DNA of 64,000 nucleotides from Tachypleus tridentatus (taxonomy: Eukaryota; Arthropoda; Merostomata; Xiphosura; Limulidae): positions 147,180,127-147,244,126 of the forward strand of contig NC_134833.1 of assembly GCF_004210375.1 (NCBI RefSeq), given 5' to 3'. How positions within the stretch are numbered: the first letter of the stretch is position 1; the number at the start of each line of letters is the position of its first letter. The notes under the pieces are model-generated. The model saw nothing but the letters and a program-made list of their open reading frames with translations. It was not told the origin of the DNA and searched no databases. Both the position numbers and the translations under genes were made by a program. Below are positions 1 to 64,000 of this stretch, piece by piece.

Positions 1-3000
1 CACCGTTACTGTATGAGACAGAACTTGTGAAATCACCGTTACTGTATGAGACAGAACTTGTGAAATCACCGTTACTGTATGAGACAGAACTTGTGAAATC
101 ACCGTTACTGTATGAGACAGAACTTGTGAAATCACCGTTACTGTATGAGACAGAACTTGTGAAATCACCGTTACTGTATGAGACAGAACTTGTGAAATCA
201 CCGTTACTGTATGAGACAGAACTTGTGAAATCACCGTTACTGTATGAGACAGAACTTGTGAAATCACCGTTACTGTATGAGACAGAACTTGTGAAATCAC
301 CGTTACTGTATGAGACAGAACTTGTGAAATCACCGTTACTGTATGAGACAGAACTTGTGAAATCACCGTTACTGTATGAGACAGAACTTGTGAAATCACC
401 GTTACTGTATGAGACAGAACTTGTGAAATCACCGTTACTGTATGAGACAGAACTTGTGAAATCACCGTTACTGTATGAGACAGAACTTGTGAAATCACCG
501 TTACTGTATGAGACAGAACTTGAAATCACCGTTACTGTATGAGACAGAACTTGTGAAATCACCGTTACTGTATGAGACAGAACTTGTGAAATCACCGTTA
601 CTGTATGAGACAGAACTTGTGAAATCACCGTTACTGTATGAGACAGAACTTGTGAAATCACCGTTACTGTATGAGACAGAACTTGTGAAATCACCGTTAC
701 TGTATGAGACAGAACTTGTGAAATCACCGTTACTGTATGAGACAGAACTTGTGAAATCACCGTTACTGTATGAGACAGAACTTGTGAAATCATCATGACT
801 GTATGAGACAAATCGTGTGAAAGTAATTTACTGTATGAGACAGAATTTGTGAAATCACCGTTACTGTATGAGACAGAACTTGTGAAATCACCGTTACTGT
901 ATGAGACAGAACTTGTGAAATCACCGTTACTGTATGAGACAGAACTTGTGAAATCACCGTTACTGTATGAGACAGAACTTGTGAAATCACCGTTACTGTA
1001 TGAGACAGAACTTGTGAAATCACCGTTACTGTATGAGACAGAACTTGTGAAATCACCGTTACTGTATGAGACAGAACTTGTGAAATCACCGTTACTGTAT
1101 GAGACAGAACTTGTGAAATCACCGTTACTGTATGAGACAGAACTTGTGAAATCACCGTTACTGTATGAGACAGAACTTGTGAAATCACCGTTACTGTATG
1201 AGACAGAACTTGTGAAATCACCGTTACTGTATGAGACAGAACTTGTGAAATCACCGTTACTGTATGAGACAGAACTTGTGAAATCACCGTTACTGTATGA
1301 GACAGAACTTGTGAAATCACCGTTACTGTATGAGACAGAACTTGTGAAATCACCGTTACTGTATGAGACAGAACTTGTGAAATCACCGTTACTGTATGAG
1401 ACAGAACTTGTGAAATCACCGTTACTGTATGAGACAGAACTTGTGAAATCACCGTTACTGTATGAGACAGAACTTGTGAAATCACCGTTACTGTATGAGA
1501 CAGAACTTGTGAAATCACCGTTACTGTATGAGACAGAACTTGTGAAATCACCGTTACTGTATGAGACAGAACTTGTGAAATCACCGTTACTGTATGACTG
1601 TATGAGACAGAACTTGTGAAATCACCGTTACTGTATGAGACAGAACTTGTGAAATCACCGTTACTGTATGAGACAGAACTTGTGAAATCACCGTTACTGT
1701 ATGAGACAGAACTTGTGAAATCACCGTTACTGTATGAGACAGAACTTGTGAAATCACCGTTACTGTATGAGACAGAACTTGTGAAATCACCGTTACTGTA
1801 TGAGACAGAACTTGTGAAATCACCGTTACTGTATGAGACAGAACTTGTGAAATCACCGTTACTGTATGAGACAGAACTTGTGAAATCACCGTTACTGTAT
1901 GAGACAGAACTTGTGAAATCACCGTTACTGTATGAGACAGAACTTGTGAAATCACCGTTACTGTATGAGACAGAACTTGTGAAATCACCGTTACTGTATG
2001 AGACAGAACTTGTGAAATCACCGTTACTGTATGAGACAGAACTTGTGAAATCACCGTTACTGTATGAGACAGAACTTGTGAAATCACCGTTACTGTATGA
2101 GACAGAACTTGTGAAATCACCGTTACTGTATGAGACAGAACTTGTGAAATCACCGTTACTGTATGAGACAGAACTTGTGAAATCACCGTTACTGTATGAG
2201 ACAGAACTTGTGAAATCACCGTTACTGTATGAGACAGAACTTGTGAAATCACCGTTACTGTATGAGACAGAACTTGTGAAATCACCGTTACTGTATGAGA
2301 CAGAACTTGTGAAATCACCGTTACTGTATGAGACAGAACTTGTGAAATCACCGTTACTGTATGAGACAGAACTTGTGAAATCACCGTTACTGTATGAGAC
2401 AGAACTTGTGAAATCACCGTTACTGTATGAGACAGAACTTGTGAAATCACCGTTACTGTATGAGACAGAACTTGTGAAATCACCGTTACTGTATGAGACA
2501 GAACTTGTGAAATCACCGTTACTGTATGAGACAGAACTTGTGAAATCACCGTTACTGTATGAGACAGAACTTGTGAAATCACCGTTACTGTATGAGACAG
2601 AACTTGTGAAATCACCGTTACTGTATGAGACAGAACTTGTGAAATCACCGTTACTGTATGAGACAGAACTTGTGAAATCACCGTTACTGTATGAGACAGA
2701 ACTTGTGAAATCACCGTTACTGTATGAGACAGAACTTGTGAAATCACCGTTACTGTATGAGACAGAACTTGTGAAATCACCGTTACTGTATGAGACAGAA
2801 CTTGTGAAATCACCGTTACTGTATGAGACAGAACTTGTGAAATCACCGTTACTGTATGAGACAGAACTTGTGAAATCACCGTTACTGTATGAGACAGAAC
2901 TTGTGAAATCACCGTTACTGTATGAGACAGAACTTGTGAAATCACCGTTACTGTATGAGACAGAACTTGTGAAATCACCGTTACTGTATGAGACAGAACT

Positions 3001-6000
3001 TGTGAAATCACCGTTACTGTATGAGACAGAACTTGTGAAATCACCGTTACTGTATGAGACAGAACTTGTGAAATCACCGTTACTGTATGAGACAGAACTT
3101 GTGAAATCACCGTTACTGTATGAGACAGAACTTGTGAAATCACCGTTACTGTATGAGACAGAACTTGTGAAATCACCGTTACTGTATGAGACAGAACTTG
3201 TGAAATCACCGTTACTGTATGAGACAGAACTTGTGAAATCACCGTTACTGTATGAGACAGAACTTGTGAAATCACCGTTACTGTATGAGACAGAACTTGT
3301 GAAATCACCGTTACTGTATGAGACAGAACTTGTGAAATCACCGTTACTGTATGAGACAGAACTTGTGAAATCACCGTTACTGTATGAGACAGAACTTGTG
3401 AAATCACCGTTACTGTATGAGACAGAACTTGTGAAATCACCGTTACTGTATGAGACAGAACTTGTGAAATCACCGTTACTGTATGAGACAGAACTTGTGA
3501 AATCACCGTTACTGTATGAGACAGAACTTGTGAAATCACCGTTACTGTATGAGACAGAACTTGTGAAATCACCGTTACTGTATGAGACAGAACTTGTGAA
3601 ATCACCGTTACTGTATGAGACAGAACTTGTGAAATCACCGTTACTGTATGAGACAGAACTTGTGAAATCACCGTTACTGTATGAGACAGAACTTGTGAAA
3701 TCACCGTTACTGTATGAGACAGAACTTGTGAAATCACCGTTACTGTATGAGACAGAACTTGTGAAATCACCGTTACTGTATGAGACAGAACTTGTGAAAT
3801 CACCGTTACTGTATGAGACAGAACTTGTGAAATCACCGTTACTGTATGAGACAGAACTTGTGAAATCACCGTTACTGTATGAGACAGAACTTGTGAAATC
3901 ACCGTTACTGTATGAGACAGAACTTGTGAAATCACCGTTACTGTATGAGACAGAACTTGTGAAATCACCGTTACTGTATGAGACAGAACTTGTGAAATCA
4001 CCGTTACTGTATGAGACAGAACTTGTGAAATCACCGTTACTGTATGAGACAGAACTTGTGAAATCACCGTTACTGTATGAGACAGAACTTGTGAAATCAC
4101 CGTTACTGTATGAGACAGAACTTGTGAAATCACCGTTACTGTATGAGACAGAACTTGTGAAATCACCGTTACTGTATGAGACAGAACTTGTGAAATCACC
4201 GTTACTGTATGAGACAGAACTTGTGAAATCACCGTTACTGTATGAGACAGAACTTGTGAAATCACCGTTACTGTATGAGACAGAACTTGTGAAATCACCG
4301 TGACTGTATGAGACAGAACTTGTGAAATCACCGTTACTGTATGAGACAGAACTTGTGAAATCACCGTTACTGTATGAGACAGAACTTGTGAAATCACCGT
4401 TACTGTATGAGACAGAACTTGTGAAATCACCGTTACTGTATGAGACAGAACTTGTGAAATCACCGTTACTGTATGAGACAGAACTTGTGAAATCACCGTT
4501 ACTGTATGAGACAGAACTTGTGAAATCACCGTTACTGTATGAGACAGAACTTGTGAAATCACCGTTACTGTATGAGACAGAACTTGTGAAATCACCGTTA
4601 CTGTATGAGACAGAACTTGTGAAATCACCGTTACTGTATGAGACAGAACTTGTGAAATCACCGTTACTGTATGAGACAGAACTTGTGAAATCACCGTTAC
4701 TGTATGAGACAGAACTTGTGAAATCACCGTTACTGTATGAGACAGAACTTGTGAAATCACCGTTACTGTATGAGACAGAACTTGTGAAATCACCGTTACT
4801 GTATGAGACAGAACTTGTGAAATCACCGTTACTGTATGAGACAGAACTTGTGAAATCACCGTTACTGTATGAGACAGAACTTGTGAAATCACCGTTACTG
4901 TATGAGACAGAACTTGTGAAATCACCGTTACTGTATGAGACAGAACTTGTGAAATCACCGTTACTGTATGAGACAGAACTTGTGAAATCACCGTTACTGT
5001 ATGAGACAGAACTTGTGAAATCACCGTTACTGTATGAGACAGAACTTGTGAAATCACCGTTACTGTATGAGACAGAACTTGTGAAATCACCGTTACTGTA
5101 TGAGACAGAACTTGTGAAATCACCGTTACTGTATGAGACAGAACTTGTGAAATCACCGTTACTGTATGAGACAGAACTTGTGAAATCACCGTTACTGTAT
5201 GAGACAGAACTTGTGAAATCACCGTTACTGTATGAGACAGAACTTGTGAAATCACCGTTACTGTATGAGACAGAACTTGTGAAATCACCGTTACTGTATG
5301 AGACAGAACTTGTGAAATCACCGTTACTGTATGAGACAGAACTTGTGAAATCACCGTTACTGTATGAGACAGAACTTGTGAAATCACCGTTACTGTATGA
5401 GACAGAACTTGTGAAATCACCGTTACTGTATGAGACAGAACTTGTGAAATCACCGTTACTGTATGAGACAGAACTTGTGAAATCACCGTTACTGTATGAG
5501 ACAGAACTTGTGAAATCACCGTTACTGTATGAGACAGAACTTGTGAAATCACCGTTACTGTATGAGACAGAACTTGTGAAATCACCGTTACTGTATGAGA
5601 CAGAACTTGTGAAATCACCGTTACTGTATGAGACAGAACTTGTGAAATCACCGTTACTGTATGAGACAGAACTTGTGAAATCACCGTTACTGTATGAGAC
5701 AGAACTTGTGAAATCACCGTTACTGTATGAGACAGAACTTGTGAAATCACCGTTACTGTATGAGACAGAACTTGTGAAATCACCGTTACTGTATGAGACA
5801 GAACTTGTGAAATCACCGTTACTGTATGAGACAGAACTTGTGAAATCACCGTTACTGTATGAGACAGAACTTGTGAAATCACCGTTACTGTATGAGACAG
5901 AACTTGTGAAATCACCGTTACTGTATGAGACAGAACTTGTGAAATCACCGTTACTGTATGAGACAGAACTTGTGAAATCACCGTTACTGTATGAGACAGA

Positions 6001-9000
6001 ACTTGTGAAATCACCGTTACTGTATGAGACAGAACTTGTGAAATCACCGTTACTGTATGAGACAGAACTTGTGAAATCACCGTTACTGTATGAGACAGAA
6101 CTTGTGAAATCACCGTTACTGTATGAGACAGAACTTGTGAAATCACCGTTACTGTATGAGACAGAACTTGTGAAATCACCGTTACTGTATGAGACAGAAC
6201 TTGTGAAATCACCGTTACTGTATGAGACAGAACTTGTGAAATCACCGTTACTGTATGAGACAGAACTTGTGAAATCACCGTTACTGTATGAGACAGAACT
6301 TGTGAAATCACCGTTACTGTATGAGACAGAACTTGTGAAATCACCGTTACTGTATGAGACAGAACTTGTGAAATCACCGTTACTGTATGAGACAGAACTT
6401 GTGAAATCACCGTTACTGTATGAGACAGAACTTGTGAAATCACCGTTACTGTATGAGACAGAACTTGTGAAATCACCGTTACTGTATGAGACAGAACTTG
6501 TGAAATCACCGTTACTGTATGAGACAGAACTTGTGAAATCACCGTTACTGTATGAGACAGAACTTGTGAAATCACCGTTACTGTATGAGACAGAACTTGT
6601 GAAATCACCGTTACTGTATGAGACAGAACTTGTGAAATCACCGTTACTGTATGAAACAGAACTTGTGAAATCACCGTTACTGTATGAGACAGAACTTGTG
6701 AAATCATCATGACTCTATGAGACAGAACTTGTGAAATCACCGTTACTGTATGAGACAGAACTTGTGAAATCACCGTTACTGTATGAGACAGAACTTGTGA
6801 AATCACCGTTACTGTATGAGACAGAACTTGTGAAATCACCGTTACTGTATGAAACAGAACTTGTGAAATCATCATGACTGTATGAGACAAATCGTGTGAA
6901 AGTAATTTACTGTATGAGACAGAATTTGTGAAATCACCGTTACTGTATGAGACAGAACTTGTGAAATCACCGTTACTGTATGAGACAGAACTTGTGAAAT
7001 CACCGTTACTGTATGAGACAGAACTTGTGAAATCACCGTTACTGTATGAGACAGAACTTGTGAAATCACCGTTACTGTATGAGACAGAACTTGTGAAATC
7101 ACCGTTACTGTATGAGACAGAACTTGTGAAATCACCGTTACTGTATGAGACAGAACTTGTGAAATCACCGTTACTGTATGAGACAGAACTTGTGAAATCA
7201 CCGTTACTGTATGAGACAGAACTTGTGAAATCACCGTTACTGTATGATGAACTTGAAATCAGAACTTGTGAAATCACCGTTACTGTATGAGACAGAACTT
7301 GTGAAATCACCGTTACTGTACGAGACAGAACTTGTGAAATCACCGTTACTGTATGAGACAGAACTTGTGAAATCACCGTTACTGTATGAAACAGAACTTG
7401 TGAAATCACCGTTACTGTATGAGACAGAACTTGTGAAATCACCGTTACTGTATGAGACAGAACTTGTGAAATCACCGTTACTGTATGAGACAGAACTTGT
7501 GAAATCACCGTTACTGTATGAGACAGAACTTGTGAAATCACCGTTACTGTATGAGACAGAACTTGTGAAATCACCGTTACTGTATGAGACAGAACTTGTG
7601 AAATCACCGTTACTGTATGAGACAGAACTTGTGAAATCACCGTTACTGTATGAGACAGAACTTGTGAAATCACCGTTACTGTATGAGACAGAACTTGTGA
7701 AATCACCGTTACTGTATGAGACAGAACTTGTGAAATCACCGTTACTGTATGAGACAGAACTTGTGAAATCACCGTTACTGTATGAGACAGAACTTGTGAA
7801 ATCACCGTTACTGTATGAGACAGAACTTGTGAAATCACCTGTATGACAGAACTGTGAAATCACCGTTACTGTATGAACAGAACTTGTGAAATCACCGTTA
7901 CTGTATGAGACAGAACTTGTGAAATCACCGTTACTGTATGAGACAGAACTTGTGAAATCACCGTTACTGTATGAGACAGAACTTGTGAAATCACCGTTAC
8001 TGTATGAGACAGAACTTGTGAAATCACCGTTACTGTATGAGACAGAACTTGTGAAATCACCGTTACTGTATGAGACAGAACTTGTGAAATCACCGTTACT
8101 GTATGAGACAGAACTTGTGAAATCACCGTTACTGTATGAGACAGAACTTGTGAAATCACCGTTACTGTATGAGACAGAACTTGTGAAATCACCGTTACTG
8201 TATGAGACAGAACTTGTGAAATCACCGTTACTGTATGAGACAGAACTTGTGAAATCACCGTTACTGTATGAGACAGAACTTGTGAAATCACCGTTACTGT
8301 ATGAGACAGAACTTGTGAAATCACCGTCACTGTATGAGACAGAACTTGTGAAATCACTGTTACTGTATGAGACAGAACTAGTGAAATCACCGTTACTGTA
8401 TGAGACAGAACTTGTGAAATCACCGTTACTGTATGAGACAGAACTTGTGAAATCACCGTTACTGTATGAGACAGAACTTGTGAAATCACCGTTACTGTAT
8501 GAGACAGAACTTGTGAAATCACCGTTACTGTATGAGACAGAACTTGTGAAATCACCGTTACTGTATGAGACAGAACTTGTGAAATCACCGTTACTGTATG
8601 AGACAGAACTTGTGAAATCACCGTTACTGTATGAGACAGAACTTGTGAAATCACCGTTACTGTATGAGACAGAACTTGTGAAATCACCGTTACTGTATGA
8701 GACAGAACTTGTGAAATCACCGTTACTGTATGAGACAGAACTTGTGAAATCACCGTTACTGTATGAGACAGAACTTGTGAAATCACCGTTACTGTATGAG
8801 ACAGAACTTGTGAAATCACCGTTACTGTATGAGACAGAACTTGTGAAATCACCGTTACTGTATGAGACAGAACTTGTGAAATCACCGTTACTGTATGAGA
8901 CAGAACTTGTGAAATCACCGTTACTGTATGAGACAGAACTTGTGAAATCACCGTTACTGTATGAGACAGAACTTGTGAAATCACCGTTACTGTATGAGAC

Positions 9001-12000
9001 AGAACTTGTGAAATCACCGTTACTGTATGAGACAGAACTTGTGAAATCACCGTTACTGTATGAGACAGAACTTGTGAAATCACCGTTACTGTATGAGACA
9101 GAACTTGTGAAATCACCGTTACTGTATGAGACAGAACTTGTGAAATCACCGTTACTGTATGAGACAGAACTTGTGAAATCACCGTTACTGTATGAGACAG
9201 AACTTGTGAAATCACCGTTACTGTATGAGACAGAACTTGTGAAATCACCGTTACTGTATGAGACAGAATGTGTGAAATCAATTTACTGTATGAGACAGAA
9301 CTTGTGAAATCACCGTTACTGTATGAGACAGAACTTGTGAAATCACCGTTACTGTATGAGACAGAACTTGTGAAATCACCGTTACTGTAGAGAGACAGAA
9401 CTTGTGAAATCACCGTTACTGTATGAGACAGAACTTGTGAAATCACCGTTACTGTATGAGACAGAACTTGTGAAATCACCGTTACTGTATGAGACAGAAC
9501 TTGTGAAATCACCGTTACTGTATGAGACAGAACTTGTGAAATCACCGTTACTGTATGAGACAGAACTTGTGAAATCACCGTTACTGTATGAGACAGAACT
9601 TGTGAAATCACCGTTACTGTATGAGACAGAACTTGTGAAATCACCGTTACTGTATGAGACAGAACTTGTGAAATCACCGTTACTGTATGAGACAGAACTT
9701 GTGAAATCACCGTTACTGTATGAGACAGAACTTGTGAAATCACCGTTACTGTATGAGACAGAACTTGTGAAATCACCGTTACTGTATGAGACAGAACTTG
9801 TGAAATCACCGTTACTGTATGAGACAGAACTTGTGAAATCACCGTTACTGTATGAGACAGAACTTGTGAAATCACCGTTACTGTATGAGACAGAACTTGT
9901 GAAATCACCGTTACTGTATGAGACAGAACTTGTGAAATCACCGTTACTGTATGAGACAGAACTTGTGAAATCACCGTTACTGTATGAGACAGAACTTGTG
10001 AAATCACCGTTACTGTATGAGACAGAACTTGTGAAATCACTGTATGAGACAGAACTTGTGAAATCACTGTATGAGACAGAACTTGTGAAATCACTGTTAC
10101 TGTATGAGACAGAACTAGTGAAATCACCGTTACTGTATGAGACAGAACTTGTGAAATCACCGTTACTGTATGAGACAGAACTTGTGAAATCACCGTTACT
10201 GTATGAGACAGAACTTGTGAAATCACCGTTACTGTATGAGACAGAACTTGTGAAATCACCGTTACTGTATGAGACAGAACTTGTGAAATCACCGTTACTG
10301 TATGAGACAGAACTTGTGAAATCACCGTTACTGTATGAGACAGTGACTTGTGAAATCACCGTTACTGTATGAGACAGAACTTGTGAAATCACCGTTACTG
10401 TATGAGACAGAACTTGTGAAATCACCGTTACTGTATGAGACAGAACTTGTGAAATCACCGTTACTGTATGAAACAGAACTTGTGAAATCATCATGACTGT
10501 ATGAGACAAATCGTGTGAAAGTAATTTACTGTATGAGACAGAATTTGTGAAATCACCGTTACTGTATGAGACAGAACTTGTGAAATCACCGTTACTGTAT
10601 GAGACAGAACTTGTGAAATCACCGTTACTGTATGAGACAGAACTTGTGAAATCACCGTTACTGTATGAGACAGAACTTGTGAAATCACCGTTACTGTATG
10701 AGACAGAACTTGTGAAATCACCGTTACTGTATGAGACAGAACTTGTGAAATCACCGTTACTGTATGAGACAGAACTTGTGAAATCACCGTTACTGTATGA
10801 GACAGAACTTGTGAAATCACCGTTACTGTATGAGACAGAACTTGTGAAATCACCGTTACTGTATGAGACAGAACTTGTGAAATCACCGTTACTGTATGAG
10901 ACAGAACTTGTGAAATCATCATGACTGTATGAGACAAATCGTGTGAAATCACAATCACTGTATAAGACAGAACTTGTGAAATCACTGTTACTGTATGAGA
11001 CGGAACTAGTGAAATCACCGTTACTGTATGACACAGAACTTGTGAAATCACCGTTACTGTATGAGACAGAACTTGTGAAATCACTGTATGAAACAGAACT
11101 CATCATGACTGTATGAGACAAATCGTGTGAAAGTAATTTACTGTATGAGACAGAATTTGTGAAATCACCGTTACTGTATGAGACAGAACTTGTGAAATCA
11201 CCGTTACTGTATGAGACAGAACTTGTGAAATCACCGTTACTGTATGAGACAGAACTTGTGAAATCACCGTTACTGTATGAGACAGAACTTGTGAAATCAC
11301 CGTTACTGTATGAGACAGAACTTGTGAAATCACCGTTACTGTATGAGACAGAACTTGTGAAATCACCGTTACTGTATGAGACAGAACAGAAATCACCGTT
11401 ACTGTATGAGACAGAACTTGTGAAATCACCGTTACTGTATGAGACAGAACTTGTGAAATCACCGTTACTGTATGAGACAGAACTTGTGAAATCACCGTTA
11501 CTGTATGAGACAGAACTTGTGAAATCACCATTACTGTATGAGACAGAACTTGTGAAATCACCGTTACTGTATGAGACAGAACTTGTGAAATCACCGTTAC
11601 TGTATGAGACAGAACTTGTGAAATCACCGTTACTGTATGAGACAGAACTTGTGAAATCACCGTTACTGTATGAGACAGAACTTGTGAAATCACCGTTACT
11701 GTATGAGACAGAACTTGTGAAATCACCGTTACTGTATGAGACAGAACTTGTGAAATCACCGTTACTGTATGAGACAGAACTTGTGAAATCACCGTTACTG
11801 TATGAGACAGAACTTGTGAAATCACCGTTACTGTATGAGACAGAACTTGTGAAATCACCGTTACTGTATGATGAACTTGTGAGAACTTGTGAAATCACCG
11901 TTACTGTATGAGACAGAACTTGTGAAATCACCGTTACTGTATGAGACAGAACTTGTGAAATCACCGTTACTGTATGAGACAGAACTTGTGAAATCACCGT

Positions 12001-14972
12001 TACTGTATGAGACAGAACTTGTGAAATCACCGTTACTGTATGAGACAGAACTTGTGAAATCACCGTTACTGTATGAGACAGAACTTGTGAAATCACCGTT
12101 ACTGTATGAAACAGAACTTGTGAAATCATCATGACTCTATGAGACAAATCGTGTGAAAGTAATTTACTGTATGAGACAGAATTTGTGAAATCACCGTTAC
12201 TGTATGAGACAGAACTTGTGAAATCACCGTTACTGTATGAGACAGAACTTGTGAAATCACCGTTACTGTATGAGACAGAACTTGTGAAATCACCGTTACT
12301 GTATGAGACAGAACTTGTGAAATCACCGTTACTGTATGAGACAGAACTTGTGAAATCACCGTTACTGTATGAGACAGAACTTGTGAAATCACCGTTACTG
12401 TATGAGACAGAACTTGTGAAATCACCGTTACTGTATGAGACAGAACTTGTGAAATCACCGTTACTGTATGAGAACAGAAATCACCGTTACTGTATGAAAG
12501 AACTTGTGAAATCACCGTTACTGTATGAGACAGAACTTGTGAAATCACCGTTACTGTATGAGACAGAACTTGTGAAATCACAATTACTGTATGAGACAGA
12601 ACTTGTGAAATCACTGTTACTGTATGAGACAGAACTTGTGAAATCACCGTTACTGTATGAGACAGAACTTGTGAAATCACCGTTACTGTATGAGACAGAA
12701 CTTGTGAAATCACCGTTACTGTATGAGACAGAACTTGTGAAATCACCGTTACTGTATGAGACAGAACTTGTGAAATCACCGTTACTGTATGAGACAGAAC
12801 TTGTGAAATCACCGTTACTGTATGAGACAGAACTTGTATGAAACAGAACTCACCGTTACTGTATGAGACAGAACTTGTGAAATCACCGTTACTGTATGAG
12901 ACAGAACTTGTGAAATCACCGTTACTGTATGAGACAGAACTTGTGAAATCACCGTTACTGTATGAGACAGAACTTGTGAAATCATCATGACTGTATGAGA
13001 CAAAACGTGTGAAAGTAATTTACTGTATGAGACAGAATTTGTGAAATCACCGTTACTGTATGAGACAGAACTTGTGAAATCACCGTTACTGTATGAGACA
13101 GAACTTGTGAAATCACCGTTACTGTATGAGACAGAACTTGTGAAATCACCGTTACTGTATGAAACAGAACTTGTGAAATCATCATGACTGTATGAGACAA
13201 ACTTGTGAAATCATTTACTATATGAGACAAATCGTGTGAAAGTAATTTACTGTATGAGACAGAATTTGTGAAATCACCGTTACTGTATGAGACAGAACTT
13301 GTGAAATCACCGTTACTGTATGAGACAGAACTTGTGAAATCACCGTTACTGTATGAGACAGAACTTGTGAAATCACCGTTACTGTATGAGACAGAACTTG
13401 TGAAATCACCGTTACTGTATGAGACAGAACTTGTGAAATCACCGTTACTGTATGAGACAGAACTTGTGAAATCACAGTTACTGTATGAGACAGAACTTGT
13501 GAAATCACCGTTACTGTATGAGACAGAACTTGTGAAATCACCGTTACTGTATGAGACAGAACTTGTGAAATCATCATGACTGTATGAGACAAATCGTGTG
13601 AAAGTAATTTACTGTATGAGACAGAATTTGTGAAATCACCGTTACTGTATGAGACAGAACTTGTGAAATCACCGTTACTGTATGAGACAGAACTTGTGAA
13701 ATCACCGTTACTGTATGAGACAGAACTTGTGAAATCACCGTTACTGTATGAGACAGAACTTGTGAAATCACCGTTACTGTTACTGTATGAGACAGAACTT
13801 GTGAAATCATCATGACTGTATGAGACAAATCGTGTGAAAGTAATTTACTGTATGAGACAGAATTTGTGAAATCACCGTTACTGTATGAGACAGAACTGGT
13901 GAAATCACCGTTACTGTATGAGACAGAACTTGTGAAATCACCGTTACTGTATGAAACAGAACTTGTGAAATCATCATGACTCTATGAGACAAATCGTGTG
14001 AAAGTAATTTACTGTATGAGACAGAATTTGTGAAATCACCGTTACTGTATAAGACAGAACTTGTGAAATCACCGTTACTGTATGAGACAGAACTGGTGAA
14101 ATCACCGTTACTGTATGAGACAGAACTTGTGAAATCACCGTTACTGTATGAAACAGAACTTGTGAAATCATCATGACTCTATGAGACAAATCGTGTGAAA
14201 GTAATTTACTATATGAGACAAATCGTGTGAAAGTAATTTACTGTATGAGACAGAATTTGTGAAATCACCGTTACTGTATGAGACAGAACTGGTGAAATCA
14301 CCGTTACTGTATGAGACAGAACTTGTGAAATCACCGTTACTGTATGAAACAGAACTTGTGAAATCATCATGACTCTATGAGACAAATCGTGTGAAAGTAA
14401 TTTACTGTATGAGACAGAATTTGTGAAATCACCGTTACTGTATAAGACAGAACTTGTGAAATCACCGTTACTGTATGAGACAGAACTGGTGAAATCACCG
14501 TTACTGTATGAGACAGAACTTGTGAAATCACCGTTACTGTATGAAACAGAACTTGTGAAATCATCATGACTCTATGAGACAAATCGTGTGAAAGTAATTT
14601 ACTGTATGAGACAGAATTTGTGAAATCACCGTTACTGTATGAGACAGAACTTGTGAAATCACCGTTACTGTATGAGACAGAACTTGTGAAATCACCGTTA
14701 CTGTATGAAACAGAACTTGTGAAATCATCATGACTCTATAAGACAAATCGTGTGAAAGTAATTTACTGTATGAGACAGAATTTGTGAAATCACCGTTACT
14801 GTATGAGACAGAACTTGTGACATCACTGTTACTGTATGAGACAGAACGTGTGAAATCACAATCACTGTATAAGACAGAACTTGTGAAATCACTGTTACTG
14901 TATGAGACAAAACGTGTGAAAGTACTTTACTGTATGAGACAAAACGTGTGAAAGTACTTTACTGTATGAGAC
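1..14972. repeat. 33-bp satellite array, about 450 units, open at left edge
   Basis: The consensus unit is 33 bp (core accgttactgtatgagaca followed by gaacttgtgaaatc) and repeats without interruption from base 1. Between about 850 and 6700 the units are almost identical, with single changes such as T to G near 4302. Because 33 is divisible by 3, three of the six frames stay open for kilobases; this follows from the period and is not evidence of a protein. A diagnostic variant block (catcatgactgtatgag, then acaaatcgtgtgaaagtaat) recurs at about 790, 6870, 10490, 11100, 12130, 12985, 13190, 13570, 13810, 13974, 14170, 14370, 14565 and 14730, at shrinking intervals. The last units (14900-14972) are the most diverged. 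The array probably lies in an intron of the PDZ gene whose last exon starts at 17823. Its true length is unknown because the left end is outside the window. Confidence 0.98.
13810..14910. repeat. Higher-order repeat zone at the satellite edge
   Basis: At the right edge the 33-bp units are organised into blocks of about 164 to 197 bp. Each block starts with the catcatgact / aaatcgtgtgaaagtaat variant and contains fixed unit variants: one with aactggtgaaatc, one with gtataagacag and one with gtatgaaacag. The block starting near 13974 is repeated 393 bp later near 14367 with the same order of variants, which indicates a segmental duplication of two blocks. This is the pattern expected when unequal exchange homogenises the interior and leaves the edge diverged. 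Confidence 0.85.
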
Positions 14973-15009
14973 ACAAATGGAAGATCTGATTCAATAAGTT
15001 TGAATACTA

Positions 15010-15395
15010 AAGTGGCATTGACATTGGTAATTGTAACCGATCATATGATTTTGTGACAATGGTAATGGTATCTGATCATTTGATATAGTTACATTGTTAA
15101 TTGTAACCGAGCGTCTGATACAGTGACATTGGTAATGATAGCCGAACGTCTGATATAGTGACATAGGTAATAGTAATTAATTATATGATATAATTATACT
15201 AGGAATGGTAATAGAACATCTTATTCAGGTGACATAAGTAATGGTAACCGAACGTGACATTGGTAATGGTAACCGAACATTGATATAATTACATTATATC
15301 ACAATGTAATCAATTGTCTGATATAGTGACACTGATAATGGTAACCAATCGTATGATATAGAGCCACTAAGAACTTTAACCGAACTTCTGATGTA
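15010..15395. repeat. Degenerate tandem repeat of about 35 bp
   Basis: About ten diverged copies of a unit resembling gacattggtaatggtaacc followed by gaacgtctgatatagt. Copies vary in length and sequence. A further partial copy lies at about 16260-16325, within another dispersed repeat. The array begins about 40 bp after the end of the 33-bp satellite. No coding potential is seen here or in 15396-15668. Confidence 0.75.
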
Positions 15396-15679
15396 GCAAG
15401 AGTGTTGAAAGTTAATTTTAAAAGCAATAGTTATGACGTGTTTCTCTACGTAACTCGGTGTGAGTTATTTCTACGTTGTATGTGTAATGCACTAGTTGAT
15501 GTCACCTTACTCGAATGTTCTGTATTGTTCTGGTTATTTTAAGTGGACATTGCTAAATCATATCGCCTTGTAGTTTTTAGAATGTTCTAGACCTCAGTTC
15601 GGCAATGTGTGCATTTATTGTATGTACTTATGTGTGTGTGTGATATAATTAAGTCAAAATCATTAAGTTATCGATAGTG

Positions 15680-15803
15680 ATCCCCCCGCTAGTACAACGG
15701 TAAGTCTACGGATTTACAACGTTAAAATCAGGGGTTCGATTACCCTCTGTGGGTTCAGCAGATAGCCCGATGTGGCTTTACTGTAAGAAAACACATGAAC
15801 ACA
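15680..15803 (+). mobile_element. tRNA-derived SINE (family V), with target-site duplication
   Basis: The tRNA-like head has an A box (tagtacaacgg) and a B box (gggttcgattacc). It is followed by the family's short tail (gcagatagcccgatgtggct, then ttactgtaagaaaacacatg). It is flanked by an 11-bp target-site duplication with one mismatch, tatcgatagtg (15669-15679) and tatcgaaagtg (15804-15814). The anticodon-loop region (atttacaac) resembles a tRNA-Val(UAC), but this assignment is uncertain. It is a SINE rather than a tRNA gene because the head is degenerate and carries the family tail. Confidence 0.85.
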
Positions 15804-15879
15804 TATCGAAAGTGGAGTTAATCTGTGCGATTGGTAGTTTAGCCATAACGGGCAATATTATAAAATGAATTTAACAGTC

Positions 15880-16330
15880 TTCACAGATACGAAGAATAGC
15901 CTTTCTTGTCAAAGGTTGTTCTAAAGTAATTGAACCCATCAGTGCGAACTTGATAAAAAGGAGACAATTGTTTAAAGCTGGAGATAAGACTGTGATAACC
16001 CACAGGGTAACATATTCTGTTGTGAGAAATAAAGGTAAAAAAAATATATATCCTCTTGAGAAGAAAAGATAATCATTTAGAATTTTAAATACAAACTTGA
16101 TAACCAACAATAAAACAATTTTTTATACATAAGTTTTACTTGTTTTCCATACATTATTGTAAAACAAATGGATTGTGTGCTGCCCGTGTATTGTTGACTT
16201 TTATTGCCAACAAATCACAGATACCTACTGTAAAGGAGCAGTCTCCTTATACAAACAATTCTGACATTGATCATCTGACATAATAACATTGATAATGGTA
16301 ACCGAGCATCAGATATAGTGACATCAGAGA
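15880..16330. repeat. Dispersed repeat, unclassified (copy 1)
   Basis: This stretch shares ordered blocks with 60000-60420: ttctaaagtaa, ttgaac, acaattgtttaaagct, ataagactgtgataa, tttacttgtttt, aaatggattgtgtgc, attgttgac, caacaaatcacagatacc and taaaggagc. Similarity is moderate, with indels. I see no reading frame, tRNA head or terminal repeat, so its class is unknown. Confidence 0.6.
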
Positions 16331-16490
16331 GAGAAGACTGTATATACTACAAATGTTATTGTTTTATATTATTTTATCATATTATAAGTTGTTTTGTATT
16401 TTTTATTATTTTGTTGACAAACCAATATGTAATGCAAAAAAAATATTTTGTTTTTAAGAGAAACATTTTATACCTTCTAATAAAAATGTT

Positions 16491-16838
16491 GTGCCCGGCA
16501 TGGCCGAGCGCGTTAGGCGTGCGACTTGTAATCCGAGGGTCGCGGGTTCGCATCCCGGCCGCGCTAAACATGTTCGCCCTTTTAGCCGTGGGGGCGTTAT
16601 AATGTGACGGTCAATCCCAGTATTCGTTGGCAAAAGAGTAGCCCAAGAGTTCGCGGTGGGTGGTGATGACTAGCTGCCTTCCCTCTAGTCTTACACTGCA
16701 AAATTAGGGACGGCTCAGGTTTCTCCTCCTGGTTGGGGGTTGTGCAGTAAGCTAACAATCTGCTCACTTAAAAAACCAGCCTGTTAATGAATCCGCAAGC
16801 GATTGCGGCCCTATGTTCCTTCATGGAATCGAGAGGCA
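16491..16838 (+). mobile_element. Composite tRNA-Thr-type SINE with alternative 3' tail
   Basis: The head has A box tggccgagcgcg and B box gggttcgcatcc. The anticodon-loop region acttgtaat resembles tRNA-Thr. It is followed by the conserved core found in the other family-T SINEs here (tgacggtcaatccc, aagagtagcccaagagtt, ggtgatgactagctgcc, cttacactgc). After gggacggct the usual tail is replaced by about 120 bp of different sequence containing tttctcctcctggttggg and caagcgattgcggccc. The element has a perfect 13-bp target-site duplication, taataaaaatgtt, at 16478-16490 and 16839-16851, so this composite form is a complete insertion unit. Confidence 0.88.
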
Positions 16839-17064
16839 TAATAAAAATGTTCTTCAATTTTGTAAGAAAAATTTTAACACCCTCAAGAAGATTCTCAAAA
16901 TTATTACAAAAACTTTACCTCAGGTAAGAAACTTTAATAAATCCAAGGATTAAATTCTACAGGTGCTCACTCACTGGAGCTCAGCTCCAGTTAATTTTAC
17001 AATCCGAATGTATTACTACTACTTTTATTCTTTTAGAATCCGATACTGAAGTCCTCTGATGATT

Positions 17065-17165
17065 AAAAATTACAATGCTCCCAAGGAATTCGATTCCCCT
17101 CGCTGGGCACAGAAGAAAGCCCAGTGTGGCTTTGCTATAAAAAAAACAACGCGCATACATACACA
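17065..17165 (+). mobile_element. Truncated family-V SINE
   Basis: Only the B-box half and tail remain (attcgattcccctcgctgg, agcccagtgtggctttgc). The 5' half is missing or unrecognisable. It lies in the probable intron upstream of the PDZ-gene exon. Nothing else is recognisable in 16852-17064 or 17166-17820. Confidence 0.65.
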
Positions 17166-17822
17166 CAATACTGGAATGATCTATTGCTTGTATGTTTTCG
17201 TAGTTCAGTTTGAATGCTGCATAAGTTAAAGAAACTTGATAGTGAGGCCAATTCTTGACTATGGCAGATAACTATCTGTACACCTTTAAATTTAAAAGAA
17301 CTTTACTGCTAAACCAAAAACATGTGAACAGTTTTCTCTGTAACGCTCATTCTGAACTTAACATCCCAGAAGTTTTACACTTCACCTGGATCATTTATGC
17401 AGTTTATGAACTGAGACTGCCTGGTGGATTTTCATGAGGATAACATTTGAAACTTTGATCGCGGATTTGAAGGATGCCAGCAACATGCTTCATCACTGCA
17501 ACGAAAATTAGAGTTTGTCTTACCTATTAGGCAAACTGAGCAATTGCCCGGGGTCCAACATATGGAAGAACCCTCGATATTATGCCATTTAAACTATTTC
17601 TAAGTTTTCTTATCATTATGGGGCCCCAATTACTGAATACTGTCTGAGGATCCAAAATGACTAAGACGCCATCTTTACTGAAATGACACAGCTATTGCAG
17701 TTCATAAACGAAATATTTTAGAGGTTTCATAGCTAGCACTTCCAAATGATATGAGGTTTTTGCACAGGAACAAATATCGTTAAGAAGTGAACTTTACTCT
17801 AACAATCTTTTTTTTTTTTCAG

Positions 17823-20056
17823 GTGATCGCATCTTAAGCGTTACCGTCTCCTTTACTAACATGGTCTACGAGGATGCTCTAACAATCCTGAGCTATGCTT
17901 CTCCATACGATGTTCAATTGGAGCTGGAGAAAACATCAGAAAACGACCAAGGACTAGCACCGCCACCCATAGTGAAACGTCAAGGATCTTCTAGCTTTTC
18001 TAATGAAGGTCAAAGGCTCTTCCACCCGTTGTATCGAAGCCAATCTATTGACGATCTAACACAAATTGATAAGGATTCCTTTCCTTCTCAAGGAATCATA
18101 CCTAAGCGATCTCAAAGTATTGGACTTGAAACTCAGAGGTTGAGATCCCACTTGGACGACAGAAGTAAAGATGTTGTTCCAGAAGAAATTGATAGACTAG
18201 TGACAGATGTTACTGGATCCATGAATGAATGTATGCTGGCCACAGCTACAGTGGACGATGGAAATTCCAAGAAATTATCATACCAGGAAAGAAATGTAGA
18301 TTTTCCTCTCATAATTAATGAGAAATCATTGACTCATGTTAAATATGAAACTGAGGAACTTGGCAACAGTGAAAACTTTACAAATACTTCTCAAGAGAAA
18401 CAATCTCTCAGCATCAATGTTCCACGAGAAGAAAGCTGTCCTAGATCAGATGAGAATTTTGTGATTAAAGAAAACGAACAAAATACGAAAGTTAGTGATA
18501 TGAACGAAGAAAAAGCTCTTTCTCTTCCTAGAAAAACGGCCACTCCTGGAAAGAGAAGGGCACCTGCACCACCTCAGTCTTTTCATGGAGTAGCTATGGA
18601 AACCAAGGCTCTTGTGCATCAGTTTGAAGATATGGAAGAAAATATAATTCGATGCAATAATGATGACAAGAAATGTTCATTATTAACAGAAAGTACAGAA
18701 GACAGAAAGAATTCCATTGAAAGCTCAAAACCGCAAACAAGTGGCATATCTGATTCTGTTGAAGTTGATAGCCTGGAAAATTTCTATATGTACGAAGAAA
18801 CATATGTTGGTGAAGAAGAAGACTCTGACGTTTCCAAAGATTCCTTGGAAATTGATGACAAAGGAGAAAAAGTTCGAAGAAGGTCTTCTTCTTTGGGAGA
18901 CATTAAGAAACTTGAAGAGGCCGTAAACCGATCTCCGACTCTGTTAGAAAGGGCAGTATCCTTAGATTTCCAAAAACTGACCCTTCCAGAAGGAAACCTT
19001 CGTGAACAAAATAAAATTTTAGGACCTACAAACTACAATCCACAGGAGGAAGAGGTATTTATTTCACTTAAAGAAGTCAAGGAACCTATTAAACATTTAA
19101 ATATAAGCAAAATTTCACCTCATGAAGTAGAAGCAAAACCACAAAAAGAAATTAACAACTCATTCGCTTTATACGACAATGAAAACATCTCAGGTACAAA
19201 TGAAATGGTAAAGAATCATTCCATTAAACAAGATGCATCTCTAAATTTGAATTACTTATCCAATACATCTATAATAAGCAAATCAAGTTTCCGATCTAAT
19301 GTATCCAGTGAAAGTGACCATGGACAAAACAACATGACCTCCACTCCAGCCAAAAGAGTTATTAAAGTAGATAACAATATTCCGAAGCCAGATCTTTCTT
19401 TTGATGCAAACAATTCGAAGGAGGCCTGCATTCCTACCCAGAAGGAGAATAGACCGGATTTTACCTTTAAAAATTCAAACTATCCCAGTCCTGCTGTTAG
19501 AAAAGACAACTCTCCGTTAACAGTGGATATACCAATTATTCCACCAGTGATTCGTCACCAAGACAAAATGGTTTCTTCGCCTCTTCTTTTCAACACTGCC
19601 TCCAGGCCTGAAAACAAAGACGTTAACGAAATCAGCAAGCAAAAACTAGATAGTATGTTTTTCCCTCACAAGGATTCTTTGCTTGAACAGGTAGCCACAA
19701 AGGGTACCCATCCAAGTTCGAATCCAGAACTGACTACTAAATGGCCTTCAGAAAGCACTGATTTTGACTCTTGGAGCTTTGAAGTTGAGCACGAAAGTAC
19801 AGATAAAAGCTACATGGGTTCCTTGTATGGCAACAGTAGTGAAATATCTTCAAAATTATACAAAACAGCCGTAGAGATTCCTCTCGATAATTCTGGTAAT
19901 GTCGTGGAACATTCTAGAAAAGAACTCCCACCAGAGATGTCTAGCTACACAATACGTAGCGCTGAAGGAGGAAGAACACAAACTGTCATTATATCTACCA
20001 ATAACACTTCTACTGCACGCTCTCCACCCCTCCAATTGCCACCTCCTTCATATTAA
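17823..20056 (+). CDS. Last exon of a periaxin/AHNAK-type PDZ scaffold protein
   Basis: A polypyrimidine tract and AG (17821-17822) precede an exon whose first two bases complete a split codon, followed by 743 codons and TAA at 20054-20056. The first ~38 residues look like the second half of a PDZ domain, with GDRIL, SFTNMVYEDAL and PYDVQLELEK. The YEDAL, FxN and PYxV positions resemble the periaxin/AHNAK PDZ group as I recall it. The remainder is low-complexity, acidic and serine-rich, and probably disordered. It has basophilic phosphosite-like motifs (YRSQSID near 18030, RSQSIG near 18105, RRRSSSLGD near 18880, RAVSLD near 18950) and a proline patch (RAPAPPQS near 18557). The protein ends in PPSY, a possible PPxY WW-domain ligand. 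The upstream exons, including the first half of the PDZ domain, are not visible; they probably lie left of the window, making the satellite intronic. A cortical or junctional scaffold role is inferred from family only. An ATG at 17861 is internal and is not the start. Confidence 0.82.
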
Positions 20057-20850
20057 CAGCATTTATCTGTGTCTTGTTAAAGAAACAGAAGGAAACTTAG
20101 AAAATGAACTTCAACACCACAAAGTTTGCTTTTTAAAGGGAAGGACATTACTCTCTTTAGATATTCCTTAGTAAGTGGATAATGAACAAGGTGAAACTCA
20201 CATAGCTTCAGATAAGACCAGTACTATGAAAAACAGGTGGGACTCAAGGACAACCAGCGTCAAGAGCTACAGTTTATTTATGTATATTTCTCTCGATTCA
20301 GAGCCTGCAGGTGTGTTGTTAAAAGCAGTAAAGAAACAACCATTAATTAATTATAAGAACTACGTGTAATTCCGCATCTCAACTATGAGATAGCGCCACT
20401 TGCATAGATTATATAAGACATAATCGTGTCTCGCTACACAATAACCGGTGTAAAAAAATAATTAATTAATCAAAAAATAACTTATTAGTTAGTTATGAAA
20501 ATACAAAATAGTGGCCTTGACCGTCTACTTTAGAGAATGTATATGCGATGCATCTATATTTATAAAAATACAAAATTTTATAAAAGTCTGTGCTCATAAA
20601 TCGTCACGACTAAAAAATTATATTTACAAATTTAATTTAGTATTTAAAAAACTGTTATGGAATATATATCAGTATTTGTTTTGAATTCATTAACTTTCAG
20701 CGCTTTGGAGTTTATCTCAAGAAATATCACAACAGCAGGGCAGGGAGGGTCTAACCTAGATGTGGGCATCCTCGGGATATTAATCCGAGAGTTCCTGTTT
20801 GCGTCCCGTTGCCACAAAATTTCGCACTGTAAGAATGACGAAAAAAATTC
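20057..20850 (+). other. Probable 3' UTR and flank of the PDZ gene
   Basis: AT-rich sequence after the TAA at 20054-20056, with no coding signal. I see no canonical AATAAA before the 53-bp array starting near 20855, so the polyadenylation site is unresolved. The next strong candidate pair of signals is far downstream, near 25815-25840. Confidence 0.4.
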
Positions 20851-20854
20851 CTGT

Positions 20855-22482
20855 AGTCTATAGACAGGAGTTGACAATGTGTACTGTTGATTATCTGTCT
20901 TATCTCTAGCCTATAGACAAGAGTTGACAATGTGTACTGTTGACTATCTGTCTTCTCTCTAGCCAATAGACAAGAGATGACCATGTGTACTGTTGACTAT
21001 CTGTCTTATCTAGCCAATAGACAAGAGATGGCCATGTGTACTGTTGACTATCTGTCTTCTCTCTAGCCAATAGACAAGAGTTGGCCATGTGTACTGTTGA
21101 CTATCTGTCTTCTCTCTAGCCAATACACAAGAGTTGGTCATGTGTACTGTTGACTATCTGTTTTCTCTCTAGTCAATACACAAGAGTTGGCAATGTGTAC
21201 TGTTGACTATCTGTCTTCTCTCTAGCCAATACACAAGAGTTGGCAATGTGTACTGTTGACTATCTGTTTTCTCTCTAGCCAATAGACAAGAGTTGGCCAT
21301 GTGTACTGTTGACTATCTGTCTTCTCTCTAGCCAATAGAGAAGAGTTGGCAATGTGTACTGTTGACTATCTGTCTTCTCTCTAGCCAATAAACAAGAGTC
21401 GGCCATGTGTACTGTTGACTATCTGTCTTCTCTCTAGCCAATAGACAAGAGTTGGCCATGTGTACTGTTGACAATCTGTCTTCTCTCTAGCCAATAGACA
21501 AGAGTTGGCCATGTGTACTGTTGACTATCTGTCTTCTCTCTAGCCAATAGACAAGAGTTGGCCATGTGTACTGTTGACTATCTGTCTTCTCTCTAGCCAA
21601 TAGACAAGAGATGACCATGTGTACTGTTGACTATCTGTTTTCTCTAGCCAATAGACAAGAGATGACCATGTGTACTGTTGACTATCTGTCTTATCTAGCC
21701 AATAGACAAGAGATGTGTGACTGTTGACTATCTGTCTTCTCTCTAGCCAATAGACAAGAGTTGGCCATGTGTACTGTTGACTATCTGTCTTCTCTCTAGC
21801 CAATACACAAGAGTTGGTCATGTGTACTGTTGACTATCTGTTTTCTCTCTAGCCAATACACAAGAGTTGGCAATGTGTACTGTTGACTATCTGTTTTCTC
21901 TCTAGCCAATACACAAGAGTTGGCAATGTGTACTGTTGACTCTCTGTTTTCTCTCTAGCCAATAAACAAGAGTCGGCCATATGTACTGTTGACTATCTGT
22001 CTTCTCTCTAGCCAATAGACAAGAGTTGGCAATGTGTACTGTTGACTATCTGTCTTCTCTCTAGCCAATAAACAAGAGTCGGCCATGTGTACTGTTGACT
22101 ATCTGTTTTCTCTCTAGCCAATAGACAAGAGTTGGCCATGTGTACTGTTGACAATCTGTCTTCTCTCTAGCCAATAGACAAGAGTTGGCCATGTGTACTG
22201 TTGACTATCTGTCTTTTCTCTAGCCAATAGACAAGAGTTGGCAATGTGTACTGTTGACAATCTGTCTTCTCTCTAGCCAATAGACAAGAGTTGGCCATGT
22301 GTACTGTTGACTATCTGTCTTCTCTCTAGCCAATAGACAAGAGTTGGCCATGTGTACTGTTGACTATCTGTCTTCTCTCTAGCCAATAGACAAGAGATAA
22401 CCATGTGTACTACTTACTATCTGTCTTCTCTCTAGCCTGTAGACAAGAGTTGGCCGTGTATACTATTGACTATCTGTCTTCC
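20855..22482. repeat. 53-bp minisatellite, about 31 units
   Basis: The unit contains gccaatagacaagagttggc, catgtgtactgttgactatc and tgtcttctctcta. Copies differ by small substitutions (tagacaa/tacacaa/taaacaa, ttggcc/ttggca/atgacc, cttctc/ttttctc) and occasional short deletions near 21005 and 21715. The order of variants repeats in part (compare 20985-21130 with 21640-21800), suggesting multi-unit duplications. There are no spacers, so it is not a CRISPR-like array. It begins about 800 bp after the PDZ-gene stop codon. Confidence 0.95.
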
Positions 22483-23025
22483 GTCGTGGGTAGAGTAGGT
22501 ATAGCCTATTATGCAACTTTGTGATTAACTTCAAACAAACAAAGTCACTAATTATCAATGTTTGTTTAAGCTACAGTAGGCTACGTGCATTTGTCATCTC
22601 TAATTTTCAATCGATATTTTAGAGGGAAGTGCGCCGTGCAACTGTGAAGAGTGGGTGGGTGAATAAGTGACAATAAATACAATCAAAAACTCCCACAGAA
22701 GTAAGCAGAACTCTGTGCATTTTTGTTAATTCGTGGTTGGTGATAAGAGGGTATGCTAGAGATAAAGTTACCCCTAAACGTGCCTTTGCCTCTCCTGTAG
22801 TCCCCGCACCATACAATCAATGTCTACTGCTGAAGCTGGCTATTTCCTCAGTACTGGATACAAGATGTAGATTTAAAAAACCCTGAAAACTTCGTCTATT
22901 TGAATTCTGGAAGAACCTTTGGTTTAATTTAGTAACCGCCAAATTTTAGGTATTAACAACAGAAAAAAATGAGTTATTAAAGGAAGAAGATATATTTGAA
23001 TATTAAAACATTTACTGTAAACCAA
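22483..23025. other. Unannotated spacer
   Basis: No gene or repeat is recognised. The stretch 22610-22860 is more GC-balanced than its surroundings and could be part of an old dispersed element, but I find no diagnostic motif. Confidence 0.3.
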
Positions 23026-23392
23026 TAAGACAGGGGTTGTTCGTGAAGATTAGAAAACATGTTGCATATTAGTAAGGAAAGGGTTTATCATGAAGATCAG
23101 AAAACATGTTGCATATTAGTAAGGAAGGGGTTTATCATGAAGATTAGAAAACGTGTCATATTCGTAAGGAAGGGGTTGTTTCTGAAGATTAGAAAACATA
23201 TGTCATATTAGTAAGGAAGGGGTTGTTTCTGAAGATTAGAAAACATGTTTCATATTAGTAAGGAAGGGGTTGTTTCTGAAGATTAGAAAACATGTTTCAT
23301 ATTAGTAAGGAAGGGGTTGTTTCTGAAGATTAGAAAACATGTTTCATATTAGTAAGGAAGGGGTTGTTTTGCGAGGATTAAAACAATTATTT
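23026..23392. repeat. 47-bp minisatellite, about 8 units
   Basis: The unit contains agtaaggaaggggttgtttc and tgaagattagaaaacatgtt, then tcatatt. The first three units differ more (gggtttatcatgaagat) and the middle ones are nearly identical. A reading frame entering the last unit is incidental. Confidence 0.93.
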
Positions 23393-23489
23393 TATATTAA
23401 TACAGGTGAAGTAGATTTGTTAGTTTGGAATCTTCTTGCAAATTTACACAAGAGCTATCAGCAGGAGCTCTCCATAATTTTAAACGAAT

Positions 23490-23710
23490 GGTTTTTGTTC
23501 TACACAATTAGCTATCTGTATTCTGCCCACCACGGGTATCGAAACTCGATTACTAACGGTGTGAGTCCACAGACACACCGCTGTGCCACTGGGACGCTAA
23601 ACAAGATTGTTATTAAGCACAAAGCTACACAATGGGTCATATGTGCTCTGCCCACCATGGGTATTAAAACTCCCAGTTTTAGTGTCTTAAGCCTACAGAC
23701 GAACCAAACC
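23490..23710 (-). mobile_element. Two adjacent tRNA-SINE fragments, minus strand
   Basis: Two partial copies (about 23497-23600 and 23615-23705) read in reverse show the head and tail of a family-V-related SINE: ctgcccaccacgggtatcga (reverse B box) and cacaaagctacacaatgggt (reverse tail). They lie head to tail with different divergence. Another possible reverse tRNA-like fragment lies at 23830-23890 (acatgaaccagggatcgtcg). No coding content. Confidence 0.6.
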
Positions 23711-23899
23711 AACTAAAAAAGAACTAGACAGAAGGATGCTACTCAACAGTACTCGTTGTCAACTGTTGGGCTTTCCTCGAATAGTAATATTTGACTGACA
23801 TTATTGCAAAACACCCACATTCCCAACGTTGTAATAACGGGACATGAACCAGGGATCGTCGAAGTCACAGTTTGGCACGCCAATAATTGTGCTTGGATA

Positions 23900-26480
23900 G
23901 AATTGCCCTTGAAAGCGAAAATACTTCTTTTTTTTTAAAAAAACATCATTTTATAACTGTCTAACGTTAAATAGTTTGAATGAATAAAAATCTAACCACA
24001 ACTATTTTAGGATGTTTACAGTTTGTATTTGAGCACATTGTCGTGTTGCTTTCAACGGAGAAGCTTTATAAATGGTAGAGACATCTACCTGTTTATACAT
24101 CTGTGTATTTATCTATCTTCTAAAATACTTCATTAAGTTGCCTTAGTTATGAAAAAAAAACTTCCAAAGTTGGCTGTGTCATATAGTTTTGCGCGCTCAG
24201 AGTTCTAAAGTGCTCTAACACATTATCCACTACTGCTAAAATTGGAAGGTTTTAATTGTTCCATGTTATCACAGTTAGTAACATTTAGGATAATTCGGGG
24301 CTTAAACAAAGAAGAAATAAAAGGGTGAGATAACTAGTGACAATTTAGAGTTACAATAAACGACAGACATTATGAAAAGTAATATAATATAAAATATTAG
24401 TGGTTTAACCTTTTGTTGCTGTTTTATCCGTTATAATAAAAAGTGAACTGTTATTATGCAGATCAGTCAAGTTTAAAACCGTCCTTATTTGTAATGTTTA
24501 GCAAACGGTGTGCTCTGAGTGTCAACATTTTCGTTATCACATAATGAACGGTCACGCCAGTTTATTTTATATATATACTTGAGAGGTTTGTATTACTACG
24601 TATTTTGCAAATATACCCTTGCCCAAACAGTACTTGTGGGAGACAAAAGTTATTCTTGAAATGCTGTTTTTAAACGTCTCTCGTTTTGGGACCGAAATGG
24701 TTAAATTGAAAACAATTAGGGGGAAAAAAAAAGTCTGTTAACGTGGCTTCTTTTTATCACAAATGTTAGGCCTATTGTTTTTAACGGTTCTCCAGCTTTG
24801 GGTGTTTAAAGTGTAACTAATAAGTAAAAAATTGTCATTCAAGGTCTATTCTCTCTCATATTTTGTTATCGTTTTCGTCTGGAAGCCGAGTATTATCAAA
24901 ATGTCATAACCAAAATAAAATAACAAAATATGTATTGTGAATTATTTATTAATTACAAATTAATATTGACAACTAATACCGAACCTTGTCTCTGGAGAGA
25001 GCTTTAACAGACACGTTTAAATTAACTTATTCAAAACCGCTAAGCCTATTTCAAAAGACCATTAACTATGTTAATGGGCTAATTATGATAAGAAAGATAT
25101 TAATCAAATCATTGTTTAACAAGATAATTATGGTGATAATAGTATTAACTAAGTTATAGTTTTAAAATTAAACTGCCGTTCACATTTTCTGGGACAACGA
25201 AGAATTGTAATACACGTATTAAAAAAATGGCACTAACAAGTGTAACCCTAACTTGTTTCGGATCGCCAGAAATGCACATGCGCCAACAAAATGAAAACGT
25301 TGCATGGCCATCTAATTGTATACCCTTTTCTTGAAATGTCTATATTAAAGTTTATACAAGTTATATTATGTCAATGTAATAGTGGTTGTAAGAATATTAA
25401 CTGGGTATTGGTGTATAAAGTAACTATGGTAACAAGTATATTTACTGAGTCACTATTTAATAATAAGGTAACCATAACCATGACGACAATAATATTAATT
25501 GAATCAGTGTATTATAAGGCAACTATTGTAATAAAAATATTAAATGAATTTATTTAATTACTTTAATTATTTGTAAATTACTCACATGTGTTTCACTGTC
25601 TTGCACGACGATTTGTTGTTCAAAGTATTATTTGCTGTCATAACAATAGATTTTGGTTACTTAACTCTGGAACAATGTTCATGTATACCAGTGACGTAAA
25701 TATGTTTTGTTGTGTTTTTATTAAGAAATGTTAATTGTTGGATGTTCTAACGGCCCCACAAGGGGCGCACTGACGCTCAATTTCTATACTTATATTTTTA
25801 CTTGTAATATTTGTCTTAAATAAAGATTATTTTAATAAAATCTGTTTCGTACTCACCCGTTGTGTTAAATTTTAATTTTTCATTGTTTGATAAGACACAC
25901 GATTCCATAAAGTGTTTCAAGAGTGTCTTCAAAGTTATGGACATTAACAGAATGAATACGAAAAATTATAGGAATACTTTTGGCTAAATATAGAAGGTAA
26001 TGTTGAGACGCTCCCTGAACAAATGAACGAATGTGGGAGTTAATCATGTCTAGGCAATCACGTGATTAAGCTGTTTCTTCACTGGTTAGTGTGTTGCTGA
26101 CTTAACAGTTTTTGTGTTATGTTATTATGATTTCGAATAATTAATCTAATACGTAAATAAATTATATTGTTGACTGAAATGTTATCTCAAAACCTGAATA
26201 CGTAACTGTAAAAAAAAAAAAGACACCCATAAAAACCTCACAACGCAAACGCAAAATTGGAACTGTGTATGTAACTCCACAAGGGCGTGATGAACATCCA
26301 TACCGTTTTTTGTGAGGATCTAGTTAACAGCATACATTTCCAACACCACACTTGTTCTTGTGTGATCAATTAGGCTTTCAGTTTTTTCTTTAATATACAG
26401 ACATTTAATAATGCTGTCACTGTATGTCCATGTAACTATTTCGCAGCATCCAAACCACCTGGCCAATCTCCATGAAAACA
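23900..26480. other. AT-rich spacer with candidate polyadenylation signals
   Basis: No gene is recognised. Degenerate copies of a unit of about 48-51 bp occur at about 25390-25555 (taaggtaaccataaccatga, ggcaactattgtaata). Two AATAAA-type signals lie at about 25815 and 25836 and could end a plus-strand transcript, but nothing ties them to the PDZ gene. A poly-A tract lies near 26210. Confidence 0.35.
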
Positions 26481-26486
26481 CACGTA

Positions 26487-26725
26487 GGGTACTCGACTCG
26501 TAATCTGAGTGTCGAGGGTTCGAATACCCGTCACACCAAATATGCTCACCCTTTCAGCTGTGGAGGCATTATAAAGTGACGGTCAGTCACGTTATTCAAT
26601 GTTAAAAGAGTAGCTCAAGAGTTGGCAGTGGGAGGCCTTCCCTCTGGTCTTACACTTCTAGATTAGGGACGACTAGCGCAGATAGTCTACATGTCATTTT
26701 GCACAAAATTCCAAAAACAAATAAA
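26487..26725 (+). mobile_element. 5'-truncated family-T (tRNA-Thr-type) SINE
   Basis: Diverged head (gtactcgactcgtaatctga, B box gggttcgaataccc), core (gtgacggtcagtcac, aagagtagctcaagagttgg, ccttccctctggtcttacac) and the standard tail (gactagcgcagatagtctac, tttgcacaaaattcc, then A-rich). No clear target-site duplication. Confidence 0.75.
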
Positions 26726-26921
26726 TAAAGAAACTTTACTTAAAAATTCTTAAACAAAATGCCTTTATATGCCACCACGTAGAAACTCCAGAAATCACGT
26801 GTTTAACAGAAGCTTCTGTCAGTTTATCTCTAGCATTTAACCAAACCAAGATAATTGAAAACCTAGAAAAAAATGTTAAAAATTACAAATTATCCAAGAA
26901 GTGTGTGTGTGTTTGAATTTC

Positions 26922-27170
26922 ACACAAAGCTACTCGAGGGCTAGCCGTCCCTAATTTAGTAGTGTAAGAGTAGAGGGAAGGCAGCTAGTCATCACCACCC
27001 ACCGCTAACTCTTGGGGTACTCTTTTATCAACGAATAGTGGGATCGACCGTTACATTATAACGCCCCCACGGCTGAAAGGGCGAGCATGTTTAGCGCGAC
27101 GGGGATGTGAACCCGCGACCCTCAGATTACGAGTCGCACGCCTTAACACGCTTGGCCATGCCGAGCCAAG
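26922..27170 (-). mobile_element. Family-T SINE, minus strand
   Basis: The reverse complement carries the full head (ggcatggccaag, ggcgtgcgactcgtaatctg, B box gggttcacatcc), the core and the tail ending aaattcaaacac. It is directly abutted at 27171 by a second minus-strand SINE of family V, giving a two-SINE cluster. Confidence 0.82.
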
Positions 27171-27291
27171 TGTGTGTGTGTTTTTTGTTATAGAAAAGCC
27201 ACATAGGATTATCTGCTGAGAACACCGAGGGGAATAGAAATCCTACTTTTAGCTTCGTAAATGTGTAGATTTACCGCTGTGTAAGTGAGGG
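27171..27291 (-). mobile_element. Family-V SINE, minus strand, diverged
   Basis: Read in reverse it has the A box, the atttacgaagctaaaag anticodon region, the B-box region tttctattcccctcggtg, and the tail (cagataatcctatgtggctt). The tail starts exactly where the neighbouring family-T SINE head ends, so one may have inserted beside the other. Sequence 27292-27900 is AT-rich and contains nothing recognisable. Confidence 0.72.
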
Positions 27292-27911
27292 ACTTTAGCT
27301 GAGAGACTTAAAGAATAAATAAATAAACTGATATAAACAAACATACATGTTAACAACAAAATACTTTAAATGTTTTAACTAAAATTTATAACGTTGAAAA
27401 CTACAAAGTTAAAGACGTTATGAAATATTAACATTCTCAAATGAGTATGGTATTCTGAGTATAATAACCAAATATTTCAAAATATTTAAATAGCTTAAGA
27501 GCTACAACAATCATTGTAGCATAGAGGTCGCTCCTCAGCAACTTTTAAAATGAAAGAGAAATGTCAAATCTAAACATGAAGGCACGTACACTTGATTAAA
27601 CAGATAAACTAAAATACAGTCCATTTGATACATACACGGATTTGCATATTTACGCAACATGAAATATTGATCTGGCCTATACCTAATGAGCCCGATAAAA
27701 CACTAGATTCAATGTGATTTGCAGGTTGAACAACTTCGGGTTATTATTTCTTGAGATATATTGTCAGTCACCTTATATCCATTTTGAAATAACCAAAACA
27801 ATGCACTAATCTAGAAAAAGTTTGCTTTTAAATGAAAAGTCGGCTGTATCATAGTAACAGTATATATATCTTCTAATAAAAGATTTATTACGGGAACATA
27901 CGATTAAGGTA

Positions 27912-28034
27912 GCCATCCGCAAGTACAGCGGTATGTATCCGGATTTACAACGCTAAAATCAGTGGTTCGATTACCCTCGGTCGGCACAGCAGATAACCCA
28001 ATGTGGCTTTGCTATAATAAAACACACACACAAA
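27912..28034 (+). mobile_element. Family-V SINE with perfect 9-bp target-site duplication
   Basis: Head with A box caagtacagcgg and B box tggttcgattacc; tail cagataacccaatgtggctt then tgctataataaaacacacac. The direct repeat attaaggta flanks it at 27903-27911 and 28035-28043. Confidence 0.87.
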
Positions 28035-28254
28035 ATTAAGGTAATTACGTCATTTGTGTACTTTATCCACCACAGTCAAAAGCCCGTAAATTTGGAGAAC
28101 ACTTGTGTACCTCACAAGGAAAATAAATGGTCTGGAAATGTTTTAAAGTTCAAAACATTTAGGGTCGAAACGCCCTTCCTCTGATAATCTTAAACTTTAA
28201 TGGGGAAAAAAAAAAAAAAAAAAATCTTTCAATTTTTAATTGTACCACAACGGT

Positions 28255-28372
28255 CTTTGTCTGATTTCTCAGCTATGTATAAAGCTACATAATGGGCTAT
28301 CTTTGATGTGTCCACTACGTGTATCGAAACCTGAATTTTAGCATTATAAGTCCACAGACTTACCGTGGGGGG
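28255..28372 (-). mobile_element. Diverged tRNA-SINE fragment, minus strand
   Basis: The reverse complement shows a tRNA-like head (gtaagtctgtggacttataa, B-box-like gtttcgatacacg) and the tail agcccattatgtagctttat. It follows a homopolymer A run (about 28204-28224). The head is degenerate. Confidence 0.55.
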
Positions 28373-28433
28373 AAAGGGAAGCTAAACAGTTTAAGTAATG
28401 AAATTTTCAATTGGACCATAATTAAAATCAAGT

Positions 28434-29934
28434 TTGATAGATGAGGGAATGCTAAGTTTGGAAGACGAGAGAATGATAAGTTTGGAAGACGAGGGAATGT
28501 TAAGTTTGGAAGACGAGAGAATGATAAGTTTGGAAGACGAGGGAATGCTAAGTTTGGAAGACGAGGGAATGCTAAGTTTGGAAGACGAGAGAATGATAAG
28601 TTTAAAAGACGAGGGAATGTTAAGTTTGGAAGACGAGGAAATGCTAAGTTTGGAAGACGAGAGAATGCTAAGTTGGAAGACGAGAGAATGCTAAGTTTGG
28701 AAGACGAGGGAATGCTAAGTTTGGAAGACGAGAGAATGCTAAGCTTCGAAGACGAGGGAATGCTAAGTTTGGAAGATGAGAGAATGCTAAGTTTGAAAGA
28801 CGAGAGAGTGCTAAGTTTGGAAGACGAGAGAATGCTTAATTTGGAAGACGAGGGAATGCTAAGTTTGGAAGACGAGAGAATGCTTGGTTTGAAAGACGAG
28901 GGAATGCTAAGTTTGGAAGACAAGGGAATGCTAAGTTTGGAAGACGAGAGAATGCTAAGCTTGGAAGACAAGGGAGTGCTAAGTATGGAAGACGAGGGAA
29001 TCCTAAGTGTGGAAGCCGAGAGAATGCTAAGTTTGGAAAACGAGAGAATGCTAAGCTTCGAAGACGAGGGAATGCTAAGTTTGGAAGACGAGGGAATGCT
29101 TAATTTGGAAGACGAGGGAATGCTAAGTTTGGAATACGAGAGAATGCTAAGTTTGGAAGACGAGAGAATACTAAGTTTGGAAGACGAGAGAATGCTTAGT
29201 TTGGAAGACGAGGGAATGCTAAGTTTGGAAGACGAGAGAATGAATGGAAGACGAGGGAATTAAGTTTGAAAGACGAGGGAATGCTAAGTTTGGAAGACAA
29301 GGAAATACTAAGTTTGGAAGACGAGAGAATGCTAAGCTTTGGAAGACAAGGGAGTGCTAAGTATGGAAGACGAGGGAATTGTAAGTTTGGAAGCCGAGAA
29401 AATGCTAAGTTTGGAAGACGAGAGAATGCTAAGTTTGGAAGACGAGAGAATGCTAAGCTTGGAAGACGAGGGAATGCTAAGTTTGGAAGACGAGGGAATG
29501 CTAAGTTTGAAAGACGAGGGAGTGCTAAGTTTGGAAGACGAGAGAATGCTTAATTTGGAAGACGAGAGAATGCTTAGTTTGGAAGACGAGGGAATGCTAA
29601 GTTTGGAAGACGAGAGAATGCTAAGTTTGGAAGACGAGAGAATGCTAAGCTTGGAAGACAAGGGAGTGCTAAGTATGGAAGACGAGGGAATGCTAAGTTT
29701 GGAAGACGAGAAAATGCTAAGTTTGGAAGACGAGAGAATGCTAAGTTTGGAAGACGAGCAAATGCTAAGTTTGGAAGACGAGAGAATGCTAAGCTTGGAA
29801 GACGAGGGAGTGCTAAGTTTGGAAGACGAGAGAATGCTTAATTTGGAAGACGAGGGAATGCTAAGTTTGGAAGACGAGGGAATGCTAAGTTTGGAAGACG
29901 AGGGAATGTTAAGTTTGGAAGACGAGAGAATCAC
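28434..29934. repeat. 24-bp minisatellite, about 62 units
   Basis: The unit is g(g/a)gaatgctaagtttggaag then acga. Units alternate irregularly between gggaatg and gagaatg starts, with rarer aagcttcg, ttaatttgg and agtatgg variants. The period is 8 codons, so long frames reading MLSLEDEG/R-like octamers appear on the plus strand and a complementary set on the minus strand. Single-base losses near 28674 and 29252-29340 break the plus frame, and no splice or promoter context supports a gene. The right end passes directly into the truncated PLE at about 29940. Confidence 0.93.
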
Positions 29935-29939
29935 AAGGA

Positions 29940-30760
29940 ATCATTTTAGCTTTACACCCACCACTATACTGGTACAGGTATGTTGATGATACAATTGTGG
30001 GATTCACATCTACAAAACACACACTTAGTTTTTTCAATCATGTTAATTCAATACACCTGAACATTAAGTTCACCTGTGAACAGAAAAAACAACTAACCAA
30101 ATGGCATTTCTTAACCTCAAGATCACTAGAACTGATACACAATTCAAAACAGAAATACACAGAAAAATCACCCATACTGGATTATACATTCCCTGGGACT
30201 CAGCACATGAAACAAAACAAAAACTGAACATACTAAGAAACCAAATAAACACAAAACTATAGATTACATTAACGATGAAATCAACAAAATAAAACAACAC
30301 TTCATCAACAACCACAAATTTACTCTAAAAACCATGGAAAAAATTATACGCACACATCGAGACCAACAACAACAAACAAACAACAATAAATCCCAAAATA
30401 GAACAAACTACAAAACCTTATAATGCTGAATACCATATGTTCCTGACATTAGTGACAAAATAACCAAGATTTGGAGAAAAGTTATAACGAAACACAAAGT
30501 TCCAGTAAACACAAAATTTATTTAAAACCAAGTACAAAACTAAAGTCCATACTATGTAAAAACTACACTGACAAACACAACACCAACATAATTTATAAAA
30601 TACAATGCAACAACTGCCACGACTTCTATATTGAAGAAACAAGCAGAAAAATGGAAATTAGATTCAAAGAACAAAAAACAACTTCAAAGGTTTTTGAACA
30701 TTGCAAATCAAATAAACATAACCATAGAGAACACCCAGACATTTAGAATGAAAACAAATA
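29940..30760 (+). pseudogene. Truncated Penelope-like element: RT C-terminal part and GIY-YIG domain
   Basis: The frame from about 29950 contains YWYRYVDDTIVGF, the catalytic YVDD box of a PLE-type reverse transcriptase, followed by FFNHVN and IKFTCEQ. A frameshift near 30150 moves the conserved HRKITHTGLY block into another frame, which continues to a stop near 30262. From about 30470 another frame encodes a GIY-YIG-like region: IIYKIQCNNC, then FYIEETSRKMEIRF and EHCKSNKHN. The usual YIG is YIE here, so the nuclease motif is also damaged. The 5' part of the element is missing; it is cut at the 24-bp array. Family-level assignment to PLEs is firm; the subfamily is not resolved. Confidence 0.85.
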
Positions 30761-31200
30761 TAAACAAACGTAAATTTAAAGAAGCACTACTTGTATAGCA
30801 ACTTAGACCAATATAAAGGAACATCTTTATATCTATACTAATTAATAACGCCTCCCCCTGCTAGTACAGCGGTATGTCTTCGGATTTACAACGCTCAAAT
30901 CAGGGGTTCGATTCCCCTCGGTGGGCTTAGCAGATAGCCCGATGTGGCTTTGCTGTAAGAAAACACATCTGAACACACACTGATTAATAACCTTACATCC
31001 ACCTGCAACGCCCCCTACAATTCCGTAGCTGTTTATGCTCTCATCCCTGAGACATGTGTCCGTCAACGGTCACATTCAAACTCTCTCTTTCTTAACTTGA
31101 AGACGACCTAGAAAGGTCGAAACGTTGTTCTCTCCTTATCAATAAAAATGTTACTACCCATACCAGCCGTTCTGAGATACATTTTTATTTCAAGAGGGTT
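30761..31200 (+). mobile_element. 3' region of the PLE, interrupted by a SINE, with hammerhead-like motif
   Basis: It continues from the GIY-YIG frame and ends near acccataccagccgttctga, a block also present at 42610-42631. At about 31098-31125 there is gaagacgacctagaaaggtc followed by gaaacgttgttc. This gives a GACC/GGTC hairpin, then GAAA and a palindromic ACGU, resembling part of a hammerhead ribozyme. The core cytosine before UGA is U here and only 3 bp of stem I can form, so this copy is probably inactive. Confidence 0.6.
30850..30978 (+). mobile_element. Family-V SINE inserted in the PLE 3' region
   Basis: A near-consensus family-V copy: A box tagtacagcgg, B box gggttcgattccc, tail cagatagcccgatgtggctt. 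Target-site duplication of 13 bp with one mismatch: actaattaataac at 30837-30849 and actgattaataac at 30979-30991. It dates after the PLE insertion. Confidence 0.9.
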
Positions 31201-31374
31201 TCTCATCATCAAGTGTCCTTCCAAATGTCTTGTAAATATTTTGATTAATTTCAATTTATTTTGTGAATAAAATAGTTAACTTCGATCAGTTTAGTTAGAC
31301 TTTAGGATTTTATATTGAAAAAAAAACATTAACTTATTCAGGAGAAACTAGACTTCGTTTGTTCGAGCTGATTG

Positions 31375-31530
31375 GTTTGTTTTGAATTTCGCGCCATACT
31401 ATACAAGGTCTATCTGCGGTAGCCATCCTAATTTAGCAATGAAAGACCACTCAAAACCAACGTTTGGTCTACTCTTTTACCAATGACAAATAGGATTAAC
31501 CGTTATATCGTTCAAAGTTCTAGATGTTAC
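31375..31530 (-). mobile_element. Degenerate family-T SINE fragment, minus strand
   Basis: Only tail and core blocks remain in reverse orientation (gttttgaatttcgcgc, gtctatctgcggtagccatc, ctactcttttaccaatga). The tRNA head is absent. Sequence 31531-32097 holds nothing else I can name. Confidence 0.55.
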
Positions 31531-32106
31531 GTCATTATTCCTCAAGGAATGAGAGCTCCCTCTAGCAACAAACATCTTATTGGAGCTGATAGCGTCTTTG
31601 TGATACTTTAATTAAAACTTTAGATAGTAAATAAATCAATCTGTTCGTCATGATGACATAAATGTAAGAGGGTATAAAGCCGTAACTGAGAAACAAATAC
31701 CTTATTTCAGTGTTGTTGTTGTCTTTTAAAAATAAGTATATTATTACATTAAACTACAATTGGAACAACACAGTTAGTCTTATTAAATGAAACTAGGCCT
31801 AACAAGAGTCAAAATATTATTACTGTTAGGCCACGTTAGTGTAAAGAAAAGTGGAAAGAACAAAAACGATGAATAATATTAAGTTACATTATGTGAAACA
31901 ACTAATTTATTCACATTCTACAAATATGAACTAAATTTTTAATATCAAAGCTGGACTTACGTTTGTTAGCCGTTCCTTTTATTATTATTTTCGGTGCTAT
32001 CGCCTCTTACTTAATAGGATGGTAAAGTAGGGAGACACTAGCGTTAAGAGTAATGAAAGAAAAAAAAGAAGGAAATAAGACGTAACAATAAATACTTACT
32101 TAGTGA

Positions 32107-32238
32107 ACCCCCCGCTAGTACAGCGGTAAGTCTACGGATTTACAACACTAAAATCAAAGGGTCGATTCCCCCTCGGTGGGCTCAGCAGATAATCAAATGT
32201 GGCTTTGCTATAAGAAAAACACATTCACACACATATGC
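32107..32238 (+). mobile_element. Family-V SINE with target-site duplication
   Basis: Head gctagtacagcggtaagtct, anticodon region gatttacaacac, B-box region gggtcgattccc (one base shorter than consensus), tail cagataatcaaatgtggctt. Flanked by acttagtga (32098-32106) and acttagtaa (32239-32247). Confidence 0.83.
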
Positions 32239-32639
32239 ACTTAGTAAAAAAAAAATAATATAATATAAAGCAGCCCTAGACAATGAACTATTGTATTCTA
32301 GAAATAGGATTTACACATAAGTAAGGAGACTAGCAGGATTTCTTCAATAGGTAGGAACAGTCTGCCGTGCTCAGACAAAAAGACACAGTGACTGTATATA
32401 ATTCAGTTATAACAACAAATTATTAAAACAGAAGCTAGGCAAATGTGGCAACAGTGGGAGGAATACTGACCACAGAGGGAGAAGCCGCCAACTCTAACCT
32501 TGGTATCCCAGGACAATAAGGTTCCTACCTGACCAGAGCCATCAGCAACAACATAGGCATTAAACTAAGAGTTTACACAAGTTGACTTAGCAATGACTTA
32601 CTTTGAAGAGAGCCAAGAAGAAGATAAGTTAAAGAGAGA

Positions 32640-32770
32640 TAATGAATAATCGAGGTTGTTTGGATAATGTTTTTTGAAACTTCTGTGGCCATAAAATAAG
32701 AAAAACAGCAATTGAAAAACTAGTAAATGAAAACAATATCATAATGGTGCAAGAAGCAAAGCAATGAGAA
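32640..32770 (+). pseudogene. Possible endonuclease fragment of a non-LTR retrotransposon
   Basis: One frame reads NFCGHKIRKTAIEKLV then NENNIIMVQEAK. This resembles the N-terminal block of APE-type endonucleases, where QE-T/A-K is the conserved catalytic segment. It is short, stops soon after, and no reverse transcriptase follows, so the call is tentative. Sequence 32771-33916 is otherwise unassigned. Confidence 0.4.
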
Positions 32771-33916
32771 AAAACTATGGCAGAGTATTGTTTATTCATC
32801 AGTAATCAAGGGGTGTGCTGAAAGATAACGACTGGTATTTATAGATGCTAGCAATGTTGCTGCTAGGTGACCAATGACTATATCCATGTTAATTTGTGTA
32901 TATATCGGCCTTATGACGGAAGAAAAGAAATGAACGAGCCTGATGAACCTTCCCATAAAGATGAACACAAGGGTCATCATAAGAGATGAATTTAATTCGA
33001 AAAATATTGTATAGCTGGACACAAGCCCTAATGTGATTGGAGGAGCATTTCACGAAGCGTTATAAAGTATATGTATTCTATCCAATGATAGAATAGGATA
33101 GTTGAAGACTGACTGAGCGATAGCTCTCGTTCCTTTTACACCTGCTGCATTTCTGTTGTTGTATTTTAATGGGCAGTGACTACAAGTCCATAATCTCGCA
33201 TGTAGCCAAAAAAGAATCGTCTCAATACCGTTCTCACACTACAAGCTTACAACATGGAACATGGTCAAAAACTGTCGTGAATGTGGTACTGATAATGAAA
33301 GACAAAATAAGTTAAAAAAGGTGAGGGGGGCAGACAAACTATAGATGACTTGGTGAGGGAGGCAGACAAAGTATAAAATTGAAACTGATCATGCCATGGA
33401 GCAGCAACACCAAGACTGGTGGAGAGGGGATACATCCATTGAAAAACATCAAGAGTACAGGCAAGAGAAATGGACTTAACACAATTGCGATTGGCAGAAG
33501 AACGTTGAAGAAAGTTCAAAACTGGACCAAATACATGAAATTGAAAGAGAAATCAACACTGGCCATGGTTACAAATGGTTCAAACAGGAGAAACGTGACT
33601 GCCTGTGGACAGATGAACATACAGTGTTTGAATATTCAGCAGTAAAAACTACGTGATGTAGTTCAGAAGTGAATGTAAACCATACGAGGACTGACAAGTA
33701 GTGGTGAAGGCTGTGACACTCCAGCAACTTATCTAAACCTCATTACAAAACTGCAGGCAGGTTGTTTACAAAAACACAGGGAAAATATTCGAGAGAACTA
33801 AGAGCTCTATGGTAATGATTTATATCCCAGACCACAATAGCACTACCAAGTTGACATTCATTAAGCGAGCTGTTAACATCTACGAAAAATGCAATTAGTG
33901 AAATATCACGTAGACT

Positions 33917-34001
33917 GATAGAACAGGATATGATGGAACAGGATATGATAGAACAGGATATGATGGAACAGGATATGATAGAACAGGATATGATGGAACA
34001 G
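33917..34001. repeat. 15-bp minisatellite, about 6 units
   Basis: Unit gaacaggatatgata / gaacaggatatgatg in strict alternation, giving a 30-bp dimer. Confidence 0.9.
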
Positions 34002-34389
34002 ACATTATTCTAATCAGCTGGAAGACTTAAAGTGGAACTATGGAAGCGAAAGGAGCGAAAAAATGTGTGTGGAAGACAGTTGTTTTTTAAATCAAGTTAA
34101 GTTTACCAATATAATTTGAAGAACGGAAAAGTTTCGAGAAAACCTTGGGGAGGAAAGGAACTCTAGCTATATTCAGAGGATGATAGAAGAATGTATGGAA
34201 GTAAAAGTGCCGTTAAAATGTGTTTTGGCGATTCAATTTTAAAGAAAATTTACTTTTGTGACAAGTCTTGCACTTTTGTTCACATTATTGTGGATTTTCT
34301 TGATTAAATCTAAAGGTGATATTGGGAAAGAAAATGTTGCTACTTTATTGGAACTGTATCAGATCATCAGTCGTCACTCAAAGGAATAC

Positions 34390-34600
34390 GGGTGATGTGT
34401 GTACTTCCAATAATTTATAAAGTCAGAGTGATGCATATATTTCTAATAATGCACAAGAGTCATGGTGTTACATGTGCGTCCAACAATGTACCAAAGTTAC
34501 AGTGCTACACATACTTCCAACAATGTAGAACAGTCATGGTGTTACACATACAACCAACAATGAATAAGAACCAGACTGTTACATATATTTTTATCTGTGT
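34390..34600. repeat. Degenerate tandem repeat of about 38 bp, about 5 units
   Basis: Units resemble acacatacttccaacaatgt then agaacagtcatggtgtt and diverge at both ends. A 70-codon frame across it is incidental to the period. Confidence 0.65.
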
Positions 34601-34725
34601 ATAAGAACCAGTAGGTACAGTTTTAGGTACTGTACTTATACAGAACTAGAAGATAATCATGCCTTACCATGATGGGAAAAAAAGGTATTGTTTTTCACTG
34701 AGGAAAATATTAACTGCTTTAACAC

Positions 34726-35012
34726 AGTTTGTTTGTTTGTTTGTTTTATAATTTCGTGCAAAGCTACTCAACGGCTATCTGCGCTAGCCGTCCCTAATTT
34801 AGCAGTGTAAGGCTAGAGGGAAGGCAACTATTCATCACCGGCTATCGCCAACTCTTGGGCTACTCTTTTACCAACGAATAGTGGGATTGACTGTAACATT
34901 ATGACGCCCCCACGGTTTAAAGGGCGAGCATCTTTGGTGCGGCGTGGTTTCGAATTCGCGAACCTCAGATTACGAGTAGAACGTCTTAACCCACCTGGCC
35001 ATGCCGGGCATG
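34726..35012 (-). mobile_element. Family-T SINE, minus strand, with target-site duplication
   Basis: The reverse complement has the head (gcccggcatggccaggtggg, B box cgaattcgaaacc), the full core and the standard tail (gctagcgcagatagccgttg, agctttgcacgaaatt) ending in an A/C-rich run. Flanked by tttaacac at 34718-34725 and 35013-35020. Downstream, 35021-35765, is AT-rich spacer with nothing recognised. Confidence 0.85.
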
Positions 35013-35767
35013 TTTAACACTAATGGAACGGTTGATGTCTCAAATTATTAACAAACAAGATTATAATATTCATGCAAACCACAAATTAGGATTGCGAAAC
35101 CCTAAATTAAGAACGTTTTTAAAGTTATACGTATGAGCAAACACGAATAATAATCACAGTCTACAGAATACCGGACAGGATTTTTTAAACTGAATATTTT
35201 TTTACCATATTAACCCACGATCAATAAAACCACCTCGAGGTAATTGTAGCGCCATCTGTCAATGATATTATAAAACGTTCTAACACAATAGGTAAATGAA
35301 TATACAACATCGTGTAATATTAATTTAAATCTTCTATCACCGTACAACACCAAATTTATATGAATATGATACTCAACATTTCACGTGTTATTTCCAGTCC
35401 AATGTTTAGATGTGAGTGTATGTGTTTCTATCGTAAATAAACGTTTGGCTGAAGAGAAAACTTGAAAGTATGGAGAGTTATATTCATAGAATTATAAATG
35501 TGTTTTACTGTAACAGTAGATCTAAATTTTACGTAACACAAATATTTTCATTATTACATAAAACTTTAGGTACGTTAAGAAAAAAAACGTTTTATATTAC
35601 GGAAATATATATATAATAAGCAACGATATTATTCGTTTGCCAACGTTGCTTTCAAGGTTTGTTATTGGGTAGTTCAAAAACATTGCGATGACGTAACAAT
35701 TATTAGAGTAAGAAACTTGTACAGTCGCTAAATAAAATTAAAAGGGAAATAATTGGCTTTCATAAAA

Positions 35768-35828
35768 AAACCAGTGGACTCAGCGTAGAGCCCGATGTGG
35801 CTTTGCTGTATGAACACACACACACACT
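35768..35828 (+). mobile_element. 3' fragment of a family-V SINE
   Basis: Only the tail block remains: gtggactcagcgtagagccc, gatgtggctttgctgt, then a CA-rich end. Confidence 0.6.
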
Positions 35829-35984
35829 AGTGAAAATATGAAATTATCGTCTAACTTTTATCAAGTGCATAGAGTTAGGTTTGTTCTATGTCTGAGGTCA
35901 TCATCCATCAAGTTATATCAAGTTATAAACATATTAATAATGATGCAAGTCTTAACGTCAAACCAATATGTGGAGTCTTTAGAT

Positions 35985-36104
35985 ACCTTGAAGATCACAC
36001 TCACAATATCAAATACCTTGAAGATCACACTCACAATATCAAATATCTTGAAGATCACACTCACAATATCAAATATCTTGAAGATCACACGCACAACATC
36101 AAAT
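35985..36104. repeat. 30-bp tandem repeat, 4 units
   Basis: Unit accttgaagatcacactcac then aatatcaaat; the last two copies begin atcttg, and the fourth has cgcacaacatc. Frames crossing it are in-phase artefacts. Confidence 0.92.
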
Positions 36105-36399
36105 TCTGGAAACCCGACATTTGGTACTGAAAAGATGTCTACCATAGAGAAATCAACTCCATCAACAGTGAAACTGATCAGAACAAACACTAGTGCAATA
36201 ACATCCTCAGAATAAGATACATCAAGGGAGAACAGAAGGAAAGATACTGTAAAAACCAACCCCAAACCTCCACTGTGAAACTTGACACAGATGGAGTATA
36301 ATTGAAGGAGGAAGAAAGACTTGTGTGAGGACTTATTTTCGTTGGTTTTCTATTCTAAATTCAAAATCTGGTCGCTGGCAACTAACATACACATGGGGG

Positions 36400-39300
36400 C
36401 AGGACGAGGGGTCCCAATTTGAGGGTGAACTTCAATTTGATGTATTACTCTTTTAATTTTTGCATGCTTTTAATGTGGAGAATATAATGTCATCCAGGGA
36501 AATTATAGCTTCCGATACTGTACATAACATCTTCTCATATAAATAGTTGGTATATATCATTGAATAAGTGGATGGACAGGTGCAAGGGAAGGAAAATGCC
36601 ATAAAACCATTAAAGAGAATGCTTTTACAGTGCATGCCCAAGTAGTTTGGGATTGAAAGGTATTAAGAGCATTCAAATTCCATTAAAAGAAAAGGAAAGA
36701 GGATAAAACATGGTGGAGAGTCTGGAGACATGACAACACCTGAGGTAGGGCAATGGCTTACCACAAAACCCTATTTCTAAAAGCAGACCATACCAACTTA
36801 TTCAATACAAGGAATGACAAGGTTGGGCAGCTATCCCGTCTTTTTTCTTTACTTGTGTAGGTTACAGGTGCTATAGTCCAGGATGGGAAATATTTATAAA
36901 GAAATTCCACCATTAGGTTAACATTCAACTGATCTTGTGCAATGCCTTTTCCCAACAGTATGCATCTTATGCATTTTCTAGCAATAGAATATAATATGCA
37001 AGTCAATATGGCTAAACAGTGCTGATTTTTAAGGTTAAATTATACCTAGTCAGGAACAATTTGTCATAATGTGGGATCCAAACAATGAGTAATTACCACA
37101 AAAAGGAAAATAAGACGTCTAAAAAATTGAAGAAGAATAAAAATAACTAACCTAATCAAAGCCACAAGGGAATTTGACGAATGGCTGCATGTGAGAAACA
37201 ATAGCCCAAAAAATAAGAAATGACAATACTATGCAAATATTGAGAAATTGATGTATTAGGAATAGTTCACATGCCTGATTAAAGAAGTTCATCCAGTGGA
37301 TAATAAAGACAAGATGTCAAAGAAAAGGTAAAGTGTGAAATTTAATGAGAAGATATTCAAAACAAAATATGGGAGAACAAGGAAATAAAAACCAAATTAA
37401 TGAAGGTGTGAGGAGAATATCACAAAAAGAGGATAGTTACTGAATGAAAAATAGACGTGAACGAGCACCACAGATGGAAGCCATGTGGACAATATAACAC
37501 TGAAGAGCACATATGCGACATAGAAGTCTTTTCAGATCAGACATAGGACATAGGTGAGAAATGGAAGGAAGGTGAATTGGTGAAAAGAAGGAGTTACCCT
37601 CCCTAGTTATTGAGGTTTGGAAAAAAAGAATGATCCAAATGAAGGAAAAAGATATGTACGCTGACAAAAAGTACATGAGACATCGCTGCCAAATATATTA
37701 AATCACCAACATTCACAAGTTGAAGAAGAAGGGCACAAATGTTAATGGATAGGTTAAACAAGGAACAGATGGAAAGTCGTTTGAATGGAGACAGAGTGAG
37801 GAAAGGGGACAACATTAACATTTTAGTCCAGAAGAGCAACCTACAATGATGAATCTGGAAGAAACTTATCAATATAGAGGAAGTAGGGGAGATAATATCC
37901 CACAATATTGGGAAGAAATGAAAAGCATATGATGAATCCTCTGGAAAACTGGAAACAGAAGATCCTTGATAAAAAAGTCAAGTATAAAACCTAAACAGTG
38001 GAACAATTAGCTGAAAGCCCCTGCTCCATAGACCAACAACAGAAAACATTCCAGTTATCTTAAGAAACTTCCATGGAGGAAACACAAATGAAACTACGCA
38101 TCAAGACAAGTCCTATTCGCTCATAAAGAACCAGATAAAAGCCAAGCATGAAGACAGAGGACAGAAAGAGTAGGATGAGGCACAAATAACTAAAGTTGTC
38201 AAAGAGTGGAGGGATGGAGGGATACAATGGAAGGAGTAGCTAAATAAGTTGAGGGAGCCTCAACTGAGCCTACTGGTAAGGAACAATTAGAAGGATTAGA
38301 CATGGAATGGTATAGAGGAACACAATCACCAATGAAGGAGTCGACTGAGAAGATAAATATACAAGTATTTGTTAATCTATTCCTAACTAAAAGCATTAAT
38401 AGCCAGAGCAAGAGGATTACAGACCAGAGAACAAACCCAAAGTAGTTCGTGGTTAAGAGATGTAGTAAAACCATCAGTGTTAAAAGTTCCTCATTGAAGG
38501 CAAAGCCACTGAAAAACAAAAGGATCAAAAAACACTTTCATTGGTTATATTTTGTCTGGAAGGAACAGTTGATCTGCAATAAGACTGAAACATCCCAGAA
38601 CACAACACACAATAATATGGATATCTTGTATGCGGGCTCAGAATGGTAGATCCAGCTTATGAAAACATATGGATCGAGAATGAATTCCACCTTGGTGATT
38701 TAAATAAGCAATTAATGTGGAATTGTGGGAATGAATCATGACCAGATAATCTGTTGCAAGATGAAAAAAATAATCCAAAGCCCAATGTACAGTTAGAAGC
38801 TCCAGGATGTGATATGATAAGCATTCTCATCTGCAAACCAACACCCCCAAAACCTCTTGCTGCTCGACCATTTTCATCCATCCCTGAGTGTAAGATGTAA
38901 ATCCAGATGAGGATAAGAAAGTGTAATACTTGCCATTGTGTGGATTTTGTCCATTTACCAAAATAATTCATTGACTATCGTAGAAGGAACGGATTCCATA
39001 CAAGAGTCAACTAAATACAAAGAGCTCACATATGATCCAGATCGGTTAGAGCAATAAAGGAAGATAAATTCCCCAAAATTGATAACACCTCGTGAGTTGT
39101 AATAGAGGGAGTAGTAAGAATATGGTGAACTGATAGCTCCATCCAATGAAGTCTAAGAGGAGAAAGATGGGCCCAACTGAGATTGGTGTTGAAAAAATAT
39201 CTAAATAGATTAGATATTGGGTATGTTGAAGGAAAGACTTCTTTAGTGACTTCTTCAGCCCACTCGAGTTGCCTCCTAGAGAAGCTGAAGAGTATGATGG

Positions 39301-40640
39301 GCAGATTTCTATTCATAATGAGCTAACAGTAGCTAGTCATCCATGTAATAAGGAAAATGCATCCTGAGAGCATGGAGATGACAAACAATCTCACACTTTT
39401 CCAAAACCCCATGGGGCAAAACCAAGCCTCAAGGTTTGCGTGCAAAACTGATAACTCATCCCTTAATGAACAAACCAAAGATATGGTCAGAAGTGCAGAG
39501 CTATCAGGATAAGTAATTAAGCATCGTGACATCAATCTTGGTCATCCATAAACCTGGAGAAAAATCCATTTGAGAGTGAGAAACAATTTGATATTGAAAC
39601 AAGGGAGATTGAGGAATTGACTGAGGTGGGACAAATCTATGACATGCTGACAGTCTGTAGTTTTCTTGGGGAAAGCAAAGAGTCTGAAATAAAAACTGAG
39701 ACTAAGGTGAGTCACATGTTTAACGGCTTGTTAAGGCAGAAGATTTTGAATCACCTCTAACAGATGCTGGCTGGTAATAGGATCCCGAGACAGAAAGAAG
39801 GAAATAGGCACCTGTGATATAGGAAGTGAGAAAAAATTGTAATAAAAGTCCATCTTATAGAACTTGAATAACCCACTGATCTGTGACAAAAGATCACCAA
39901 AATATAACAAATTCTCACAATCAAGCTCTCACCAAACCAGAACTCACTGTGTAGTCGGCAATACTGTTGGAGCCATTCCAATCTACATCAAAGAAAATGA
40001 TGAGATACACGACCCCTGGAAGAAGGAACGGACGAGAGCTAAGAAGGACGAGGACAGGAGATGGGAATAGGGGCTTGTTGTGGTATAAGCTGTGGTAAAC
40101 AATCTACCAGTGAATAAATGATAAAGGATTATTCATGTGATTGCAAAGAATTAGGAACATAGTCGATCCATACCACTAAAGGAAGGGGGCAATATGCAGT
40201 TCTCTGAGATAAGTAGTTGGCAAACAAACCTGGGACATCAAGACACAGAAGATCTCAATAACAGATGAACCACGTGTGTAAGGCAAAATATAAGGATTAC
40301 AAGTGAGTGAATAATGTGGAAATAATAAGGGCAAAGCTATCAGAAGATTTCGGTGTATAGCCTGGAAAAGACAATAGATGGTAGATAGATGCCATAAGAA
40401 TGAAGTAAGGGTAAGACAAAAAGTGAAATTTGGCATGAGTTAAACACAGCAGAGAATAAGGGAATTACTCCAATTTGACATAATATTCCTCAAATGACGA
40501 GGACAATCAGCTTCATGGTGTGCTAAAGCAATCTAATCGGTAGCTCATGGCGAGTGACACTGTAAGGGAGGTGGGGTGAACAGCTTAGGTAGACCAAAAG
40601 GTTATTTCAGCTTAATATTTGGAGTTTTAACTAATACTAC
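36400..40640 (-). pseudogene. Decayed DIRS-like (tyrosine-recombinase) retrotransposon
   Basis: On the minus strand, in several frames broken by indels and stops, domains appear in DIRS order. Reverse transcriptase, about 39900-39150: an IDLSHL-type block, then YYMDD at 39340-39360, followed by TAG where the usual tryptophan would be. RNase H, about 38970-38620: LELLTVHWAL, then NSTLIAYLNHQGGIHSR. The linker block NPLALAINAF lies near 38400. Tyrosine recombinase, about 37900-37430: LCRICALQCY and RSRLFF blocks. Boundaries are approximate, and 40440-40640 may be the gag-like part. No intact gene remains. The assignment rests on domain order (RT, RNase H, YR) and motif matches from memory. Confidence 0.7.
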
Positions 40641-41204
40641 CTGTTGTTACAAGATTTATTTGTTTTCAGGTGAGAAGGCAGTGGTCGAATGAAGCAAACA
40701 GGCACGAACTTGAGGGTTAACAGTTAAAATGTAGAGATCCGAGACAAAGACTTCCAATAACACTTTTTATTTAAGCTTTTAGACACTTGATATTTACACA
40801 CATATGTATAGTTTAACTACATCAATGTTTATTCTAGACAATCATTTAATACTATTAACATGATGACCAATGTTAAGAAATAATGGCATTTGAAATACTT
40901 GCAAAGAACTTGGGTGAGAAATGGTCTGGTTTCTTCTGGTAACAAGAGACATTTTGAACCAAGACAGCTGACTTGCTATTTCTGTCCTTGACTTATATAA
41001 TATCTATCCGCTATTCCTGTCCTCCTTCACCCTGTCCCCCTCGTGGCATCTGTTGCAGGTCATTTTATACTCTTCAAACTACTGGCTGGTGTCCTGTTTA
41101 CGAACTCCTAAGTTTGTGAATCAATCAACTGCTCATAAACAACAGCTGATTCTATAGTGTCGTCAAGCTAACAAGGGTCTTCTTAGTTCCACTTGCTAAT
41201 TGTA

Positions 41205-41460
41205 GCTTCTATAGTATACATAATCCCTTTTAACCTTGATAGCATCAGCTCATGGGCCCAAACGTACAGTGGATAATTTCTCAGTGAGATTATTTTGTCT
41301 ATAGCTTGAATAACCCCTTTTAACTTTGATAGCATCTATTTGTTCCAATCTAAACATATAGTGGAATTTTCTCATTTGGTTTCTCTTAATCCATAACTTG
41401 AATAACTCTTTTATTGTTTTCGATAGCATCAGTTCTTTATAGACTAGACATAAACATGTT
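41205..41460. repeat. Degenerate tandem repeat of about 95 bp, 3 units
   Basis: Three diverged copies share ataaccccttttaactttga, tagcatc and aaacatatagtgga. No coding sense. The preceding 40641-41204 is unassigned spacer. Confidence 0.6.
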
Positions 41461-41500
41461 TACTTATATTTCATTATTTCCTGTATCTCACTTCTTATTA

Positions 41501-41756
41501 GGCCTGGCATGGCCAGGCGGTTAAGGCACTCGACTCATAATCCAAGGGTCAAAGTTCGAATCTCCATCATGCCAAACATGCTCGCTATTTCAGCCGTGGG
41601 GGCATTATAATGTGATGGTCAATCCCACTATTCATTGGTAAAAGAGTAGCCCAAGAGTTAGCAGTGGGTGATGATGACTAGCTACCTTCCCTGTAGTCTT
41701 ACACTAGTGCAGATAGCCTTCAAGTAGCTTTGCACAAAATTCAAAACAAACCAAAC
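41501..41756 (+). mobile_element. Family-T SINE with perfect 12-bp target-site duplication
   Basis: Head ggcctggcatggccaggcgg with anticodon region actcataatcc, diverged B box aaagttcgaatctcc, standard core and standard tail (agatagccttcaagtagctt, tgcacaaaattcaaaac). Flanked by cacttcttatta at 41489-41500 and 41757-41768. Part of the core before the tail is deleted. Confidence 0.9.
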
Positions 41757-41903
41757 CACTTCTTATTATTACAAATAATTATACAAGACATCGAAATATC
41801 TAGCAATACCTCAAGACATGCTAGCACTCTCAAGCAATTGGAAAGTAAAACTCGTCAGAAGAACTCTAATGTACAGGGAAGGTAGGAAGAATAAGGAGAG
41901 GAA

Positions 41904-42066
41904 GAACTATCATACAACATAGGAGGAGAGGAGTCAAGAAGTATCATACAACATAGGAGGAAAGGAGTCAAGAAGAACTATCATACAACATAGGAGGAGA
42001 GGAGTCAAGAAGAACTATCATACAACATAGGAGGAAAGAACTACAACATAGGAGGAAAGGAGTCAT
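41904..42066. repeat. 37-bp tandem repeat, about 4.5 units
   Basis: Unit gaactatcatacaacatagg then aggagaggagtcaagaa, with one copy lacking tcatac and one with aaag for gagg. Confidence 0.88.
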
Positions 42067-42476
42067 AGAAAACTGGGAGAGGGTTAAAACAAACCTGACG
42101 AATCGTGTGTAAAAAGGCCACATAAACCCTATGTTATTTCACTGATGGGGCCAGTGGCATATTTAGTTAGGGCTTATAGTCTTGATTGAGAACCCATTTA
42201 TAATTTTATTAACCTCGAAACTTATGGTAACTAATAAATTGAACTAATTTTTGATACATGAGTACAAACATGCAAGAGAAAAACAACAACAACAAGAAAA
42301 GAATAAAGATTGGATAGTGAAAATAAAGGCATCAGCTGTATAATAAAAATGATTGATAAAGAAAATCACTTTGGAAGCAAAATTTTAAACTTCTAAACAT
42401 AAACCCTGCTAAAAACGAAATGATAGTCTGTTAAAATTAAATAGAGAGATAGATATACATAACAATGTGTGCCACT

Positions 42477-42635
42477 CATGAAGACGAGAAACCCACTCTA
42501 GTCTCTAACACGTGTCTATCAACGACCAGTCACAAACTGTTTCTTAAACTGAAGATGGCCTAAAAAGGTCGAAACATTGTTCTATACTTTATTTTAATTA
42601 ATGTTTTAATACCCATACCAGCCGTCTTGAGGTTA
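42477..42635 (+). mobile_element. Short PLE-terminal element with hammerhead-like motif and target-site duplication
   Basis: This 159-bp stretch matches the 3' end of the PLE at 31020-31170 (aacacgtgtctatcaacgac, gtcgaaacattgttct, acccataccagccgtc). It is flanked by a 14-bp repeat with one mismatch: caatgtgtgccact (42463-42476) and caatatgtgccact (42636-42649). It contains CTGAAGA, an extra T, a GGCC/GGTC stem, then GAAA. Stem I is poor (two A-T pairs), so it is likely a dead ribozyme copy. No coding capacity. Confidence 0.7.
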
Positions 42636-42649
42636 CAATATGTGCCACT

Positions 42650-45480
42650 GTCATTGCTAGTATGGTTTTCCTATGATAACTTGCATGAGAGACACATGGA
42701 TTGAATCACTTATGCCATACGTGAAAAACGTTTTCGCATACAGTAGGTAGCACTAAAATCGAACAGCTATATGTATGTATCATATTGCAACAAATCATTG
42801 AAATTAGTAAAATATATGCGCATTTGCAATTTGTAATAACTAAGTCATTATACTAATAAAATAAACAAACTGATAGTTTTTACTTTGTCTACTAACGTGA
42901 TTACAACTCCGGTAATATTTTCTTCTATGGGAGGAGGAAGTTAAATATTATCAAAGTTGGAAGTATCTTGTTTCACATTTCATTAGCTGGTATATGACAT
43001 TTACTTAACCCTTGTTTTGAAATTTTGCAGGATAACGCCCCCTGCTGTATAAAAGTAATTGAAAGAGAAATAAAGATTTTTGTAACGTAAAATTTACAAA
43101 ATGATCGGCTAATTGTCATATATTCACTTATTTGGAAGGATTTTGAAAAACTAATAAAAGTGTAAAAAAAAAGTAAAGAAAATATCAAAATACAGTCTTA
43201 TAGAAACAGGTAAATGACTGATGAAGTGATATAGTTAAAGTAAAGGTATATATTCTAATAAATTAGTGCTATGTTACAAAAATGTAGTGTTTATCTATAA
43301 TATCATAATACTGAGTACAAATTTACCTTTAAGTCACTATACCATTATTTTACAACCTTTCACAAAATCTTCGGTTTCTCTACTTTGGGCTCAGACTTCT
43401 GACACCACTGAACCAAAAACTCAAGTACTAATAAGAGCTCTTACCACATTCAATTTACCATATTTTTCTTTAACTTTAAATGAACAAAAAATACTGAGAT
43501 AGATATTACTTTTAATCTCACCGCTGACCAATTTCTGATATCTTTAGATATTTCTCATTGGGATCTCTCTTAGAAACAATATCTCTTAACTTTGTCATAA
43601 TTTCGTCGTCTTCCACTTTGTTTTCATTCGACTTGGTTGAAATCTTACTGCATTTTTATTGGCTCTTTCACAAAAACAATAATTCTTAACTACACCGTAT
43701 TTTCCTTGTCTGTTATTTTCCTGTCATGTGAGTTGGTTGACAATTTATTGTTATTTGTGACAATTTTCCCATCCAGTCCAAGAGGTGAGCAGCTCTTTAC
43801 TTTCTTTTTCTCAATGGATTTTACACACTGGTAAAGGCACTTTAGTAAAATTCTATTCATAACATATCAGAAAATCGTTTGTAAGTACTGTTATCTTGAT
43901 ACAATATAACAGTACTGTAATAACTATGTTGAAACTATTGAAAGAAAAATTAACTGGGAGTGGAAAGCTTCATTGATTTGTCAACATCAAGTTGAAATGT
44001 AGTGTGTGGGATAAATAATATGGTGCTAACTAAGTTTTGTGAGATAATTCCAAAATCCGTTTACCTCATTGTGTTTATCATTACTGCTGCTCTGTGCATC
44101 TGAAGCACTTGAATCACTCCAGCAGTTTATTTCTTAATTTATGCACAGGTTGAATGAGTGTTTGAGGTCATTATCTTTTTGGTAGTATAATCCTTTACAA
44201 TAATATGCAAACCACTGGGTATACTGTGATGGATCAGTATCTGATGGTACTTGCAGTGGTACGTTATTCCACCTGTTTTACACAAATCTCTTGTCGTCTT
44301 AGCAGAAAAACAAAGCATCATATAGCCTCATCTGCGATTCGTGATCTTTTACCTTTCTTCTGCCTGATGTAATACGTATGCTTTGAACCAAATATTTCAA
44401 ACTTAAGCCATCCGTCTGTAACACCCTTTTCCAATCAACAATCCAATCGTTTACTTTTTAGCAAGTTTCAGTCTTTTGACAATACTTGGAGATTGAAATA
44501 AATATTTTTTACATAGCTACACGACTAAACATTCCATTTCAGTTGTGTATTTTTGATACTGTAGATCTGGACACTTTTTTGTGGTACATGGTTGTTTATC
44601 TCATGCTTGAGATCAGTGGCAGTCTTCCTTCTGTTCTAAAAGCTGTATAAATACAGATACTTAACATCCGTATCATAGAGTTTAGGTGTTCTGTCTCTTA
44701 CTTTCCTATTTTCAAAATTTCCTGTCCCGATTTCATGATCTATGGTTTATTGACAGTATTTGATGAGCATTTTAAATCTGTTGCAATTTTTTTGAGAAAT
44801 CAGTAACAACATTTCATAAAACATTTATATGAACTCTCTGCTCTAATGTCAATTCTCTGTGCTCTTTCTGGGATGTGGCGTGACAACAAAACTTAATATA
44901 TTGTATTAAACACTGTTTTATCAAAGTTTATTTGTGAAGTACTGTTAAGCTGATTTATTCTAGTATATATTGGTATCATATGTTAGCGCTTTACTACCTT
45001 CTTTCTGTATAGTTAAGATACTGCATGGGGTACTACGACAGTTACTTCAGATCCCAAATTTTATCTGTATGTTCATTCAAGTGGAACAGTTATGGCATAC
45101 CCTTGGTACAAGTATATTGGAATTTTAAAGGATGATAAATATTCTCACTGTGGTTCCTTCACATTGTCAACAGAAATCAGTGAATTATTACCACAGAGTT
45201 AGAATTTACATTCTGTAGTGGCATGAAAAAATTAGCTCCATAGAATATAAATAATGACAAATGATTCTCTTGTCCTAACACCTTTTCACAGTACTGTACA
45301 GAAGACAAACTACACGATGCTGAGCAGCTACTTGGAACTAAAAATATTAACAAGTATTTTTGTAATATGTTATAAAAAACATAACTTTTTTCTTTCTACA
45401 TAACTAAAACAGACTTGAGAAGATAGTTCTTATTATGGTAAGGAGATGAAGGTGAAAATTTTAAAATATTTTGTAGTTAT
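42650..45480. other. Unassigned AT-rich intergenic sequence
   Basis: No gene, tRNA or known element is recognised. Short frames at 43266-43502, 43637-43834 and minus 44139-44321 show no family resemblance. The stretch 44100-44700 has several interrupted minus-strand frames and could be an old pseudogene, but I cannot name it. Confidence 0.35.
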
Positions 45481-45640
45481 GTGTTAGGTATATATAAGGG
45501 ACACAATGCTAAGTGTTAGGTATATATAAGGGGCACAATGTTAAGTGTTAGGTATATATAAGGCGCACAATGTCAAGTGTTAGGTATATATAAGGGGCAC
45601 AATGTTAAGTGTTAGGTATATATAAGGGGCACAATGTTTG
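45481..45640. repeat. 32-bp tandem repeat, 5 units
   Basis: Unit gtgttaggtatatataaggg then gcacaatgttaa, nearly identical in all five copies. It lies about 0.9 kb upstream of the TMED10 start codon. Each unit contains tatataag, which is TATA-box-like, but nothing shows it acts as a promoter. Confidence 0.93.
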
Positions 45641-46575
45641 CGTGTTTTTTTCAAAGTTTAGTTGTTAGGCCTTATGTTTTCACTCTACGGAGTTTTTAAG
45701 GTGTATTTAAGTGATGTTGACCATCTTATTAGATTAGTGGTATATCTTAAAAAAATAAATGCTTCCATATGTTTACATTATTGTTTGGGATACAGTAACA
45801 GCATTAGTTAATCTTTAAAGCAGTAACACCGTAATTCATATTAATTCCTATTCTAGTATTAATGTTTGTGCCTTCAGTCGTTCAGTGCTTCAGTACAGAT
45901 TTGTTGATGACAATGTGTTGAGATTTACTATTTTGTAATTACTAGGACTGTCTTTTGTTTGTTTGCTTGTTTTTCGATGAACTCGCTTACATATCACTAA
46001 CAAACTTTGTTTTATTAAAAAATAAAAAGTTACTTTTGGAAGAGTGTTTAATTATTATTGTTAAGTGATTATACGCTAATAGTTACCACAACAGAAATCT
46101 CTGTAATCACTCTACCAAACGATGTCGATTAAATACCCTTTCTGCTAGTGATATTTTCGGCAATCAGACAACCAAACGGTGTAATCGAGACACTTTTAAA
46201 ATCAATTATTGTGTTTCCTCCTTCAGTTTGAAAATATCTCAGATACATTCTGGATCTGGTTTTGAGAGATTCTGCAGAAGTTAAAGTGCTCTTATAGCCT
46301 CACGTTTATAACATGCAGATTGAATCTTTTGCGGGTACGATCCGCAGCCTACGTCTACTTCGTTTCACAGTCTACGTACACTTAACAATTACATATCTGT
46401 AGTCGAGATTAAAAATCTTTGAAAATGGATGTATATTTAGAAAACACACAAATGTGATTATAGCGCCCTCTATAGCAATGCCACGTCTTCATGGTAGCTT
46501 GGTGGTCTACATGTGATCGAATACAGTGGAAGGCAGGCCTATTGAAACTTTTAGTTAATTATCGTGAATATTTTT

Positions 46576-46767
46576 ATGTGGTTTAGAAACATGTATAAGT
46601 GTTACATCTACTTTTTTGTAATATATTTAGTAGTAACTGTTGAGTCTTTAATGCTTCACTTAACACCGAACAGTAAACGTTGTTTAAAAGAGGAAATAGA
46701 GAAGAAAGTTCTTGTGACAGGAGAGTACGAACTAGGTGATGCTCCAGGGCAGAAAACCGATATTGCC
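46576..46767 (+). CDS. TMED10: TMED10 exon 1 (residues 1-64)
   Basis: Encodes the signal peptide and the first GOLD-domain strands ([22 protein letters not shown]). The donor is GTACGT at 46768; the neighbouring GTAAGG at 46772 looks stronger but would shift the frame into a stop in exon 2. Intron 1 (46768-53069, about 6.3 kb) is phase 0. Confidence 0.93.
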
Positions 46768-49700
46768 GTACGTAAGGCTTATTAAGGTTAAAGTTTCTAA
46801 AGAATGGTGATTTAGGTTTTTACGAACTTATTTTAATTATGCGTATTATGCCACATTACTTTGTGTTCCCTTTTTGAAACTTTGAACATGTATAAATCTA
46901 TAACGTTATTATTGTATCAATAAAAATTTAAAAATTCAGTTTGACCTGCACTTCTGTCACTATGCGTAGACTGTAATAAGGTAAGGTACAAGTGCTTGTA
47001 AAAATGTACTGATGTTCTTGTAGTCATTTTGACTAGTTATTACTTTTATAGACCTCTCGTGAAATTAAGTTTCTTTTTAACGTTTCTAACAGTTTGTGTT
47101 TTTGTAACATAAATTGCAGATTTATTGTTTTTATCTAATGAATGGTCTAACAGTTATGAAATTTTTAGAAAATAAAGCTTGGAAACAGCTGGAATGGGTA
47201 ATGTACAGGGTGGCCCGTAAGTTCCTACCCATCCATATATCTTATGTATCCAGTGTATCTGTGTGCTGTCCCTCATTCTCGCTGCATAATATTATGTGAC
47301 GTCATGTTCTGTGAGACATTTTCCTCAACATAGCAGGGGTTATTGTTCCAAGTGCCACGGTAACAGCTGCCTTCAACTCAACATCATCATAATTGAATAT
47401 AACATAATAACATATGGATGGGTAGGGACTTATGGGCCACCTTGTAGTAGAGTTCCTCTCACTACCCAAAACTGTCTCCAAACTTTACATTGTGAATGTT
47501 TGTTTAGATGTAGTTAGGGAATGATGTATACCTAGCAGTTTTATGCATGTTTACTAAAGGTTACATACATGAAGACCATGTTTGTGTTATTTTAAAATAT
47601 ATAAAACATGTTATCCACACTCCCTTTCTGGTGCTTATATCCTTGCAGACAGTACTATAGCTTATCAGACAAGTAAGATGATAGATATAGTGAGGGAGAT
47701 GCTAAACTTAAGGCTATATAAACAGGGTTGGGCATTTGATTAGTCACAAGTCTTTGTTAATGAGTCTAATATGAACAGATATAAACAATGATGTCGAGAA
47801 AACCCACATGTAGAGAAATATATATATGTAAAATCGGCTCGTTTGGGTTGAGATAATTTTTTACGTAGAGGAGCAAACAACGTTTCGATCTTCTTCCTTT
47901 CTTTGTGAACCTGAAGATGATCGAAGAAGGTCGAAATGTTGTTTACTCCTCTACATAAAACCTTTTCTCAACCCAAATGAACCGTTTTTACATATATATA
48001 AACAGATATATTTTTATCATTTCTCTTTTGTCTTAATTGTATATATATTGAATTTTACTCAGCCTTAATTATTTTACTTCATAAGGTTTTGTATTTTAAT
48101 AAATGAACAAATATGGTTATACAAAATGTATTGTAAAAGTAACCTAAGTCCTAAAACTACTGTGTTGGAAGTTTAGGACAAGACAAACTTAGTCAGACAG
48201 GACCTAATGATTGAATATTTCTAATACAAGTTAAACACTTAGTGTTTGGGCTTATTTTTACAAAACATATAATTTAAGAGCTCAATGTTTGATAAATGCA
48301 AATTACACAAAGAAAAAAAAGTTCATGGCTCATCTCTAGCCTCCTCATAACTAAATCCAGTTTTTCATACAATGCCACCACTTTGATTATGTATTCTAAA
48401 CAAAAAATATTAAGTCATTGTACCAAATAACTATTTTTTTTATCAGTATATTACTTTTATGATAATTATATTGACAGTTAAAGTATGGTTATTAGCTGCA
48501 TAAAATTGAAGGATAAAATAACATATAACATCAGTAATATATGACTCTTAGTGAGTTAAGGGACCCATTAAACATATGCATTATACGATATTTATATAAT
48601 AATTATAAAATATGCAAAATTCTATTCCAAAACATGTTTATCTTCCCTCGCACTCTAGCTATTACTCAACTGGTAGGGTTTCTTTATCTCTGTCTATCTA
48701 CGCATCAGTCTGATTTTTCTCGCTTGCACCAGTCTTTTATTCTACACTTAATTACCTTTGGCAATATTTGTCTCGTGACATTCCCCACCCATGTCAATGT
48801 GCTCTCTCTCTATCTTGGTATTGTATACTAGCACCTCATTCAGCTAATACAGTATTATGACTTTTTCTCAACGGAGCATTCAAAAATGGGTTTCTCTGAA
48901 GCATGACAATAGAAATAGTTTTGAGCATTGTTTGTATTACCTATTTAATTTTCATAAAACAAACAGCAGCACAAAATTTGTTTGGCAGGTCGATTTAAGG
49001 CATGCATTCTTGGATTAATTTATTCAACATAGAAGCAAGAGAAGTCTCTTGTGTCCCATCTCTGATATCTAGCATTTCTCATGAACTTAGAGGGGAGGAA
49101 TTCACTTAGTCAAGGCTGTCTGTGAAATTATCTGTAATGAGATGGAAGCATATATTTGGTCCAGTGGGGTTTCTCTGGGTGGCTCTGAGGTTGAACCTTG
49201 AAGTGATCCTGGACATTATGGAGACTATCAGATTAGTTTTTTCCAGCATCTTTTTTTACTCTGCTGCAGGAAGGTGTAAAACTTAGCTAATTGAAGGGAC
49301 AGCTATATCTTGTCCATAACTTTTATCAGAACAACATGCTTTCACCTATCACAGTCAGATAGATGCATATTTAGACTCTCAAAGAATTCAGAAAGGCATC
49401 TATGGTCAATTTGAATAGATCAATTTTTTGCAGTGTTTGTGTGACCCTAACCACAGTGCTGAAATATCATTCCTATATATATTTTTAGGAAGCAACTCTG
49501 CAATTGTCATGTCACTTTGATGACAAGTTGTGACCACTTTTTGTGGCATTTGGTCCAGATATCTTTGTTTTTTAACTTTGGATCTACCATATTGGGCCCA
49601 CTCTCTTCCTGTCGTTCAACTAGATGACTGTGTTTTTGAAGTGACAAATTTGGAAGTGGATCAATTGTTTGAGCCATGCTAGATTTTTGCATTACAATAG

Positions 49701-52700
49701 ATGCTTCATTGAGGGTATTTCTGTTGGATTTGCTCTTGGTTCAAGGCACTGAAGATTGATGCATTTACCTACCCAACTATTCATCTGTTCCCCAAAGCCC
49801 TGTCAATAGCTTGTTTGTATTTTGTTAGCACCACTAGACTGGCCAGCTTGACCCTGTTTTCCACTTCTGTGGTACCTTCAGGAGTGCTCTCTCTTCCACC
49901 TCCTCTTTGGCTAACTGTTAAGGTAGCCATGATCCAAAATCTTGTACTGATCTGTTCCAAAGGTCATGTATGGAAGTTGTACAGTTTTTTTCACAGCATT
50001 GGGGTTTATCTTCTAAGACTGAAGCACCAGTGTTCTCTGGCTTCCTCAAGTTCCTATGGATCCTCCATTCTGAATGACCTTTTCAGTTAGTTAACTGGGA
50101 TATAAAGATGGTCTTGCATACTCTTTCTCAAGATTTATTTGAGCCCTTATTCTGATGTACTGTATATCATCTTTCCTTGAAAGTTTATTTTTTGTTGCTG
50201 TTGGCCTGCAGAAACCGATTGTCAGGATAATACAAACTGCACACATGCAGGATGGTTTATCATTCCACTGATATCCGTCTGTACACAGACAGGTCTGTAT
50301 TACCTAAGACACTGGAAGCCAAGGGAGGGGATAAATCCTTTTCACCAATTTATCTGATCACTATTTCTCACCTCTGTGACCAATCAAATCCCAATCTATT
50401 TTATTTCTGGTGACCCTTCAGTTTTCCAGAATTTATCCCCAATTAACTTGAAGAGGTGGGTATGAAAAACTGATCAGTATTGCTTACTCTAGGCTCTCTT
50501 TGTAGATTAGCAGATTTCAAGTTATGTCTCATTATATTAGTTGCATTTCTCTGTCCTTAGCAGCCCAGTTGAATTACCTGCTGGAAAACATTGTGCAGGC
50601 TTCATCCAATACTTTTTTTCTCACATTATTGCATGATCTGGCAGTATCTTCCTCTGAAGGTTTTCAACTACTACTTGTAGCTGTCTGCCAAGTTATGCAG
50701 ATGGATGAGTATTTTAATAAATAATCTTCTCTCTTCTTTCCTTTCCAGGATTTCACTCTGTGGCAAGTATTGTTCAATCAGGTGTACTTTTATCAAAGAA
50801 AATCTACACTAACAACCACTACCACAGTATATTTTATCTAGGTTACAAGAAACTGTAGAAATGAGGTGTTCTATAAGGCCACCTAGAGCAGATCTGGATG
50901 GTATTACTCTACTATGCTAGACTGCCACTTGTGGACATAATGAATAAAGTATAAAGAGACCCTATCCTTCTCTGCTGATCAGTGGATTAAATAAAGTTAG
51001 ATTGGTTTGTATTTACAAATTTAGGGAACTTGGTTCTCCTGTTTCTTAGTACTTTTCAAAGCACATTGCATCCCCATTCTAACCCCCTGTTTTACCAGTA
51101 GAGCTACGGAGTCTATCTTGTCTGTTTTCTCGTCACTTTAGGTGTGGACATATTATTTCTCCAGTGTTTGAGTGACATTCCTCCACTTGTGAAGAAGGCA
51201 AAATTAGGTATCTTTTTACCCAGAACTTTGGATATTTTTTTCTTGTAGATATTGGCTGGTGCTACTCCTACTAACTTCATAGCTAAACATCAAATCTAAA
51301 CAAGTATTCTGAGTAAGGTTGAATATGGCCTTTCTTTTTTGGTCAATTTGGGTTCAGTACATTGTTCATGGAAGAGGGTCCATTATATGTTTACAATTCT
51401 GAACACAGAGTGGTTTCATCTTGGGTAGCCCACCATTAGTACAGCAGTATGTCTACAAATTTACAACACTATAATCAGGGGTTCAGTTCCCCTCGGTGGG
51501 CTCAGCAGATAGCCCAATGTGGCTTTGCTATAAGAAAACAACCACAACCATCTTGGATCCTTGGTTGAGCACTGATTGTTCCACATCCTCTCCATAATTC
51601 CAGGAGTAAGTGGAATTTTCCTTTCCCACGTGGCTGGCAAATGAAGGCAAATTCCAGACCAAGTGAGTTCTGTTTCCTTAGATTGAGTGTGATATACAGG
51701 ATCTCATAATTCCAACTTTGGGATGTTGCCTTTTGGACTTCTTCAGGTTGTGATTCTAGTGGTGTGGAACACACAGCTTTACAGATACAGGTTTGGATCC
51801 ACCCACAAATGTTTCTCTTGCAGTCCAAATGCCCTAGCTACTAATGTGGGATTTAGGGGCCATTGCCCTATAATTCCAACCCCAAGCAGTGGGACTTTGG
51901 TTACCTGGTTGTAGCCTAATCATTGATGAAAAAAAATCACATCAAATTCCACCTGCAATGCATAATTTAGGTTCCAGGTGAAGAACACACTTTTTTTGTT
52001 GTAGTGTGGTTCTCAACTAAGGTGCTAATCTTCTATTGGTATGACCACAATCTATGCAGAGGCATTCTTTATGAATAATTTCCTCACCAGCTCCTAAAAC
52101 TTACCAATATGGGATTCCAGCTGTGAGAAGGGTTAAGTTTTGGAAGTAACACTCTCTTAAATCCAAAATGTAGAAAGAGTTCTTATACACAGCATAAAGA
52201 TAGAGGGAGCACTGGGTTAGAAAGTGTCACCAGAGATATTTTTAAGGGCAGTTAAGAAGGGAATAAAAGACTGGATCAAGCAAGAAAATAATATGCTGAT
52301 GCTTAAATGGACAAAGGTAAAGAAACCCCAGCAGTTAAGTAATAGCCACAGTGTGAGGGAAGGTATTATTGGAAATACATTTTAAATTTAAGTAAATATT
52401 AACCTTTTTATCTCTTAAAAATTAACCAAAAATCTTCAACTAATATGTGGGTATTTGGGATATTTATTGCAGGTTGTGGATTGTTTAAACAGTTTCATAC
52501 ACAGGAAATTTTAAAAGAACTTCTACGTGACTATTTTGTAAACTTTTTTGCCTGTTCAGAAATAACAAATTAACTTGCGGGAGGTGTGTCTTATTTTAGG
52601 TAGTCAGTAATTGATGAATTAGTTTTCCATTTCTGTGTAAGTATATTAACCATGAAATTTATATATATATTTTACTGTAATTGAGAAAGTTGAAAATAAA

Positions 52701-55700
52701 TAAAATGGATTTTCATTTTGTAATGTGTTCTTTTAAGATATTTAAAATCTAGACACTAAAGTGCATATTTTAAAAGTTTTTTCCCTTAAAACATTTATCT
52801 AACAAGAATTACAGAAAGACAGAGAGTTTAAATTTAGAATAATTTGTTACCTTTTCAGCTGTGAATAACATGTTTTATTATGGCTGAAAACTTGGTACGT
52901 GTGACATTAGTTTAAAACTTTACCAATAAATCTGTCAACTCAGGATGTTATTTTGTCCTTAGGTTCTTGATACTTTTATACACATAAATCACCATTAAAT
53001 AAAGCTTTTTCAAAGTTGTAACTATTTATATATTTCGTATAGGTAGTTAGATAATACTTTCTCTTTCAGGTTACTGATTCTAAAGGGCAGGTGCTGGTGT
53101 CCAGAGAAAACATTGACCGAGGAAAATTTGCTTTCAACACAGATGAATTTGATGTATTTGAAATATGTTTTTTGACGAAACTACCTGTAGGTAAGGACTG
53201 TTAAAAAGAAGTTTCAGATTTAAGTAAGAACTATGTAAATACTGTACCGTTGATGAGAAGAATAGCACGTTAACTGTACATTGATACTGTACTATTGATG
53301 AGAAGAATAACACGTTAACTGTACTTTCATACTGTACTATTGACGAGAAGAATAACACGTTAACTGTACGTTGATACTGTACTATTGACTAGAAGAATAA
53401 CACGTTAACTGTACGTTGATACTGTACTATTGACGAGAAGAATAACACGTTAACTGTACTTTCATACTGTACTATTGACGAGAAGAATAACGCGTTAACT
53501 GTACATTCATACTGTACTATTGACGAGAAGAATAACGCGTTAACTGTACATTCATACTGTACTATTGACGAGAAGAATAACACGTTAACTGTACATTCAT
53601 ACTGTACTATTGACGAGAAGAATAACACGTTAACTGTACATTCATACTGTACTATTGACGAGAAGAATAACACGTTAACTGTACATTCATACTGTACTAT
53701 TGACGAGAAAAATAACACGTTAACTGTGCATTGATACTGTATTATTGACGAGAAGAATAACACCTTTACAATTAAACTGATTGATGTCATTTGTAAAGTA
53801 TGAAAGTTACAAACAATTGAGTCAATAAATGTCTTTTAGACATATTGTGATATATTGTTTATTTGTGTTGTGTAAATTTTGATGGAAAAATTAATCACTT
53901 CTTTCACTTTGGATTAAGAACATTGGTTTAATGTTGAAAGTTTTAAGTTCCTGAAACACTAAAACATACAGACAATCCATGGTATAATTCTTAGGTATGG
54001 TTTTTACATTTTGCAATGCAATATATTAATGTGATTTCTGGAACAATTGTTCAGAATCGTATTCTCGAGTTAACATGACATTTCGAAAGTGTGAATGCAT
54101 ATAACAGTGTTATGGGGTGTCCATAGCTAACAGCAGTTAGCTATTCATTGCTTGTTAGTTTTGTTTCAACTGCTACAGAGTTAAACTTTTCCTGTTGATA
54201 ATTTGTGTAAGATGTGATCTGGCTTGAATATGCTGTTCAAAATCATGGAATTCTCAAGGTTTTTACAGTGGAGGATTCTAATCTGTTCCAGAGAAGAAAA
54301 CTGTAGAATACTTGTAGTGCATACAGTCTTCAATATACAAAATAAATATGTTTTTGAAAAGTTGTTGATATAGCAGAACATGTTTTCCTATTACATAATT
54401 GGAAATCTATTCCTATGGAAAAAACGTCTGTCCCAAAGATAGAGAAAAATGTAAAACCCTGTAGATAATTATTATAAATGGTTTAATAACTAGGAATGGT
54501 GCTGGATCTGTTAGGACTGTATTTGTCTATTAAAGTGGATGGACTTTATAACTCCAGCCATACATTATTTAGTAGGAGTGACTATTACTACAACTTGGAA
54601 GAGTTAATTTATATTCTATATACTTATTTTAAAGATATATTGAGTGACTTGTTCTTACACACACGTAACTTTGGACAAAAATGAAAAACATTTTTATAAT
54701 TGTAATTGTTAATTTCACTTCCATATATAATTGCTCTAATGATAATTAGGTACACTAGATAATACGTGATTTAGAGAAGCTTATAATCACACGTAGAAAA
54801 ACAATTAAATGGATTAGCAGTGTCATTGACTATTTAAAACAGGATCTAAGTAGGTGAGGTAAGACAATGACCTCTCACTGAGCACCACATAGGTTCATCA
54901 GCTGGCAACTTGCATACATTAGATATTTTTTATTATGTCTGCAGAATCCAGTTAGGATTTTCTTACATTGTATATAACAGTGGAAAACCAAGATCATGAT
55001 ACAGGTGAAAATATGAAGGTGGATATTTAGTGAACATAACAATGGATATTTGGAAAGAAAGATGTGTGAAAATATTTGAATAATCACAGTGGCGAGACAA
55101 CTCTTTGTAGTGGTAATGATAGTGACGAGACAACTCTGTAGTGCTAATGATAGTGGCGAGACAACTCTTTGTTGTGGTAATGATAGTGACGAGACAATTC
55201 TGTAGTGGTAATGATAGTGGCAAGACAACTCTTAGTAGTGGTAATGATTGTGTTGAGACAACTGTTTGTAGTGGTAATGATTGTGGGAAGACAACTCTTT
55301 GTAGTGGTAATGATTGTGGCGAGACAACTCTTTGTTGTGGTAATGATAGTGACGAGACAATTCTGTAGTGGTAATGATAGTGGCAAGACAACTCTTAGTA
55401 GTGGTAATGATTGTGTTGAGACAACTGTTTGTAGTGGTAATGATTGTGGGAAGACAACTCTTTGTAGTGCTAATGATAGTGGCGAGACAACTCTTTGTTG
55501 TGGTAATGATAGTGACGAGACAATTCTGTAGTGGTAATGATAGTGGCAAGACAACTCTTAGTAGTGGTAATGATTGTGTTGAGACAACTGTTTGTAGTGG
55601 TAATGATTGTGGGAAGACAACTCTTTGTAGTGGTAATGATTGTGGCGAGACAACTCTTTGTAGTGGTAATGATTGTGGCGAGACAACTCTTTGTAGTGGT

Positions 55701-58700
55701 AATGATTGTGGCAAGACAACTCTTTGTAGTGGTAATGATAGTGGTAGAATGTGGTAAGAAATGGAAAATGTAATAACTTAGTGAGAACTTTGATAAAACT
55801 GTAAGTGTTAATTCAGTTTTTTCAACAGAAATAGTTGAAGACATTCAAGGATAATTTTGTTTTATTTCCGATTTTTTATGGTCTCATTGAATGTGTTTAT
55901 CGTTAAATGTTAATCAAGTATGTAATGTTGTTCAAAAAAGTTCCGATTCACATCTTGAAAGAAAATTATGGCTTTCTGACAGATGGAAATAAAGGAAGAT
56001 ATTTTACTATAAACGTAATGGTGAAAAGCATTATGAACATTACTAGGTGTATTCTCATTGCAAAGACTGTATTTTGCTTTATTTGTTTTTATCAAAATGG
56101 GGACTGGTCTTACTTTTCAAGGTTATTTCAGACGGAGAGTTTGTTAAAATAATAACAGAACATGTGGCCTTGAAGAATGACTATATGGTGACAATAAAAT
56201 TGATCAACATGTACAAATAAAAACAGAATTAGAGAAACGATAGAAAAAATTTTTTGATTCCTTACTGTGGTGCAGTTTTTTTGGATTATTGATATTAATG
56301 GCTAAATTTTTTCTAACTGTGAAAGTGCGTTTAGGTCGTGTAATAATGAAATACACGCTACCTCGGAAAGACCATCCAAAACAAATTGTGTGATTTAGTA
56401 AACGAAATTGTGAAAGGTGAAATATTAGAAAAAGAGAAACAAAACATTTATTTTACACATGTTGAACAAATGAAACACTATGTTGAATGTAATACTGAGG
56501 AAATTGAAGTTTTTTTTATTTTGGTCTTGTGTCAATAATACTTCTGCCTAAAATCATGTTGACAGAAACCTTAACTTGGACATTCAAGATTGTTATGGAC
56601 AAGGCTATGACAGTGATGCTAATTTCATTGATTAAAATAATGGTGTAAAATCAAAAATAGTTGAGATAACTCAAGCTTTCTTCTGTTCCTGTGATTAATA
56701 TACACATATAAAAACGGCTCGTTTGGGTTGATGTGAACCTGACGATGATCGAAGAAGGTTGAAATATTGTTCACTCCTCTATGTAAAAAAATTTTGCCAA
56801 CCCAAACAAGCCATTTTTACATGTATATTTTTCTCTACAAGTGGGTTTTCTTGACATCACTGATTGTTCCTGTGATTGTTGTAATTTGGCCTCAAGAGGT
56901 ATTGGTTTCTCTCGTACAGAGCCTAAAGAATTTTGGTTTGTTTCCAAAGCTGTATAGGTTATTTTAAGCATTTTCAAGCAGATGACAAATATTAGAAAGG
57001 TAAATTTTACCATAAAATCTCTCTCTCAAACTAGATGGAAGTGGTGGTTGGATAGTTTGAATGTTATTCAACCTTGATGCTTTACTGGAACAAAAATATA
57101 CATATAAAAACGGCTCGTTTGGGTTGATGTGAACCTGACGATGATCGAAGAAGGTTGAAATATTGTTCACTCCTCTATGTAAAAAAATTTTGCCAACCCA
57201 AACAAGCCATTTTTACATGTATATTTTTCTCTACAAGTGGGTTTTCTTGACATCACTGATTGTTCCTGTGATTGTTGTAATTTGGCCTCAAGAGGTATTG
57301 GTTTCTCTCATTACAGAGCCTAAAGAATTTTGGTTTGTTTCCAAAGCTGTATAGGTTATTTTAAGCATTTTCAAGCAGATGACAAATATTAGAAAGGTAA
57401 ATTTTACCATAAAATCTCTCTCTCAAACTAGATGGAAGTGGTGGTTGGATAGTTTGAATGTTATTCAACCTTGATGCTTTACTGGAACAAAAATATACAT
57501 ATAAAAACGGCTCGTTTGGGTTGATGTGAACCTGACGATGATCGAAGAAGGTTGAAATATTGTTCACTCCTCTATGTAAAAAAATTTTGCCAACCCAAAC
57601 AAGCCATTTTTACATGTATATTTTTCTCTACAAGTGGGTTTTCTTGACATCACTGATTGTTCCTGTGATTGTTGTAATTTGGCCTCAAGAGGTATTGGTT
57701 TCTCTCGTACAGAGCCTAAAGAATTTTGGTTTGTTTCCAAAGCTGTATAGGTTATTTTAAGCATTTTCAAGCAGATGACAAATATTAGAAAGGTAAATTT
57801 TACCATAAAATCTCTCTCAAACTAGATGGAAGTGGTGGTTGGATAGTTTGAATGTTATTCAACCTTGATGCTTTACTGGAACAAAAATATACATATAAAA
57901 ACGGCTCGTTTGGGTTGATGTGAACCTGACGATGATCGAAGAAGGTTGAAATATTGTTCACTCCTCTATGTAAAAAAATTTTGCCAACCCAAACAAGCCA
58001 TTTTTACATGTATATTTTCTCTACAAGTGGGTTTTCTTGACATCACTGATTGTTCCTGTGATTGTTGTAATTTGGCCTCAAGAGGTATTGGTTTCTCTCG
58101 TACAGAGCCTAAAGAATTTTGGTTTGTTTCCAAAGCTGTATAGGTTATTTTAAGCATTTTCAAGCAGATGACAAATATTAGAAAGGTAAATTTTACCATA
58201 AAATCTCTCTCTCAAACTAGATGGAAGTGGTGGTTGGATAGTTTGAATGTTATTCAACCTTGATGCTTTACTGGAACATATAAAAAAGTGTAATAGTACC
58301 AAACATAGTGAATGGGATTGTCTCATGAATGAAATTATATGATATATCTTTTAATAAATGTAAATACTATCAGTAAATTATGACAGATAAATAACATGCA
58401 TTTGGGCAGCACTGTAAAGCATATAAGAGTTCTTAAAATGTGAATATTAGATCAAAAGGCTTTGAGTAAACACTTTATTACCAGTAATTTGTCAGAGTTT
58501 AAATTTTGATAAAGAATTAAAAGGTGCAACAACAAATAAGTAGAAAATTGTTCAATTATGAAAGAACAATTGTACTAAAGATTCTGAAGAAACATTCGAG
58601 ATTCGCTATTGTAACGTTATTGTTGATAAAATTTGTGCAAGTGCTGAAACACAATACAAGGCTTTTAAAGTTGGGGGAAATCATTGGATTTTCTATAATC

Positions 58701-61700
58701 TTTTGAAACTTGGTATTATTACAGAAGAACTTATGCAACCTTACACAGACCTCATGATTAAACTCAGCTCTAAAGGTTCATGTAACATCAGTGAAAGAAA
58801 ATGTATGAAAAGACTCTAAAGTGCTTTGCAGGCTTATAGCATCTGATACCAATATAAACAATACCATGAAATTTATCATAGAAAATAATTTACATGAGAT
58901 ATACCCAAATGTAAATGTAGCTCTTTGCATAGTTGTGACTACTCCAGTTAGCGTTACTTTGGTCGAAAGAAGTGTTTCTTGCCCTAAACTTATCAAAATG
59001 GACTTCCATTCTACCATGTCTCAAGAAAATAATAGAATTATTGGCAATGTTATGTATAAAAGATTCTGTATCAAACTCTATAAGTTTTTTTCTGATCTGA
59101 TTGAAGACCAGTGTTCAGAAAGGTAGAAACTCCTTATTAAAGAATAACGTGAGTGATCTAAATATGTTTTATGTAAGCTGGGTTTTTTCACTGTTTATTA
59201 TTGACAGATACAATGATATATCTATACATTCAGTATCAGCACAAGTTACTTAAATTATATTTAAAAATAACTCAGCTCTGTAAAGGATGTTTCAAAGTAA
59301 GTTTCTAGAAATGAGTGCGCATGTCAGACTGTATACTAGATTCTTATGGCTACAGTTACCTCTTAACCCTGATTTACAACCTGCACATTTGTCTGTGAGT
59401 TTATTGCATATTTTATGGTTATATATACATTAGTGGAATAGACAGAACTATTAATTAGGATAGAATTAACAAAAACTTTTGAGCTTTACTTACATTAGAT
59501 AGTAAACCTGTGGCTAAACATTTTGTTGACCAATGTGATGTAATTGATATTGACTGTCCCATAACAGCAAATGCTCTTACACACTTCTACCTACAGCTAT
59601 AAAAATAGAACTTATAAAAAAGCTCTACTTATTTCACAAAATAAACTTTGAAATAAACAACTCGGATTTTTTCTTCTTACTCTTTGTATTTAATTAGTGT
59701 AATAATGTGTGTGCTTTAGATGGTAAAATTTTGTCCACCCCCTTTTTTTTTAATGTATATGCATGAAGTCTATCTTGGTCCATGTACTCATACTATTTTG
59801 AAATCTTTTGTGTAAGTCTAAATCAACTATCAAGCATCTTGTTTGTCCTGATAAAGCTGTAAAGGAGAAAAATTTTCACTTAAGTAAAGCCAGTTATGTT
59901 TCCTGGAGTAATAGATTGTTTTATTTCTCCTTTTAATAGAACTCTCCAGTTTGTACTACAAATGTTAATATCACATATTGTATTGCAATAACAGAGTAGA
60001 GAATAAATAATTTGTCAGTTGGGTTCTAAAGTAACTGAACTAACTTGTATGGACTTTGGATAAAAGTGACAATTATTTAAAGCTCTGGATAAAACTAGTA
60101 TCAAACAGCTATAGTGGAGATTTTAAAATGGAATTATTACAATGTATTGTAATAACAGAGTAATTTGTTTTATCAAAGTATGTTTTAAAGTAGCTGACAG
60201 AAAGAATTATTTAAAGTGTGGATAAAACTGTGATAATTGATATTGTAACAAACACTTTATATGGTTTACTTGTTTTAAAGTAAATGGTTTGTGCACTATT
60301 TGTTTATTGTTGAAATTTATTACTAACAAATCACTGACACCTACAATAAAGAACCTAACTTGTACATAAGGCCTGACAACATTGTTTCGGAATCTCATAT
60401 TAACTTGTAGTGGAGCCTCTGGAAAACGTGCTCTAAGATTGACCACACCACATATTGAAAAAGTTTGTTAAGTACAAATTGCAATATTCCATAATAGTGG
60501 TCAACAATGGCTATCTGGCCAAGCAAATTGATGGAGAGAGTAATTTCAAGAGTAGTCTAGATGTTAGAACATTGTTCACTTAAAGTGTAATTAAAAGCCA
60601 ATTCATTTGTCTTGGATATTGTGTATTCAATTGTCAACCTTAATGAAATATGTTTAAAAAAACAAACAGTACCCTAACCTTTGTAGTTTTGTGACTTATA
60701 TTTTTAAAAATGGACTGTTTATGAACCAAACTTGAAAGTTTGTTTGCATTAAATTAAAAATGTGTGAAGTCTACAAATACAGATAAATATACAGTGCTAC
60801 TCTATGTATGTTTATGTGCTATATTACCTTTTTTCCCCATTTCCCTAAAAGAGTGAAGTTTTTTTTTTGATACAATGAAGCAAATTTGTGCTGCTTCCAT
60901 AAAAAAACAATGTATATATATTTTGATACAATGTCTCACTCTTCAACTTGCGATGCCTGTTAATATATCAAGATTCTGTGATAGATGAGGCTTTGTTAAT
61001 AAAGGATACTGGTGATACAGTATCATGTGAATTAAGTACCATCTCAACAAGTTCAAGGTTTGCTGATCTTTCTTTGTCTGAAAGAAATCATTAGATATAA
61101 ATATTAAAACCTTTCTTGAAACAGATGAAGTTGCGCTCATTAGTAACATAAGGTTTATTGTTACGTTGTTCTTTCTTCAAGGTCAAGGGGGAATGATGAG
61201 GGAAGCCACACTTACTTTAAAGCATGGTGTCGAGGCCAAGAGCTATGACGGGGTAGGTTGATTGAAACTGTTTTTTATCCTTTTTGAGAGCTGTAGAACA
61301 AATCATACTGTATTGTGTTATTGCTTTTATAATGATTCGATAACAGTTAAAATTTTAATTTGTTGTTAAAAGAGTCATGTCCAAATATTTCACAGCTCTG
61401 ATAACTTACTGTTGATGTTAGTTTTAAAATATCTTACTTAGAGTACTCTAGTGTGATTACAATGTCTACTTTAGCTTGAAGAGGTCGGAAAGTTGAAACC
61501 CCTGGAAATTGAACTGCAGAAACTTGAGGACATGTCGGAAGCCATTGTCAAAGACTTTGCGTACATGAGGCAGCGAGAAGAAGAAATGAGAGACACGAAT
61601 GGTAATAGTTTTGTACATATTATAGAAAACATCTCAATAACAGTAGCGTATGACATGGTTTATAAGGTATTTGAGTTAATAAAAAGTTAGGGTTTGGATA

Positions 61701-62277
61701 GTCTGGATACTAGTTGTCTGTTTCATCTCAAATGCAGATTTTTTTAAGTATTCTTTATAAACTTGTGAAATGGTTTGCCTAATGATGTAATATGTGTTGT
61801 TAGTTTAAATTTATTTTAAAATAGTTGAATAAATACTTGGATGTGACAGGTTAAATTAGTTATATTCGTGTTTTTGTTGAGTAGTTGTATGGTTACTCCT
61901 TTGAGCTATTCAATGGCTGTACTGATTTTTATGTACATACTAAAAATGCATACAGTAATATTACATTAATAGTGAGAAGGTAAACTTAGACCAAATTGTA
62001 AAATACAAGTGTTCAGAATAAAGCATCATGCTTATCAAAGTAGTTATAAATGGCACCACAATAGTGAATATGAAGAGAAAAGTTTTCATAATGTTTTCAG
62101 TCCTTTTAATTTTTAATTTGAACATGGCCTGCCTTTTTGTTTGTTTGTTTAACAGAGTCCACCAACACTCGAGTCCTGTATTTCAGTATCTTCTCCATGT
62201 GCTGTCTTCTTGCTCTCACAACTTGGCAAGTTTTATATCTCAGACGTTTCTTCAAAGCTAAAAAACTCATCGAATAA
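46576..62277 (+). CDS. TMED10: TMED10, p24-delta transmembrane emp24-domain protein (complete, 5 exons)
   Basis: Exons 46576-46767, 53070-53190, 61182-61252, 61475-61601 and 62156-62277 join in frame to 210 codons plus TAA. p24 proteins are type I membrane cargo receptors cycling between ER and Golgi in COPII and COPI vesicles. The product shows a signal peptide (residues about 1-26), a GOLD domain with the two expected cysteines (Cys36 in KRCLKEE, Cys97 in FEICF), and [10 protein letters not shown] coiled-coil follows (about 129-165, [20 protein letters not shown]), with the signature [19 protein letters not shown] membrane segment (about 177-197) precedes a tail ending FFKAKKLIE. The FF and KK motifs are the COPII/COPI sorting signals of the delta class, which separates TMED10 from other p24s. 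All introns are GT/AG. An in-frame stop at 46552-46554 makes the ATG at 46576 the first possible start. Human TMED10 is about 219 residues, so the length fits. Confidence 0.96.
47206..47444 (-). mobile_element. Mariner-type MITE with transposase C-terminal remnant
   Basis: Terminal inverted repeats of about 33 bp: cagggtggcccgtaagttcc at the left and the complement of atgggtagggacttatgggc plus caccttg at the right. It is flanked by TA on both sides (47204-47205, 47445-47446), the mariner/Tc1 target site. Inside, the minus strand encodes a short [24 protein letters not shown] stretch, typical of the C-terminal end of mariner transposases. It is a deletion derivative at 239 bp, in TMED10 intron 1. 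Confidence 0.85.
47784..48000 (+). mobile_element. Palindromic PLE-terminal element with hammerhead-like ribozyme, perfect 10-bp TSD
   Basis: A 217-bp insert flanked by aacagatata at 47774-47783 and 48001-48010. Arms 47821-47895 and 47923-48000 are long imperfect inverted repeats (cggctcgtttgggttgag against ctcaacccaaatgaaccg). Between and partly in the right arm is a hammerhead-like segment, 47905-47946: GTGAAC, CTGAAGA, an extra T, a GATC/GGTC stem, GAAA, TGT, T, GTTTAC. GTGAAC and GTTTAC can form a 6-bp stem I with one G-U pair. It is related to the unit repeated at 56697-58279. In TMED10 intron 1, sense to the gene. Confidence 0.78.
48900..50960 (+). pseudogene. DIRS-like retrotransposon fragment with tyrosine recombinase remains
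   Basis: Broken plus-strand frames contain a [11 protein letters not shown] block near 49740 (the linker after RNase H in DIRS elements). [19 protein letters not shown] follows near 50098-50154, and a RLYTD ... [17 protein letters not shown] stretch lies near 50275-50345. A C-terminal recombinase block, [20 protein letters not shown] and beyond, lies near 50598-50680. These match the DIRS recombinase domain order. Frame changes and stops are frequent, so it is dead. Boundaries are approximate. It lies in TMED10 intron 1. Confidence 0.62.
51426..51548 (+). mobile_element. Family-V SINE in TMED10 intron 1, with target-site duplication
   Basis: Head attagtacagcagtatgtct, anticodon region aatttacaacac, B box gggttcagttccc, tail cagatagcccaatgtggctt. 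The direct repeat catcttgg flanks it at 51418-51425 and 51549-51556. The rest of the intron, 51557-53069, is unassigned; 52180-52390 shares short blocks (tattatt, aaatacatttt) with 63500-63680 and may be an old repeat. Confidence 0.86.
53070..53190 (+). CDS. TMED10: TMED10 exon 2 (residues 65-104 plus one base)
   Basis: Acceptor ctctttcag at 53061-53069. Encodes [18 protein letters not shown] and [16 protein letters not shown], the middle of the GOLD domain with the second disulphide cysteine. Donor GTAAGG at 53191. Intron 2 (53191-61181, about 8 kb) is phase 1. Confidence 0.96.
53240..53765. repeat. 45-bp minisatellite, about 12 units, at the start of TMED10 intron 2
   Basis: Unit atactgtactattgacgaga then agaataacacgttaactgta and cattc. 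It starts about 50 bp after the exon 2 donor site. Variants are gatgag/gacgag, cacg/cgcg and tcatac/tgatac. The period is 15 codons, so the minus strand stays open across it by phase only. Region 53766-55080 is otherwise unassigned. Confidence 0.94.
55085..55752. repeat. 33-bp minisatellite with a 163-bp higher-order period
   Basis: About 20 units of ggcgagacaactctttgtag then tggtaatgattgt. The five-unit block starting at 55205 recurs at 55368 and 55531 with the same order of variants (gtggcaag, gtgttgag, gtgggaag, gtggcgag, gtgacgag), a period of 163 bp. It is unrelated in sequence to the 33-bp satellite at 1-14972. In TMED10 intron 2. Confidence 0.92.
56697..56864 (+). mobile_element. 168-bp PLE-terminal insert with perfect 13-bp target-site duplication
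   Basis: Flanked by tgttcctgtgatt at 56684-56696 and 56865-56877, interrupting the FFCSCD codons of the hAT pseudogene. Its ends are imperfect inverted repeats (cggctcgtttgggttg and caacccaaacaagcc), with a further distal block ctacaagtgggttttcttga. The same distal block appears reversed at the left end of the 47784-48000 element, so both belong to one family. No coding capacity. Confidence 0.82.
56733..56774 (+). ncRNA. Type I hammerhead-like ribozyme, unit 1 (also 57129-57170, 57526-57567, 57920-57961)
   Basis: Stem I strands GTGAAC (56733-56738) and GTTCAC (56769-56774) pair perfectly over 6 bp. Then CTGACGA (56739-56745), fitting the core CUGANGA; one extra T; stem II GATC/GGTT with a GAAGAA loop; GAAA (56761-56764); ATAT palindrome (56764-56767) as a minimal stem III; T at 56768 as position 17. 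Cleavage would fall between 56768 and 56769. The other three units are identical here. The palindromic, very short stem III is what PLE hammerheads show, which act as dimers. The bulged T after core A9, the two G-U pairs in stem II and U rather than C at position 17 could lower activity. Confidence 0.6.
59400..59600 (+). pseudogene. Possible GIY-YIG-type element fragment
   Basis: One short frame reads [20 protein letters not shown], resembling the segment (PVxxHF...H) that follows the GIY-YIG core in some retroelement endonucleases. The upstream core is not recognisable. Tentative. The rest of 59127-59990 is unassigned. Confidence 0.3.
60000..60420. repeat. Dispersed repeat, unclassified (copy 2), in TMED10 intron 2
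   Basis: Shares ordered blocks with 15880-16330: ttctaaagtaactgaac, acaattatttaaagct, ggataaaactgtgataa, tttacttgtttt, aaatggtttgtgcac, attgttgaaattt, aacaaatcactgacacctac and ataaag. It also contains an internal partial duplication (taacagagtag near 59989 and taacagagtaatttg near 60151). No coding sense. The rest of the intron to 61181 is unassigned. Confidence 0.6.
61182..61252 (+). CDS. TMED10: TMED10 exon 3 (residues 105-128)
   Basis: Acceptor ttctttcttcaag ending at 61181. Completes the GOLD domain with [22 protein letters not shown] is diagnostic for the delta p24 class. Donor GTAGGT at 61253. Intron 3 (61253-61474, 222 bp) is phase 0. Confidence 0.95.
61475..61601 (+). CDS. TMED10: TMED10 exon 4 (residues 129-170 plus one base)
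   Basis: Acceptor tctactttag ending at 61474. Encodes the coiled-coil linker and [15 protein letters not shown] just before the membrane segment. Donor GTAATA at 61602. Read-through adds an in-frame extension to a stop at 61688-61690; this is intron and not a real C-terminus. Intron 4 (61602-62155, 554 bp) is phase 1. Confidence 0.96.
62156..62277 (+). CDS. TMED10: TMED10 exon 5 (residues 171-210 and stop)
   Basis: Acceptor gtttgtttaacag ending at 62155. Encodes [20 protein letters not shown], the rest of the membrane span, then [12 protein letters not shown] and TAA at 62275-62277. The FF and KK tail signals are intact. Confidence 0.97.
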
Positions 62278-64000
62278 AGTTAGGGGCAAATAAAACTGTC
62301 CAATTTAAGCAAAAGGATTATTTAAACAGTAAGTTCAAAAGTTTTGGCACGCTTGTCATATGATCTTTTTGTTTTTCTTAAACATGTATTATGTTTACTT
62401 CCTTTGTCAATTTTGTATATGTAATGTTTGGTAATAAATTATTTAAAAACTAGTTAGCTAGTAATATATTTTTATTTTTAATCAGAGATCAAACCTTTAA
62501 GTTTAGTTTAATGATGAATACTGGACATTTATAATCTCAGAAAAGACTCACTATCACGTGTGAAGTGAGTTTTTTGACAGAATAAGTTGGTAAAACTTTC
62601 AGCCATGGTTTAAGGTGTCTACAAAGGAAGATATACTTTGTGGAAGTGCTTTGGTTATCAGGTTTCTGATTTTGTGATTTTTAGACAATTGTGGTTGGCT
62701 TGTAGAGATGTATTTTATGAAGTCCTAATCTAGAAATATTGACCTGAATTCCTTTTAAACCCAATGTGGCAAGAAATTTACAATGTTTTAAAATCTTGCA
62801 AGTTAAGAGTAATATGTAATTAAAGTTTTCAAGCTCCCTGAAGGTATAACTTTCATAAAGATTCAAGTACAAAATGAAGTAAATATTATCTCCTCAATTC
62901 TTTTAATTATAGAAAAGTTTCAGGCTTTTAGGGGCAGAGATATTATTCATTAACTACCATGTGGAGTGGGTATAATGTGAAAATATGTTGTTGATTTTTC
63001 AGTTGTTTGGAGATTACTGTACAAGTAGTGGTGTAAAATAAGATATATATAAACTAGATCTAGATTCTCCCATCCAGCCCTCTGTGCACTCTCAGCAACT
63101 GAGTGGCTTCTGGAATTCCAAATGGAACTATATTTGGTTTCTGGTTTGCAAATTTGTACACAATATTTCATTTATATACATTTCAGAAGGTTTAAAAATT
63201 TTCATTCTTTCATCTGTATGCTGTTCCGCACATGATTAGACTCTAACATCCAGTATATTAAACTGCAATACAAGCTGGTTTTTGTCCACTTAACTCGAGA
63301 TGACAGAGGAACCGTAAATGCTATTATTTTGAGGATAAACTATTGATGACTATATTGAGGATTAAAAGATAAAATATTTCCAACACGTACATACCTGTTC
63401 TGACACTGTAGCTGTTCTTTGACATCAGCTTTGTCTGTTTAAGCATTGGTTTCACATGCTTCAGTCTTTTATAACTCACTTATCTGCAGTACTGGGATAG
63501 AGAGCACATTGACAAGGGTAGAGTAATTTGCAAATCAGATACTGCCAAGGGCATTTATGCGAGATATGAAAGATTGGAGCATGCAAAACCAATGCTTAGA
63601 TAGGCAAAGCCAATGACAAAGAATAGGTACAGTGTCAGCAGAGATAAGTATTATTAAAAATACATTTTCAGTTCAGGAAATATTTCAGATTATCAGAAAA
63701 AATTCATTATTTTATATGGTTTAAAGGCCTTTAAATTTAACTGTCAATAATAAAGAAATTGTATTAATAAGGTTTTCTGAGTTAACGTATTGTTAACTAA
63801 CAACATTTATAAAATTTTCTCTTGTTTGATATGTACAAATCCATGCATACAACATATGGAAAGTTCTTTGTTAAGAAAATACTGTTCGATGTGAACATTT
63901 TTTTAATGTGTGGTAGATTTAGGAGAACAGTAGGATATAACAGATAACATGATAGACAAGTCTAGAAAGTCTGTTTTGTTTTTTTTGTTTTTTATCAAGA
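62278..64000 (+). other. TMED10 3' UTR and flank
   Basis: Candidate polyadenylation signals: AATAAA overlapping the stop codon (62273-62278), AATAAA near 62289, AATAAAT near 62432 and AATAAA near 63751. Which is used cannot be told from sequence. No further gene or repeat is recognised; 63490-63680 shares small blocks with 52180-52390. Confidence 0.45.

Follow-up and report, generated by a model that had tools for sequence, protein, structure and literature searches.

The four tandem hammerhead-like motifs in intron 2 of a TMED10-like gene of Tachypleus tridentatus very probably go back to the terminus of a Penelope-like element (PLE) that inserted into decayed hAT transposase sequence, decayed in its turn and was then duplicated locally, to four units; the motifs themselves probably have no role. 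The locus looks like ordinary genome wear, not like a new self-cutting RNA element. The window analyzed here is a stretch of 64,000 nucleotides from contig NC_134833.1, and all positions are those of the window. The features discussed are collected in Table 1.

Structure of the array and its hammerhead-like motifs

Tandem Repeats Finder reported one array at 56700-58278, with a period of 397, 4.0 copies and 99% matches. The near-identical units are spaced by 396, 397 and 394, and their alignment has variable columns at 10 of 397 positions, five in the body and five at the right edge of the last unit. An initial sequence-only reading had described four tandem units with the same 42-nt hammerhead-like motif, and this was confirmed, the 42-mer (GTGAAC-CTGACGA-T-GATC-GAAGAA-GGTT-GAAA-TAT-T-GTTCAC) being unchanged in all four. 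It is laid out as stem I (6 bp), CUGACGA, an extra U, stem II (GAUC/GGUU), GAAA, UAU, U and the second strand of stem I, and the cut position predicted at 56768/56769 follows from this motif. The departures from a canonical hammerhead are the lack of a within-copy stem III and the extra U after the core; stem II includes two G-U pairs.

The free fold of 56700-56850 (151 nt) includes both stems around the core, stem I with 6 bp and stem II with 4 bp; its z-score is -3.35 (0 of 200 shuffles as good), with much of the folding energy supplied by the long inverted arms. A loose type-I scan of the window found five motifs, the four of the array and one at 47911, each with a stem I of 6 and a stem II of 4. 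The chance rate of such a loose motif, determined from 200 first-order Markov sequences of window length, was 0.14 per sequence, and dropped to 0.005 for stem I of at least 6 and stem II of at least 4. When single 42-mers were folded, the array and 47.8-kb motifs were hammerhead-like, and the 42.5- and 31.1-kb motifs formed stem II only. In a two-copy fold of the array motif, the predicted pairing differs from a double hammerhead, and the minimum fold of the consensus 42-mer also departs from the plain hammerhead fold. The check by covariance model that had been proposed came out negative: the Rfam hammerhead models gave no match at gathering in the whole window, and none at E ≤ 10 in 56600-58400. 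Rfam matches to MIR2630 in the array track the inverted arms and score no higher than 27.5 bits, where the cut-off is 144. A search of viral contigs with a degenerate motif pattern gave 0 matches.

The array lies in intron 2 on the same strand as the gene, as first read, and the exon positions on the + strand agree with this. We take the exon series to be TMED10-like from its family resemblance. Pfam detected EMP24_GP25L in both scanned exon pieces, in one just under the curated cut-off (E = 2.8e-05) and in the other above it (E = 2.1e-07). Further minisatellites are present at 20860-22481, 28430-29931, 53239-53763 and 55081-55744; the last two are near the array, and this part of the intron seems to be prone to tandem duplication. 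At the start of the window (1-14973), a 33-bp satellite (95% matches) forms a 15-kb array with long spurious frames.

Table 1 Features of the window, with strand and the basis of assignment or a remark where given
Feature	Positions	Strand	Basis or remark
Decayed PLE RT and GIY-YIG-like frames	29940..30790	+	by eye; peptides match PLE-bearing loci
Terminus with hammerhead-like motif, downstream of the above remnant	31091..31215	+	
PLE terminus of another subfamily	42477..42634	+	TSD 14/15 bp
TMED10-like exons	about 46.6-46.77, 53.07-53.19, 61.17-61.25, 61.47-61.60, 62.16-62.28 kb	+	
Second PLE terminus, inverted arm and hammerhead-like motif	47784..48000	+	10-bp TSD
Decayed hAT transposase, left of insertion	56569..56683	+	
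TSD, left copy, 13-bp TGTTCCTGTGATT	56684..56696	.	
PLE terminal (pLTR) insertion, unit 1, 168 nt	56697..56864	+	flanking TSDs, genome homologues
Left inverted arm	56697..56730	+	ends near putative inner RT start site
11-bp ACATATAAAAA at left edge	56704..56714	.	repeated at 58276-58286, right edge
Four tandem units	56705..58279	+	56705-57100, 57101-57497, 57498-57891, 57892-58279
Hammerhead-like motif 1	56733..56774	+	fold and motif scan
Right inverted arm	56798..56831	+	
"Tail" segment ending at putative outer RT start site	56835..56864	+	+120 from motif's ATG; comparison with PMC11167929
TSD, right copy, TGTTCCTGTGATT	56865..56877	.	
Hammerhead-like motif 2	57129..57170	+	motif scan
Hammerhead-like motif 3	57526..57567	+	motif scan
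Hammerhead-like motif 4	57920..57961	+	motif scan
Decayed hAT transposase, right of array	58280..59126	+	

The PLE terminal piece and its hAT surroundings

Judged by sequence, the array motif belongs to a PLE terminus that has its own target-site duplication (TSD) and sits in decayed hAT. The array copy contains no ORF, and its TSD is exact over 13 bp. With the 168-nt piece and one TSD copy excised, the hAT frame continues across the join, and stop codons are met only farther out on each side. Three lines of evidence identify the hAT: the two matches returned by a protein search, each of which has a hAT dimerisation domain (E = 2.4e-6 and 7.1e-4), local similarity over 18/43 residues to the left of the join, and a weak Pfam match right of the array. 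Pfam results on the hAT and PLE pieces overall were weak or empty. The estimate of about 228 bp of hAT per unit was borne out by position, and the 228 bp within the unit showed no protein match of their own.

To place the hAT part in the genome, a 215-bp query was searched against the 2.17-Gb assembly, with very common words skipped and all five candidates scored. The matches listed fall in five places, the four array units and one diverged relative at C9:106.1 Mb, which contains a 74% piece over 111 positions. A single 65% alignment of this relative, with small gaps, runs through the insertion point as well as the array's right edge, and a PLE piece was not found in it at E ≤ 1. Together with the TSD and the frame, this indicates that the hAT came first, the PLE piece second and the 396-bp multiplication last, in place. 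The idea that a ribozyme element had captured hAT sequence is therefore reversed: the older hAT acted as host, and the PLE piece arrived in it as a guest.

Other PLE copies are present in the window. The motif at 47911 lies within the same kind of foldback as the array motif, and weaker relatives occur at 42549 and 31097. In the decayed frames upstream of the last, a YVDD and a GIY-YIG-like stretch were read by eye, and Pfam gave no match to the window's decayed PLE frames. A tRNA-like, SINE-looking stretch at 30850-30980, also read by eye, lies between this endonuclease remnant and its terminus. Counted from the motif's ATG, the right ends are at +120 in the array, +84 at 47.8 kb and +80 at 42.5 kb. 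For an Anolis PLE, reverse transcription was reported to start 111-118 into the ORF, with an optional 30-40-bp "tail" between two start sites (PMC11167929), and in Adineta Penelope one of the inverted pLTRs has an optional 31-bp tail (PMC3846280). The right ends in the window fit these descriptions closely.

Relatives of the terminus across the genome

The 168-nt piece was searched against its own genome (2.17 Gb), and 40 of 4222 first-look candidates were scored, giving 48 matches. The set of relatives comprised every scored place outside the array (36), each taken with 3 kb of flank on either side. Peptides from the PLE remnant of the window matched 14 of the 36 loci at E ≤ 0.01, with 49-94% identity (endonuclease in 14, RT in 8), and no PLE protein was found within 3 kb at this threshold in the other 22. 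In 14 of 14 loci, the best endonuclease match is followed 235-290 bp further downstream by a same-sense motif (221-411 bp for further endonuclease pieces), which identifies this motif as that of PLE termini. No Rfam hammerhead was found at gathering in the 20 of 36 loci scanned.

An inverted partner was present in 23 of the 36 loci and in both tested window copies, and was not found at the threshold used in 13 loci. The partners end at query position 93-105 in 24 of 25 cases and at 116 in one; the primaries end at 129-131, an end favoured by the selection criterion, a requirement from which the partner end was free. This two-ended pattern, with one end at the outer and the other at the inner site, fits extension from two start sites on two strands. 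Direct repeats at the ends measure at least 8 bp in 20 of 25 and at least 10 bp in 15 of 25, with less than 8 bp in five. Random end repeats, from 40 placements per locus, had means of 1.2-3.5 and maxima of 8-10 in 19 loci, 13 bp in one and 20 in five; because these maxima are mostly 8-10 bp, repeats of 8-9 bp alone are weak, and only the 15 with at least 10 bp stand out. Each of the 25 inverted-pair insertions has one outer-site and one inner-site end, counting the partner at 116.

The array copy and eight short relatives, which include the near-duplicates L021 and L035 (98.9% alike), follow one plan with differing junctions between arm and motif, and thus look like separate events of one mechanism. 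A foldback MITE, as one amplified unit with a constant interior, was rejected on these junctions. The TSDs of five short relatives are 7-12 bp, and those of L013, L014 and L018 were read by eye. Same-strand motif pairs were found in 5 of the 36 loci, two of them within 300 bp (L023 and L041), and three tandem motifs in none of the 36. In each of the pairs L021/L035, L025/L026 and L030/L031, the two PLE loci share a chromosome at a distance of 0.05-0.7 Mb and agree in motif rows and end repeats; they are probably segmental duplicates.

The array copy differs from the majority line of 33 relatives at 13 of 131 positions, two of these being gaps in the majority line. Five changes fall in the motif, all C-to-T or G-to-A: two in stem II, two in stem III and one in stem I. 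The first four weaken stems II and III, with stem III changing from ACGT to ATAT, and the change in stem I gives a better pair. All five are common to the four units, so that decay preceded duplication. Among 33 primary copies (near-duplicates L026, L031 and L035 left out), identity to the consensus is 93.2% in the motif against 94.0% in the remainder, and 96.2% for the 12 core letters alone; selection on the ribozyme was thus not seen in this set, in which the motif is no better conserved than its surroundings and the core letters slightly better. Covariation was analyzed in 46 rows (41 distinct), with the same three loci and the 47.8-kb copy left out. There were no double changes, and the paired fractions of 0.927 and 0.982 were not above any of 500 shuffles. 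By our own criteria, the core, GAAA, UH and stems are kept in 30 of 52 motif rows; these rows include near-duplicates and exclude matches whose start lies beyond query position 4. The array motifs are expected to have little or no cleavage activity, with a small chance of dimeric cutting left by the four tandem copies. They are probably without a present role, and with at most weak cleavage activity.

Origin of the tandem array

Local tandem duplication is the reading of the array that we favour. The last unit continues into hAT, as a tandem duplication must, and the unit starts and ends do not coincide with the predicted cut site. No TSD was found around the whole array, the best outer-edge repeat being the 11-bp ACATATAAAAA inside the unit edge. 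Relative to unit 1, the inner junctions have three extra A's and lack CA, and the duplication was therefore no clean microhomology event; the filler probably arose at the first duplication.

In the proposed pathway, a 5'-truncated PLE pLTR piece with a minimal hammerhead motif inserted into the decayed hAT with a 13-bp TSD, a step shown by comparison. On the right the piece ends where reverse transcription starts at the outer ("tail") site; on the left it carries this region in inverted form, reaching to the inner start. The two-start-site structure of the ends is drawn from comparison with other PLE insertions, and the enzymology is presumed. The motif would then have decayed, followed by duplication in place of a 396-bp stretch (PLE piece and 228 bp of hAT), possibly near short shared sequence. 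Finally, unequal exchange may have raised the copy number to four.

PLEs with minimal type I hammerheads in their pLTRs have been described (PMC6155905, PMC11167929 and PMC7229834). The family of the array copy agrees with them in the motif layout of stems I and II only, in the position at the 3' terminus downstream of the endonuclease, in the inverted pLTR, one end of which bears a tail, and in a TSD of about 8-16 bp. The array copy itself differs as an ORF-less, decayed terminal piece tandemly duplicated with host DNA. Adineta Penelope offers a second parallel (PMC3846280): its solo pLTRs and host capture likewise involve ORF-less short pLTR pieces, inverted pLTRs, TSDs and host DNA between direct pLTR copies, but the host DNA of the array is local flank, repeated in place and unmoved. 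A PLE terminus, as a known kind of element, together with a local tandem duplication best accounts for the array.

It is very improbable, though the better of the alternatives, that PLE enzymes built the tandem themselves, through a read-through transcript of the PLE piece and hAT flank repeatedly copied back beside the AT-rich arm. PLEs do form tandems, and the AT-rich DNA that they nick includes their own pLTR (PMC11167929); host DNA can be captured between pLTRs (PMC3846280), and the arms of units 2-4 extend three A's further into PLE-like sequence than that of unit 1. The run of the last unit into hAT argues against this route, in which each retro-insertion would also need to stop precisely at its own target; no second TSD was found, and no copy elsewhere among the matches listed.

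Even less credible is a retrozyme-like locus, in which a 4-nt ATAT stem III would join neighbouring motifs, and four cuts would set free 396-nt RNAs that circularise and can re-insert. Animal retrozymes consist of units 170-400 nt long that stand in tandem and carry type I hammerheads, some of which work as dimers (PMC7229834), and the motif geometry and the few-hundred-bp tandem units with a type I hammerhead-like motif are shared by the array. Unlike the non-LTR retrozymes of that source, the array occupies one locus as far as searched, its motif has no cis stem III and departs from the canonical type I hammerhead, its unit is mostly local hAT, and the array as a whole has no TSD. The matches listed show no dispersal of the unit, the hAT part occurring only in the four units and one relative. 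The mismatch of unit edges and cut site, the decay of a motif conserved no better than its surroundings, the absence of covariation and of an Rfam match, and a two-motif pairing unlike a double hammerhead all count against this route. In addition, no cutting by the minimal hammerhead of the Anolis PLE occurred in the absence of protein, and its mutation left insertion unchanged (PMC11167929). In the sequence-only reading, the hammerhead layout and the PLE connection are thus supported, and a retrozyme identity or origin of the array is not.

Insertion of a PLE terminus followed by local duplication remains the preferred reading, and it implies that a hammerhead-bearing tandem array can arise without a retrozyme, when a common PLE terminus inserts and the spot is then duplicated. 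Counts of retrozymes made from a tandem repeat with a hammerhead motif should accordingly be checked for TSDs, host sequence in the unit and dispersal. We consider it very unlikely that the dead PLE terminus, through accidental tandem duplication, regained the two-copy arrangement required by minimal hammerheads and that the TMED10 intron now sheds 396-nt RNAs that are half hAT; if true, this would be a retrozyme born by local duplication. The Tachypleus tridentatus genome also offers a natural data set on the ends of PLE insertions, with the inner start site at one end and the outer at the other.
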